64,000 nt of DNA from Rhizophagus irregularis (taxonomy: Eukaryota; Glomeromycota; Glomeromycetes; Glomerales; Glomeraceae). The DNA is taken from contig NC_089436.1 in the NCBI RefSeq assembly GCF_026210795.1, positions 558,001 to 622,000 on the forward strand. Direction: 5' to 3'. The translations under genes were made by a program, and so were the position numbers. Below are positions 1 through 64,000 of the stretch, one piece after another (positions within the stretch are counted from its first letter, which is position 1; every line of letters starts with the position of its first letter). The notes under the pieces were generated by a model that was not told where the DNA came from, searched no databases, and was given only the letters and a program-made list of their open reading frames with translations.

Positions 1-820
1 ATTAATCCAATCTTAATGTAATTTTTTAAACTAAATAATATTTAATTTTAAAGTTTATAAATTATTATTTTAATATAATTAAAATTTTATTAATAAATAT
101 AGTAAAATAAACTTTAAAAAAGAATAGATATTTTATAAAGAAATTTTTTTTTATATTTATATATAGTGGTTTCCAAAAAAACTGCATCAACTTTTTTAAA
201 ATTGTTAATTACCTTTATTAAATCTTTAATCCAATTAAAATAAATATTAAATCAAAAAAACCTGGTATTTTTTTTAGGCATTTTTTAAAATTTTTGAAAA
301 ATTAAACTTTTCATAAAAATTATATTATACTTCTATAATAAAAAAATGTAAAATTAATTATTAAATAAATTTATTTCACTTTAATTTATAAAAATTTTAT
401 TAAAATACCAAATTTCAGTAATTTAATAGTGAATTTCATTTTGATTTACATATATTACATTGAATTTTCAAAATTTTATGATGAAATTCATCTTTGGTGA
501 ATTTCACCTTAATTTATATAATATATAAACAAACTTTTAGCTTTAGAACACCATTTTTTTTTTATTTTTATAATTTTCTTTAAACAATAAAGAATTCTAA
601 TGATTATAATAAAGATATATATAAAATAAAATGCATTTTTATTATCACCATTTAATGATAATTTTACTATAAATTTTTACTTTTATTTTTTATTTTATTT
701 TAAATTGCATGTTTATTTTTATTTTCTTTTTCTTTTTCTATTTTATTATTATTTTTATTTATATTTTATTTGTATTTTATTATTATTGTTATTTTCTTTA
801 TTTGGTTTGTTATCATTTAT
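1..820. other. AT-rich intergenic stretch, no gene seen
   Basis: Long A/T runs and stops in every frame. No splice-flanked coding segment, tRNA-like fold or recognisable repeat was seen before the LINE tail that starts near 821. Confidence 0.6.
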
Positions 821-933
821 ATTTTGATGATCACATCCTATTAGGTGGATATAGCTCATGATAATTTATTTATATGGTATATGAATTTAATATCAATAAA
901 GTATATATAGATCATTAAAAAAAAAAAAAAAAT
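821..933 (+). mobile_element. 5'-truncated LINE copy (3' tail only)
   Basis: About 110 bases match, at roughly nine positions in ten, the 3' untranslated end of the LINE at 57369-57479, and both copies end in a poly-A run of about 14-16 bases. Shared blocks include GGTGGATATAGCTCAT and TATCAATAAAG. A short copy holding only the 3' end and poly-A is what target-primed reverse transcription produces when it stops early. The family is inferred from the RNase H coding sequence upstream of the other copy. Confidence 0.75.
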
Positions 934-1008
934 TCTATTTAATTACTTTATATTATTATTAGATATAGATGTTTAATAATAAAATAATACAAAATTTGAA
1001 ATTTTTTT

Positions 1009-1290
1009 TTGAGTTGCAAAGTTGCACTTATTATACAATTAGAGATTTGTAAAAAAAAATATTCTAAACATATATTTCATAAACAAAATGTCTATAATAC
1101 TATTTATAATTTATGTCAGAATAATAAAGATAAAAAATCTAACTCTATATTATTTCTTAATCTTTTATTTAAAAGAATCCATATTGAAAAGTTTTTATTC
1201 ATCATACTGGTAATAAAAATCACCTATCAAATATATTTTGAATGTTTTTCAATTAACAAGAATTGTATAAAGAATCCCACTTACTATTAA
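1009..1290 (+). pseudogene. MULE-type transposase fragment
   Basis: An open frame of 93 codons without a convincing start contains VYNTIYNL, then an N/D/K-rich stretch and SILFLNLLF. This resembles the segment after the FAR1/SWIM-like N-terminus of Mutator-like transposases expanded in Rhizophagus, where a VYNTIYKLRQ-like block precedes a FLDILF block. The similarity stops at both edges, so this is an internal piece, most likely a dead remnant. Identification is from memory of the family and is only moderately secure. A Pfam MULE or FAR1 search with this segment would decide it. Confidence 0.4.
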
Positions 1291-1530
1291 GATAGGTCAT
1301 CTTATAGCCCAGAGATAATAATTGCATAATTTTACATTAAATGTATAAATTATGCAATAATATATAATTTAGATTTATTGCATCATAAAATTACATAATT
1401 TGAATTCTTTCTATATTGGAACATATAATGCCATAATCTGCAATAAATTGATTTTAATTTATTGCTAATTAAATATTCATTACATGACTAATTTATAGAT
1501 TATTAATTACAATCTCTTTTTTTTCTTACA

Positions 1531-2209
1531 ATGCCAAAAAAATAAAAAATCATATCAGTTTATATTAAATATAATGAATATGAAAACATTTTTTAAGTTG
1601 ATGACAATATTTTCTTTTGTAATTATTGCAATATTTTTGTAAAATGAAAGCATAAATCTGTTGTAAATAATTATTATAATAATCAAAAATATATTTCTAA
1701 TGTAAAAAGCTATAAAAAAAAGTAATAAACTGTAGCAACTTATCTTTTCCTCTACTTAAACAGCTGCTGAATCAAAAAAAAACTTATAAAAGACTTTATA
1801 AAGCATTTCTGGTAGCAGATATTTCTCTTGAAAAAGTCAATTTACTTTTTCCATTTTTTAAAAAATACATTAAAAATAGAAGTTCTATTCTTCAAACTCC
1901 TACTCTCAGGTAAAATTACCTACCTAGTATTTTTGATGAATACTTTCAGTCATTTAAATTACTTTTTGAAAACCTATATCTATAATTATGGATGAAATCA
2001 CTGATGATTGTGTACAAAATGTTATAAATATACTTTTTTACTATCATAATGAAACAAAATTAGTTCCAATTAATTTTCTTGAACATGTTAATAATACTAT
2101 GATAGTAGGACAAGTTTTTACAATAATCCTTACTCACTTTAATATATCCTTCAATTTATCTTATTTATTTTTATCAGATTTAGCTGTGTACAATCAACTT
2201 CCTTTATAG
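1531..2209 (+). pseudogene. Decayed hAT-like transposase (BED/CGGBP1-type finger)
   Basis: Starting at ATG 1531 the frame reads a small basic protein with a C-x2-C finger (FCNYCNIF) and a downstream H, then KDFIKHF, LEKVN-like and FFKNTLK-like blocks. A frame change leads into an open segment from 1988 with MDEITDDC, YHNETKLV and HVNNTMIVGQ. These are the zinc finger and the catalytic Asp block of the CGGBP1-like hAT transposases common in Glomeromycotina. At least six stops interrupt the first half and the copy ends abruptly near 2209, before the C-terminal dimerisation domain. It is a plain DNA-transposon relic and cannot make a transposase. Confidence 0.65.
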
Positions 2210-2384
2210 TTACTCCTGTTATAGTCATACTCTACTATATAGTCACACCAGTTGAATGTTCAAATACTTTATTATTAAAATCTATCCTATATAGTCACAA
2301 TCTATCTATAGTCACTATTACACCTATCCTTAAAAATCTTATATTAAAAAGAACCATTTATAATCACAGTTATACACAGGTCAA
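2210..2384. repeat. Degenerate TATAGTCAC-rich block
   Basis: The motif TATAGTCA(C/T) occurs about four times, together with TATAATCAC. A cleaner hairpin version of the same motif is at 23185-23275. It may be the remains of a pogo/Tc1-type terminal repeat, but no ends or target duplication are visible. Confidence 0.3.
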
Positions 2385-2835
2385 AAAAGAATCTATCATA
2401 CACATATCGGGTACCTATATATCGGTAACCAATTAGGTACATATCGGGTATATATACATATTAACAATATATCGGGTACCCGATTTGATTTTTAATGTGA
2501 AACTTCAAATATAGTTAAATTATCAGGTATCCGATATCTAAACTATTAGTTACCAGTATGTTATATAATATATATCAGGTATCCGATATGTGTATCACCG
2601 GTCAAAATCGATTCTATCAGGTACATATCGGGTACCTATATATCAGTGACTAATCAGTTATATATCGGGCATTTTTACATATCAGGTACCCGATTTATCA
2701 CATTAAAAATACTCCTAAAAATTGAGACCCTGATATCTAAACTATTAGTCACCAATATATTTCTAATAGATATCGGGCACCGATATTTGTATGAAATTCT
2801 AATAATCGGAGGTACTATGTGTGACACAAATTTTT
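2385..2835. repeat. GGTACC-palindrome repeat cluster, copy a
   Basis: Many near-palindromic blocks of the type ATATCGGGTACCCGATAT occur, at full or partial strength, along 450 bases. The subterminal motif CACCGGTCAAAATCGATTCT at 2594 marks an end of one unit. The same family recurs at 4895-5265, 22255-22777, 23270-23590, 42428-42703, 44922-45024 and 60560-60735. Better-bounded copies have CACTGGT ends and 3-bp target duplications, which points to CACTA-type MITEs. This cluster is at least two overlapping or nested copies. Confidence 0.65.
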
Positions 2836-2909
2836 CTATTTGGTTAAAATCTAATCGACAGTCATCTGACTGATCATTAATAATTTTTAAGATCGTTTAA
2901 ATATATATT

Positions 2910-3240
2910 TATTCTTTTTTTTAGAATGCTGGATCTCTTGTTTGTAGAATAACGGGACTTCTTTTTTCGCTGGATTTTTGAATGAATCTGGATTGGAATG
3001 TAGTAAGAAATAGAGAAGGGGAGAAGAACTTTTTGTTAATTTTAAAGAAACATAGTAAGGAATAGAGGGGAGATTTCCTTTTAATATTAAAGAAACGTAC
3101 TAACATTTCTTTCTTTCTTTTTTTAGGTTTTCAGACTTTTTGAATAGAACTTGAGCTTGAAATGTAAGAAATAGAGGAGGAGGGGGTTTCTTTTTAATAT
3201 TAAAGAAACGTACTAACATTTCTTTCTTTTTTTACTGATA
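2910..3240 (+). repeat. Intron-module array III (small, degenerate)
   Basis: Two to three tandem units look like short exon segments followed by introns. One intron-like unit ends at the acceptor TTTTTTTAG (3126), and the next begins at the donor GTAAGAAAT near 3163. Both contain GAAACGTACTAACATTTC, a near-perfect hairpin with the fungal branch-site consensus TACTAAC in its loop, followed by a T-rich tract. The purine-rich G tract after the donor (GAGGAGGAGGGGG) matches introns at 15576 and 15715. The last unit ends without AG. Confidence 0.6.
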
Positions 3241-3544
3241 CTATATATATATATAAATGTTGATTCTTATAAGTACATTGCTTAAAAAAAACGTTACATT
3301 AATATTGAATACATCAATTTCTTATGTGCCATAGGCCAAAGATCGTGTTTTAGTAGGTTTTATATATAAAAGTTCCTTTAAAAATAAAATATGTATTGTG
3401 ATTACAAAATAATTCCTAATATATGGAATTTTTATAAAACTTTATTATTTTTTTTTTAAAAAAAAATTATATTAAAAATTATTCATACGATAAAAAAAAA
3501 TATAAAAAAAACATTATTGAATATTATAATATATTACGAAAAGA

Positions 3545-3701
3545 ACATCTGACCACAATCAGAATGCTGTTCGACCCCAATCGAACTAAGTCCAATTACA
3601 ATTGGACTAAAAAAAAAAATTTACATCTGACCACAATCAGAATACTGTTCGACCCCATCCCCCGACTAAGTCCAATTACAATTGGACTAAAGAAAAAAAA
3701 T
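3545..3701. repeat. Tandem duplication of an 80-bp hairpin unit
   Basis: Two copies, starting at 3545 and 3625, share ACATCTGACCACAATCAGAA, a CTGTTCGACCCC block and a hairpin AGTCCAATT-AC-AATTGGACT. They differ by a few substitutions and a short C-run change. There is no coding signal; the 60-codon frame across both is accidental. Function unknown. Confidence 0.7.
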
Positions 3702-3859
3702 TTTTTTGCTGACCCAAAAAAAAAAGAAATTGGCTGCCCCACTTAAACATAAAAAAAAAATTCAGCCGATCTGATCTGAAAAAAGTTAAATAATTAGATT
3801 CAAAAAATTAGTAATAATAATTTTAAAATTTTACTTACAAAAATTATAAAAAAAAAGCT

Positions 3860-4603
3860 CTAGTGCCAAGGCTCTTTCTGTCTATTAGATTTACAATCCT
3901 TTGCTTGGTGCCTGGTACTTTTCCAACACTTTATACAACTTCCCCTATATTTTGGAGGTATTTGGTGGCAATTTACTAGCCAATGTGGGCCATAGCAATA
4001 TAAACAAAAAATTTTTGATGAATCACCTGTTTTTGTAATTTTAAAAATTTTTATATAATAAGTCATTAGATAATTTATAAACTTTAATTTCGTATTAAAT
4101 TAATAAATACTAGACTGGTGTAACGGTTGTAGTGGTTGTTGTTGTAATTGTTGTGGTTGTTGGTATGGTTGGTGCTTGGCAGCTGTTGTTACTAATAATA
4201 AATATAATGGAAATTTTTATATTAATAACTAAATTGATAGGACATTTTTTCTCAAAAGTGAATTGTTAAAAATTTCTTACTAATATTGCTAATATGAGAT
4301 AACGAAGAAATATATTTATCTGTTTCATAACTAAAAAATATATTTAAAATTATATTTAGGAATTTCTTTTTATTTATATTTTTATATTAATTATTTTACT
4401 TACGAATCATTCTTTTTAAGTGCGTCAACAGTAAGTTTATAAATTTCCTTTATTCCATCTTTATAAACTTGACTTGCGATCTTTTGAGCTTCTAACAACA
4501 ATATCTTATTTTTATCAGTTTTTTCAATTTTTTCATCTTCGTGACGAAACGTCTTACTTTTTTCAGGTTTTTCAATATTAGATTCATGGTTTTTTTTGTA
4601 CAT
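3860..4603 (-). CDS. Small double zinc-knuckle protein, four exons
   Basis: I derive exons 4603-4404, 4330-4281, 4191-4111 and 4026-3860 (minus strand). All junctions are GT...AG, and the phases fit to give 165 residues. Residues 1-66 are charged and helical (Lys/Glu-rich). The 50-nt second exon adds a short linker. The third exon is Gln/Pro-rich. The last exon carries two CCHC knuckles, CLYCYGPHWLVNC (C-x2-C-x3-H-x4-C) and CIKCWKSTRHQAKDC (C-x2-C-x5-H-x4-C), each one residue off the usual C-x2-C-x4-H-x4-C spacing. CCHC knuckles bind single-stranded nucleic acid, so RNA or ssDNA binding is plausible. The block between the knuckles, ending SCIKCWK, is one I associate with a Rhizophagus-expanded family of unknown role. 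The start is the first ATG of the charged exon. A transposon-derived origin cannot be excluded. Confidence 0.65.
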
Positions 4604-4894
4604 TTTAATAGAAATAAAAAAATGTAGGAAAAAAAATAAAAAACGCGTACATTTTATCTTTTTAAAAAAAACTCTTATGAAAAAAAAAAAAATTGATGTT
4701 AAAATGTTAAATTGGGGAATAAACCATTATTTTATAATATTTTTTAGAAAATCATGACGTTATAATTGATAATCTAAAGATTAAGAGCATGATAAACTTA
4801 GCTATATAAATCAATAAATAATGCTTTCCAGTAACCAAAAATGAATATCAGACAGTACCACATGAAAATACAGTATTTATATATAATCTTGCAC

Positions 4895-5265
4895 ATTAGA
4901 AATCAAATCGGATACCTAATATGTTGTTAATATGCATATATATATACCCGATATGTATCTAATTGGTTACCAGGTATCCGATATCTAAATTATTAGTTAC
5001 CAACAGTGTTGGAAATTCAATGTGCGGAGTGTGCGCGCGCACAAATTTTAAAAACTCCGCACATGACCAAAAATTTTTGCGTGCGCTTTGCGCACACAAA
5101 AATTTGCATATCTGACACATTCTTGTATATTTTACACATTTCCGCACATTGCATATGAATTTGCGCACATAAAAATTTCAAATAATGTGCGCATTCTGCA
5201 CATGATTTAAAATCTGAATTTCCAACACTGGTTACCAATATGTTATATAATACCCGATATGTGTA
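4895..5265. repeat. GGTACC-palindrome repeat, copy b, split by a hAT MITE
   Basis: The copy contains TACCCGATATGTATCTAATT and GGTATCCGATATCTAAA and then ATTAGTTACCAA, where it is interrupted by the 227-bp insertion at 5004-5230. It resumes as GTTACCAATATGTTATATAA. The uninterrupted version of this junction is present in copy a near 2545-2573, so the insertion is younger than the repeat. Confidence 0.75.
5004..5230. mobile_element. hAT-type MITE with perfect ends and 8-bp duplication
   Basis: The ends are the perfect 16-bp inverted repeats CAGTGTTGGAAATTCA and TGAATTTCCAACACTG. The flanks 4996-5003 and 5231-5238 are both GTTACCAA, the 8-bp target duplication typical of hAT elements. The interior is unusually GC-rich for this window and packed with GTGCGC/GCGCAC and GCACA motifs on both strands, likely subterminal transposase-binding repeats. 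The CAGTGTTGG tip is shared with the larger hAT element at 24009. No coding capacity. Confidence 0.93.
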
Positions 5266-5549
5266 GGATTTTTTAATTTAAATAATATTTTGAAATTACA
5301 TGTTTGTTAATTAAAATTTTGTTCCAATTAATCTATTTCGATATTTTTTATAAGCTTATAATAAATAAAATATAACAAAATACATTGTTTTGCTAAATGT
5401 TAGCTTTTATGCAGATCAAATCAGATTAGATCTGTTCGATCTAAAGTTTAATCATTCAATTTATTATATAATCCAATAAAGTAAACTTATTTAAGACTAG
5501 ATTATAACAAGTATTACATAAAAAAAAGAATTATTTTGATTTATGTTTC

Positions 5550-6769
5550 TTATTTTTTTTTGATTTGACCTTTTTTTGGTTTTTTTTTCTTTTTTTTACT
5601 AGAATTTGTTCTGTTTTGAATTTCTTCTTCATTATTATTTTCATCTTCAATATCATTATCACTATTATTCTGATCATCAGTATTATAGTCATATACTGGA
5701 ATATTGACATTTGAATAGTTAAATTGTTCAAGTGCATCCTGATTAAGGCACCAACTTGGTACACCTATGGGTGGCACGTTAGATGTATTGTATCTTGATT
5801 GACTTGATTGAGCTCTTTTACGTTTTAAAGTTAATGGTTTCTTTTTTAATAATTCGACTGTTGGATCAATTCGGTCGTGTAATAATCTCAAAAGCTTAAA
5901 TAAATAAATTATTATTAATATTTTTAATAAATAAAACAAATAAAATAAAAATTATACATACTGCAGGAGAACGCCACCATTTATTATGAATGTATATTGA
6001 TGATGACTTTTGTTTTATAGCTTCCTCAATAATTTCATCATCTTCAACTACTGCAGATTGCGTAATGGGCCATTCTTCCTCAGGATCAGTTTCTTCCCAC
6101 TCTTCTGAGTGGTAACCTGAATCCTTAAGAATCTTTACTAGATCCTCCTCCGGATATCTGAGAATATATTTATTTTTATTCTCTATTAAGTAATTTGTTG
6201 CGTGCGCCCTTCTTTTCTTCTTCTAATAATGTAATTATAAAATGCAGTAAAGTTAACTAAAATTCTATTTCATATTAATTAAATATTTACTTACCTCTTG
6301 CATTCTTGAATTTTTACTTGATCTTCTCTTGTTTTGTTTAACTCTTTCATCTCCTTGATTTTTGATATTACTTGTACGATGTCTAGAACGCCACCGTCCA
6401 TACAACATTTTTAATAATTTTCTATTCGTAATGCTGTATTTTTTATTTACAATTTTATATAGAGGTGGCAGTAGCTTCGTAACTATATTCTCCTTTTGTT
6501 CGACCCAAGTTAGTTTTTCGTCTATTTTATAGATATCTTTTAGTTCGAGTCGACCCATATAAACACTTCTTGCTATAAAATAATAGGCAAACATAAATAA
6601 AATAAAAAAAACCAGAAATAATAAATAAATTATAATAAATAATACTTGCTTTAATCATTTTATATGATGATGAAGACGAAGATAAAGAGGAAGAGGAAGA
6701 GGAAGAGGAAGTAGAAGAGGAAGAGGAAGTGGAAGAAGAAGAAGAATTAGATTCCCGATCACTATCCAT
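5550..6769 (-). CDS. Uncharacterised Ser-rich/basic protein, four exons, divergent to the transposase
   Basis: Exons on the minus strand are 6769-6646, 6572-6295, 6222-5962 and 5894-5550, all with GT...AG junctions and consistent phases, giving 335 residues. The start is the first ATG, MDSDRESN. Residues 8-35 are almost pure Ser/Thr. Residues 43-135 carry a Lys/Arg-rich block with YGRWRSRHRTS, resembling a DNA-binding or nuclear-localisation region. The third exon has Glu/Asp stretches and ends NKWWRSPA. The C-terminus goes from KRKRAQSSQSR through an acidic Asn-rich stretch to a poly-Lys tail. I do not recognise a catalytic domain. The gene diverges from the TNP2 transposase with about 380 bp between starts. 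That arrangement fits a second, DNA-binding protein of the same CACTA-type element, but this is inference; it could equally be a host gene. Confidence 0.7.
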
Positions 6770-7149
6770 TATTACTTATATATTTTAGTTAAAATATAAA
6801 ATTTTGATTGAAAAGAGGAGAAAAGGGTTTGTGTAAATTTATATTGATTTCAGAATCATAAAGACACGAAAAACACGAATACGCAAATGTTATGATAGGA
6901 TGTGTGAATAAGAATTAAACGCGAACTGATTCTAATCTAAAAAAAGAACGCGAACTAATTCGAATCTAAAAAAGAATTAAACGCGAATCTGATTTTGAAA
7001 GAAAAACGTGACCCTAAAAGAATTGAATGTGTAACTGGATTTCAAAAGGTGTTGAACGCGAACCCTAATTTTGAAAAATAAGCTTCATTTAAGTAATTGT
7101 AACTTTAACTTTCTTGACACTTACATTTTAATAAATATATTTTAATAAA
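6770..7149. promoter_or_regulatory. Shared divergent promoter region
   Basis: The 380 bases between two divergent starts hold a repeated motif AACGCGAA(C/T)... with the variants ACGCGAACTGATTC, ACGCGAACTAATTCGA, AACGCGAATCTGATT and AACGCGAACCCTAATT, four copies within 6915-7065. It is a cluster of direct repeats suited to binding by one factor, perhaps the element's own protein. The role is inferred. Confidence 0.45.
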
Positions 7150-10100
7150 ATGAATAATAAAAAAAAGTAAAACCTCTACCTCTACCTCTGTGTCTGATTT
7201 AGTAAAACCCAAAAAAACTAAAATTGAAATCTCTGTGTCTGATTTAATAAAATCAAAAAAAAGTAAAGTTGAATCATCTGCCTCTGTATCCTATTTAATA
7301 AAATCTAAAATGGATAATTCAATAAAATCTAAAAAAACAAAGATGGTCGATTTAATAAAATCCAAAAAAAGGTACCTGTATCCATGTCTTTGTATTCGTT
7401 GTAATGGCACAAAGGTTGATTTTCGCACTCAAGAAAATCACACAAAGGAGAAAAGTTTATGGAACTCAGAGAATGCTAGAAAAAATCAGGCAGATACTAT
7501 TATAGCGAGAAAACAAAGAAAATCCATCATTATTCAAGATGCGAACCCTACAAAAAAGCGAAAAAGAAAAAGGGCATTAAATCCTAATCCTAATTCTTTC
7601 CAACAAAATAATGTCTTTGATCTTTTCAATGAAGAAACTGATTCATCCCAATCAAATAATAATGAAAACATACATACATTATTTTCATCATCACCATCAT
7701 TGCCAAATCCTTCTTATTTTCATATTCCAGCACCTGATGAAAATAAGGATAATGATGAATATATATATTATAATGAAGAAGAAGAAGAAAATGATGAATA
7801 TATATATTACAATGAAGAAGAAGAAGAAAATGATGATGATGAGGATGATGGTGATAATGATGAGGATAATGGTGATGAAAATAATGGTGCTGAGAATAAT
7901 GATGGTGAAGATGAAGGTGATTATAATGAAGATGATGATGATGATAATGATGGAAATGATGAGGAGGAGAAGGATGATATAGAAGAATTTTTTGCATCTC
8001 CTGAATTTGATAATAATGAAGTATTTGTAATGGAAAGCTTAAGTGATTCTATTAATACTGAGATTATAATATGGTTATTTAAATTTCAACAAAGATTTCG
8101 ATTACCTGATGTGGCACTTGAAGCATTAATAAAATTCTTACATATTGTACTTACTCGTTTAAATAAATCACAATTTAAAAATTTTCCAGCATCCTTATAT
8201 CTTGCAAAAAAAATGTTAAATATCTTTCAACCAAAAATGCAGTTAACTGTATGTAACAATTGTCATAAATTATATAATGTTAAAAATATTGTTGAATATA
8301 AAGAAGGAGGAAAAACTGCTATTGCAAATTGCCTACATGAAGAATTCCCAAATAATCCAGTACCCAGTCGTCGTAATAAATGCAATAATCCACTTTCTAT
8401 TCTTAAAAAAAAAGAAAGTGGAATAATTGCTGAACCTCGTATGATTTACCCTAAACCAAGTATTCGTCAACAATTAAGTATGTTATACCAACGACCTGGT
8501 TTTGAAAATATGCTAAAATTATCAGGAGTTCAAAGAGAAAGAGTTAATATCTATTCAGATATTTATGATGGTAATGTGTGGAAAACCTTTTCTTTTGATG
8601 GTAGTCCATTTTTTACATCAGAAACTGCCACAACCAATTTAGGTCTTCTTGTTAACCTTGACTGGTTTCAGCCATTTACATATACACAACACAGTACAGG
8701 TGCTATATATGCATCTATTTGTAACTTACCAAGATCAGAAAGGAATAAACCTGAAAATATTATATATTTGGGTTTTTTGCCAGGTCCAAAAGAAGTGGGA
8801 TTAGATCGTATTAATCATTATTTAGCCCCTATTGTAGACGAGCTTTTAGAGCTCTGGAGGGGCTGGAGAGTTCCAAAAACTTACCATTATCCTGATGGTC
8901 TAGACATTAAAGTTGCATTAATTGTTGGATCATCAGATATACCAGCCACACGAAAGTTGTTTGGACATGGATCTGCATTAATGAAATGCCATAGGTGTGA
9001 GAAACGTAGTGTTTATAGTGAAGAGTATAGAAAAAATCACTATGGAGGAGTTCATACTTATGAGTTGAGTAACGCAGAATCACATAGAAAACATGCATAT
9101 GAATGGTTGCAATGCAACTCAAAAAATTCTAGAGAAGATCATTTCAAAGAATATGGTATACGTTGGTCTGAATTGCTTCGTCTTCCATATATGGATCCCA
9201 TACGTTTTGCTGTAGTAGATCCAATGCATTGCCTTTTTCTTGGTGTAGCAAAATGGATAATTAAATCTATTTTTGTGAGCCAGGAAAAATTAAGTATGGA
9301 ACAACTTCGAGTGGCACAAAATAGAATGGATCATGTTAAATTACCTTCTGATATTGGTCGTATTCCTCCAAAAATTGCGATTGGAAGTGATGGATTTTCA
9401 AACTTAACTGCTGATCAATGGAAAACCTTTATTATGATTTAATTCTACAGCTATCTTGTGGGATATGTTAGATGATAATGACAGAAAGATTTTAGGATAT
9501 TTTGTTCGAGCATGTAATCTTTTGGTAACAAGAATTATTACTGAAGATGATTTAAAAGAAGCACAAGAGAGATTAAAAGATATGGCTTACCTTATAGAAA
9601 ACACATATGGACCAGAATTCATAACAAGTAATATACATCTTTCGCTTCACATTCCTGATTGCTGTCGTGATTATGGTCCTATATATAGTTTTTGGCTTTT
9701 TCCATTTGAGAGACTTAACGGATATATAGGTAGGATACTTGATGATTTTGTTGTCTTCTGATATCTTTTTTTAAAAAAAAATATAATCTATTATCTTTAG
9801 GATCATATCCCAACAGTAACCGAAAAATAGAACCTGAATTGATGAAAATTGTCCTTAAAAATACTTTAGTTGATTATCATCTAACATGTAAATGGACATC
9901 CGGCCTTTTAGATGAATCTCTTTGCTTTCTTGTAAAAAAAAAAGATGTAGGTAGTTTGGCACTTACAGCAGAAAGAGAAGAGTTACAATATTTCCTATCC
10001 ATGAGACATAGCACATCTAAAATATATGGTACTGAAGCAATACCAGGTCAACTGCTTAAACCATCATATTTAAGAGTTGTTATTCCTTCAGAATTGCGAA

Positions 10101-10608
10101 TGTTTCTATGTGAATGGTATGAAATGTTGTATGAGAAAGATCATGATGAAATATTAGGATTTATGGACTTACAAATTAACCAGCATGCAAGATTACAAAT
10201 TGGCTCAGAAATATTTGGATCTGTGATTGCAGGTCGTCATGAAACAAATTCAACTATTCTTGCGAAATGGAAAGCATTTAGTGATGAAACAATTGACATA
10301 TATCCAGGAGAGGTTCAATATTACTTTGAACATACACTTAGGTTACCTGAAGGGTCAAGAACTCATCTTTTGGCATATGTCAAATGGTATAAGAATGCAC
10401 CTTCCTCTGATATTCGGTTTAAACATAGGTTTATAGAACCAGAATTATCAAACACTGAATTATGGAAGGGTGAATACTATGAGGAAGGTTGTGATTCACT
10501 AATAGCGGTCCATAGAATATTATGTAGAGCCACAAAAATTAGAAACATTCGAGTCGGTAAACAAAATTATATATCAATAATGCCATTAAATAGAAAATTT
10601 AATTTATA
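7150..10608 (+). pseudogene. TNP2-type (CACTA/Plavaka-like) transposase gene, nearly whole
   Basis: The gene has two exons (intron 9730-9800, GTAGG...TTTAG) and about 1,130 codons. Order: Lys/Ser-rich N-terminus with repeated DLIKSKK units; a Cys cluster YPCLCIRC with HTKEK; NLS-like KKRKRKR; a long Asp/Glu tract with two YIYYNEEEEEN repeats; then the conserved core with WLFKFQQRFRLPDVA, CNNCHKLYN, LLVNLDWFQPF, YLGFLPGPKEV, a CHRC pair and VDPMHCLFLGVAKWI, the hallmark of TNP2-family transposases. The transposase cuts and pastes the element in the nucleus. Two one-base frame changes are visible: one in the A8 run at 7159-7166, just after the probable ATG 7150, and one near 9438 (TTTAATTC where TTTATTC keeps the frame). 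Without the upstream ATG the first usable start is about 7310. Recently dead copy or assembly homopolymer errors are both possible. Confidence 0.8.
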
Positions 10609-11033
10609 AATATTAATTCCGGATTGAATGTTTTTTACAATTATACAAACAATAAAACGTGATGAAACATAATTGACTGAAACATTCCTTAATAGTTAAC
10701 TTGAAACTAAAAATAGTTAGTCTTATTAGTCAACATGTACATCCCTCACATACAGCACTATAACAGGTATGTCAAATATATCATTATACTGAAATTACTG
10801 ATATTACTTTTCTTATAGTGGATAAGTATATATGTTGAGTTATACATAATTAGATAATTAGATCTTTTAATTTGATATTAATCTACACCGTAAATGGAAC
10901 TTAATTCGAACTTAATTCGATCTTAATTTACACCGTTTTAGAATAGTATCAAACAATTAGACAAATGATTGATATACCGATATTACCGATATTTAATATA
11001 CTGATATTCAATATACTGATATATCAATATAGG
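10583..11033 (+). repeat. 3' end of the TNP2 element, copy A
   Basis: It starts in the last codons of the transposase (LNRKFNL then stop) and runs about 450 bases downstream. It matches 19637-20035 over TTAATAGTT...GTTAGTC, AGTCAACATGTACATCCC, GAACTTAATTCGA, TTTTAGAATAGTATC, AACAATTAGACAAATGATTG and GATATTTAATATACTGATAT, and both end in AATATAGGT. The shared end point suggests this is the element's 3' boundary. Copy A holds one extra block of about 70 bases near 10800-10880. Confidence 0.85.
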
Positions 11034-13295
11034 TGGTCGAATAAAGAAGTATCTATATTTTTTTAAACGATGACTTTATTAGTGCTGAGAATTATCGATA
11101 TCTAGTGGCTTGAGTTTTCGCAACACGTTTCCTATTTACATTGATACAAACTACACATCATCTTTTTCTTTACCTACAATACCTGCCAATTCTATTTTCC
11201 CACCATTACCAACTATTCGTCACATCAAAATATTATTCGTCTTTCAACGTTCCAGATACGAGGTTGTTCAAATTAGTCCACGCCGTGGTTTGAAATCCCG
11301 TTTTTATTTATCAGCTCGTCCTGACTTCTTAGTTGTAATCCCTTTCCTAATTCATCTTCTATCCCGATTTGATATACTATTCATCATATCCTTTTCATTG
11401 GTGACGAATTTCGTTCTTAAGAACACCACATCTCCTTCTTCAAAATCTTCAATTTGAGTTACTTTAAGGTATACCACCCCGTCAGGTCAGCATCATTTAA
11501 TCTTATTACAACCATAACTTCCTTTATGATGTATTTTTGCGTTAAATGTTTGGTAGACTCATGGATGTAACAGATAATTGAGTTTTTGTTTTTAGTTTTA
11601 GTGGAATGTAATAAAAAATGAATAATCTAATGTTGTGAGTTTTATAGCTTTATTTTTTAAAGCTTCCAAATTCTAAATATTACGATTTGTTTATTTTGAA
11701 AGAAAAAAAAGGAGGAATGCGAAGCAATACGAATTTTTTCTCATGAAAAAAAAGTGGCTTCGCTATAATCACAAGAAGATGACAGTGAAAAAGAAATCTC
11801 ACACATTTTTCATAAGTTTTTTTACAAAATCCCTATATCTCATACTTCCTTATAGAAAAATATGAAATTACCAAATCATCATCTTAAAAAAAATACATGT
11901 TAAATCTTACATCTTTATAAACAAAAAAAAAATATTTTTTCTAATAATTTACAGAGACGTTTATTTTTTTTAATGAAAAAGGAGTATGAAAAATGGGGAA
12001 TTTGATTCTTTCTTAAAACGGTTCAGGCCCTTATAATTTACAAGGAATAAACCCGTTGATTGCAAGAAAGAAAATTTTTTTTCTTTTTGCAATTTATAAC
12101 CGGTTTAAATAATCGAAATAGAGCTGCATATTGTTTGAAAACGATAATCCAAATTTTTTTTTACTTGTATAACAAACATAAAAATGAATTTTTTTAAAAA
12201 AAAATTTTTTTTTATTTATAAGACCCATCTTCCCATGGGGCTATAATTTAAGATTCAATCCAAATAGAAATCGAAAAGGAATAGGAATCTGGATCTGAAT
12301 CGATTACATATTTTTTCCTATTTTGGCCAGGCAGATCCAACTAAAAAAGAATATACGTTGCAAGTGTTTTGAAGATCTTAACTCGAGAACTTTATGGGAA
12401 CATATAAAAATAAAAATAATATAGAATCCTTTAATAAAATTCATAAAAGGTATTTTGTAAAACATCTTACAGATTACAGAATAGGAAAAAGGCATTATAC
12501 CTGACGTAATATGCCATAATAATTACGGCTACAAATTTCTTTTTTTTTTTTATTTTTAAATAGTAACGCATTTTTATTAATTATTTATTAGTAAATACAT
12601 AATTATATAAAAATACTTAGAGCCTAATCCAAAAAAAAGATTAAACCCTATAACTAAGTATTCTGTAACAAAATCTAAAAAAAAATAAAAAATTTTAGTA
12701 TATACTAAACTCATGATGTAATGTTTATCAATATCTATTATTTTTTTTTTTGGATAAAAATTATTTATAACTGATAAGGTGCAAATTCGATAAAAAAGAG
12801 AATAAGCTCTACTCTATAATCTATAATCGAATCGAGGATTAAGAATAAATTTATAAATCAAAAAAAATCATAATTTTATATATAATCTAAATCTATAATA
12901 AATAGAAGAATATAAATTTTTCGAAGTTAATTTGTCTAGTAAAATCTAACCAAAAAAGAATATACTGGGTAAGTGTTTCGATGATCATTTAGACACTACT
13001 CCATAGTAATTAACTTTATTCGTACACTGTAATACATTTTTACAAAGTACAAAACCAATAAGAAATCAGTAGCTGTTTTCTATACCAGAATAAAAAAATT
13101 TTTTTTTTAAATTTCGGTTTAAAAAAAAACCGAAAAAAATAGATTTATTAAAAAAAAAAATTTTTTATTTATTATTTTAATCGTTTTTTTAAGAGAATAT
13201 ACAAAATCTATAAAATAAATCTTTATTTAGTTTGGTAATACCATTACCTCCTTCCATACTAAAGCCATTACACATACAGTAACGTTATACTGAAT
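11034..13295. other. AT-rich region without a convincing gene
   Basis: An open frame of 115 codons at 11110-11457 has ordinary composition but matches no family I know and has no splice or start context. Two degenerate blocks at about 12338-12400 and 12945-13005 resemble each other (AAAAAAGAATATAC, then AAGTGTTT and GATGATC-like sequence), so part of the region is an old duplication. TTGCAAGAAAGAAAA and its near-complement lie close together at 12058-12097. Nothing else is supported. Confidence 0.5.
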
Positions 13296-13299
13296 AGAA

Positions 13300-14601
13300 A
13301 TTTCTACAGAAGAAACTTTATTAAATGGGAATGAAGATTATGAAATGGTTTTAAGAGCCGTAAATGTACTTAAATTTCAACTTGAACAAACAAAAGAAGA
13401 TATCAAAAAATAAAAGATATAAAATAACGTGCTCTATCAGATCCGGAAATGTTTATTGAAAAATTGCGCGATGGGACCCATGAAAAAATTTCCGAACGCC
13501 AGTATATATTTGGTGTTCCACAAGTCGATTGGAAATATCATACCCGGCCTTCACAGTATAAGCCACCGCCACGTCCAGGGCGAGAAGTTTCCAAGTCATC
13601 GACAAGTGATGATGAAAAATCACCTGACCCCGCTGAATTTGTTCATAAAAAAGCTCAAGTTAAGTTCCCCCAAATACGGTTTTGTCAACTCGTACTAAAA
13701 GGAAAACTAACCTAGTTTTTGATGATAACACACTTCCACAGAGCATTGGGTCAAATAAAAAAGGAAAACAGTCATTATATAGCACACCAGTTAAAAAAGA
13801 GGGGAGATAAGAAATGAATCGGCGAGTGCAGTTTCAAATAGATCAATGTTTAATACTCCTATTACTATTGCAAGCAGAGTTATTCACCTACTTTAACATC
13901 ATCAAATCGAAGAAATAATAAAAAGAAATCTAGTGATCTCAAATTATCAGAAGGTTCGCCAAAAACGGGAAATTATAATATACCTTGGACGGATGAAGAA
14001 CAACGTCGACTGGTAGAATTACTTGCGATTTAGAAAATTTCTGAAGCTTTAGGAACAAGAACACCGAAGCAGGTGGCTAGCAGGTTTGCGGCAGCAACAA
14101 CAAAAAATTCACAACCAAAGAATAAAAAAACTGGGACCAAAATCGATATTACCTTCCGAAAAAAAACCTCGACATTTGAGGATATCTGGATTATCGTATT
14201 TGGAAGCTCGACCACCACCAACAGTTTATATGCCCGATGATGATGATGAAAGTAGTATCAAGAATGTAATGATGTCAGTGGGTCGCCTACAGGACAATGA
14301 TATACAACAGATGTGTAATTTTATTACGGGACCAGTGCATTATGGTTTTTGTTGTGATGGATGTCATATGGATCCAATAATTGGAACACGATATCTTTTT
14401 AATGAATGTGATGAAAGTCTTGAAGTTGTTCTATGTGAAGAATGTTTTGTCGAAGGATCTTTTGAGAATGAATATCACTAGAAAACGCACAAGTTTACAT
14501 TAATCACAAATCCTATAACACCACATATTGATAAAGATTATGTACCAGAAAATGTTGGAGAATATAATTATTTAGGTGTTGCACCTCCCTCTACATCGTA
14601 A
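13300..14601 (+). pseudogene. Broken copy of a SANT plus ZZ zinc-finger regulatory protein
   Basis: The reading passes through several frames: EDYEMVLRAVNVLKF, then SDPEMFIEKLRDGT and FGVPQVDWKYHTRP, then the SANT/Myb block IPWTDEEQRRLVELL (near 13981) with ISEALGTRTPKQVASR. Next comes an acidic stretch, and then the ZZ finger HYGFCCDGCHMDPIIG with VVLCEECF (14338-14450). SANT followed by ZZ with the TRTPKQVASR helix matches fungal ZZ-type proteins related to S. pombe SPBP35G2.11c, thought to be chromatin-associated. Stops and frame changes are present (for example ELLAI then TAG at 14032), part of the SANT helix is missing, and the ZZ frame closes early at 14481. No introns are seen, so a processed or retro-copied origin is possible. 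Confidence 0.7.
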
Positions 14602-14928
14602 TATATTCTTACATCGTAATAACGTTTTTAAAAAAAAATTGTGCTATAATAGATGTGATTTTTTAAAAAAAAAGAAAAAAAAAAATTGTATCACGTAATC
14701 AGTTTGCCGATCGATCTTTTTTTTTCAATTCGATAAAAAAAGTCTAATAAAAAAAAATATCTTTACTTGAACCTGACTTCGTAAAGTATATTTTTTTTAA
14801 AAAAAAGTGTTAACATTTCGTTATAAATGTTTTTTAATACACTTAGAAAAAAAAAATAAAAAATTAAAAGAAAGTCCGGTTCATCATTTTATTAGGCAAC
14901 TTCTTGGAATTAGACGAACTGACAGTAT

Positions 14929-15002
14929 GTAAGTAGGGTGACGTGCATATGTTTTTTTTTAAAAAAAAGTTTTTTTTAAAATTTTTCTCTTATTTTTTGT
15001 AG
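14929..15002 (+). other. Intron-like module, array I no. 0 (74 nt)
   Basis: Donor GTAAGTAGGG follows GACAGTAT, and the acceptor is TATTTTTTGTAG. The middle is A/T homopolymer. No donor hairpin. The next exon segment repeats GGACTTCGG twice and has a further possible acceptor TTTTGTAG at 15086. Confidence 0.55.
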
Positions 15003-15101
15003 ATATCGGTCCTTCGGCTTTGGACTTCGGATATTAACTTCTTGGACTTCGGTTGGATTTCTCGACGTTGGGGCCTTCTTTTGTAGGTCGGCAATGAATT
15101 G

Positions 15102-15185
15102 GTAAGTTTTGAAAATTTAAATTTATTTATTTTTGATTTTTTATTATTTTGATTTTATTTTGATTTTTTTTCTTTTTTTTTGCAG
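15102..15185 (+). other. Intron-like module, array I no. 1 (84 nt)
   Basis: Donor GTAAGTTTTGAAAATTTAAA is a worn type 1 donor. The T-rich middle repeats TTTTGATTTT, and the acceptor is TTTTTTTGCAG. It is followed by a 35-nt exon segment. Confidence 0.6.
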
Positions 15186-15220
15186 GTATTGAACTTTCCG
15201 AACTCTGGATGATATGATCG

Positions 15221-15320
15221 GTAAGTTTCGAAAGTTTAGTTTACTTTCGAAACATTTCTTGAAATTTTTTTTATTTTGTTTTGAAGAAACTAACCGTTTC
15301 TTCTTTTGTCTATTTTGTAG
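15221..15320 (+). other. Intron-like module, array I no. 2 (100 nt), two hairpins
   Basis: The donor-side hairpin GTTTCGAAAG (15225-15234) pairs with CTTTCGAAAC (15244-15253), 10 of 10. The branch-side hairpin GAAGAAAC-TAACC-GTTTCTTC (15283-15303) has 8 of 8 pairs and places CTAAC at the loop, 27 nt before the acceptor TTTTGTAG. Confidence 0.75.
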
Positions 15321-15356
15321 GAATTGTCTTTAAGATTTTTTGGATCAGCTTTTCAA

Positions 15357-15429
15357 GTAAGTTTCGAAGTTTCTCTTCGAAACTTTTTTTTTAAAAATTT
15401 TTTTTAAAATTAATTTTTTTTTATTGTAG
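15357..15429 (+). other. Intron-like module, array I no. 3 (73 nt)
   Basis: The type 1 donor GTAAGTTTCGAAG pairs GTTTCGAAG with CTTCGAAAC around the loop TTTCT (15361-15383), 9 of 9. The acceptor is TTATTGTAG. No CTAAC is seen. The exon segment on its left is 36 nt; the following segment (15430-15575) is the longest in the array. Confidence 0.7.
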
Positions 15430-15575
15430 GTTGTACTTATAATTAGACGTTATAACTCATGATGGGATCGGTGAAGTGTTTGGTAATGGTGACTCCAGTA
15501 AGGCACAGAAGCATATGACGACGAGGATGAACCTGATATATCTTGATCCAGCTTGAAACGAAACTGGACTTTAAG

Positions 15576-15663
15576 GTAGTGAGAAATGGGAAAAGGGGGT
15601 TTTTTTGTTATTTTAAACTTAAGAAACGAACTAACGTTTCTTTTCATTATTTTTTTTTTGTAG
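15576..15663 (+). other. Intron-like module, array I no. 4 (88 nt)
   Basis: Type 2: donor AAG|GTAGTGAGAA with a G-rich run. The hairpin AAGAAACG-AACTAA-CGTTTCTT (15621-15642) has 8 of 8 pairs with the branch-like CTAAC in the loop, 29 nt before TTTTGTAG. Confidence 0.75.
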
Positions 15664-15714
15664 GACGCGTACTAGAAGGGCGCCGGCTTGAATACTACGA
15701 CGGACTACTTTAAG

Positions 15715-15798
15715 GTAGTAAGAACGGGAAAAGGGGGGATTTTTTTATTTTAAATATGAGAAACGAACTAACGTTTCTTTAATTATTTTTTTTTGTAG
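15715..15798 (+). other. Intron-like module, array I no. 5 (84 nt)
   Basis: Type 2: donor within the inverted repeat ACTAC-TTTAAG-GTAGT, so the exon end forms the loop. It has AGAAACG-AACTAA-CGTTTCT at 15759-15778 and acceptor TTTTTTGTAG. The left and right exons both begin GACGCGTA, so exon and intron were duplicated together. Confidence 0.75.
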
Positions 15799-15838
15799 GA
15801 CGCGTAGAAAGGGGGATAGAGGAAGGTGATTTTGTTAG

Positions 15839-15922
15839 AACCAAGATTCTTATCTTGGTTTATTTATTTATTTTTTTATTTTATGGAACGGTTTACTAAC
15901 CGTTCCTTTCTTTCTTTTATAG
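15839..15922 (+). other. Intron-like module, array I no. 6, donor lost
   Basis: Type 3: AACCAAGAT-TCTT-ATCTTGGTT (15839-15860) is the donor hairpin of module 7 without its GTAAG loop. The branch hairpin GGAACGGTT-TACT-AACCGTTCC (15885-15906) is 9 of 9, with TACTAAC spanning loop and stem. The acceptor is TTTTATAG. An upstream AAG|GTGATT at 15826 might serve as a replacement donor. Confidence 0.6.
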
Positions 15923-15958
15923 GTTCGGGTAGACATCCGACGAATGGAACCAAGATTC

Positions 15959-16041
15959 GTAAGTATTCCGAATCTTGGTTTTTTTTTCTTTTTTTTAATA
16001 TTATGAACGGTTACTAACCGTTCCTTTTCTTTTTTTCATAG
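15959..16041 (+). other. Intron-like module, array I no. 7 (83 nt), best type 3 example
   Basis: AACCAAGATTCG (15948-15959) pairs 12 of 12 with CGAATCTTGGTT (15969-15980). The loop is TAAGTATTC, so the donor GTAAGT sits at the hairpin tip. The second hairpin GAACGGTT-ACT-AACCGTTC (16005-16023) puts the canonical branch site TACTAAC in its tip, 24 nt before the acceptor TTTTTCATAG. Confidence 0.85.
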
Positions 16042-16085
16042 ATTTGGGTGGGTTTCCAAAGAACCGAAAGAAGGAACCAAGATTC

Positions 16086-16192
16086 GTAAGTATATACGAA
16101 TCTTAACGGATTGGTAAGTTTCGAAGTTTCACTTCGAAACTTTTTAATTAAATTAATTTTTTTTTATTAATACTTTTATCTTTTTATCATAG
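16086..16192 (+). other. Composite intron-like module, array I no. 8
   Basis: Two donors share one acceptor (TTATCATAG, 16192). The first, 16086, is type 3 with AAGATTCGTA pairing 10 of 10 with TACGAATCTT. The second, 16114, is type 1 with GTTTCGAAG/CTTCGAAAC (16118-16140). It looks like a type 1 module fused into a type 3 module. Confidence 0.65.
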
Positions 16193-16218
16193 GTTGTATT
16201 TCCTGGACACGAAGATTG

Positions 16219-16260
16219 GTAAGTTTCGAAGAATAACTTCGAAACTTTTCTTTGTCCCAG
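16219..16260 (+). other. Short or truncated intron-like module, array I no. 9
   Basis: Type 1 donor with GTTTCGAAG-AATAA-CTTCGAAAC; the first AG in a pyrimidine context is TTTGTCCCAG at 16260, only 42 nt away. This is near the lower limit for a working intron, so it is probably truncated. The exon before it begins GTTGTA like the one at 15430. Confidence 0.5.
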
Positions 16261-17154
16261 AGTATTGAGTTAATTTAATAGACTTTAGTATATAGATTGT
16301 TATAGTGTAATTTAATGTATATAGATTGTTTAATATAGTGTAATTTAATAAAATAATTTGTTATTCAATAATATTTAGCATCGTTATATTAACATATATA
16401 AATAATAGTAAAATATTGATATGATGTTTATTATCTTTAAAATAATGTACATCGTAATGTATGGGTAATGAACATTTTGAATTGGCGATGAACATCAAAT
16501 ATTGTGACATCGGTAGTACATTGCAGGTCAGCATTTCTTTATGATGTACATCAAGTGGCCGATGTACATTTGATGAACATTTTTCCCGTGACTTCCTGAT
16601 GTAATTATGTCAGTATAAATGAATTACGTTGCGTCAATACGCAATTCGGCATTGTGCCGTAATATTACGGCATTTGAAAATGAGAAGTATACTTATAAAT
16701 ATGTAAATTAGGATATATGGTTAGAATAATCTCATACTGTGTTCTTATGTAACCGATCTGCGCCAAGCCTAGATATCAATATTGCAAATCAGTGACATAT
16801 TGAGTATGACTAGTACCTCATTATTAGACCGGTGGCGATATTTATTTATTTTTATTAAGAACGTTCACACAGTAAGTTTTTTTCGCTCCAATCCTTCTAT
16901 TTCTTGCATTTTATTCTTTTAATGTTTCTTTTTTTTATGATATTTCAGTCTTCCAGTTGATTTTAAAACATGTAAATTTATTATTTTCATTTATTTTAAC
17001 TTCTTTGTTCTGTTCCTTATTAACTTTATTTTATTTTACCTTGATTTTATTCTTTAGTTTGTCTTTTGATTTTATTCTTTGGGTTTGTTATCTTGATTTT
17101 GTTCCTTGGATTTATCCTTTACTTTAGACTTACTTAGCTTCTTTTAAGAAAAAG
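16261..17154. other. Region upstream of the oxygenase gene
   Basis: No coding signal. It holds a perfect 18-bp palindrome TGCCGTAATATTACGGCA (16655-16672), several TGATGTACAT motifs (16505-16575), and a possible 5' UTR intron with donor CACA|GTAAGT at 16871 and acceptor TATTTCAG near 16949. That would give the oxygenase transcript a noncoding first exon. Confidence 0.45.
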
Positions 17155-19138
17155 ATGAAACGTTCAAGACATACCAAATACAATGCAAAGAAACGATTAC
17201 AAAAGACATCTATGGTACTTTTCATTTTACTTCTAAAAATATAAACAATTCCACTATAATCTAATATCAGAATTTTATAATTAAACAGCAAGTTCAAGAT
17301 ACGAATTCTTCTTCTCAAACAATAGCTTTTGATCTTATAGAGGTATATGATATTATCATTTATAAACTGGATGATTTACTGATCTAGTTTAATATATAAA
17401 TGAATCAGGATGATGATCTATTTATATACTACTAGATCTAATACTTATATAAATAAGTAATTTAACGAGACAAATTTTTTTTTTAATTTATAATTAAGCA
17501 ACAAACTCAAGATGATGTTAGTTCCTCATCTGTTAGTTCCTCCTCGCCTGTTGAAGTAAAAACAAACATAATATTTAATCCTTTGCAGGTATATATTATC
17601 TTTGATATGTCATAAAATATAAAATATAAATAAAATAATCTATATTGTATAATTTAAGCATCGAACTCAAGGAGGTTCCAGAGATTTAAGTACCTCAGAT
17701 ATAGTTCGATATATGAAAAATGAATGGTCAAGTGTTCCGCTTTGCGCTTTTTGCCGAATATTTTCTAATGTAACAACAATTTCAATTATGAAAGATATTT
17801 CAGTAATGGATTTATTAATTGAATGCTTAATAAGGGAATCAAGACAATCTAAAAATAATAATGACATTCCTGAAATTCCTTTAGAATTTTATAATCTTGC
17901 TAAAAGTATTACTGAATCAACTAATGATCAATTAATGAACAATAATAATGATATGTGGATTAAATTTGGTCAATGGTTGGAATTAAAAAAGCCAATTAGT
18001 AAAAGTGATGTACATCAACATCTTAAATCACAATGGAAGAGACTTTCACATGCTGCTGAAATTCGAAATTCTAAAGTTTTGGAAATATCCAAAGAAATTT
18101 TAGAAATTGAGAAAAAAAAATCAACTATAAATAAAAAAAATGATTGTATCAGCACAAGATAATAATATTAAGAACTTTCGTTATGTAACAAATTCTGAAT
18201 GTATTGTTGATGGTTGTGGTAAAACTTTGGTTCATCTGGATGGACTTGATGATTTTAATGCTGTCATTGAAGCAACCAAAGCCATAAATAGTTATTATTT
18301 TCATATGTTGGACAATCCAATCCATCGAAGTAGAAGTTTTTGGAAAAATCTTGCTGAACGATTTGGAGCTTTCATTAGTTATGGTGATCTTCCATATACT
18401 ACTTCTGATACTGCCAGCTCTCATAATATTGATCATCAGAATTGTGTTAACGATCTACTTTTTGCACTACAACCAATATCAAATAGTGTAAACAGATTTG
18501 TTAACAAATATTATGAACATTATTATACAAAACTAAGCAAGTTAACAATAGGACCATTTGTACCGAGAACTTTTGGAATTTTTCCCACAATAGCTATTAA
18601 TTTTAACGTAATCAGTAATTACCATTGGGATAGTAATGATGATCCAAATGGACTTTGTTTTTTGGTAGCTTTGGGAGATTTTGAGGGAGGCGAATTATGT
18701 TTTCCTCAACTTCAAATCCTGGTAAAATTAAAACCAGGACAAATTGTTGCATTTCCTTCTTATTTGCTATTACATGGCAACCTTCCGATTATTAGAGGGA
18801 TAAGATTCAGTATAGTTTATTTTGTGCATGCGAATTTTTTATCTAAAAAATTTGAGAATTTTCATAAAAATAATGATAATGATACAATCATTAAAATACA
18901 AGATCTTTATAATTCTCAAGGTCATAATCCAAAACGAATTTTACTTAAAAAAGCACAACAATTTCAAATTGAGGAGGAATCATCAGAAAATTCAACAGAT
19001 AAAAGAAGATACAAAGATGGTAAATATATATTTTTATTGTTTGTTTTTTTTTTAAATAAATAAATATCTAATTTGTAAATTATTTTAGATTTGATAAAAG
19101 GACGAAGAGGTTTAAGACATGAAGATCTTTTGGAATAG
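17155..19138 (+). CDS. 2OG-Fe(II) dioxygenase-fold protein (TET/JBP-like)
   Basis: Exons are 17155-17214, 17289-17342, 17499-17588, 17659-19019 and 19089-19138, all GT...AG. Exons 2, 3 and 4 each begin with a Gln/His-rich unit (QVQD, QQTQDD, HRTQGG), as if one small exon had been duplicated. The C-terminal half has the double-stranded beta-helix signature: YHWDSND (H-x-D iron ligands, about 18620), GGELCFP, PGQIVAFPSYLLLHGN (distal His) and GIRFSIV (Arg for 2-oxoglutarate). Such enzymes oxidise bases or side chains using Fe(II), O2 and 2-oxoglutarate. The H-x-D...GGEL...H...R layout resembles the fungal TET/JBP-type oxygenases known to travel with transposons. The frame changes by one base in the A8 run at 18132-18139 between the N-terminal segment and the catalytic half, so it is a broken gene, an assembly error, or two proteins with a second start MIVSAQ at 18140. 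Confidence 0.7.
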
Positions 19139-19636
19139 AAATCATAAATAAAATTAGAAATACGAAATTTTCTTTGAAGATTGTTTTGCTGTTTATGTTT
19201 GATAGGGTAAATTTCTGAATTATTTTTCAAGTAATTCATGGTAGGTACTTTGACTCCTGAATTGAAATTTGATAAAGTAATTTACTTAGTCACAAAATAA
19301 AAGAACAGTCTAAAAAGAATTTTTGATTAAGTCTAAAGTAATAGGAGTAATCATTTTATGTTCTTGGGGACGATTATTTCCTCCCATGCGACTTAATCAT
19401 TATATTTTATTATTTTATAAACTTTTTTAATTTAATTTTTATTTATTTATTTTTTTTTTATTCTAAATTTTTATTATTAAAATTATGATTCATTTAATTT
19501 AGCTGTACTTATTAAAGAATATTAAAGAATTATAGAAGGGTTGATTGGCGAATAATTAAATTTATTCATATTTTAGATAAAGAATTGAAATTTCACTTTA
19601 TTGCTTTTTTTATTATTACTTTTGCATTATTTTAAT
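19139..19636. other. AT-rich spacer after the oxygenase gene
   Basis: About 500 bases with no gene or clear repeat. It separates the oxygenase stop from the second copy of the TNP2 element end. Confidence 0.55.
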
Positions 19637-20035
19637 TGTTAAATAGAAAATTTAATTTATAGATTAATTCTGGATTGAATACGTATTTTACAATAAATTA
19701 TACAAACGATAAAAAGCGTGAAACATAGTTGACTGAAACATTTCTTAATAGTTTAAACCTGAAACTAAAATTAGTTAGTCTAATTAGTCAACATGTACAT
19801 CCCATCACATGCAGCATATATGAATTCTTTCATTTGATATAACTGGTCAAATATATCATTATACTGGAACTTAATTCGATTTTAATTTACGCCATTTTAG
19901 AATAGTATCGAACAATTAGACAAATGATTGATAACAAACTTATAAAATTAACTACACATGAAATTCGTATTGTCTTCAGTTGACATAGCGATATTTAATA
20001 TACTGATATTCATATACCGATATACTAATATAGGT
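19637..20035 (+). repeat. 3' end of a TNP2 element, copy B
   Basis: Homologous to 10583-11033, including the last seven transposase codons (TTAAATAGAAAATTTAATTT then TAG) and the same terminal AATATAGGT. Copy B carries its own insertion of about 45 bases (19931-19977) and lacks about 70 bases present in copy A. It marks the remains of a second, internally deleted or rebuilt element next to the oxygenase gene. Confidence 0.85.
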
Positions 20036-20815
20036 ATAATTGTAATATAATTAAGGAATATGACTTAAAATATTACATTTTTTTTAAAGAAAAATACCTC
20101 TTAAATATAATTGCTTTGTTTTACAATCGATGAATAGCAAAAATATATAATTACAATTATTGCTATAACAAAAATATTAATTCTATATTTTTTATTTATA
20201 GAATTTTTTATTTAGATATTATTAACATGTTTCAAATAAATTGATAAATAAAAATATGTGTATGTGTAATGATCAGTTAAATATTTTTTAGTTTTATTGT
20301 AAGGTTAAAATTAACCAATAAAATCACATTGATCTTTATGCATAATGTAATAATATAAACCAATTAAGATCATTTTGATTATATGCATATGATATCTAAA
20401 AATAGATAAATTTTGTGTTTACTAATGCGTGATTTTTTTTGTTTATTTTCAAAGATACACTTTTCTTTCTTATTAAAAATACTATACTTTTCTTTACAGT
20501 ATTTTTGTTTGTCACTTCTTTTCTCTTTTATTCAAGTATACTTTAATTATCTTTTACAATATTAACAATACTTTACCACTTTAGTTTATATATTCAACAT
20601 AGTAAGACATATCTATTCACGAAATGTACCTACCATTCACATACAAAAGAAGAGAATAAAAGAAAAAAAAATGTACGCAACTACCCACATACAAAAAAGA
20701 GAAAAGCTGCTTTTAAATAATAGTAGAGCTATTAAGCAAGGTATGAAAATAGGATATACACGTATTTTTCATATTTTCTTTACAATATGTTGTGGTTTGA
20801 GTCTTTTTTTGTGGT
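20036..20815. other. AT-rich intergenic region
   Basis: Only short pyrimidine-rich runs and repeated TATACTTTTCTTT-like segments (20450-20500). No gene is supported. Confidence 0.5.
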
Positions 20816-20819
20816 ATAA

Positions 20820-20985
20820 GTGTGAATATATTTTTCAACGGCCATGTATCTATTGCTTGTTAAATATATTTGCAATTTCTTGTCTTTCTTTGTTAGACTG
20901 TGGTATTACAATATGAAGTGTAAATATATTTTTCAACGGCCATGTATCTATTGCTTGTTAAATATATTTACAATTTCTTTTGTAA
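20820..20985 (+). repeat. Direct duplication with about 98-bp period
   Basis: About 62 bases starting GTG(A/T)AATATATTTTTCAACG at 20820 recur at 20918 with two or three mismatches. The second copy then diverges. The small frame that ends inside the first copy (20671-20916) is not a credible gene. Confidence 0.75.
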
Positions 20986-21049
20986 TATTTGCTTTAGCCT
21001 GGAGGAAAATGTTATGAAATAGGGCTGGATATTTTATGACATTTTCTGC

Positions 21050-21445
21050 CTTCCAATTACTTTGTCCGGGGGTAGCCTGACAATTTGTCGTTATCCGTCA
21101 GTTGTAGCAACCAGCATTTTTTTACAATATTATGATTTTAAGAAACAAAATTTTTTCAAAAATTTAAAGAAAGAACTAATTTAAAAATATTATTTTATTA
21201 TTCTTTACAAATGCTGGCGCTGGAGTTATTTTTTCTCTCACTTATCAAATCCCAACATGTCCAAAGACTAATCATGTAGTACGCTGTGGTCTGGAACCAC
21301 CCAAGATTTTTGACTACTTAGGGATGAAGTTGTAGGGTACTTGTACCTGATAGGCCAGCCTCCTCTGACTTAAGGTCTCATTAATTGGGAGACGAGGTGG
21401 TTCCTAAGTATCTTCCACATCAAGAGCGGACATTTTTTGATACTA
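21050..21445. other. GC-richer unclassified block
   Basis: Composition is near 43% GC against about 20% around it. It contains the inverted pair GGAACCACC (21293-21301) and GGTGGTTCC (21396-21404), plus CAGCCTCCTCTGACTTAAGG. It could be the end of a transposon or a structured RNA, but no family is recognised. Between 21445 and 22250 there are exon-like scraps with GTAATCTAAA donors but no frame. Confidence 0.35.
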
Positions 21446-22254
21446 TACATAAAGATGGTAATTCTATATCTGCGAATTCAAGAAAAAAAAATCTAAATCA
21501 AAAGATGTCAAGGTAATCTAAACATTCTTTTAGAAAAATTTAATCAAAGTTTAAATTGGTTTATATATAGTAATTTTAAGAAAAAGAAAATCTAATCATG
21601 TATTTTTAGAAGAATATGGAAGTAACGCATATCAAGGTAATTTAAATATTTATTTTTTTATTTTATTAAAAAAATAAATTAATATATTTAATAGCAAACT
21701 TCAAAAAAAGGTGAAATAAATATAAAGGTATATTTTTTACTAATTTTTATTTAAATTATTAATATTTTTAATACTTCTTTTCTTTTTTTTAACCTACTAA
21801 TGTTTGTTTTTACTAATATATTTTACTACTAAATATACTAACATTTTCTATTACTAACCATTTTTTATGTTTCTTTTCTTTTATTAACATTTCTAATATC
21901 ATTCCTTTTCTTTTACAAATTCGTTTAACAATATTTATACTAATATCTTTATTATTACTAATATACTTTACTATTTCTATTTCTTTCTTTTAAATATTAA
22001 AAAGATAAAAATAAGCAGCAAATAACCGAACACATTATTTGTAGATAACAGATATACATAATTCTAATTATTTATATGGCTAGAATAATTTTTATATACT
22101 TTTTTGTAATTTTATTTTTTTGTAATTTTTTATTATTAATTAAAAATAATAAAACTTTTAGTACTATTAAATAAATTAATATTATAATTGAATTTAAATT
22201 ATGGATTTATTAGTATTTATATTATTGCATAAAATAAATATTGTACAAGTGTAT

Positions 22255-22480
22255 AATATCTATCCGATATTTTACTATAATATACCGGGTACCTGACAAT
22301 TGACTACCCGATATGTATATGATGTTTATAATATATGTCACTGATTTTCTATATTTCTACTACATATATCAGGTACCTGATATATGTAGTATTGTTAAAT
22401 ATCATACACATATTTCACATTTATTGTACACATATCAGGTATCCGATATGTACCCAAGTTTACCACAATTTTGACCAGTG
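22255..22480. repeat. GGTACC-type MITE, copy c
   Basis: The right end is ATTTTGACCAGTG followed by ATT. The interior has CATATATCAGGTACCTGATA and TATCATACACATAT. The same right 230 bases recur in copies d and e. The left end is indistinct. Confidence 0.75.
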
Positions 22481-22484
22481 ATTC

Positions 22485-22777
22485 TATATCTATCTGTCTG
22501 ATATCTGTATGATATCTGTATAATATATATATGATATATATCATAATATATTGGGTACCCAATAAGTCTATAATATGTGACCAATATTTAACTACCCGAT
22601 ATATGTAAGATGTATATATGATGTTTGCAATATATGTCACCGATTTTCTACATTTCTACTACACTTATCGGGTACCCGATATGTGTAGTATTGTTAAATA
22701 TCATACATATATATCACATATATTGTACACATATCAGGTACCCAATATGTACCCGATAGCATTAATTTTGACCAGTG
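22485..22777. repeat. GGTACC-type MITE, copy d
   Basis: Contains ATTGGGTACCCAAT, CTTATCGGGTACCCGATATG, then CATATCAGGTACCCAATATG, and ends TTTTGACCAGTG followed by ATA. Nearly tandem with copy c. Confidence 0.75.
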
Positions 22778-22837
22778 ATATAAAGAATATATTAAATAAC
22801 TTGACATCTAATAATCATACAAAAATGTATCATAGCT

Positions 22838-23090
22838 TGTTAGAATCGTCTTACTGAGATGAATTGAATGGTGGTAGTTTTATTATCCTTTTACGATCAC
22901 TAGCTGATAACAAAATATTAAACATCGGCATTATCATATTTCTTAATTTACATTTACTGCGCCATTTAATATTTTGCTAAATTTCTTGGTATTTAGTGAT
23001 TGTAAAAAGACGATTAATAGCTCGTTGGAATCGCCTCATTAAGACGAATTAAATGGTGGTAAGATTATCTTTCTACGATTAATATTGGCG
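22838..23090. repeat. Duplicated AGCT(C/T)GTT(A/G)GAATCG motif
   Basis: Two blocks of about 65 bases (22838 and 23011) share AGCTYGTTRGAATCG, GACGAATT/GATGAATT and AATGGTGGTA, followed by a pyrimidine-rich TACGAT. They flank AT-rich DNA and may be ends of one non-autonomous element in the same orientation. Confidence 0.5.
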
Positions 23091-23117
23091 GAATTACAAT
23101 ACAATAAAGTTTTAAGT

Positions 23118-23137
23118 ATAATTTTGGCCAAAATTAT
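23118..23137. repeat. Perfect 20-bp palindrome with TTTTGGCCAAAA core
   Basis: ATAATTTTGGCCAAAATTAT equals its own complement. A related half-site AATTTTTGGCCAGAATTATA lies 15 bases on, so this may be a worn inverted-repeat element. Confidence 0.6.
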
Positions 23138-23184
23138 GTTAATTTTTGGCCAGAATTATAATATACTAATATAAGAAATTTTTT

Positions 23185-23275
23185 ATATAGTCACATCTCT
23201 TTATAATTACCAAATATAGACTGTTCCAAATGCGTGACTATAAAAAGAGTTGACTGTATATAGCTACTATCTGAT
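23185..23275. repeat. Hairpin element with TATAGTCAC ends
   Basis: TATAGTCACATCTCTTTATA and the complementary GTGACTATAAAAAGAG flank a short centre. This is the layout of terminal repeats of pogo/Tigger-type Tc1-mariner MITEs, and related motifs occur at 2210-2384. No target duplication was confirmed. Confidence 0.45.
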
Positions 23276-23590
23276 ATATATCTGACATGATATTAAATAT
23301 ACAATATTTATATATATATATATTACCAATATTTTACTACCTAATATATGTGTGTTAAATATATGATATCTATAAGATATGTCACTGATATTTGACTACC
23401 TGATATGTGTAAAATGTATATATGATGTTTATATAATGTATGTATTACCATTTTTTTACATTTATACTACACATATCAGGTACTATCCAATAATATGTGT
23501 AGTATTATTAAATATCATACATATATATCACATATATTATACACATATCAGGTACCTAATATGTACTCAATAGCATCAATTTTGACCAGT
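23270..23590. repeat. GGTACC-type MITE, copy e
   Basis: Third copy of the element seen at 22255 and 22485: CATATCAGGTACTATCC, TATCATACATATATATCACA, CATATCAGGTACCTAATATG, ending TTTTGACCAGT then ATT. The left part is degraded. Confidence 0.7.
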
Positions 23591-23864
23591 ATTAATAGAC
23601 TTTTCGAATGATTTAATAAAATACTATATGAATTATTAGCAAAATTGAATAAGATTGAGAATTGAAATCTAAAAATTTCAAATGTATTATTCATATACTG
23701 CACTAAAAAAAGTGATTTAATAAAGATGAAATTAGAATATTTTAGAAAATTTTTTGAATGCAAATCTATACAGATTTTTAGAAATTATTTCTGCACAAAC
23801 TTATACCTTAACATAAAGTATTGGAGGAAAAATCTAATAAAAACTGTGCAGATTTTTGGAAAAA

Positions 23865-23886
23865 TGCAGAACTGCACAGTTCTGCA
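23865..23886. repeat. Short hairpin TGCAGAACTG/CAGTTCTGCA
   Basis: Ten perfect pairs with a 2-nt centre, inside an area with four more GTGCAGA or TGCAG(T/A)TCT motifs (23845-23930). Possibly the core of a decayed element. Confidence 0.45.
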
Positions 23887-24008
23887 GGATTAAATTTATG
23901 CAGTTCTTCAAGTTATTAAAAATATGTGCAGAATTTTAATAATAAATCTGTGTATTAAATGTAATTTATCTACTACTATACAATATACATTAAAATATAA
24001 TATTAAAC

Positions 24009-27000
24009 CAGTGTTGGGTTTTGGACTTGTCCAATTGGTTTTTTGAATTGGACAGTTTTGGACGGTCCAAAACTAGTTTTGGACCGTCCTAAACTGTCCA
24101 AAAGTTCTATGGGTTTTGGACAGTCCAAAACTGTCCAAAACTGTCCAAAACTAGGTTTTGGACTGTCCAAAATTGTCCAAAACTGTCTAAAACCCATATT
24201 TAGTAAGACTAAGAGATTATATGTAGATCATTTCAAGATTATCTTTTTTTTACTTTTGTTCATAACTTCGTAATATTTTTTTTCTTTATACTCTGCTTAT
24301 AAGTTATAACCTTACTACATTTACACTTTAAAGTTTAAATTTAATAATATTTTAACTTATGCCACGTGGAGGCCGACCTAGGCATATTCTTTTTACATAT
24401 GTAACAATTTTGAAAAAAACTAATTCAGGAGACAAAGACCGTCAATGTATTTGCAATTGTTGTGCTGAGGTTTTAAAAGATGATGCCAAACCTATAGTAA
24501 ATAGAAAGGAAAGAATTAAAAAACATTTAACAAATTGTAAATATTTTTGGGACAAATATAAAGGAGAAGCAGAGGAAATACTTGGAAATTGTGATGTTGA
24601 TGAAGAAATGCCACCATCTAAACATATACGTATTGATGGTAAGCATATGTATTTTTTTTAAGATTTTTTAAAAAAATATGTTTATTAATTAATTGTTTGA
24701 TTGTATTTACAGATGATAGTGCATCTATTTCAAGTTTTTGTACAAATTCTATGTCCTCATCATTTAATTTAAGTCGCCGGTCATCTGAATCTTATTATCA
24801 ATCATCAATATCCAAATTTGCTGTACGTGATCCTAATAAATCCGAAATTCCTAAATTCCATGATCTTTTAATTAGGATAACAGTATCTAATGGCTGGTCA
24901 TTTCAATGGGTTAATAATCCTTCAACACATGCTTTTTTTCATTGGTTAAATCCAAAGTTAAAGTTGCCAGATCGAAAGCAACTAGCTGGTCCAATATTAG
25001 ATCAAGCTATTAAAGGTATTGAACAATTACGTAAAGAAAAGTTAAACCAGGTACATGAACAAGCTGGTATTACTCTTTCATTCGATGGTTAGAAAAATAT
25101 TGTAAATCAAGAATTACTTGGAATTATGATTATATTACCTTCTGGCGAAACTTTGATATGGAAAGCAGTAGATATAAGTGATCAAAGAGGACGTGCAATT
25201 GATGTTATACCAAAAATAGAAGAAATATTAAATGATTTAAAGGATCAATCAATTAAAGTAGCCGCACTTGTGAGTGATAGTGCTGCGGCATATGCTTCAG
25301 CACGGTAAGTTGATTGTGTATTTATTATTTATTAATTAATTTATTTTTTTTTAATTTATTTAATGAATTTTTATTTTATTTAGACAACAGCTTCGTCTCA
25401 AATACCCTCAATATGTATTTTTACCATGCTTTGCACATCAATGCAATTTAGCTGTTGGAGAGATTTTTAAAGAATCTAGTATCTTGAAAAATGCATCTAC
25501 TAATGCCGTAAAATTGGTTAATTATTTTAATCATCCTAATAATGTGTATTTTATTGGAAAATTACGAAATATTCAACGAGAACTTTACTCAAAATATTAT
25601 GCAATAATAAGACCCGGCGATACAAGATGGAATTCTTATTATGAATGTTATTTAAGTTTAATTCGGACTAAACAGGCATTGAGAGTAAGTGAAATTTATT
25701 AATTAAATATTAAAAAATTAAATACTAATTTATTATTTTTTAATAGAATTTAGTTACTCGTTATGAGCCTCTTGAAGAAACTTCATCAAGATCTACTGAA
25801 TTATACCTTCCAACTGATATCTGCCAAATAATTATGGGTGATTTATTTTGGTCCCGTATTTCACAACTTGCAACATTGATGAAACCTTATTGTGGAGCGA
25901 CTTGATAAATTGCAAACAGATAAGGCTCGACTACATGATGTTGCTTTATCTTTTGGATATTTTATTAAATTTTGGGAGCAGAATACAGATCGATTCTTGT
26001 CTGAAGGCATAATTTCACGTCTTGAAAAACGTTGGAATGACTGGGAACAGCCTATACTACTACTTTCTCTTGTACTTCATCCCAAATATCGCCTTAACAA
26101 ATTTAATCCTGACTTAGAAATAATCAATTTTGTAACAATGGGAACTTGGCTTGATTATTATTATAAAGCTTGGACATCTGAAAAGCCAACAAAACTACTT
26201 GCACAATTTGAATCTTATCAAGTTAAAAAACCACCTTTTAATAATGAAACATATGAGCAATTTGGTGATGATGTTTTGGCATATTGGTATTATTGTTCTA
26301 CAATGTGCAAGGAATTAGGATTTATAGCAACAAAAATTTTCAGTATTTGTGTGAATTCAGCCTCTGTAGAACGATTATTCTCATCTATGGGATTTTTGCA
26401 CACTCCTCGAAGAAACAAATTAAAGGCAATATTGTTTTGTTTTTTATATATTATTGATATTTACTAATTAATTTTTATTTATTTATTTAGCATGAAAGAG
26501 TTGTAACTATGGCTCAACTTCGAGCAGATATTCATCAGACTGAAAATGAAAAAAAAGGAAACGTGAATCTGAAAAAATAAAGGTAAATATTACGCCACCA
26601 ATTATTGAATCAGATGAACAAGAAACTGGTAATACAGAACAAAATGAAGCTGAAAGAATACTTGAGGACTTACAAGAAACATCCAATTACATAACAACTG
26701 AACAAGATTGGACTGAACGTCTGAATGAATGGAATGAGCTATTAATGGAAGAAGAAAGAGCACAGAATCTGAATGTTACAGAGGAATCATTAAATTGTAG
26801 TGATAATGATCTATTAAATTCATATATCCATCCTGCTATTAATGCTGATGCAAAGTGGAACTTACGAGATCTTTTTATTAGAGAATTGGAAAGGCCAGAA
26901 TTTATATCTGTGTCTTCAGAATTTAATTAGTTAAATATGTAATTAGTTTATTATAATTTTTTTCGTTCAATATATAATATAATGTTAATAATAAATATTA

Positions 27001-27223
27001 AATAATGGCTTAAAATTTAGTAATGCTAATATAAATTTGTAATTAACATTTATTTTATATAATGCTTACCAGAATTGGTTATAATTTTGGCCCAAATTAA
27101 TTTAATAATCACGTAATCTGTCCAAAACTTGTCCAATGAAAAAAGGTTTTGGTTTTGGACAGGTTTTGGACAGGGTTTTGGACAGATGTCCAAAACATCA
27201 AATTGTCCAATTGCCCAACATTG
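24009..27223 (+). mobile_element. 3.2-kb hAT transposon with ends and target duplication
   Basis: The tips CAGTGTTGGG and CCCAACATTG are inverted repeats (9 of 10). The flanks share ATTAAAC (24002-24008 and 27224-27230), 7 bases of an expected 8-bp hAT duplication. Subterminal regions 24018-24190 and 27119-27205 are dense in GTCCAAAA/TTTTGGAC on both strands, more than fifteen in all, as expected of transposase-binding sites. It contains one multi-exon transposase gene. The ends agree with the hAT MITE at 5004. Confidence 0.92.
24359..26930 (+). pseudogene. hAT transposase gene (BED finger, hATC), recently broken
   Basis: Exons: 24359-24638, 24713-25304, 25384-25684, 25747-26425 and from 26491. 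A BED-type finger (CICNCC, then HLTNC) is near the N-terminus. The central RNase-H-like domain includes LSFDG, LVSDSAAAYASAR and FLPCFAHQCNLAVG. The C-terminal dimerisation domain has ICVNSASVERLFSSMG. The tail is acidic and Asn-rich, ending ISVSSEFN. Breaks: TAG at 25090 where TGG is expected (DGWKN context), a frame change near 25890 and another in the A8 run near 26551. The last intron has a GC donor (AAG|GCAATA) instead of GT. With so few breaks the copy is young. The ATG at 24359 is the first in frame, about 350 bp inside the left end. Confidence 0.85.
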
Positions 27224-27231
27224 ATTAAACT

Positions 27232-28080
27232 ATATATTATCTTATAACATGTAATGTATGTTAAATGACTGAAAAAGGCAAAAAAACAAAATATTAGCAA
27301 GAATGTTTCTTAGAAAAAAAAGTTTTCAAAAGTAATGTAACATTAAAAACTTATCTAGGTTCTAATAGAAAATATTTTTAAAAAAGTTTTTGAAATATTT
27401 TTTAAAAACTCATTTAAATTTTCAGAATCGAAAGTTGAAAAGGAAACCTATAAAAAAAAGATAAAGGAAGTATTAGTAGTAAACACTTCCTAAATATAAA
27501 AAAAAACAGTTTTTTTTTTAAAAAAAAAATTGAAGTCAGATAAACTCATCTAATAATTTAAACCTAAAATTTTTTTTATATTAGTAACTGCAATTAGCAT
27601 ATGAAAATAATTATAAAAAGTATATATTAATCTTAAATTTTCAAGTGGATCTTATAGTCTATTAGGTTTAGTAGACATTATAGCAACATGTTAAAATAGT
27701 GTATTTCAAATGTTACCTATCTGATTAACTATTATAATCACTCAACAGTGCACATATGGAGTTTTATATCAAAATGATAAATAGACAGAATAGTTTACAA
27801 ATTTATAATAATATTAGAATAGTTTACATTAACGTTATTCTAATAGTATCATAGTTAGTAAAAAAAAAAAATTAAATTTTCAAGACATTAAAATTAAATG
27901 ATAATATATAATATATAAGAGTGATATGATTGTAAAAACATCTGATTGTATATATATATCATTGCAAATTTGCAATTATACTTTTAAAATATAGTAAATA
28001 AAAATAAAAAAGTTTATTTTTTATTATAATTTTATTATAATGATTTTTTTTTTTATTATAATTCATTATGAACACAAAAA
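27232..28080. other. AT-rich spacer before the BTB cluster
   Basis: No gene or clear repeat. Long A/T runs and many stops in all frames. Confidence 0.55.
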
Positions 28081-28209
28081 CAGTGTCCACATGACATGCG
28101 ATTTTCATCTATTTAAACAACTTTTACATTACTGTGCAACAATAAATATTCATTCTTTCCTCTTTCTAACGCCAACGTTTAAATAACAGTTTTTAACGTT
28201 ATAAAATTA
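28080..28209 (+). promoter_or_regulatory. Upstream block of BTB gene 1, type A
   Basis: CACATGACATGCGATTTTCA, then ACTGTGCAACAATAAATATT, TTTCTAACGCCAACG and AACAGTTTTTAACGTTATAA lead to the ATG. The same blocks precede BTB genes 2 and 4. The TCACATGA motif recurs about 75-125 bp before the other members. Confidence 0.6.
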
Positions 28210-29655
28210 ATGGCGGAAAATTTTTTATTAGATTTATCACAAGATATTGGTCAACTTCTTACTACTGGAGATGGCCATGATTTAATTATTCAAGCTGGGG
28301 AAGGTCAAAACATGAAAGAACTCATTGCGCATTCATTAATTTTAAGTGCTAGGTCAACATATTTTAAAACTGCATTATCAAAAGAATGGGCAAAAAAAGA
28401 AAATGGTGTAATTATTTTCAAAAAGCCAAACATTTCTCCGGAAATCATGGAATTAATTTTAAATTATCTTTATACTGGATTAGTTAATTTCGATAAGCAA
28501 AATAGTGTAAAGGTGTTGAAACTTTTAGTGGCATCTGATGAACTGAATTTGCAAAAATTAAGTGATTATATTCAGACTTATCTGATTGATAATCAAGCAG
28601 AATATTTAAAGAATGATCCTGTTGATGTTCTTCAAATTACATTTCGATATGAGAGTTGTGAAGGCTTACGTAAATTTTGTTTAGATTCTATCTGTGAAGA
28701 ACCTAAAATACTTTTTGAATCTCCAAAATTCACTTCATTGGAAAAAGATCTTATTATTCTTTTCTTAAAAAATAATGAACTTGAAATGGAAGAAATTGAA
28801 ATTTGGGAATTCGTACTTAAATGGGCTCTTGCAAGAATGTCGACTCAACATAATGTTGATAATTTATCCCAATGGACATCAAGTAATTTCGAGGAATTAG
28901 AAAAAATCCTACACGATTTAATTCCACATATTAGATGGTTTCAAATTCCTTCAAAACTTTTTTGGAGAAAGGTTAATCCATTTAAGTCAATCTTTCCAAA
29001 ACAACTTTATGAGGATATTATGGGATATTATTGTGATCCTGACACACCACCAACTAATGCAATATTACCTTTAAGACGTAATTTATCTTATATTGATTCT
29101 GTTCTTATCGAAAGAGATCATTTATCAATAATTGCAAGCTGGATTGATAAAAAGGAAGAGTCTTTTTATAATACTAGAAGTACTCCTTATTCATTCACAC
29201 TTCTTTATCGTGCAAGTAGAGATGGATTTGAAGCTGCAAAATTTCATGAGTTATGTGATAATAAAGGTTCGACTATTATGATATCAAAATTAAAAGAAAA
29301 TGGCAAGTTAATTGGAGGTTATAATCCATTAAGTTTGCATCCTTATAATTCTTATACTAATAGCAATGGAAGTTGGCAATCTACATCAGATAGTTTCTTA
29401 TTTTCTTTTACAAAAAAAGAAGAAATTAATTCGGCATATATAACAAGAGTTAATCTAGATTCTCAAGTTTATGCAGTATGTTATGGTTCAAATTACGGTC
29501 CAGCTTTTGGTAGTGGATGGGATTTAATTATAGATCGTAATAATATTATTAAAACATGTGGTAGAGGTACATATTTAGACGTATACAATATTATAAATTC
29601 TGGACATAATCATATTTTGGAAGATTATGAAGTATATCAAGTAGTAAAAAAATGA
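28210..29655 (+). CDS. BTB-BACK-TLDc protein 1
   Basis: 481 residues, no intron. The BTB fold is at about 20-125 (DLIIQAGEG, AHSLILSARSTYFKTAL with the conserved His41), followed by a BACK-like helical region (about 130-245, with LRKFCLDSIC and FLKNNELEMEE). A TLDc domain occupies about 300-480 (SIIASWID, LLYRASRDGFEAAKFHELC, GGYNPL, FGSGWDL, DYEVYQV). BTB-BACK proteins often act as CUL3 adaptors, and TLDc domains can bind the V-ATPase or are linked to oxidative-stress protection; neither is shown here. The family is heavily expanded in Rhizophagus. This is the first of six tandem copies. Confidence 0.9.
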   Translation: MAENFLLDLSQDIGQLLTTGDGHDLIIQAGEGQNMKELIAHSLILSARSTYFKTALSKEWAKKENGVIIFKKPNISPEIMELILNYLYTGLVNFDKQNSVKVLKLLVASDELNLQKLSDYIQTYLIDNQAEYLKNDPVDVLQITFRYESCEGLRKFCLDSICEEPKILFESPKFTSLEKDLIILFLKNNELEMEEIEIWEFVLKWALARMSTQHNVDNLSQWTSSNFEELEKILHDLIPHIRWFQIPSKLFWRKVNPFKSIFPKQLYEDIMGYYCDPDTPPTNAILPLRRNLSYIDSVLIERDHLSIIASWIDKKEESFYNTRSTPYSFTLLYRASRDGFEAAKFHELCDNKGSTIMISKLKENGKLIGGYNPLSLHPYNSYTNSNGSWQSTSDSFLFSFTKKEEINSAYITRVNLDSQVYAVCYGSNYGPAFGSGWDLIIDRNNIIKTCGRGTYLDVYNIINSGHNHILEDYEVYQVVKK

Positions 29656-29810
29656 TTATTAAATAAACTGATGTCACGGTTATATCACATGACACGCCAT
29701 TCCGAATTTTATTTAATGTTCACGATACTGTGCAACAATAAATATTCATTCTTTCCTCTTTCTAACGCTAACGTTTAAATAACAGTTTTTTTGATAACGT
29801 TATAAAAATA
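29656..29810 (+). promoter_or_regulatory. Upstream block of BTB gene 2, type A
   Basis: Carries TATCACATGACACGCCATT, CTGTGCAACAATAAATATTC, TTTCTAACGCTAACG and AACAGTTTTTTTGATAACG before the ATG, nearly identical to the block before gene 1. Length 155 bp between genes, so promoter and preceding terminator must share it. Confidence 0.6.
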
Positions 29811-31262
29811 ATGACGGAAAATTTTTTATTAGATTTATCCCAAGATATTGGACAACTTCTTACTACTGGAGATGGCCATGATTTAATTATTCAAACTGGA
29901 GAAGGTCAAAACATAAAAGAAATCTTTGCACATTCATTAATATTAAGTGCTAGGTCAACATATTTTAAAACTGCATTATCAAAAGAATGGGCAAAAAAAG
30001 AAAATGGTGTAATTATTTTCAAAAAGTCAAATATTTCTCCAGAAATCATGGAATTAATTTTAAAATATCTTTATACTGGATTAATTAATCTCGATAAGCA
30101 AAATGGTGCAAAAGTGTTAAAGCTTTTGATAGCGTCTGATGAACTGAATTTGCAAAAATTAAGTGATTACATTCAAACTTATTTGATTGATAATCAAGCA
30201 GAATATTTAAAAAATGATCCTGTTGATGTTCTTCAAATTGTATTTCGGTATGAGAGTTGTGAAGATTTACGTAAATTTTGTTTAGATACTATTTGTAAAG
30301 ATCCTAATATACTTTTTGAATCTCCAAAATTCACTTCATTGGAAAAAGACCTTATTATTCTTTTCTTAAAAAATGATATGCTTGAAATGGAAGAAATTGA
30401 TATTTGGGAATTCATACTTAAATGGGCTCTTGTAAGAATGTCAACTCAACATAATGTTGATAACTTATCTCAATGGACATCAAGTAATTTTGAAGAATTA
30501 GAAATAATTTTACATGATTTAATTCCGCATATTAGATGGTTTCAAATTCCTTCAAAACTCTTTTGGAGAAAGATTAATCAATTTGAAGCAATATTTCCAA
30601 AACAACTTTATAAAGATATTATTGGATATTATTGTGATCCTGACACAACACCAACTAATGCAATATTACCTTTAAGACGTAGTTTATCTAATATTGATTC
30701 TGTTCTTATCGAAAGAGATCATTTATCAATAATTGCAAGCTGGATTGATAAAAAGGAAAAGTCTTTTTATAATACTAAAAGTACTCCTTATTTATTCAAA
30801 CTTCTTTATCGTGCAAGTAGAGATGGATTTGAAGCTGCAAAATTTCATGAATTATGTGATAATAAAGGTTCGACCATTATGATATCAAAATTTAAAGAAA
30901 ATGGCCAGTTAATTGGAGGTTATAATCCATTAAGTTGGCATCCTTATAATTCTTATACTAATAGCAATGGAAGTTGGCAATCTACATCAGATAGTTTCTT
31001 ATTTTCTTTTACAAGAAAGGAAGAAATTAATTCGGCATTTTTAACAAGAGTTAAAAATTCTGGAGTTTACGCAGTATGTTATGATTCAAATTATGGGCCA
31101 GCTTTTGGAGACGGATGGGATTTAATTATAGAGCGTAAAAAATTTATTAGAACATATGGTTGCGGTACATATTCAGATGTATTTAAAATTATAAATTGTG
31201 GTAAAGATTATATTTTAGAAGATTATGAGGTACATCAGGTAGTAAAAAATGATGATAAATAA
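29811..31262 (+). CDS. BTB-BACK-TLDc protein 2
   Basis: 483 residues, intronless, colinear with the neighbours. It starts MTENFLLDLS. It has EIFAHSLILS in the BTB core, LRKFCLDTIC in BACK and FEAAKFHELCDNKGSTIM in TLDc. The substitutions that set it apart cluster in the last 60 residues (KNSGVYAVCYDSNYG, RKKFIRTYGCG), the variable face of TLDc in this cluster. It is closest to gene 1, with which it shares a type A promoter. Confidence 0.9.
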   Translation: MTENFLLDLSQDIGQLLTTGDGHDLIIQTGEGQNIKEIFAHSLILSARSTYFKTALSKEWAKKENGVIIFKKSNISPEIMELILKYLYTGLINLDKQNGAKVLKLLIASDELNLQKLSDYIQTYLIDNQAEYLKNDPVDVLQIVFRYESCEDLRKFCLDTICKDPNILFESPKFTSLEKDLIILFLKNDMLEMEEIDIWEFILKWALVRMSTQHNVDNLSQWTSSNFEELEIILHDLIPHIRWFQIPSKLFWRKINQFEAIFPKQLYKDIIGYYCDPDTTPTNAILPLRRSLSNIDSVLIERDHLSIIASWIDKKEKSFYNTKSTPYLFKLLYRASRDGFEAAKFHELCDNKGSTIMISKFKENGQLIGGYNPLSWHPYNSYTNSNGSWQSTSDSFLFSFTRKEEINSAFLTRVKNSGVYAVCYDSNYGPAFGDGWDLIIERKKFIRTYGCGTYSDVFKIINCGKDYILEDYEVHQVVKNDDK

Positions 31263-31269
31263 ATTAAAT

Positions 31270-31362
31270 TGATTCGCTGTTACATATCACATGATATGTG
31301 ATCTTCATTTATTTATTATAAAGTTAGTACGACAATTCTTTCTCTAATTTTTGAAAATAAAA
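31270..31362 (+). promoter_or_regulatory. Upstream block of BTB gene 3, type B
   Basis: TATCACATGATATGTGATCT, CATTTATTTATTATAAAGTT, GACAATTCTTTCTC and TTTTTGAAAATAAAA precede the ATG. This block differs from the type A leader and is shared with the decayed copy at 34555 and with gene 5. Confidence 0.6.
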
Positions 31363-32823
31363 ATGGCGGAAAACTTGTTATTAGATTTATCACAAGATAT
31401 TGGTCAACTTCTTACTTCTGGAGATAATTATGATTTAATTATTCAAGCTGGAGAAGGTCAAAATATGAAAGAATTTTTTGCACATTCATTAATACTAAGA
31501 GCTAGGTCAACATATTTCAAAACTGCATTATCAAAAGAATGGGCGAAAAAAGAAAATGGTGTAATTATTTTCAAAAAGCCAAATATTTCTCCAGAAATTA
31601 TTGAATTAATTTTAGAATATCTTTATACTGGATTGGTTAATTTTAATAAACAAAATGGAGCACAAATGTTAAAACTTTTAATGGCATCTGATGAATTGGA
31701 TTTGCAAAAATTAAATGATTATATTCAAACTTATCTGATTAATAATCAAGCAGAATATTTAAAAAATGATCCTGTTGGCGTTCTTCAAATTGTATTTCGG
31801 TATGAGAGTTGTGAAAATTTACGTAAATTTTGTTTAGACACTATTTGTAAAGATCCTAAAATACTTTTTGAATCTCCAAAATTCACTTCATTAGAAAAAG
31901 ACCTTATTATTCTTTTCTTAAAAAATAATAAGCTTGAAATGGAAGAAATTGATATTTGGGAATCCATACTTAAATGGGCTCTTGCAAGAATGTCTACTCA
32001 ACATAATGTTGATGACTTATCTCAATGGGTGTCAAATAATTTTGAAGAATTAGAAAAAATTTTACACGATTTAATTCCACATATTAGATGGTTTCAAATT
32101 CCTGGAAAAGTTTTTTGGAGAAAGATTAATCAATTTGAGCCAATATTTCAAAAACAACTTTATAAAGATATTATTGGATATCATATTGATCCTGACACAC
32201 CACCAATTAATGCAATATTACCTTTAAGACGTAATTTATCTTATATTGATTCTGTTCTTATCAAAAGAGATCACTTATCAATAATTGCAAGCTGGATTGA
32301 TAAAAAGGAAAAGTCTTTTTATAATACTAGAAGTACTCCTTATTTATTCAAACTTCTTTATCGTGCAAGTAGAGATGGATTTGAAGCTGCAAAATTTCAT
32401 GAGTTATGTGATAATAAAGGTTCGACTATTATGATATCAAAATTAAAAGAAAATGACCGGTTGATTGGAGGTTATAATCCATTAAGTTGGCATCCTTATA
32501 ATTCTCATGTTAATAGCAATGGAAGTTGGCAATCTACATCAGATAGTTTCTTATTTTCTTTTACAAAAAAAGAAGAAATTAATTCGGCATTTTTAACAAG
32601 AGTTGCAGGTGATAATCGTTGTCAAATTTATGCAGTATGTTATCATTTAAGTTATGGACCAGCTTTTGGTTTTGGATGGGATTTAATTATAGATCGTAAT
32701 AACATTATTAGTACGGGTGGTAAAAGTACATATTCAGGCGTATATGATATGATAAATTCTGGACAAAATCATATTTTGGAAGATTATGAAGTACATCAAG
32801 TAGTAAAAAATGATTATAAATAA
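31363..32823 (+). CDS. BTB-BACK-TLDc protein 3
   Basis: 486 residues from ATG 31363, which aligns with the MAEN start of the paralogues; the four codons upstream in frame lack an ATG. Same domain order as gene 1. Distinctive points are LRARSTYF in the BTB core, EPIFQKQLYKDIIGYHIDPD, a Lys in the usual VLIERDH block (VLIKRDH), and an insertion AGDNRCQ in the variable TLDc loop. The interval to gene 2 is only about 100 bp. Confidence 0.9.
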   Translation: MAENLLLDLSQDIGQLLTSGDNYDLIIQAGEGQNMKEFFAHSLILRARSTYFKTALSKEWAKKENGVIIFKKPNISPEIIELILEYLYTGLVNFNKQNGAQMLKLLMASDELDLQKLNDYIQTYLINNQAEYLKNDPVGVLQIVFRYESCENLRKFCLDTICKDPKILFESPKFTSLEKDLIILFLKNNKLEMEEIDIWESILKWALARMSTQHNVDDLSQWVSNNFEELEKILHDLIPHIRWFQIPGKVFWRKINQFEPIFQKQLYKDIIGYHIDPDTPPINAILPLRRNLSYIDSVLIKRDHLSIIASWIDKKEKSFYNTRSTPYLFKLLYRASRDGFEAAKFHELCDNKGSTIMISKLKENDRLIGGYNPLSWHPYNSHVNSNGSWQSTSDSFLFSFTKKEEINSAFLTRVAGDNRCQIYAVCYHLSYGPAFGFGWDLIIDRNNIISTGGKSTYSGVYDMINSGQNHILEDYEVHQVVKNDYK

Positions 32824-32987
32824 ACTGATGTCACAGTTATAATATCACATGACATACGATTTTCATCCGGAAAATAATCAATAAAGCTCCGAATTTTATT
32901 TAATGATAGCACCGTGCTACAAATTCTTTCTCTTTCTAACACTGACGTTAAATAACAGTTTTTTGATAACGTTGTAAACTGAAATTC
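32824..32987 (+). promoter_or_regulatory. Upstream block of BTB gene 4, type A
   Basis: ATATCACATGACATACGATT, then TTCTTTCTCTTTCTAACAC, GACGTTAAATAACAG and TTTTTTGATAACGTTG. It matches the leaders of genes 1 and 2 with an internal deletion. Confidence 0.55.
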
Positions 32988-34439
32988 ATGATGGAAAATT
33001 TTTTATTAGATTTATCCCAAGATATTGGTCAACTTCTTACTACTGGAGATGGCCATGATTTAATTATTCAAGCTGGAGAAGGTCAAAATATGAAAGAATT
33101 CTTTGCACATTCATTAATATTAAGTGCTAGGTCAACATATTTTAAAACTGCATTATCAAAAGAATGGGCGAAAAAAGAAAATGGAATTATTATTTTTAAA
33201 AAGCCAAATATTTCTCCAGAAATTATTGAATTAATTTTAAAATATTTTTATACGGGATTAGTTAATTTTGATAAACAAAATGGAGCACAAATGTTAAAAC
33301 TTTTAATGGCATCTGATGAATTGAATTTGCATAAATTAAGTGATTTTATTCAAACTTATTTGATTGATAATCAAGCAGAATATTTAAAAAATGATCCTGT
33401 TGGAGCTCTTCAAATTGTATTTCGGTATGAGGGATGTGAAGATTTACGTAAATTTTGTTTAGATGCTATTTGTAAAAATCCTAAGACACTTTTTGAATCT
33501 CCAAAATTCACTTCATTAGAAAAAGACCTTATTATTCTTTTCTTAAAAAATAATGAGCTTGAAATGGAAGAAATTGAAATTTGGGAATTTGTACTTAAAT
33601 GGGCTCTTGAAAGAATGTCAACTCAACATAATGTTGATGACTTATCTCAATGGACATCAAGTAATTTTGAAGAATTAGAAAAAATCCTACACGATTTAAT
33701 TCCACATATTAGATGGTTTCAAATTCCTGCAAAAGTGTTTTGGAGAAAGGTTAATCAATTTGAGCCAATATTTCCAAAACAACTTTATAAAGATATTATG
33801 GGATATCATATTGATCCCGACACGCCACCAATTAATACAATATTACCTTTAAGACGTAGTTTATCTAATATTGATTCTGTTCTTATCGAAAGAGATCATT
33901 TATCAATAATTGCAAGCTGGATTGATAAAAAGGAAAAATCTTTTTATAATATTAAAAGTACTCCTTATTTATTCAAACTTCTTTATCGTGCAAGTAGAGA
34001 TGGATTTGAAGCTGCAAAATTTCATGAATTATGTGATAACAAAGGTTCGACTATTATGATATCAAAATTAAAAGAAAATGGCCTGTTAATTGGAGGTTAT
34101 AATCCATTAAGTTGGCATCCTTATAATTCTCATGTTAATAATGATGGAAGTTGGCAATCTACATCAGATAGTTTCTTATTCTCTTTTGCAAAAAAAGAAG
34201 AAATTAATTCGGCATCTTTAACAAGAGTTAAAGACGATGATAATTATCAAATTTATGCAGTATCTTATAATTTAAATTATGGACCAGCTTTTGGTATTGG
34301 ATGGGATTTAATTATAGAGCATAATAATATTATTAAAACATATGGTAATGGTATATATTCAGGCGTATATAATATTATAAAATATGAAATAGATTATATT
34401 TTGGAAGATTATGAAGTATATCAGGTAGTAAAAAAGTGA
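32988..34439 (+). CDS. BTB-BACK-TLDc protein 4
   Basis: 483 residues, intronless, starting MMENFLLDLS; the second ATG is three bases on. It is closest to genes 3 and 5 in the BTB half (KEFFAHSLILS, INTILPLRRSLS). The variable TLDc loop reads KDDDNYQIYAVSYNLNYG, and a late stretch is VYNIIKYEIDYILEDYEV. Promoter type A although the body resembles type B members, which suggests recombination between copies. Confidence 0.9.
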   Translation: MMENFLLDLSQDIGQLLTTGDGHDLIIQAGEGQNMKEFFAHSLILSARSTYFKTALSKEWAKKENGIIIFKKPNISPEIIELILKYFYTGLVNFDKQNGAQMLKLLMASDELNLHKLSDFIQTYLIDNQAEYLKNDPVGALQIVFRYEGCEDLRKFCLDAICKNPKTLFESPKFTSLEKDLIILFLKNNELEMEEIEIWEFVLKWALERMSTQHNVDDLSQWTSSNFEELEKILHDLIPHIRWFQIPAKVFWRKVNQFEPIFPKQLYKDIMGYHIDPDTPPINTILPLRRSLSNIDSVLIERDHLSIIASWIDKKEKSFYNIKSTPYLFKLLYRASRDGFEAAKFHELCDNKGSTIMISKLKENGLLIGGYNPLSWHPYNSHVNNDGSWQSTSDSFLFSFAKKEEINSASLTRVKDDDNYQIYAVSYNLNYGPAFGIGWDLIIEHNNIIKTYGNGIYSGVYNIIKYEIDYILEDYEVYQVVKK

Positions 34440-34479
34440 TAATAAACACGATAAAATAAATTAAATTGATTCGCCGTTA

Positions 34480-34554
34480 TATATCAAATCTTCATTTATT
34501 TATTATAAAGTTTAGTGCGACAATTCTTTTTCTATCGTTAATTTTTGAAAATAA
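34480..34554 (+). promoter_or_regulatory. Upstream block of the decayed BTB copy, type B
   Basis: ATCTTCATTTATTTATTATA, AAGTTTAGTGCGACAATTC and AATTTTTGAAAATAA, as before genes 3 and 5. Confidence 0.5.
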
Positions 34555-35731
34555 ATGGCGGAAAACTTGTTATGGCCATAATTTAATTATTCAAGCTGGA
34601 GAAGGTCAAAGTATGAAAGAATTCATTAATATTAAGTGTTAAGTCAACATATTTTAAAACTGCATTATCAAAAGAATGGGTAAAAAAGAAAATGGAATTA
34701 TTATCCAGAAATTATTGAAATATCTTTATGCTGGATTAGTTAATTTTAATAAACAAAATGGAACATAAATGTTAATGGCATCTGACGAATTGAATTTGCA
34801 AAAATTGAGTGATTTTATTCAAACTTATTCGACTGATAATCAAGCAGGATATTTAAAAATGATCCTGTTGACGTTCTTTGAATGTATTTCGGTATGAGGC
34901 CATGAGGGATGTGAAAATTTACGTAAAATGTTGTTTAGATACTATTTGTAAAGATCCTAAAATATTAAATCTCCAAAATTCACTTCATTAGAAAAAGACC
35001 TTATTATTCTTTTCTTAAAAAGTAATGAGCTTGAAATGGAAGAAATCGATATTTGGGAATCCATACTTAAATGGGCTCTTGAAAGAATGTCAACTCAACA
35101 TGATAATGTTGATAACTTATCTCGATGGACATCAAGTAATTTTGAAGAATCCTACACGATTTAATTCCACATATTAGATGGTTTCAATCCCTGGAAAAGT
35201 TTTTTGGAGAAAGGTTAATCAATTTGAGCCAATATTTCTAAACCAACTTTATAAAGATATTATGGGATATCATGTTGACCCTGACAGGCTGACACACAAC
35301 CAATTATACAATACTAACTTTAAGACGTAATTTATTTAATATTAATTCCGTTCTTATCGAAAGAAATCCATTTATCTATAATTGCAAGCTGGGTTGGTAA
35401 AATGGAAAAATCTTTTTATAATAATAAAAGTCTTTATCGCGGATTTGAAGCTGCAATATTTCATGAGTTATGTGATAACAAAGGTTCGACTATTATAATA
35501 TCAAAATCAAAAGAAAATGGGAGATTATAATCCATTAAGCTGGCATCCTTATAATAGTCATGTTCAAATAATGGAACTTGGCAATTAACACCAGATAAGA
35601 TAGTTTCTTATTTTCTTTTACAAAAAGGAAGAAATTAATTCGACATTTTTAACAGAGTTACAGGTGATAATAATTATCAAATTTATGCAGTATGTTATCA
35701 TTTAAATTATGTGGTAGTGGATGGAATTTAA
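34555..35731 (+). pseudogene. Decayed BTB-BACK-TLDc copy
   Basis: It begins ATGGCGGAAAACTTGTTATG and then jumps, by a deletion of about 50 bases, to the GCCATAATTTAATTATTCAA segment. Homology to the neighbours runs along the whole gene, but there are many small deletions, stops and frame changes from the first 100 bases on, and about 270 bases have been lost in total. The host gene is dead. It sits in the expected tandem position between genes 4 and 5. Confidence 0.9.
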
Positions 35732-35739
35732 TTAAATTG

Positions 35740-35836
35740 ATCCGCGGTTACATATCACATGATATACGATCTTCATTTATTTATTATAAAGTTTAGTGCA
35801 ACAATTCTTTTCCAACGTTAAATTTTTTGAAAATAA
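35740..35836 (+). promoter_or_regulatory. Upstream block of BTB gene 5, type B
   Basis: ATATCACATGATATACGATC, TTCATTTATTTATTATAAAG, TTTAGTGCAACAATTCTTTT and TTTTGAAAATAA, almost identical to the type B blocks at 31270 and 34480. Confidence 0.6.
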
Positions 35837-37282
35837 ATGGCGGAAAACTTGTTATTAGATTTATCACAAGATATTGGTCAACTTCTTATTTCTGGAGATA
35901 ATTATGATTTAATTATTCAAGCTGGAGAAGGTCAAAATATGAAAGAATTCTTTGCACATTCATTAATATTAAGTGCTAGGTCAACATATTTTAGAACTGC
36001 ATTATCAAAAGAATGGGCAAAAAAAGAAAATGGAATTATTATTTTTAAAAAGCCAAATATTTCTCCAGAAATCGTTGAATTAATTTTAAAATATATATAT
36101 ACTGGATTAGTTAATTTTAATAAACAAAATGGATCACAAATGTTAAAACTTTTAATGGCATCTGATGAATTGAATTTGCAAAAATTAAGTGATTATATTC
36201 AAACTTGTTGGATTGATAACCGAGTAGAATATTTAAAAAATGATCCCGTTGACATTCTTCAAATTATATTTCGGCATGGGGGATGTGAAGATTTACGTAA
36301 ATTTTGTTTAAATTCTATCTGTGAAAATCCTAAAATACTTTTTGAATCTCCAAAATTCACTTCATTGGAAACGGATCTTATCATTCTTTTCTTAAAAAAT
36401 AATGAACTTGAAATGGAAGAAATTGAAATTTGGGAATTTGTACTTAAATGGGCTCTTGCGAGAATGTCAACTCAATATAATGTTGATAACTTATCTCAAT
36501 GGACATCAAGTAACTTTAAAGAATTGGAAAAAATTCTACACGATTTAATTCCACATATTAGATGGTTTCAAATTCCTGCAAAAGTTTTTTGGAGAAAGGT
36601 TAATCAATTTGAGCCAATATTTCCAAAACAACTTTATAAAGATATTATTGGGTATCATTTTGATCCTGACACGCCACCAGTTAATGCAGTATTACCTTTA
36701 AGACGGAATTTATCTTATATTGACTCTGTTCTTATCGAAAGAGATCATTTATCAATAATTGCAAGCTGGATTGATAAAAAAGAAAAGTCTTTTTATGACA
36801 CTAAAAGTACTCCTTATCTATTCAAACTTCTTTATCGTGCAAGTAGAGATGGATTCGAGGCTGCAAAATTTCATGAATTATGTGATAACAAAGGTTCAAC
36901 CATTATGATATCAAAATTAAAAGAAAATGGCCGGTTAATTGGAGGTTATAATCCATTAAGTTGGCAACGTTATAGTACTATTGTTCAAAATAATGGAACT
37001 TGGCAATCTACACTAGATAGTTTCTTATTTTCTTTTATAAAAAAGGAAGAAATTAATTCGGCATTTATAACAAGAGTTAAAAGTAATAAAAATTCTGCAG
37101 TAAGTTATGATTTAAAATATGGTCCTGCTTTTGGTGGCGGATGGGATTTAATTATAGAGCGTAACATTATTAAGATATGTAGTAATTATACATATTCAAT
37201 ATGCGTGAGTATAAGTATTGGAGAATACATTTTGGAAGATTATGAAGTATACCAAGTAGTAAAAAACGTAAAACTAAAGTAA
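35837..37282 (+). CDS. BTB-BACK-TLDc protein 5
   Basis: 481 residues, intronless, starting MAENLLLDLS. It has the same three domains as the other copies. The most divergent whole copy: TCWIDNRVEYLKND in BACK, WQRYSTIVQNNGTWQST in TLDc, a shortened variable loop (KSNKNSAVSYDLKYG) and a cysteine-bearing end SICVSISIGEYILEDYEV. The last member of the array; the next gene, 173 bp away, converges on it. Confidence 0.9.
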   Translation: MAENLLLDLSQDIGQLLISGDNYDLIIQAGEGQNMKEFFAHSLILSARSTYFRTALSKEWAKKENGIIIFKKPNISPEIVELILKYIYTGLVNFNKQNGSQMLKLLMASDELNLQKLSDYIQTCWIDNRVEYLKNDPVDILQIIFRHGGCEDLRKFCLNSICENPKILFESPKFTSLETDLIILFLKNNELEMEEIEIWEFVLKWALARMSTQYNVDNLSQWTSSNFKELEKILHDLIPHIRWFQIPAKVFWRKVNQFEPIFPKQLYKDIIGYHFDPDTPPVNAVLPLRRNLSYIDSVLIERDHLSIIASWIDKKEKSFYDTKSTPYLFKLLYRASRDGFEAAKFHELCDNKGSTIMISKLKENGRLIGGYNPLSWQRYSTIVQNNGTWQSTLDSFLFSFIKKEEINSAFITRVKSNKNSAVSYDLKYGPAFGGGWDLIIERNIIKICSNYTYSICVSISIGEYILEDYEVYQVVKNVKLK

Positions 37283-37455
37283 CTTTAAACTTTATTAAAG
37301 TATTTACGCAAAATTTCAAATGACCTATTTCTAATATTCGCGGCGCGAGAAACAACTAAATCAACTACGAAACATTAAAAAATAATTTTTATTTGATGAA
37401 ATAAAAAAACTATTTTTCTTTATTATTGACTATAATAATACAAAATTACAATAAA

Positions 37456-39655
37456 CTAAATAGCGTTTACAGTACTTTCAGATAGTTGCAGTTGTTGTAG
37501 GTGTTGTGGTTGTTTTTTAGTGGCGCTTTGAAGTCGGCGTTGTTGTTTTAATAAATTATCCAATTTTTTTTGAGCAAGAGCGAGACCACCTTTAGAAGCT
37601 TTTTCATAACATTCTATAGCTTTAGGAATATTCTTTTTAATACCAATGCCATCTTCATAACATCTACCTAAATCCATTTGAGAAGTAACATTACCAGCTT
37701 CAGCACTAGCTAAAAATTGATCAAAGGCACTTTGAAGATTTTTGGTAGTACCATAACCTCTTTCATAGCAATATCCTAACATCCATTGTCCTCTACTATT
37801 ACCACTATCACTACTTTTTTTAAGTAATTCATATGCTTTCTTCCTATCTTGTTTAATACCATAACCCCAATAATAACATCTGCCTAAAAAATATTGGCCA
37901 ATGGAATCATTTGAATCCGATGATTTCTTATAATGATTGAAAGCTTCTTGTTTATCTTGTGCTGTACCAATAGCATTTTCAAAGAAAAATCCAATTAAAC
38001 AAGAAAATCTTAAGTCATCACGATGTCTTCGTAACGACTTAAATGTTGATTTGTGTTCTCTCATACGATTATGTAAATATTCTTTTAAACTTTGTATCAT
38101 TGTATTTGTATCTCCACTTATTTCTAATATTTCTTCAAAGAATTTTAATATTTCCTCAAAGAATGCTTTATCTGTATTTGCAATTATTTTTTTATTTTGT
38201 GTCAATGTTGTGGGAGAAGTTGGAGGTGAATTAATTGAATTAGTTGAACTACGACGAGAATTAGGCAATTTCGGACTTTTTAGTGGGGAAGAATTGCTGT
38301 TGAAGTCGTAATTGAGATTTGATATGGATATCGAGTGTATGCTCCTCCTTACTGAATGATTACTTTTTTGATTCATCGTATTTAATAAATCTGATGAAAT
38401 GTCCGAAATAGATGAAATACTCTTCCTATCAGTGATTCTCCTCTTTTGTGTTGTGCTATCATTACTTTTAATCTTCTTTTCGGAAATAGATTTCCCAAGA
38501 CTTTTCTCTCGTGTATTCTCAAGAGTAATCCCGTTAAGCTTTTCTAATACTTGAAAGATATTAGGACGCTGATTTGGAACGCCATCCCAACATTGAGAAT
38601 AAATATCAATATAAGCTTGTGGTGTTCCTTTAATAGGACGTTCTCTTTGTCCGTTTGATATTTTATTAGCAAGTTCTAATTGAGTTAATGATGTTGAAGA
38701 AGAAGTCGATTTAAATGGTGGTCTACCACTCGATAATTCCCATAATAAAACCCCAACACTATATACATCTGATTTATCGTTTCTTCTATATTGGGAATTT
38801 TTCAAACTTCGTGGTTCAATGTACATTATATATCCTTTTAAATCTGATGATGATTTGGACGTTTCACTTAATTGTCTTGAAGATCCAAAATTACTTATTT
38901 TAATTACACCTTCTCTTATTAATATATTACTAGAATTCTATAAGAAATTTGTTTTTAAATTGTGAGAAAATAAATAAATAGAATAAAAGTATTTAAAACT
39001 TATTCTTACCAAATCTCGATGAATTATTTTCTCTTTATGTAAACATGCTACACCACTTGCTAACTGTTTTGCAAAATTTAATTTATCAGTCCATGATAAT
39101 GATGTAAAATTTTTACTTAAATAATGACCAAGTGTTCCACCATCTGCATAATCCATCATTAATAAATATTTATTAAGGTTTGGTTCTATTGTTACGTTCA
39201 AACGTATTTAAAAAAGGAGGGGTTAATTAAATATATTAGTAGAAATATCGTAGGGCTATCGAAATAATTACAACTTCAAACTTTAATACCTTGACTAATT
39301 CCATAAAATTGTAATATATTAGGATGATAATCAACTTTCTTATGCAATTTCATCTAAATTAAAAAAAAACAATAAGTATATTGGTATAAATTTATTAACA
39401 AATAAAAAAAGATGATATACCTACATCATTGATAAATTTATCTAAGAGTTGCGTATCAGTTTTACTATTTCCTTCTTTTTTGATGAATTTACTTTTTAAT
39501 GCAACAATCATTCCATGATCATTCCACGTTGCTTTATATACAGCTCCTAATGATCCTCTCTCAATTACTTCTATATCTGAAAATTCATCATACGCATGAA
39601 ATTTTACGTGTCCCTCTTCTATAACTTGTTTTAATAAATTGGTTGTATTCTCCAT
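37456..39655 (-). CDS. Protein kinase-like protein with C-terminal Sel1 repeats; NFG in place of DFG
   Basis: Minus-strand exons 39655-39425, 39353-39290, 39185-39010 and 38937-37456, with consistent phases, give 650 residues. Kinase domain about 25-260: nucleotide loop RGSLGAVY (the first Gly of GxGxxG is Glu32), Lys54 in VALK, hinge LMMDYADGG, catalytic loop HRDLNSSN (Asp156, Asn161), then ISNFG with Asn173 where the magnesium-binding Asp of DFG belongs, YIEP in place of APE, and [13 protein letters not shown] long Ser-rich linker follows, then about four Sel1 repeats near 470-625 ([41 protein letters not shown]), which form protein-binding solenoids, and a Gln-rich tail. Kinase-Sel1 proteins are a large Rhizophagus family thought to signal. 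The altered DFG suggests weak or no catalysis. Confidence 0.9.
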
Positions 39656-40780
39656 TGCTTAATTAATTAATTTCTTGCGTAAAAATTTTTTTTTTAAAAA
39701 AAAAGGAAATAAATAAAAAAATTTTTTTTCAAATGAGGGAGGAAAATAAATTTATACATTTGTCAGGTTTTTTGTGAAATGTTGTACTCGGAATATCTAA
39801 ATATCTAACACCCTTGTTCATCGTGGCACAATCCTTCTGATACACAATATATTTACATATAAATAATTAGGTTTTAATAATTACGATAAGTGAATTGACA
39901 ATTGACATATGACGATCGTCGAATCTGATTTTTCAAACTACCAAACTCGTAAGATTTTTCATAAAGAAATACGAAAGCGAAAGGACGTGTCACTATAGCC
40001 TTCCCCACAAATAAATATATTTCAAAATTTGATGTTTCGCATAGAATAAAGTGCATGACATATTGTGCTTTGCAGAAATAAAATTTAGCCACATTTATTT
40101 TAAACGCTTAAAACTTCTAGAAAGAATTTTTTTGGTTAGCGATATTAATCACGTGATGCTAAGCCTTGGGCTGTTCTGTGTTCCACTACAGAAATTTGTC
40201 ACATATGTCAGTCATATTATCCTTTCAAAAAGACTAGTGTCACAGCTTCGGCACTGATCATAATTATTATTACATAGCCTATTTTATCTCGCTCACTAGA
40301 TAGTTTGTAGATGTTTTTAACCTTTACATTTATCTTTGATTTACGTAGTAAATAGCCGATAAATTTTATACGTCACACTCTAATAAATAATATTAGTCAA
40401 ATTGATCAAATTGATAAAAAAATCAATGTTCACGAAAAATCATAAAAGCCAACGGATGATGACATGATCTATAAAACATAGTATTATAGTATTATAAAGT
40501 AATATAAGCTGTTATTATACTATTTCAACTGCGCCTATATGCGCTGGGAGTTATGTTCTTAACACGTTGAGTATAATATATTTATTTGTTTGGCTACATC
40601 GGGATGTGGAATCAAAAAAATTTGTGAACCGAGGATGACATTAAATGAATGGTAGTTACCGATTTCTTGACTCAATACACATACATATAAATGGGTTCAA
40701 AAAAGATGTAATAACTAAGATATATTGGAAATAAATAAAATAAATAAGTAAATATTTACAAAATATAAAATTTCAATGAT
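39656..40780. other. Upstream region of the kinase gene, nothing recognised
   Basis: No exon structure or repeat that I can support, apart from moderate GC content and stop-rich frames. A short direct repeat TAGTATTATA occurs near 40480. Confidence 0.5.
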
Positions 40781-40788
40781 GCTTATAC

Positions 40789-40884
40789 CCATCGCAATAG
40801 TTTTACTATCATGATCATAAGTTACAGCAGCTACGTAAATTTGCGGTTGACTCAATAATACTGCCCAATGTCCTTTTGTTCAGC
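40789..40884 (-). pseudogene. Orphan exon-like segment
   Basis: The minus strand reads GHWAVLLSQPQIYVAAVTYD and then HDSKTIAMG, ending at a donor G|GTATAAGC. This composition is protein-like and unlike the surrounding DNA. Just upstream on the minus strand the sequence runs into CAGTGTTGGC, the tip of a hAT-type element (plus strand GCCAACACTG at 40902-40911). It looks like an exon of a host gene cut off by an insertion. No family recognised. Confidence 0.3.
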
Positions 40885-41226
40885 AAAAAGCCAACACTGG
40901 GAACGCTATGACACATTATGTATCCTGACAACTGTGAATTCAATGTTTCAATGAACCAAAGAAAAGACAGAGACAAAAAGGAAAAATAGAAAATATATCA
41001 ATTTGATGCAGGAAAAAATCAATGATGCCAGAAAAAATGATGCCAGAAAGTAACAAACAGTCAAGTAGCAGAATAAAAGCAAAATTGACACTATCAATGC
41101 AGTGCCTTTATAACCAAGTAAAAGATTGTAAAATGCAAAGAAATGCAAACATTCTTGGAAGAAGAACTAGGATCCCGAATAATATATATATAGGCTAGCT
41201 GTAAAAGTTGCTTATTGGTCATATAA

Positions 41227-41560
41227 AATTTTCAAAAGTTAATTATTTCAGGGGCATTTTTTCAAATTTTCTATCCTACACATCCCCTGTTTTTAAATAA
41301 TCTACTTATTGGATTTTAATGAATTTATATCATTTTAATGAAAGGAATCTAATGACAGTAAAATTGCATTTCTAGCACTGGTATTAGCTGAGTTATTATA
41401 GGTTAAAAATTTAACTATAATTATATATTTACTGAATTAAATGAAAGATGTTTAGAATCCTGAAAAACTGCTCTGAAAAATCTGAAATGATGCTTTGGCA
41501 TATATGTAGGATAAGAAAATTTGAAAAAATACCCCTGAAATAAACAACTTTTAAAATTTA
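41227..41560. mobile_element. MITE with about 55-bp inverted ends
   Basis: The left block 41227-41281 (AGTTAATTATTTCAGGGGCA... ending TCTATCCTACA) is the complement of 41504-41560 with few mismatches. No coding capacity in the 220-bp centre. Target duplication not clear. Confidence 0.8.
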
Positions 41561-41789
41561 TATTCTTCCATTCAATAAAATCCTAAAAATATCAACACAG
41601 TTAATACATTTTTTTTATTTTCTTTATTTTATTATTGCTTTATTAATATTGAAATTCCAAACTAAATTTCAGAATCATTGCTCATACTGTCTAGTAAAGC
41701 AATAAAATTGTAGATTCTGGTAAAGTCACCTTGCAGTTATCTCCCTAAAGATGACTTTGCTTCTACCATCTATATTATGGTAATAGAAA

Positions 41790-42235
41790 TCAGAAAAGAT
41801 TCGATTAAAATCAAAACTATTGAAAATTGATAAGAATCGATTTTAAATCAAATCTCGAATAAAAATCAAATCTACTCAGTTTCGTTAATTAATGACCATA
41901 AATTATTATTTGTTCATAATAGTTTACAAGGGCGGATCCCTTAATTTTAGCCAAATTCATAATTCCAGCCGCGAATCACGTGATAGAACACAAACTTCCT
42001 AAAAAGGAAATTTTATCTCCCAATAAAATTCAAATTGCTATCGCACAAGGTTGTACAAATTTCCAAAAAGGAAATTTATTTGTTAATCACAGTTAATTTG
42101 TAATCACGTGATATGTGTTTAAACACCCCTATTATAAATAGTATAAAAAAAATCAGTATTTGCGAAATGATTAATCGTGATTAAATTGATTTTAGAATTG
42201 ATTCTAATAATGGGAATCGATTTCAATCCCTATAT
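41790..42235. other. Region with repeated GATT-rich motifs and CACGTG sites
   Basis: GAATCGATTTTAAATC-like segments recur at 41790-41880 and 42185-42225. AATCACGTGAT occurs at about 41974 and 42110 in a mirrored setting, and AAAAAGGAAATTT is repeated at about 42002 and 42066. It is probably an old inverted element; no gene. Confidence 0.4.
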
Positions 42236-42410
42236 GGTAATACTTATACATGCTGCCCAAATTATTTTGGGATGCCATAATTCATTCGGTTTATATATAA
42301 TTTACTATGTAAAGTGCCAAAATAATTTGGGATGCCATAATTGAATTTGGGATTTTACTTATAATTACGGCAGTCCAAAATAATTTGGGTGGCATATATA
42401 GTAATGCTCA
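42236..42410. mobile_element. MITE with CCAAATTATTTTGG ends
   Basis: The left TGGTAATACTTATACATGC, then CTGCCCAAATTATTTTGG, is complementary to the right CCAAAATAATTTGGGTGGCA and ATATATAGTAATGCTCA. A third, internal AAATAATTTGGGATGCCATA copies a half. About 175 bp, noncoding. Confidence 0.8.
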
Positions 42411-42427
42411 TTATTATATCTTTACAC

Positions 42428-42703
42428 ACTGGTAAAAAAATGAAAAAATTCTATCTCACACTATTCTACACATATCTTACATATATCAGATGCTAAATGT
42501 AGAAAATTAGCAAATAATACACATATCATATACATACGAATACTTATATATATAGTATACCTATCAGGTACCTGATATATGTATGATATATATATTAGTA
42601 CCCGATATGTGTATGATATGTGTATTATTTGTGTATGATTTTCTACATTTTGAGTACCCAATATGTGTAAGATATGTGTAGGATAAATCATTTTTTTACC
42701 AGT
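42428..42703. mobile_element. GGTACC-family MITE with CACTGGT ends and ACA duplication
   Basis: With the extra outer C/G the ends are CACTGGTAAAAAAATGA and TCATTTTTTTACCAGTG, flanked on both sides by ACA. CACTG tips and a 3-bp target duplication are features of CACTA (CMC) elements. The interior carries CTATCAGGTACCTGATATAT and GTACCCGATATGTGTATG. Confidence 0.85.
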
Positions 42704-42779
42704 GACATTATTGTTATTTATTAAATTATTAGATAAAAGAATAATATAAGTAACATAAAAGAAAGAAGACATTTAAAAA

Positions 42780-44590
42780 AGTTTACCTTCTTTGTCTTAT
42801 CAAGTAATTGGTTGCTATACAGAACCATTTATGATTAAATTTTTTAAATACAAATTATTTTTTTAAAAAAGGTTATTAATAAATGATTTTTTTTAAAAAA
42901 AAAAGATATATATTTCCTTTATAAATATTTTTTCTAATTTGAAATTCTATTTATTTTAGTTAAACATTTAAAATAATATATACAAGTAATATATTTAAGA
43001 TATCTGCAAACATAAATTTCTTTTTTATTTAAAAATTAAAAATAATATATGCAACTAATGCAAGCAATAAGATTAAGATGCTCTTGCAAATATATTTATA
43101 TCAGATAATTACAAATAAAAAGTTATTATCTAAAATATCAAATAAATTCAATTATGTCAAATTTGAGTTCAATTTAAATTCAATTTGAATTCACAAACTA
43201 ATTTATTTTAACTAAATATTATAAATTTATTAATCATTTAATTCATTTATTTCTAATTATAAAATTAGATTATATTTAATTAAGTTAAATCTAATAAAAA
43301 TTAACAATTCCATCAATACAAATTTAAATTCAAATTCAACTTGAATTTAATGAGTTTGAAATGATTAAATTTGCAAGTATAATAATCTAACTACATTTGT
43401 ACATATCAATTATATTAATATTATAATATTATTAATCCTTACTTATATTTAATTGTAAAATACAAATAATACTAATATCATTAAAATTCTTAAATTTTGA
43501 TTTTTTTTAAACCTTTTAAATTGATTTATTATATAATATTCTTCAAAAATGAGATATTGAATAAAAATAGAAGATGAAATATAATATAAATATAAAAAGT
43601 TATTTATAAACTGATATGTAATTTATATATAATTTATGTGTAACTATTTGTATTATTTATAAAAATCATATCAGGATTATTAATCCTAAAATATCAGAAT
43701 ATAATATATGGATTATCAGGTATATAATTATTAGGTAATTGACATATTACTAATATTTTAATATTTGACCAATATATATCTGATATCTAGTAAAGTTTTC
43801 AAAAAAGTTTACTATACCTTTATAGTATTATTCAAAATGATCAGTTAGTCTTGTGATTTTTGATCAGTTTTGATAGTCTTTAAAAAATTTTCAGAAAAGT
43901 AATAATGCTATGTTTACAATTTTTTATGGTATAAAAAAGTGATAAATTTTAGTCTTAATCTAACCATTCAATATAGAATTAGGGAGGTTTTTGAATGTTT
44001 TTATTTTACTAAAACTAGTATTTGTTGTTTTTTTCAGTCTTTGGTTAATTTTACCTTTGCTAATTTTTAAAAAAAAAGTATAAAAGTCAAATTTTAGCAT
44101 TTATTAGTCTTAACTATAGTATTTGTTGCACACATCCTAAAAATTTAAGAATACATTTTTTATAACTTTTTCAAAAACTGAATAGGATCATTTAAAATTG
44201 AAAAACTGACTAATCATCACTAAGTATTGTGTCAGAACTCTAAATAATTATAATTAAGATTATATTTCTTATATTAAAAATTTTTAAAAATTTATTATTG
44301 CCATCTTGAATTTATTTTAAAAGATATAAATATAAAATTTTAATAAAAAAATTGGTTTTCTACTATTTATACTAATTTTGTAATTTAAAAAGTAATATTT
44401 AATAATGTAGTTTTTTATTTTTTTAAAAATATTTCTATGTATATTAATAGTAATGAAAAAGTGTATATTTTTTTGCCAAATTTTACCTTATTATATAAGT
44501 TTATCTTTAATTTTTAATTAGTATTAAAAGAATATATTATAAAATAATATTAAGATAAATAATATATAAAAATTTAAAACAGTTAGATAT
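42780..44590. other. Very AT-rich region without genes
   Basis: Mostly simple A/T sequence with some repeated AATTTAAATTCAA motifs (43160-43350). No exon, RNA gene or bounded repeat is supported. Confidence 0.55.
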
Positions 44591-44591
44591 A

Positions 44592-44760
44592 AGGGCACTG
44601 TCAAATATTACCTAATATCACTTTAATATAAGAACTTACTCCCTCTTCCCTAGGTAAGATATGTTATATATATAATTCCTTATATAGTATTGTATGTAAC
44701 CTAAGATCTTTAGTTACCCTCCCTCCCCCTAAAATATTAGGTAATATCTGATAGCACCCT
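44592..44760. mobile_element. MITE with AATATTACCTAATAT-type ends
   Basis: AGGGCACTGTCAAATATTAC... at the left and the complement of AGGGTGCTATCAGATATTAC... at the right, 27 bp with four mismatches. The centre has CTCCCTCTTCCCTAGG and CCCTCCCTCCCCCT tracts, odd for this region. 169 bp. Confidence 0.8.
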
Positions 44761-44789
44761 AATTACTTTGAACAAATTAATAATTTGCT

Positions 44790-45430
44790 TTATATTCCAG
44801 CATTCTTTAACTTACATTACAAAAAAAAACTTATAAAAATATGTCTTAAGAAAGTATACTTCAACTAATTAAAGTTATAATAGCTGATTATTATGAAGAA
44901 TTATTTATACCTATTGCTTCCACTAGTAAAAAAATGATCTATCCTACATATATCTTACACATATTTTACATTTTGAGTATTTAATATGTAAGATATGTGT
45001 AAAATAGATCATTTTTTTACCAGTATTCTGAAAATAAAATTATAAAAAATTTACAATTTTAACTTAATAACATGATAACATCAGAAACACAAAATTATTT
45101 TTAGAATCTTTTTATACCTATTCAAAATCAGCAGCAATTTATTAGTACAAATGAATTAGATAATTATTTTAATTCTAATTCTTCTAGTAATGAAGTAATG
45201 CCAATGGAATGGTAAAGGATTTATGCAATTGAGTACCCAAAATTGTCCAAAATGGTAAAAGACTATTTGTTCATAATGTTAACATCTGTTTCCTGTGAGC
45301 AGTTTTTCTCAGTTGCTGGAAAACAGATAACTTGAACATGAAATAGATTGCATCCAGATACAACATGAGCATGCTTATGCTTAAAATCATGGTCAGAATA
45401 AGAAAAAATCAAATTTTGAATGTATACTTT
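44790..45430 (+). pseudogene. hAT transposase relic (C-terminal part)
   Basis: Before the nested MITE the frame reads LIKVIIADYYEELFIPIAS. After it come NQQQFISTNELDNYFN, then YPKLSKMVKDYLFI and SVSCEQFFSVAGKQIT, the hATC dimerisation block. Several stops follow (in LHPDTT and SWSE). Only the last quarter of a transposase is left; no ends found. Confidence 0.7.
44922..45024. mobile_element. Minimal CACTG MITE nested in the hAT relic, TTC duplication
   Basis: The core ends ACTAGTAAAAAAATGATCTA and TAGATCATTTTTTTACCAGT are inverted repeats. Including the outer bases (44921 and 45025), TTC flanks both sides. Only about 103 bp; the centre ATTTTACATTTTGAGTATTT also occurs in the 42428 element. 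Confidence 0.88.
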
Positions 45431-45599
45431 ATTGGTTTAGATATAAAATGAACAATATTAGTTAGTTTATAACAAATTCAGTTGTACATCAATATATTAA
45501 AATTATTAATAAAGACATATATTAAATATAATTAATAATTACTATCTAACTAATATTTTACAATAAAATTAAAATAAATAATAATAAATTATTATGATA

Positions 45600-45930
45600 A
45601 TAATAAAATATTTTATAGTCTTTTAAAGACTGCAGTCCTAAAAAGACTGGCGGTCTTATTGCTATTTGTAAAGACCATTTAGGGCCATAAGAGTTTGCAG
45701 TCTTTTTGGTCCAGTCTTTTTGGTCTTAAGACCAAAAAGACCATAAGTCCTGAGCTGATAAGACCATCTTTAAGCACTATGTCTAAAACTAGTAGCAAAG
45801 TCCTGAGCTTTGTATTTCTTTTTTGCATGTACTGTATTAATAAAAATTTTTTCTTGGCAAATTTTCTCTGACCTCGTGTTGCCATGAATCTTTTAATTTT
45901 GAATACAGTACTTAAACAGACTTTCAATTT
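45600..45930. repeat. GTCTTTTTGGTC-rich inverted repeat block
   Basis: A perfect 28-bp palindrome (45714-45741) centred on GGTCTTAAGACC, plus further AGTCTTTTTGG, AAAGACTG and CAAAGTCCTGAGCT/TAAGTCCTGAGCT repeats. Noncoding; an 82-codon minus-strand frame here is accidental. Confidence 0.6.
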
Positions 45931-46016
45931 ATTAAAAATAACAAATAACTTGGTAAAATATTATTTAATATAACAAGATATATTAAAATTACATCAATAA
46001 AAGTATATATGTTATT

Positions 46017-46789
46017 GTCCAGAGCGAAGCGAAGGACTATATATATTTATGAACCTTAATGACATATTGGATCACGTGGCGATGTCTGTTTGTCATTTCT
46101 GATTAGTCTGCACAGATTGTGTCATTGAAATTTCGTGCTACTTCAAAAATAAACAAGTGTAATAATCATAATAAGTTTATGATAAACATGATTACCTGAT
46201 AATCACTTTTTTTGTTTGGTTTCGTCTAGTGAGTATATTTTTTTTTAATTGACTTCAAAGGAATGTTTTTGATTTATTTCTTATTCTTTTTCTAGGGTTT
46301 CTGGATTTCTTGTATATACTGGACTGGTAAGTTGTTTTTTTATTTGTTTTGCTTTAAAGAAACGTTTCTAACGTTTCACTTATTATTATTTCTAGAGACA
46401 CGGGATTTTTGTACACGCCAGATTTTTAAAGGTAATTTGGCTTTTCTTATTTGTTTGACTTTAAAGAAACATTTCTAATGTTTCATTTCTTACTTTTATC
46501 CTAGGGTTTCTAGATTTCTTGACTGGTAAGTTGTTTTTTATTTGTTTTGCTTTAAAGAAACATTTTTAATAACGTTTCATTTTTATTTTTTTTATCTAGG
46601 AATGCGGGTTTTTTGTATATGCTGGACTTTTAAAGGTAAATTGTGAAGAGGGGCTTTTCTTATTTGTTTAACTTTAAAGAAATGTTTCTAACGTTTCATT
46701 TTTTATTTTTTTTAAGGATGCCAGATTTTTTGTACAAATTGAATTTTTAAAGATATTTGGATTTTTGTACAAAATCTTTCGCTCTGGAC
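46017..46789 (+). mobile_element. Intron-module array II bounded by 12-bp inverted repeats
   Basis: The ends GTCCAGAGCGAA (46017-46028) and TTCGCTCTGGAC (46778-46789) are perfect inverted repeats. Inside are five introns: 46229-46295, 46327-46395, 46432-46504, 46526-46599 and 46636-46716 (67-81 nt), separated by exons of 31, 36, 21 and 36 nt. Exons and introns alternate between type A (GGTTTCTGGATTTCTTG exon, GTAAGTTGTTTT donor) and type B (ACACGGGATTTTTGTACACG exon, AAAG|GTAATTTGG donor), so the pair was duplicated as a unit. Most introns contain TTTAAAGAAACG-TTTCTAA-CGTTTC or a variant, putting CTAAC in a hairpin about 23 nt from the acceptor. No reading frame. A 211-bp unspliced leader precedes the first donor. 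No clear target duplication. Confidence 0.75.
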
Positions 46790-46799
46790 TTACAACGGT

Positions 46800-47410
46800 T
46801 TCCGTTTCCTAGTATATATGTGATGATTTGGGGTCATCGGATAAAAATTGGTGGGTGAAGGTGAATACGCATGTCCGAAACTTGAAACTTTGCATAAATA
46901 TTTCCTATATTATATATAATCTATAGTAAAATTGTAAAAATAATAAAGTAATCTGTTCCATAATACAGGTTAATTATTAATAAGTTGTACAATAAATTTA
47001 ATAAATTAATGTCACAAATTAATATACACAAAATTTATTGAATTTAATGTCATTGAATTTCTAAATTGCGTTACAAAATTACGAAATTTAATAAATTATT
47101 GCTGCGAAATTAATGATATGAAATTTAATAAATAATGCTAAATCACTATTTATATCAGTAAATTCTCAATAATGTTTCGATTTTTGCAAAAAAAATATAT
47201 CACATTTTTGGAATATGTTAGCTTGTGATTAAATGATCTGTAGAATTTTTATGTAAAAGTTTCCATTAATATAAAAAATAGACACCTCTTCTAATGTAAC
47301 AACATCGGAAAATGATCGGCAAAATGATCAATATGTCAGTGCTTAAACAGCTTAAACAGTGTAGATCATGTCATCAGAGCTTGAAATATTGAGACAGCGT
47401 ACCACTGAGC
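46800..47410. other. AT-rich spacer
   Basis: Contains scattered repeats of AATTTAATAAATTA-like sequence (46985-47130) but no gene or bounded repeat. Confidence 0.5.
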
Positions 47411-47414
47411 GGTA

Positions 47415-47957
47415 GTGGATGGACAACCACAGAATGATCAGGAAGTGATATCGGAGGTATCAGCTATTGATATATCAGGTTCGCTAAAGCAAACAGACCA
47501 GCACAATAATGTCGACACCAAGACATCAGAGGAAATGGAGAAGGATGTTTCTTGGATGAGGTCCATAAGAAAAGTATTAGCGACGAGATTAGGAAACGAA
47601 ATAAGGAAAAGAAACTTAGTAAAGCAGGGCAAGATCAAGTATCATTACAAAAAATATCTGATACAGTTACTTCTGGTAATATCTTTTCTGAAAAACCCGT
47701 GAGTGCAAAAAATGGACAGGGATTAATTCAAGAAATTTCTCGTAACTTTAATGAATCCGGTACTCCTTCATCTATTCAGGATTATAACTCCACATGCGCA
47801 TTGCCTCTCGACCCCCCCAGAAATTTCGCTTACCTCGGGTAAGGAAAATATCATTCACTTATATCAAAGAGCCAGCGATACAGAAGGTCTCGCAATGAAA
47901 GCTAATCAAAAAGAGATACTAAGCTGGTCCAAAATCCGGAAAAGTTCTCTTGCGTAA
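47415..47957 (+). pseudogene. Broken lineage-specific gene of unknown function
   Basis: Three overlapping frames together resemble one protein: a start at 47415 (MDGQPQNDQEV, SAIDISGSLKQTD), then IRKRNKEKKLSKAGQDQVS, then ENIIHLYQRASDTEGLAMKA and NQKEILSW. The last block is one I recognise from a Rhizophagus-expanded family in which a charged N-terminus leads to an LYxxASDAExxAxxANQEEI helix. The frame changes and a stop right after that helix mark it as broken. The surrounding DNA is richer in GC than the flanks. Function unknown. Confidence 0.5.
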
Positions 47958-47959
47958 CT

Positions 47960-49100
47960 TAGCTAAAATTTTCTATATGGTCTATGTGAGAGGGAATGTT
48001 ATAGAAATGAAGTGTAGATATAGTTGCGGAAATATATTATCTATAGGGAAGGAATATGTGGGTGGGAATTGTCGTTTAGTTCATTTCGGAAATCTGATAG
48101 CAAAGCATTAATATTAGAGAAATAATATGACGCAGGGACTCTCATTACATGGCCTAGGATCCGCGTAATCTCTTTATTATGATATAATCTACTCCGATAT
48201 TCTGTAAAAAAAAAAATAATAAAATTAGAAATGAAATAAGCGAAATACGAAACCCGTTTCTTATAGACAAAAATAATCAACCTTTTCTTCTAGATTGCTT
48301 GAAATACTGCGAACTCCGCAAATTAACCACTCTGAAACCTTACAGTACCATGTTGCGTAACAATTGCGAAAAGACAAAGACAAATTAGAGCAATTTTTCT
48401 AAGGATCTCCAACTTCAAGGAGTTCGTTGAAGTCAATTTGTACGCGTATTTGCTCCGCGAACATATAGGCATCAGTACACAGGAATAAGTTTAGATGATA
48501 AGCATGTAAATCAAAGCTACATCAATGAAAAAAGGAAATTTTGAAATCATCACAGCTTTGAGACACTATTTACTACAAACCATCTTATTAGATATAGACA
48601 TCTACGCCCAGAATATACAACTGCTCGTGCGTGCCTTAGGGTCCTTTTATACCCGGCTTCCATTTCAACGAACTCTAGCCATAAACACAGAATTCAACAG
48701 AACAGATACGCATTAGGGTCCTTTACTCCTCTTAAACCCGGCTTCCGTTTCAACGAACTCCAGCCATAAGTATCTTACAGTTGGACTGCAGAGATGCATA
48801 TTCGGAATTTTGGTCCTGTTCTGCCAATCTGATAGTAGTAGTGTAAAAGGCGCAAATGTATCTTTCTTACACGTGTACGACATACTATCTCTGGCTTTGC
48901 GAGAGCGTGTTGTAGACACCATTTCAGGCCAAAGATACGGCTGGCATTGTTTTTCCGTATTAGGCAAGATACGTAGATGACACATTTTATGTAATACAAA
49001 CGCGAACGCGAACTAGTATAATTTCAAATCAATGAAATCATGAGTATGAAAGGATTACTTTCTCTCGTTTCTCACGATAGCTTCTATTTTTTGTCACACT
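47960..49100. other. GC-richer stretch with a short duplication
   Basis: About 45-60 bases starting TTAGGGTCCTTT and running through CCCGGCTTCC(A/G)TTTCAACG to AGCCATAA occur twice, at about 48637 and 48713. Open frames of 60-90 codons exist on the minus strand (48713-48999) but overlap each other and have no splice or family support. No gene is claimed. Confidence 0.4.
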
Positions 49101-49108
49101 GTGTTACG

Positions 49109-50629
49109 GGATGTCTTCGAAAAAAGAAAAAAAAACAGAAGAAACAAAAAAATGTCGGAAGTGAGAGTCATCCAAAAAAGTACCACAAAAATGTCGAAAG
49201 TACAAGTGAGAGTTCTCTAGCAAAAATCACACAAAGAAACGAAAAAATGAAAGTGAGAGCGAGGGTTCTCCGGGAGAGACTGCACAAAAAACTTCACGGA
49301 AACAGGCCACACAAATAGCCTCTCAGAAACGAAAAAAATTCGAAAGTGAAAGTGAAAGCTCTTCTGCACCTAAACGACGGTAAGAACGTATTGCCAGTCA
49401 AGTTTCGGATCTTGCAAGCGCCATTCGTGACCTTGGGCTTAATTCCACTTTTAGTTTTAGTTATGGCATGGAGGACCTGCCCTCTTCGGCATCTCTAAGA
49501 TATGGAGGCATTAAGAGTGAACTTTTGTGAAGCCCCAGCCGAGAATGCTGTTATTCCTGATGTTGAAGGTATGAGTGATATTGTACCAGTAATCCTCTCA
49601 GTGACACTAATATTCATAATTAAGTATTTTTCCAGTTACCATTCCAGACACGTATATTCAACCTAATATCAATGGTGAAATGCTTTCAAATTTAAGATTC
49701 CGCGTTGCAAATGTCGCCGGACTTACGGATGTAGAAGTTCGAACATTCTTTAAGAAATTGCATAAATTTGTCACGAATGGTGTTCAGTTAACAGGCACAA
49801 CCGAGAAATTTACAGATACACTTGTAGATGATCTGCTTCGTATCGTTGAGCTGAATGACTTGCCCTTTAGCATCGGGTAGCTTCTACTTTCTTCAACTTC
49901 TGTTTTTGATAAATAAATACAATGATTCCTAAAATTGCAATTTCCAAACTCTAGCAATCACCCACTATGCAAATTATACATTGAAGATGATCCTTACGTA
50001 TCATCGGACTCTGAATTTGTAATAAATATGGAAGACGATAATATCGAATAATTTTCTATCCTTGTAGTAGAGGTCTGTTATTGATGTTTACTATTTTACA
50101 GGTATTATTTTTGTTGACTCAAACAATCTTTTTTACAGGATAAACACTTGAAAATGACCCAAACCAAAAAAAAAAGAATAAACTATATTTTTTGGGTTAA
50201 ATGAATAAAGTAGTTTTCATTTGGCGATATTTCTATCATAGTAATAGGTTTACCATTATGTCGTTCATCATCGAAGGTAAAAAATGTTGGACCAAGTACT
50301 GGATTTGGGGAAACGCAAATCTCTGCGGAAGTTCTTGTGTTAGTGAGAATATACGTTCCCTTGGCAAACGGAAATATGCAGATCAGATGTTATGGGTAGT
50401 TCGTGTAATTTCTACGTACGTTACTTTTTATAAAGCTGAGATTCCTGCAAGGTATCTAATGGAGCTTGATAAAGGCCTACCACAACGACAGTCAGTTAAG
50501 ATTCAAAGATGGCCGGCTAATAATGATTTGAGAGCTGGTTTCGATCTCGCAGAGCCAAATGGACGACGAAGTGTATTGACAGCATTTGCCAAAATTCGGA
50601 GTTCATTTTTGCATGAGAATGATGATTAA
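49109..50629 (+). pseudogene. Lineage-expanded PD-(D/E)XK-like protein, broken copy
   Basis: From ATG 49109 the N-terminus is Lys/Ser/Glu-rich. Then come ASQVSDLASAIRDLGLNS, VTIPDTYIQPNINGEML, SNLRFRVANVAGLTDVEVRT, a TGTTEKFTDTLVDDLLRI helix, HPLCKLYIEDDPYVSS and ILVVE joined by an intron (GTCTGT...TTTACAG) to DKHLK. The C-terminal domain has RVISTYVTFYKAEIPA and LPQRQSVKIQRWPA. I recognise this as a family strongly expanded in Rhizophagus. VVEDK fits the (D/E)-x-K half of a PD-(D/E)XK nuclease site, with an acidic pair about 15 residues earlier; the nuclease assignment is inference. At least four breaks interrupt the copy, so it is not functional. Confidence 0.6.
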
Positions 50630-51180
50630 ATTAACTGTGCAATTCATAGCATGCTTTATTTCAATACGTTTATTATAATAAAATATTAGCATTACGATAT
50701 TGATGAGGTGTTAATAATATGGAAATATGTGCATCTTCAGGATTAATTTACTATTGATAGATTATACCTTATACACTTATAAATAAACTCACGTTATATA
50801 TGTATTTTTGCCTCCTCTACAACTTTACTTACTATAACAGAAAGGTTTAATCTTCAAATACAGGTGCATTTAAATTTTAAACTCTAATAAATAAATCAAT
50901 TGACATATTTAAAAGCAAATTGTATCAATTGTTGCAATCTTTATTCTTTTTTATTAACTGATTAAAATAAAATAGTTCAATTTATCTAATTATAATAATA
51001 TTTGCACAATTCAATTTTGATGTATACAATTATTAATAATGAATTATCACAAAGTCAATTAATCAAATTCTCTTGCAAATCAACTGATTGATATATTTTA
51101 AATAATTAATTGTGAATAAGCTGATTGGTATATTTTGAGAAAATTTTGATTACAAATTGACAGATTGAAGATGACAAGAT
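50630..51180. other. AT-rich spacer
   Basis: AT-rich, with several TTGATATATTTTAA and AATTGACA-like repeats (50890-51160). No gene. Confidence 0.5.
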
Positions 51181-51189
51181 CAAAGAAAA

Positions 51190-52690
51190 ATTGCATTAAT
51201 AAAGATTGTTCAAAAGTGCATCTAAAACTAGAAATTTTATTGAATGCAATTGTTTGTTGTGTTATGGTAGTAGTAAGTTAGTGAATCCCAGAACATTCAG
51301 AAGAAGTTGACAGATTTCAAACAATTACTACTGGATTTCAGAATTCTTCTCAACTAAAAAGTACCAGAAATAAATCATATAATGTAGAATCTTTCAATAA
51401 AAAAGGAAAAAGAAGAATTAGAGTGGTAGAATATTTATCAGATAATAATGATAATAATAAATCACTTTTAACTAATAATGAATTGATGCCAAAGAAACCA
51501 GAAAGATGAAAGCATACCAATAAGATTCTTGATAATAATGATAATAATAGTTCTTTAACTAACAGGTCTTTAACAGAAAGTGATAGTAATAAATCCTTGA
51601 TAAAGATAATAATAGGACTTCTAAGGTATCTGAAAATGATAACTGTGGTTTAAGTGAAGATGAATTGCAATCAAACAATTTACAGTTTCTAATTTTAATA
51701 ATTATAATTATAAATCAGATCTTAAAATCTTGATACAAATATTGACTTCAATGATTTGTAGATACTTTTATGGATATTTAAATACCAGGTGAAATTTCAT
51801 CTTTCAGATGTTGCTATCAATTCACTTATTGGATTTTTTAAAATGGTTTTATTAGATGCTGATAAATGGTGATTTGAAAAATTTTCTATATCATCTTAGC
51901 AAAAAAAATTTAAAAAATCGTTAAATAAAAAAAGAAATATATAGTATATTCAGATTATAATACTATATATAATGTTTTAGAAATTTTAACATAAAATCAA
52001 AATATAGAGTTCAGATATATTTATATGGAGTTTTTAAATTATCTAAAGTATAGCAAAAAATAAGCTTATAAAGTAAAATTAATAAATAAGATCCTGATTG
52101 TTAACAGATTTGCCAAAAAATTTAAAATATTATTTCTAATACTATCTCTAAAAACCTAAATAATATCAATATATCAGTATTCAGATTTTGTAAATTACTT
52201 TAAAAATGATCAAATTGGATTAATATAACAAATCTAATATAATAAAAAAATATAAAAAATATTTATATTTTTTCTAAACAATCTGGATACTTGATTTTTA
52301 CAAATAAAACAACTAATTCTAATCTTAAGATCATGATTAATTTAGACTAGTTCTAACCATTTAATTTGTTAACTTACAGCTATATATAATCTTTTTTGTG
52401 AAATTATATTTAAACAAGAAAACATACTATATTTGAACTTCTTCTAGAACCAGAAAAGTTAAAATTACACAAAATAAATCATTATCTTAGTCCAATTATT
52501 GACAAATTGTTAGAATTTTGGAATGGTATCAATTTACTTTTTACTAATTTGCATTCAATTGGTAAAAGAATTCAAATAGCAGTAATTTGCTACAAAAATA
52601 ATATATTAGCTACTAGAAAATTATGCAGTCATATTTTAGTATTGGTTTAATAGCTATTATCAATATTATAAAATAACTAGGATTTGATGA
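51190..52690 (+). pseudogene. Decayed TNP2-type transposase, second family member
   Basis: Block by block it follows the copy at 7150: an acidic Asn-rich N-terminal segment (SDNNDNNKSLLTNNE), ILLWIFKYQVKFHLSDVAIN (cf. WLFKFQQRFRLPDVA), SLIGFFKMVLLDADKW, YNTIYNVLEIL (cf. CNNCHKLYN), LHKINHYLSPIID (cf. LDRINHYLAPIVD) and KLLEFWNGI. The order is conserved over 1.5 kb, but stops occur every 20-40 codons and the VDPMH core is gone. It is diverged enough to be a separate subfamily, and much older than the 7150 copy. Confidence 0.75.
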
Positions 52691-52699
52691 TATAATTTG

Positions 52700-53165
52700 G
52701 TAGTTTATGTAAAAAAATTTAAATAAACATTAATGTAATACTAAACATTAGTGACTATTTAAATCTAAGTATATATTTTTGAAACTTATGTATATTAATC
52801 AGAATTGTTAAGATTACTATATTTTAACAATTTAACCTGATCAGGCTTTTTGTGATTGATATTAAGTAAATTAAGTAAATCATTTATTTAATAAATATGT
52901 GGTATTTTTCTATAACTGTTATAACTAAAATTATATTAATAAAATAAAAGATATATATTAAATATATAAAATAAAATAAAAAAACAAATTAGGATAAAAA
53001 TTTTTTTTTTCAGTTTACAATTTATTATAAAATAATTGACAATATTTATTAAACTGATTAAATTTATTAAATTAAAATTTTTAATATTTAAAAGTTATAA
53101 AAATATTTTTAAAAACTCTATAAATAATAAAATATATACTAAAAAAATATTATATATAAAGAAAA
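52700..53165. other. AT-rich spacer
   Basis: Almost pure A/T with no gene or repeat that I can bound. Confidence 0.55.
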
Positions 53166-53569
53166 AAACTAGCCATCACCACAGGTGATTTTACCTGATC
53201 ATGTGAATTATTATTATGATATTATTTGATTAAACTATTAATAAACTTTTTTTCTCACGAATTGCCTTTTTTAATTTTTTTTCTTTTTCGTCAACTTACC
53301 TCCTTTTTTTTCATTACACATTTTAATAATGGATTGTTGTGAATATGTTAATGAAAATTTCACTTTTAGTGATAAGAAAAATGAACTTCGTATTATGTTG
53401 ATTTTAGGTGCAAAGTTTCAGAAATGGGAAGAACTAGAAGGTTATCTGAAATGATATGCTTTGCAAGAAGAATTTTTCTATAAAAAAGCAAGAGTTGAAT
53501 ATCATTTAAGTCCAAATGAAATGAAAAGTTTAACAATAAAGCAAAATAAGCATAAAATTAAATGAAGAA

Positions 53570-53735
53570 CTTATGGTATGAATTAGGATAAGGATTAGAG
53601 TGTGGATTAGAATAAAAATTAGGGTAAAGATTAAGGTGTGGATTAGGGTAATGATTAAGATAAGGATTAGGATATGGATTAGGGTAAAAATTAAGGTAAG
53701 GATTAGGACGTGAATTAAGGTATTGATTAGGGTAA
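53570..53735 (+). repeat. Telomere-like minisatellite (TTAGGGTAAGGA, 12-bp period)
   Basis: About 13 degenerate units of GGATTAGGGTAA, with variants GGATTAGGGTGT and GATTAAGGTAA. TTAGGG is the telomere repeat of most filamentous fungi, but the 12-bp period and internal position show it is not a plain telomere. Short spurs of the same repeat occur between and after the two MITEs (53974-54000, 54232-54250). Confidence 0.75.
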
Positions 53736-53739
53736 AAAA

Positions 53740-53975
53740 AGATCCCACTTACTTATAATAAAGGTCGCTGTAGAAAATTAGTCTTTTACTAATAGTTTTT
53801 ACCTTACTTTTTTCTTAAATTCTATTGGTTAATTAGTTAAAAAGGAAAAAAATCATAACAATGTAACATAAAATTTCCTTTTATAGTAGGATCTGCAAAG
53901 AATTTTATATATGATTTTTACTTAGGCCTGGAGGGGGTGACCTATCTTATAAGTAAGCGAGTCCCCTGGTAAAGA
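53740..53975. mobile_element. MITE with CTTACTTATAA ends, copy 1
   Basis: The left end GATCCCACTTACTTATAA is complementary to the right end TTATAAGTAAGCGAGTCCCC. The interior has CTTAAATTCTATTGGTTAAT and AACATAAAATTTCCTTTTAT. Confidence 0.75.
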
Positions 53976-54004
53976 TTAGGGTAAGGATTAGGATGTGGAT
54001 TATG

Positions 54005-54230
54005 AGAACCCCGCTTACTTATAATAAAGATTACTGTAGAAAATTCGCCCTTTATTAATAGTTTTTACCTTACTTTTTTCTTAAATTCTATTGGTTAATT
54101 AGCTAAAAAGGAAAAAAATCATAACAATGTAACATAAAATTTCCTTTTATAGTAGGATCTGTAAAGAATTTTATATATGATTTTTACCTTAAGCCTGGGG
54201 GTGACCTATCTTGTAAGTAAGCAAAGTCCT
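54005..54230. mobile_element. MITE with CTTACTTATAA ends, copy 2
   Basis: At least 93% identical by eye to copy 1 over its length, with telomere-like sequence on both sides. Either it was inserted twice into the minisatellite or MITE plus minisatellite was duplicated as one unit. Confidence 0.75.
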
Positions 54231-54859
54231 GGATTAGGGTATGATTATTGTATGGATTTCTTTGTTATATATCACTAATACTTTATTGCTTTTTACATTA
54301 TTATAATACAGATTATGATGATCATAAGAAGAGTTTCTGTAAAGATAATTATGACAATTACAAACTTTACTCCAACTCATAATTAAAAATGTATAAAATG
54401 AAATATTTATTGAAATTTCAAATGTTTATAGATGAAAAAAAGCAAGAATTACTCTATAAAAAGAATAGTAAAGAAATAATGAATCTAATATTATTTGTTC
54501 TAATCCAGTAACTTCAAGAAGGTATGGACGTCCTCCAAATCAATATCTGAGTGAAAAAGCAAAAAATAACTATTAATTTGGAATTATAACATATTTCAGA
54601 AAATAATAATAATGGAAATAATAAGAAACAAAGAAAATGTAAGAGATGTGAAAATTTAGGTCATGATTTACATAATTGTAAAAGTAAGATTTTTAGTGAA
54701 AGAAATTAATATTGTATTTAGATAGTTATTAGAATTTTAATTTATTAATAAAAAATAAAATTTACTGCGATACTGCAATTATTGCAGCATGATTATATGA
54801 TTTATTTATATCAGTGATATCACCTGTGGACTGTGGTGATAATTAGAAATTTTCATATA

Positions 54860-55690
54860 TATAAATATAATATTATTTTTAATTAAAATTTTTAAAATTA
54901 ATAAAACTTAAGTTGGCATTATAAAATTAATTAGTACTAAGAAATTTTGCTCAGAATTATAATTTAATAATTGGCAATTTAAAAAAGTTTAATAAATTTT
55001 AGTCAATTTTAAATTATATATATATACTTTATATTTAAAGGCAATATTATATTAAAAATTTTATTATAATAATATTGTATAAAAAATTAAATGTGATATT
55101 TCCTTTGACTATTAAGAAAAAAAAAATATTAAAATATTAAAGGATATTAAAAAACATTAAAAATATAAAAAATTATTAAAGAATATTAAAGATGTTAAAA
55201 AATATCAAGTTATCTATTTCTAATAAAAAAATTAACCAGATAATATCACCTACATTAAATAAATTTATATAATAAAAATTAATAGGTGATATTATCTAAA
55301 TGATTTTACACTGAGTGCAAATTAGTTATATTCTATATAATTTATATTATTATTATTATTATTTTATTGCAGTTTTCAGAATTCTGTATACGTTGTGATG
55401 ATTGAGTAATTATGATTGCAGGATGATTACAGAACGATTATAGGATAATATTATCCGATTTTTATCCAGTAATCGTCCTATAATCTAATATTTTTTTTAT
55501 TTGATAGTCTATAGGAGGTAGCATAATTTTGAAAAGTACGATAAATATTTGGAAATTAATCTGTAAAAAATTAGAATAATAAATTTTTTAAAAAAATATT
55601 CAAATAACTTAATATTTATAAATTGCAAAAAATATTTTTTTCTTTATTTTTACAAAAAGTATTAACAACTTTATTATAAAGTAAAATTTT
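54860..55690. other. AT-rich spacer with two hairpins
   Basis: AGATAATATCACCTA (55238-55252) and its exact complement (55283-55297) bound a 60-bp element. A second mirrored pair, ATTATAGGA...TCCTATAAT, lies at about 55439-55482. The rest is A/T runs. Confidence 0.55.
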
Positions 55691-55699
55691 ATATATATA

Positions 55700-57479
55700 A
55701 AATAAATCAGGCAGAAAATTATTGAAGCAGTCTAATTCTTTAATATTACTCAAGATAGATATTCTTTTACAAGAAAAAAAGATGGATCTAGTATTAGTAA
55801 AAGTTAAGGGATATAGTGGAGATGTTATGAATGAAATGGTAGATGATTTAACTAAGAACACAAGTAACAGTAGATGTTACTTTAACAACAGGTTTAACTA
55901 TAGCAATAGGACAGTTAGATTTTTTCCAATTTTTAAGCAGATTCCAATTGAATACAACTTAAGAAAATTTATCAAAACTCTAATGAATACCAGAATAGTA
56001 GCAGAATGGTCAATGCTAAAAACCAATAGATATGAAATATCAATTGCCTGGAACATAACTTGGAACTTAATTCATAGATATAAAAGGTTTAATTGTATTT
56101 CAGTTAAAAAACATTAGCATTTAATATTTATTATTAAACTATTTGCTAAACTTCTCCCTATAGGTACTACTCTTATATAGCGAAAACTAAATATATACAA
56201 AGATTTTGTTTATTCTATGTATAATGATAACAAAGAAGAAGACATATATCATTTTATTGAATGTGATGCCAATAAGGATCTATGGCCTATAATTAAAAAC
56301 AGAATGCAAGATGATGTGATTCATATAATTCAAAAATGGAGTAATATGGAAAAAAATACACCTAAAGCCATAAGGGAGAAACTAAAACAGATACTAGGAT
56401 CACAAAATGACAACAACAAATTTATTGACTTTTGCTTACTAGCTTTGGAACTTGGAAGCTAAAGTTAACACTAATCTTTTAAAGTATCAAAACAGTTATT
56501 TGGATTTTCAGAATCAAAGAACATTTTATTTCTGGCTTCACTTCTGGATTCTTTTATTATTTACTTTAAAGAACTAATCTGACTGCCAAGATGTAATTAA
56601 GGTTGCCTGCCTAAACCTCTCCAAAATTCTACGATTAGTTTCTCCAAGATTTTACTATAGTTTTATTATAGTTTCGGCAAGGTTTCAGCAGTTTTGGCAT
56701 TTATAATAAGTTTCATCAGGTTTCACTTTTCTCCAGAGTTTCACCAACTTTTTAATAAGACTTTCATATAGTTTTGGCAAAGTTTTGCTATTTCGGCATT
56801 TCGCCAACTTGCCAAAACCCCCTAGTTTCTCTAGTAACGTTAGATGTAATGCTACTAATACATGGGAAAAGGATAGAAATATTGAAAGAAAAAACAAATT
56901 AAATAAATCTAAATATATGGATCATTATTTAAAATTCTGTTACCAGCAAGAGAAACAGTCAAGACAGGATAAACATTCTTCAAAAAAGAATGATTTACCA
57001 ATTTCACAGAAAGATCAAACTGTAGTACTGGATGATATTATATTTGAGTTGGATTCAGTACAATCTGAAAACTCAATGAATGAAAATTTTATTTTATCAA
57101 AGTATTATAGTAGAATGGAGAAAAAAACTCATGTTCAGATGTGCTTACTGATTAGTAATAACTGGTGATATAGTTAAGCTTATAAGAAGACAAAAAATAT
57201 TATTGACAATGTTATAGCAGATCTAATAACAACATAACTAACATTATTCTGAATTTAAATTCATCAATTCTGAAAGGAAAAGGAATGGGAAAAAAAAAAA
57301 AAATTTTTTTTATATAGATAAAGTGATAAACAGTATTACTAATTTTATTTACTTTTATTTTTATTGGTATTTTGATGATTACATCCTTCTGGGTGGATAT
57401 AGCTCATAATAATTTGTTTGTATGGTATATAAACTTAATATCAATAAAGCATATATAAATCATTAAAAAAAAAAAAAAT
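55700..57479 (+). mobile_element. LINE 3' portion: RNase H, zinc-binding tail, 3' UTR and poly-A
   Basis: From 55722 the frame reads the end of an RNase H domain (VLVKVKGYSGDVMNEMVDDL). Next come LRKFIKTLMNTRIVAEW and KTNRYEISIAWNITWNLIHR, then, after a frame change near 56117, NIYKDFVYSMYNDN and EEDIYHFIECDANKDLWP, the HxxxC-like tail seen after RNase H in I/Tad-type LINEs. A further coding piece at 56860-57168 (LNKSKYMDHYLKFCYQQEK) follows a block rich in TTTCGGCA/GTTTTGGCAA motifs at 56640-56830, probably an insertion. The 3' UTR ends in AATATCAATAAAGCATATAT and poly-A at 57479. The reverse transcriptase is missing, so it is a dead truncated copy. Confidence 0.75.
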
Positions 57480-57489
57480 AATTAAAAAA

Positions 57490-57905
57490 TTAAAAAAATA
57501 ATTTTTTCAAACAAATTCTTAAAAATTTTCTATCAAAAAATATTCCAAACGATCCTTTTAGTTAAAAAATTCTCAAAATAAAAATGCTTTAAGCGATTTC
57601 CTTAATTAAAAAATACAAAAAATAATTTTCCTAAACAAACTCTTAGAAATTTTTCTATTAAATAATACTTTCAGTTAAAAAATTCTCAAAAAATAATTTT
57701 TTCAAACAAACTCTTAGAAAATTCTCTATCAAAAAATGTTCCAAACAATCTCTTGGTTAAAAATTTTTCAAAAATAGTCTCTCCAAACAAATCCTTAGAA
57801 AATTCTTTATCAAAAAATGCCCTAAATGATTTCCTTAATTAAAAAATTTAAAAATTAATTTTTCCTAAATGAACTCTTAGAAAATTCTCTATCAAAAATA
57901 TTCCA
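57490..57905. repeat. Degenerate tandem repeat, about 84-bp unit (block 1)
   Basis: About five units containing AAACAAACTCTTAGAAAATT, CTCTATCAAAAAATRTTCCA, AAC(G/A)ATCCTTTTAGTTAAA and AAATTCTCAAAAATAATT. It starts at the LINE poly-A tail. The same unit returns at 59580. Confidence 0.8.
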
Positions 57906-58028
57906 AACAGCACCAATTTGTGGAATTATGTACTACATCTACAAAATAGATTTACCAAATGAATGCAAAGTTAAAAGTCATGTGGCAATGATGGATTTAC
58001 ATCATCTGATGTGCAAAATCAATTAGTT

Positions 58029-58566
58029 AGAGGCATGCCAGAAATTATGTGATTTAGTGGGTGGTGGGGTCAGATCCTGCAATCAGATATCACAATATAC
58101 CTTTTATGATAATAGTATATTTTTTATAGTAAATAATATATAATTTATTTATTAAGAAGCTTTTTTTGCAATTATCTCACCATCTAAAAGTCCAATTTCA
58201 ATGAAATTTTTTGTTTTATAGAGTATAAAGAGAGCTACAAAATAAAAAAAAAGTTTATGCAAATTGAATTATTGGATAATGAAATAATTGTATTCTAATA
58301 TATATGTAATATATAGTAATTTATTTATCGATTAATAAGCTTTTTTGCAATTATTTCACAACTAGTAGTCCAATTTCAATGATTTTTTTATTTTATAAAG
58401 CATAAATGGGGCTACAAAACAAAAAAAAAGTTTATGTAAATTGGATTATTAGATAGCAAACTAATTGTATTATAATATATATATATTAATATAATATATT
58501 ATATATTATATGTATTTTTTTAGCCAATCAGAATTCAGTCATATGGTGGGTAGGGTAATCACGTGA
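58029..58566. mobile_element. 540-bp inverted-end element between the two tandem-repeat blocks
   Basis: GGCATGCCAGAAATTATGTG at the left is complementary to CACGTGATTTCTGGCATGCC at the right, with two mismatches. Inside, about 150 bases (AAGCTTTTTTGCAATTAT... to GTTTATG(C/T)AAATTG) are present twice, at 58158 and 58335. Noncoding. Confidence 0.75.
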
Positions 58567-59575
58567 TTTCTGGCATGCCCCTTATTTGAATTTTAATTTT
58601 TTTTAATACATACAAGTAACATTAAAATTATAAAAGGAAAATACAATTCTTGTAACAAAATTGTGAATATCTTGGGCTATATGTAAGATAAACAGATGAA
58701 TTTATATTCATTTGAAAGAAAAAAACAAGACCTATCTATCTAATGAATCCAAAATCAGACAAAAATAATCACTGGTTGCTAAATAAATGTGTTCAATGCA
58801 TTAATTTGCAATTTTTTGCTTTGATCGTAAATATCTCCGCATCTAGTGATTCAACTTGAATGTTGTTTAATTCCTAAGCTAGAGCAAGTTCACACCTTTC
58901 AAATAAATATAAAATTATTCAATTAGCATATATGTACATTGAGAAATTAACGATTATATAATTCACATAAAATCTGTTATAAAAAATATTTTAAAATTAC
59001 ATTTCTTACCAAAAAAATTATTTTCAAAAAGTTTTTAGAGTTCTTTTACCTTATTTAAAAAATTTATTTGCTTTTTAAGGACTTTAATTAAATAAATCTA
59101 ATAAAACAATAATAAAAAGTAATGAGTAAGTTGTATAAAATTAGTTTATTAAACAAAAAAAGAAAAAACTTTTTGAAACTCTTATATCTTTTATTTTACA
59201 TATATTTTTACAAAAAAAAAAGCAAAGAAAACCAAAGTTAAAATAAATAAAAAGATTTTTTTTCTATAAATAACAAATATTAATATATTTTTTTTTACTT
59301 ACTGTTTAAGAAATAACCGCTATATATACCTGCAAACTTTTTTGGTTTACTTAACGAAAAAGTGACTGAAAAGTGATTGAAAAGTGATTGAGTAAAAAAG
59401 TGCTTAATATCATTATTTTAAAATATAAATTAAAAATTTTTTTTTATTTTTAGATAATTCTGAACTGTTTAAATATGTAACACATATTTAATTTAAGTTT
59501 GTATAATGTAAATCCTATTATACAGCTAAATTTTTATAAAAATCTTAATTTAGGCCAATTTTACAGATCGGTGGA
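58567..59575. other. AT-rich region, no gene
   Basis: A slightly richer segment at 58640-58930 has no open frame. A short doublet AAAAGTGATTGAAAAGTGATT lies at about 59368-59389. Nothing else. Confidence 0.5.
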
Positions 59576-59579
59576 TATG

Positions 59580-60370
59580 TTTAGTTAAAAAATTCTCAAA
59601 AATAATCTCTCCAAACAAATTACGAATCCTTAGAAAATTCTCTCAAAAAATGCCCTAAATGATTCTCTTAATTAAAAAATTCAAAAAATAATTTTTCTAA
59701 ACAAACTCTTAGAAATTTCTCTATTAAAAAAATGCTCTAAATGATCCTTTTAATTAAAAAATTCTTTAAAAATAATTTTTCCAAACAAACTCTTAGAAAA
59801 TTCTCTATCAAAAAATATTCCAAACAATTCCTTGGTTAAAAAATTCTTAAAAATAACGAACCTTAGAAAATTCTCTATTGAAAATGCCCTAAACGATTCC
59901 CTTAAAATTCTCTATCAAAAAATGTCCTAAATGATCCTTTTAGTTAAAAAATTCTCAAAAAACCATTTTCCAAATGAACTCTTAGAAAATTCTCTATTAA
60001 AAATGTTCTAAATGTTTTCTTTAGTTAAAAAATTCTCAAAAACAATCTCTCTAAACAAATTCTTAGAAAATTCTAAAATGCTCTAAATAATCCCCTTAAA
60101 TAAAAAATACAAGAAATAATTTCTTTAAACGAACTTTTAGAAATTTCTCTATTAAATAATACCTTCAGTTAAAAAATTCTCAAAAAATAATTTTTCTAAA
60201 CAAACTCTTAGAAAATTCTTTATCAAAAAATATTCCAAATGGTCCTTTTAGTTAAAAAATTCTCAAAAATAATTTCTCCAAACAAATCTTTAGAAAATTC
60301 TCTATCAAAAATGCTTTAAATGATTTCCTTAATTAAAAAAATAATTTTTTTAAACAGACTTTTAAAAAAT
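59580..60370. repeat. Degenerate tandem repeat, about 84-bp unit (block 2)
   Basis: Nine to ten units of the repeat at 57490, with many length variants. The units alternate between a CCAAACAA(T/C)-type and a CTAAATGATC-type middle. Blocks 1 and 2 were probably one array split by later insertions. Confidence 0.8.
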
Positions 60371-60559
60371 TTCTCAAAAATCTATCTAAAAGTTTCTTAA
60401 ATAAAATCCCTATTAATATTATTTAAATGGACTTTTAAAATTTCTTAAAAAATTATTTATAAAAGCAAGTTATCTAAAAAATGAATTTAAATAAAAAATT
60501 TTAGTTGAAACGGATTATATATAATACAGTATATTGTACAAAATAAAAATCTTATGTAT

Positions 60560-60735
60560 TAAAATTTACATATCGGATGTCTGATATGTGTAAGATAGAT
60601 CAATGCCCAATATACAATATCAGTGACTAATAGCTTAGCTATTGGGTACCCAATATATCCAATATTTATCCGATTAGCTACCGATATATAGGTACCTGAT
60701 ATGTACCTGATAGAATTGATTTTGACCAGTATAAG
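60560..60735. repeat. GGTACC-palindrome repeat, copy h
   Basis: TATCGGATGTCTGATATGTG, ATTGGGTACCCAATATATCC and AGGTACCTGATATGTACCTG, ending AGAATTGATTTTGACCAGT followed by ATA. One end is of the GATTTTGACCAGT type; the other resembles the GATAGATCA type, so it joins two subfamilies. Confidence 0.7.
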
Positions 60736-61003
60736 AATGCCAAGTCATCTATAATTTATAATTAAAACATACAACTATAACTAAATAATTTTAAACAAAA
60801 AAAGAAATAAGGTTTCCACCTTATTGCACTGAAGTGTGAACATTTCTAACTTTTTATATATCAAATATAAGTTCAGAGAGATTTTTTTTTATGTTTATTG
60901 TTAAATATCATTAAAAGCCTATAATAAAAAAAGAAATGTGAATTTTATATTGATTTTAAAATAATGTCATAATGGTGAAAATTCCTTAAAGGCTTTTTTT
61001 TTA

Positions 61004-61106
61004 GGAATCCTTAAGGATCTGGTAATTTATAGAATCCTTAAGGATCTTTATAATTCATCTAAAGGTTTTTAAGGATTCTATAAATTACTGGATCTTTAAG
61101 GATTCC
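61004..61106. mobile_element. 103-bp palindromic MITE with 38-bp ends
   Basis: GGAATCCTTAAGGATCTGGT... at the left and the complement of the last 38 bases match at 36 of 38 positions, leaving a loop of about 27 bases. Within each arm AATCCTTAAGGAT is itself nearly palindromic. It lies just beyond the stop of the relic at 61122. Confidence 0.88.
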
Positions 61107-61121
61107 AAGATAATCTAAGAA

Positions 61122-61322
61122 TTACTGATGTTTAAGCATTTCATATATTACGTTATCTTTCCAACAAGCTGGAAAATCATAAAATTTCAAGTCACGTGAT
61201 TGTTTGGCAAAATGTTTATCCAAATAATTGTTATCAGAAGTTGTTTGAACCGATATTTCAGCGATCTTCCCTTTTTGTTGTGTTGATGATTTCTTTTTTT
61301 TTGGATTTGTGGAGCCTATCAT
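61122..61322 (-). pseudogene. N-terminal fragment of a lineage-expanded protein
   Basis: 66 codons on the minus strand from ATG 61322: basic start (TNPKKKKSSTQQKGK), then SDNNYLDKHFAKQSRDLKFY and DFPACWKDNV, then a stop. RDLKFYDFPACW is close to a block I associate with an RRM-like domain of a Rhizophagus-expanded family that would continue for hundreds of residues. Here it is cut just before the 103-bp MITE. Host or mobile origin unknown. Confidence 0.45.
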
Positions 61323-61446
61323 GGCTTTTTATCTTACTTTTCCGTTTACTGGAAGTGGCAATCTCGATTAGCTAAAATAAAAACGGTCAACAGGTTATAC
61401 TCAGTTTTGGAATTGGGCTATCTCAAAATTAGTAATACGTACATCT

Positions 61447-61909
61447 CACCATAAGGCATGTCTGGAATGTGTGCCAGGTTGATAGTACAGTGTGGCGCAG
61501 TGATTTTTTCCAAAAAAATTAAATTGCAATTTTTTTTATTTAAAATAAAACCTTTAAATTCCTGCATTAGATGTATTTTTGTCCACTCTGCAAATTTACT
61601 TAGAGCATATACGGGTGGTTTAGAAGGCCATTTTCGAGTTATTTAACAAAAACTGTTCTTTCGACAAATCCAATTTTGAAAATGATCAGCAAAGACGATA
61701 AAATCGGTTGTTATATACTAAAGTCAAAATCTACTTCCAAAACCTCCTTCTATTTATAAGTGAATTTTGTAAAACGGATGAAAATACATTTAATGTGTAA
61801 ATTTGAAAGCTTTACATTGAAAAGAAAATCTTTAACTTAAATCTTTTTGAAATTACTGCGCCACACTACGTCCTCAACCTGACACACATTTCAGACGTGC
61901 CTCCATGAG
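61447..61909. mobile_element. 460-bp MITE with about 60-bp ends (GTGTGGCGCAGT)
   Basis: AAGGCATGTCTGGAATGTGT, GCCAGGTTGA and GTGTGGCGCAGTGATTT at the left are complementary to AAATTACTGCGCCACAC, TCAACCTGACACACAT and TTCAGACGTGCCTCC at the right. The centre is AT-rich. A 62-codon frame at 61458 lies within the end and is not a gene. Confidence 0.88.
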
Positions 61910-61973
61910 TCACAATGATGTCATAAATGTCTTATATAATATTTTCCGCATTACATTATGTTGCACCAGAACC

Positions 61974-63167
61974 ATGTCTCAAACACAACCAATACAACAG
62001 TTACAACTAGTTGCTATAAATATTAAAGAAGAGGTAAGTCATTTCCTTACTGGATGAGTTTTTTTTTAAAAAAAAAAATCTGATAAGTATTAGCTATAGA
62101 GTTACTTGGAGAAAGAGCAGAGAATCGGAAATTTTATACGAAACGTTCCTACTACCTTACAGGTATGGCCTAAAAATTATGCCGTATTTTAAGAGAATAT
62201 CACATTAAATTTTTGTATGATATTCCAGAGAAATGAAAAAAAAGGAAGAGAAAAAAAAGGAACCTTGGATTCTAAGTTGGAGACCGAATTGTTTGAGAAT
62301 GGAAATAGACGGAGTGATGATCCCAATTGCCACTCCATGGGATGTTCTTACCCTCCTTTATACAATCAACATTGGCGAACCTCCAATGCAGACTTTATTC
62401 GATTATCAGATAGAATGGCTGTATCGACATTTAAAACAGTTAGCGAAGTGGATAATGATTTTAGAGCCAATGCACATGAAGATACAACTATGGCCGACAG
62501 TAATAAATGTGGCGTGGAAATCAAACGACAAGGAAATCATGAAGGTCTCGTTCAGAGCGTCGCTAGTAGAAAACAGGAGTTCCAGAAAACAAATAGTAAA
62601 GTTTCGACAGGAAGTCGATTTAGAGAATCACCATCTCTTTCCTCGGGACAATCATGGGAATTTGGTAAAGAATCAAAAGCCCTGGCTGTTCGGAAATTGT
62701 GTTGAAGTGAATACATGGTTCCATCTAGCGTCCCAGATACCCGAGCTACCAATCAGAACTTTTGCAATAATAACAGAAATACAAAAAACGAAACCATGTT
62801 GCAGGAATTGCAAAACGGTGATGGCATGCAGAACACCAATGATCTTGCATCACTCATTAGATTATTGAAGGATAAAGAACAATATCGTGAAGAGACAAAC
62901 AAAGATGTCTTTACTAAAGGCGAGATCTACCTCTTCACCAAAATGTATGGCATTACTGATTTCAAACTCGTGTTTGCATACGATGATTCAGTCTTTTGGC
63001 TAGAAGACCATGATATTATTTATTTTTGGTCTCGCATAGATGATAGCATGATACGCGGAGGAAGAAATCTGAAAGAAGCTTTAACAAATTATCTTTTTAA
63101 TCAAAAAAATCTTTGTTATGTCGATGAGATTACTCGCGAATTGATATCAATAGATGCATATGATTAA
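61974..63167 (+). CDS. Two-exon lineage-specific protein of unknown function, one in-frame stop
   Basis: Exon 1 is 61974-62033 (MSQTQPIQQLQL...); the intron 62034-62228 has a GTAAGTC donor and TATTCCAG acceptor; exon 2 is 62229-63167. Phase 0 at this junction selects the frame RNEKKGREKKGTL rather than the overlapping one. Residues 21-190 are polar and probably disordered. After a single TGA at 62703 the same frame continues with a compact C-terminal domain of about 120 residues (LASLIRLLKDKEQYREET, GEIYLFTKMYGITDFKLVFA, YFWSRIDDSMIRGG, NYLFNQKNLCYVDEIT). No enzyme motif recognised. The TGA may be a true break, a polymorphism or an assembly error. The A/T bias is lower than in the flanks. Confidence 0.6.
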
Positions 63168-64000
63168 AATCACCCGAAGCTATATTAATATTGATGTAAC
63201 TAAAACATAAATAGAAAATGAGCGGAAAAAAGAATCAACAAAAAAAAGAAAAAGAATAAAAATAAGCATTGACATGAAAATAGCTTGATTTTAACTACCA
63301 ATATGTCTTATTATTTGTAGAATACTTTATTTGCTAATTTGTATATAAATGCTGTACAAAGATGTATTTAAAAAATAATAAAAGCATATGCAAAATTAAC
63401 TGCAAATTTAAATGCAGAGATGCCTTTACAATTAAGAAAGAATAAGCGAAATGTATGATGCTATCAAAGAGGGAGGGAATTGATGGAAAAATACTATCTG
63501 CTATATTAGAAAATTAAAAAAGAGGCAACTCTTAATAGAATTAAACTTAAATTGAGAATACTATTTCGATTAAGCGTAAAAAATTTAAAAAAATAAGTAA
63601 AATTTTGTAACTTTTTAACGTAAATTACCGCCTTATTGGACTTCTTTCTTATGGACTGAATTGTAAGTATTTTCACTTTTCGAATTTTGTATTATTTGTA
63701 TTTATTTTATACAGAAAAGAAATTCCTTCTTGATGCGTGGATTTTCAGGTATCCACGATATATTTGAGTGCAGATAACGCATTTGTAAAAATTTAATTCA
63801 ACCGGCAAGATTGATTTTTTATATTCATGACATAATAATCATATTTTAGTACCATACCAAATTCAATTAAAATATGGAATTTACATTTTCTCAGAATCCT
63901 TACATGGCATAAATTAATGGATATAGAAGCAGCATTATTAATAATAACATAACGTGACCAAGTAGCTACCCTATAAAAAATTTTTCAGAAAAATGATCAC
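63168..64000. other. AT-rich downstream region
   Basis: No gene. A possible polyadenylation context (AATAAA-like ATAATAAAAGC) occurs near 63375. A donor-like TTG|TAAGTATT near 63662 has no supporting frame. Confidence 0.5.

What the first reader, a model, noticed from the sequence alone, without database searches (positions are those of the whole stretch)
14929..16260. Chain of tiny exons and introns whose splice sites sit in hairpins
About ten intron-like modules stand in a row. In the best ones the donor GTAAGT lies at the tip of a 9-12 bp perfect hairpin and the branch site (TA)CTAAC lies in a second hairpin, 23-29 nt before a good acceptor. Three families of inverted repeat (TTCGAAG, GAAACG, GAACGGTT/AACCAAGATTCG) do the same job, so the layout is kept while the bases differ. 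That is hard to explain by simple duplication and suggests selection for donor and branch site presented on stems. Candidates: introner-like mobile introns, or a noncoding RNA made by serial splicing.
Basis: partly seen in the sequence, partly recalled or inferred. Interest (0 to 1): 0.88.

Follow-up and report, generated by a model that had tools for sequence, protein, structure and literature searches.

The report
Tandem array of hairpin-bearing spliceosomal introns
A stretch of AT-rich, probably fungal DNA carries a row of tiny exons and introns whose splice signals sit in or beside perfect hairpins, and similar rows lie elsewhere in the same window, which suggests a family of intron-dense, apparently non-coding genes, although splicing itself has not been shown.

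Summary
Array A (14929-16260) has 11 donor-bearing intron modules and 11 GC-containing perfect hairpins (arm 8 or more) against a shuffle mean of 0.16, each at or within 13 nt of a donor or branch site. Two more arrays (B, 46229-46770; C, 2920-3245) and one minus-strand site (27450-27506) carry branch-site hairpins, that of C with a mismatch.

Corrections. (1) The donor is near a hairpin tip in two modules (A7, A8) and at the stem base, partly paired, in four. Branch adenines are mostly paired in 5 of 10. Predicted accessibility is like controls, so "presentation" is not supported. (2) Tandem duplication accounts for much of the layout; it does not explain paired arm changes between copies (three of eight pairs in four chosen copies).

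Best reading: a dispersed family of tandemly duplicated mini-exon/intron units, probably transcribed and spliced into non-coding RNA, stems kept by selection for intron folding and/or template switching. Rivals: introner-like elements, decayed genes, mutational palindromes, unspliced satellite. No RNA data or genome was available.

The parts
14929..15002 (+). Array A intron A0 (GTAAGT...TTTGTAG), no GC-containing hairpin
15102..15185 (+). Array A intron A1, no GC hairpin, no CTAAC
15221..15320 (+). Intron A2: 11-bp hairpin starting 4 nt after the donor G (15225-15253) and 8-bp branch hairpin GAAGAAAC-TAACC-GTTTCTTC (15283-15303)
   Evidence: (z -4.18)
15357..15429 (+). Intron A3: 11-bp hairpin at donor base (15359-15385); no branch hairpin
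   Evidence: z -3.95
15576..15663 (+). Intron A4 (donor GTAGTG at 15576 or GTGAGA at 15579), 8-bp branch hairpin 15621-15642
15715..15798 (+). Intron A5, tandem copy of A4, 7-bp branch hairpin
   Evidence: 104-nt block, 88%
15826..15922 (+). Intron A6: hairpin 15839-15860 and 9-bp branch hairpin 15885-15906; weak donor GTGATT
   Evidence: z -6.00
15948..16041 (+). Intron A7 (donor 15959) with its 12-bp hairpin 15948-15980, whose 5' arm is in the exon and whose loop holds TAAGT, and 8-bp branch hairpin 16005-16023
   Evidence: (z -5.31 for 15945-16041)
16079..16104 (+). A8: 10-bp hairpin with donor 16086 near its tip; no acceptor before the next donor
16114..16192 (+). Intron A9: 12-bp hairpin at donor base (16116-16142)
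   Evidence: z -5.91
16219..16260 (+). A10: donor with 11-bp hairpin 16221-16247; acceptor uncertain
46229..46770 (+). Array B: mini-exons and introns B0-B4; branch hairpins GAAACGTT-TCT-AACGTTTC (46359-46377), GAAACATT-TCT-AATGTTTC (46466-46484), GAAATGTT-TCT-AACGTTTC (46679-46697); B3 broken; B0 without CTAAY; B4 ends AAG
2920..3245 (+). Array C: two unit copies plus a truncated one, branch segment AAAGAAACGTACTAACATTTCTTT (one C.A mismatch); C2 has no nearby acceptor
27450..27506 (-). Site D: branch hairpin AGGAAGTGTT-TACTACT-AATACTTCCT (10 bp, one G.U) followed by a T tract and TAG; no good donor found by eye
   Evidence: (E 1.4e-4, not in the training set)
14780..14844 (+). Possible degenerate module upstream of A0 (weak)
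   Evidence: (14791-14835, E 0.019)

Best explanation
Arrays A, B and C are diverged members of one dispersed family of tandem mini-exon + intron units in an AT-rich nuclear genome, probably of a Glomeromycotina fungus. Each array is most likely transcribed from the + strand and its 70-100 nt U2-type introns are removed one after another, leaving a short non-coding spliced RNA. Units multiply by local tandem duplication and unequal exchange. In many introns one or two short stems, starting at the donor and/or enclosing the branch site, fold the intron into a compact form that shortens the effective donor-branch-acceptor path and hides parts of the splice signals, so that splicing may be made efficient or conditional. 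Shown: repeats, hairpins, splice-signal layout, cross-array similarity, paired arm changes in four copies. Inferred: transcription, splicing, non-coding nature, effect of the stems, and whether selection or template switching keeps the arms matched.
For: 11 hairpins against 0.16 expected. CTAAY sites with pyrimidine tract and YAG: stems >=7 bp at 7 of 8 in arrays against 2 of 14 outside; shuffles expect 0.29 and 0.34 (Fisher p 0.0015). GTAAG with a stem >=8 bp nearby: 6 of 15 in arrays, 1 of 93 outside, that one being the antisense of the B2 hairpin (p 1.7e-5). Fold z-scores -3.95 to -6.00 in 5 of 15 segments. Cross-array similarity B-C (76% over 78 columns, E 2e-7 to 4e-7) and A-C (about 76% over 63, E 1e-5 and 3e-6). 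A sequence-only profile from 11 branch-to-acceptor segments found D, outside its training set, at E 1.4e-4; D has its own 10-bp hairpin with different arms. Four same-register branch hairpins: 32 of 32 cells paired, 3 of 8 pairs changed on both sides, reached by 6 of 500 shuffles; chance p 0.0017 for A7 to B1 and 0.022 for B1 to B2. Branch-acceptor distance 23-29 nt in 9 of 9. Array A exons interrupted in all three frames under the simplest splice model.
Against: No RNA evidence. Stems are missing in A0 and A1 and one side is missing in A3-A5 and A9; B3 is broken and C1/C2 carry a C.A mismatch. The minimum-energy folds of A4, B3, B4 and C2 do not use the branch hairpin, and 8 of 15 segments have z between -1.36 and 0.03. 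T-rich stretches unrelated to the arrays reach blastn E-values (2.7e-7, 9.6e-7) as good as the cross-array matches, with the low-complexity filter off, so those E-values are inflated. Only 4 of 11 branch segments were used for the covariation count, and the measure of further pair types was reached by 35 of 500 shuffles; RNAalifold on all 11 found no common pair. Predicted donor and branch accessibility is like controls. One of five control introns is also strongly structured (z -3.28). Homology of A7 with B1 over 19 nt is assumed.
Confidence: 0.5

Rival explanations
1. Mutational palindromes: replication template switching makes and repairs perfect inverted repeats in a tandem-repeat array, so arms match and change together without selection on RNA.
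For: The mechanism is published and predicts perfect stems and multi-base compensatory changes (PMC8794818, abstract). By eye, A2 against A3 differ by a symmetrical one-base-pair insertion in both arms. Different arm families would arise freely.
Against: The 11 hairpins of array A sit at or within 13 nt of donors or branch sites, CTAAY lies over the loop of 4 of them, and hairpins at branch sites recur in B and at D.
Confidence: 0.2
2. Introner-like elements: introns that copied themselves into new positions, here nested into one locus.
For: Introns are more alike than exons in A4/A5 and A3/A9. [quoted passage not shown]
Against: By eye the shared blocks include 8-9 nt of exon on one or both sides, as in segmental duplication; no target-site duplication by eye; no copy noticed in a coding gene of this window. 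In the 2022 survey, 7 of 8 introner-bearing groups are aquatic, all except pezizomycotina fungi (PMC9860276 passages; 'Rhizophagus' is not in its main text).
Confidence: 0.15
3. Decayed micro-exon protein genes: arrays are pseudogenes or alternative-splicing-rich genes with small symmetrical exons.
For: 9 of 12 model exons (9 of A, 3 internal ones of B) have lengths divisible by three (lengths; binomial p 0.0039, copies not independent). By hand, the B exons read through in one frame, without an ATG at the start.
Against: All three frames of spliced array A contain stops. The best ATG ORF over permissive splices in A (108 codons) is exceeded in 31 of 60 random 1600-nt stretches of the window, coding genes included; in B the best is 22 codons, exceeded in 56 of 60 random 800-nt stretches.
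Confidence: 0.12
4. Unspliced tandem satellite that resembles introns by its T-rich and GTAAGT-containing unit.
For: Clear tandem duplication; some modules lack a donor, branch site or acceptor.
Against: Constant donor-branch-acceptor order and 23-29 nt branch-acceptor distance over units with unlike sequence.
Confidence: 0.1

Closest known systems
Introner-like elements and stwintrons of ascomycete fungi (Hypoxylaceae; PMC9024468)
   Same: Multi-copy, sequence-similar fungal introns with stable predicted structure; splice signals may be masked in stems (passages).
   Different: There the termini form inverted repeats that pair with each other, bringing distal splice sites together. Here hairpins are local (donor; branch) and units stand head to tail in apparently non-coding arrays.
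Diplomonad and parabasalid introns with internal stem-loops (PMC6679479)
   Same: Stem-loops between splice signals are proposed to shorten the effective intron (passages).
   Different: Individual introns, not arrays; the authors forced the splice signals to be single-stranded in their folding.
Non-coding multi-exon host genes such as snoRNA host genes (recalled)
   Same: Short non-coding exons and many short introns.
   Different: No Rfam match at gathering threshold, nothing convincing at relaxed threshold, no exact C box in the three arrays.
SP7-like effector genes of Rhizophagus irregularis (PMC11333574)
   Same: Repeat-based family in Glomeromycotina.
   Different: SP7-like genes share a conserved intron before the first repeat and encode proteins (passages); no coding excess here.

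Membership tests
U2-type spliceosomal introns | GT donor, CTAAC-like branch, YAG acceptor in order and spacing | tested here: met
   9 of 9 measured introns have the branch A 23-29 nt before AG (B4 ends AAG). A0, A1, A3, A9, B0 and B3 have no CTAAY site listed and C2 no acceptor, so the feature is met for part of the modules only.
U2-type spliceosomal introns | Actual removal from RNA | not testable with these tools
   No transcript data held.
Introner-like elements | Many near-identical introns at new positions in genes | not testable with these tools
   No genome held; no copy in a coding gene noticed in the window.
Introner-like elements | Target-site duplication or terminal inverted repeats at intron ends | tested here: inconclusive
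   Pairwise alignments inspected by eye only: no direct repeats around one intron noticed; hairpins are internal. Many introner families also lack these signs (49 of 130 with TSD, 72 of 177 with TIR).
snoRNA host gene | C/D or H/ACA snoRNA in introns | tested here: not met
   exact C box pattern absent from the arrays. H/ACA tested through Rfam only.
Protein-coding micro-exon gene | Open frame across spliced exons | tested here: not met
   Array A. Array B is short and open by hand only, so inconclusive there; array C not translated by a call.
Stwintron | Intron nested inside a donor, branch or acceptor element of another | not tested
   A8 (donor 28 nt before donor A9) could be examined for this.

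The most novel reading that the evidence does not exclude
A new class of dispersed, non-coding, serially spliced genes in arbuscular mycorrhizal fungi, in which two-hairpin introns are selected for structure rather than sequence; unrelated arm sequences do the same job, making the intron itself the conserved, repeatedly amplified unit.
Probability: 0.25. Interest if true: 0.82.

Novelty: new variant of a known kind. Interest (0 to 1): 0.6.

Why it matters
If spliced, these arrays would be a natural series of introns in which donor and branch are placed in stems of different sequence and position, a direct test of how RNA structure controls splicing and of how introns multiply. Three arrays in 64 kb would imply a large family if the window is typical, which could bear on intron gain and on unannotated transcripts of an ecologically central fungal group.

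Tried and rejected
Coding gene: spliced translation and a splice-aware ORF search gave no excess. Known RNA family: none at the gathering threshold; the relaxed hits (13, 1) are bacterial, archaeal and viral families, a plant microRNA and a human lncRNA region, all far below their cut-offs. tRNA: none (bacterial settings). snoRNA host: no exact C box in the arrays. Relatives in viral contigs: four DNA patterns; only one search gave hits, 7 contigs, which I judge to be chance from their G+C (0.36-0.68) and context. Relatives in genome contigs: a pattern and a BTB-TLDc protein meant to find contaminating fungal contigs gave none; the same protein in viral contigs gave none. Presentation hypothesis: 13 donors against 93 and 10 branch sites against 180, p 0.75 and 0.88; there the C2 donor was placed one base early and the donors of A6, B0, B2, B4 and C1 were left out. 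A covariance model with pairs was not obtained: RNAalifold found none on the MAFFT alignment of 11 segments, so R1 is sequence-only. Promoter scan and structure prediction were not run. Literature: I saw no paper on such arrays among the listed hits of searches (open-access PMC only; lists capped, e.g. 20 of 1,146 and 12 of 348).

Full report
Setting. The window is AT-rich (G+C 0.17-0.38 in 2-kb steps). It carries BTB/BACK/TLDc, Sel1-repeat kinase, tnp2 and hAT transposase and Tet_JBP-like open frames (Tet_JBP is below Pfam's cut-off). From recall this fits a Glomeromycotina fungus such as Rhizophagus; no call tested the species. No genome is held for it, so all comparison is within 64 kb.

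Anatomy of array A. I place introns at 14929-15002, 15102-15185, 15221-15320, 15357-15429, 15576-15663, 15715-15798, 15826-15922, 15959-16041 and 16114-16192, and two more donors at 16086 and 16219. Exons between them are 26-146 nt (the 72-nt one contains the unspliced A8). The hairpins with arm >=8 and at least two G/C are listed; 11 fall in array A, where 1000 dinucleotide shuffles average 0.163 with a maximum of 2. Each lies at, or within 13 nt of, a donor or a branch site.

Where the signals lie in the stems. Donor side: A2, A3, A9 and A10 have the stem starting 2-4 nt after the donor G; A7 and A8 have the donor in the upper stem and loop; A6 has a hairpin 13 nt downstream of a weak donor. 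Branch side: of 10 sites, the branch adenines are mostly paired in A4, A6, A7, B1 and B2, free in A2, A5, B4 and C2, and between in C1. In A4 the perfect hairpin would leave them free, but the ensemble prefers another fold. Donor unpairedness has median 0.30 at 13 array sites and 0.34 at 93 other GTAAG sites (p 0.75). Branch AA unpairedness is 0.42 at 10 array sites and 0.58 at 180 others (p 0.88). So stems are real, but presentation is not supported.

More of the same. Blastn of the arrays against the window and a profile of 11 branch-to-acceptor segments show three arrays on the + strand and one minus-strand site. With the low-complexity filter off, plain T-rich stretches also match array A at E 2.7e-7 and 9.6e-7, so the cross-array E-values are inflated by composition; the shared donor-side and branch-side words are the better evidence. 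Site D (27450-27506 -) was not in the training set; its 10-bp hairpin has arms unlike those in A-C. Of 22 CTAAY + pyrimidine-tract + YAG sites in the window, 9 have stems of 7 bp or more with at most one G.U: 7 of 8 in arrays and 2 of 14 outside (D and 19770 -), with shuffle expectations of 0.29 and 0.34. By elimination the array miss is C1, whose outer arm has a single G. Without the tract filter the counts are 8 of 9 and 6 of 142 (expected 0.25 and 2.89).

Duplication. A4 and A5 share a 104-nt block at 88%, A6 and A7 a block of about 130 nt at 78%, A3 and A9 about 85 nt at 81%, the two halves of B about 300 nt at 75%, and C1 and C2 70 nt at 87%. Blocks include some exon sequence (by eye). 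B and C align across arrays (76% over 78 columns), as do A and C. So the layout is largely inherited by tandem duplication from at least three unit types.

Evidence that pairing is kept. Of 11 branch segments I took the four with the same 3-nt-loop register (A7, B1, B2, B4) and left out A2, A4, A5, A6, B3, C1 and C2. All 32 cells pair and 3 of 8 pairs have a change on both sides; 6 of 500 shuffles reach this (35 of 500 for further pair types); none of the six slid controls has such a pair. A7 to B1: four stem changes make two complementary pairs (chance 0.0017). B1 to B2: two make one (0.022). B1 to B4: one change, giving a G-U. Against: B3 is broken, C1 and C2 have one mismatch, and RNAalifold finds no common pair in all 11. 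Template switching could also produce such paired changes (PMC8794818, abstract).

Stability. Of 15 array segments folded (A8, A10 and B0 were not), z is -6.00, -5.91, -5.31, -4.18 and -3.95 for A6, A9, A7 (with 14 nt of exon), A2 and A3; -2.71 and -2.30 for C2 and A4; between -1.36 and 0.03 for the other eight. Five ordinary introns that I inferred in and before the neighbouring Tet_JBP-like gene have z 0.32, -3.28, -0.87, -0.62 and 0.17 (one was cut at 148 of 156 nt, three have ends off by a base). Structure is thus enriched in array A but not unique to it.

Coding. With the simplest splice model every frame of array A has stops. The best ATG ORF over permissive splices is 108 codons, exceeded by 31 of 60 random 1600-nt stretches of the window, coding genes included. 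Nine of 12 model exon lengths are multiples of three (p 0.0039), a weak hint of coding ancestry since copies are not independent.

Verdict. I file it as a new variant of structured, duplicated spliceosomal introns in apparently non-coding arrays, with splicing unproven. The odds given to the rivals overlap, since duplication, selection and template switching can act together. Papers: passages of PMC11333574, PMC9860276, PMC9024468, PMC6679479 and PMC10234402 (which mentions no such arrays in the five passages shown); abstract and outline of PMC8794818.

Noticed in passing
27450-27506 (-): Isolated branch-site hairpin AGGAAGTGTT-TACTACT-AATACTTCCT with T tract and TAG, without an evident donor.
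   Followed up: partly
24028-24193 and 27151-27196: Clusters of inverted and direct copies of GTTTTGGAC/GTCCAAAAC (9-13 bp palindromes), perhaps a small repeat or element end.
   Followed up: no
28183-37282: Five similar open frames of 481-496 codons in a row on the + strand; the first has BTB, BACK and TLDc domains, the others were not scanned.
   Followed up: no
7154-9442: Open frame with a tnp2-type transposase domain; the next open frame, 9746-10609, had no Pfam match.
   Followed up: no
17653-19063: Open frames, one with a Tet_JBP-like oxygenase match just below Pfam's cut-off; inferred introns around them are mostly unstructured, one long one is structured.
   Followed up: partly
3001-3060: Truncated unit fused to array C1 (purine-rich donor segment and AAAGAAACAT, then a second donor), looks like a deletion between units.
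   Followed up: partly
57616-60342: Long stretch of about 80-bp tandem repeats.
   Followed up: no
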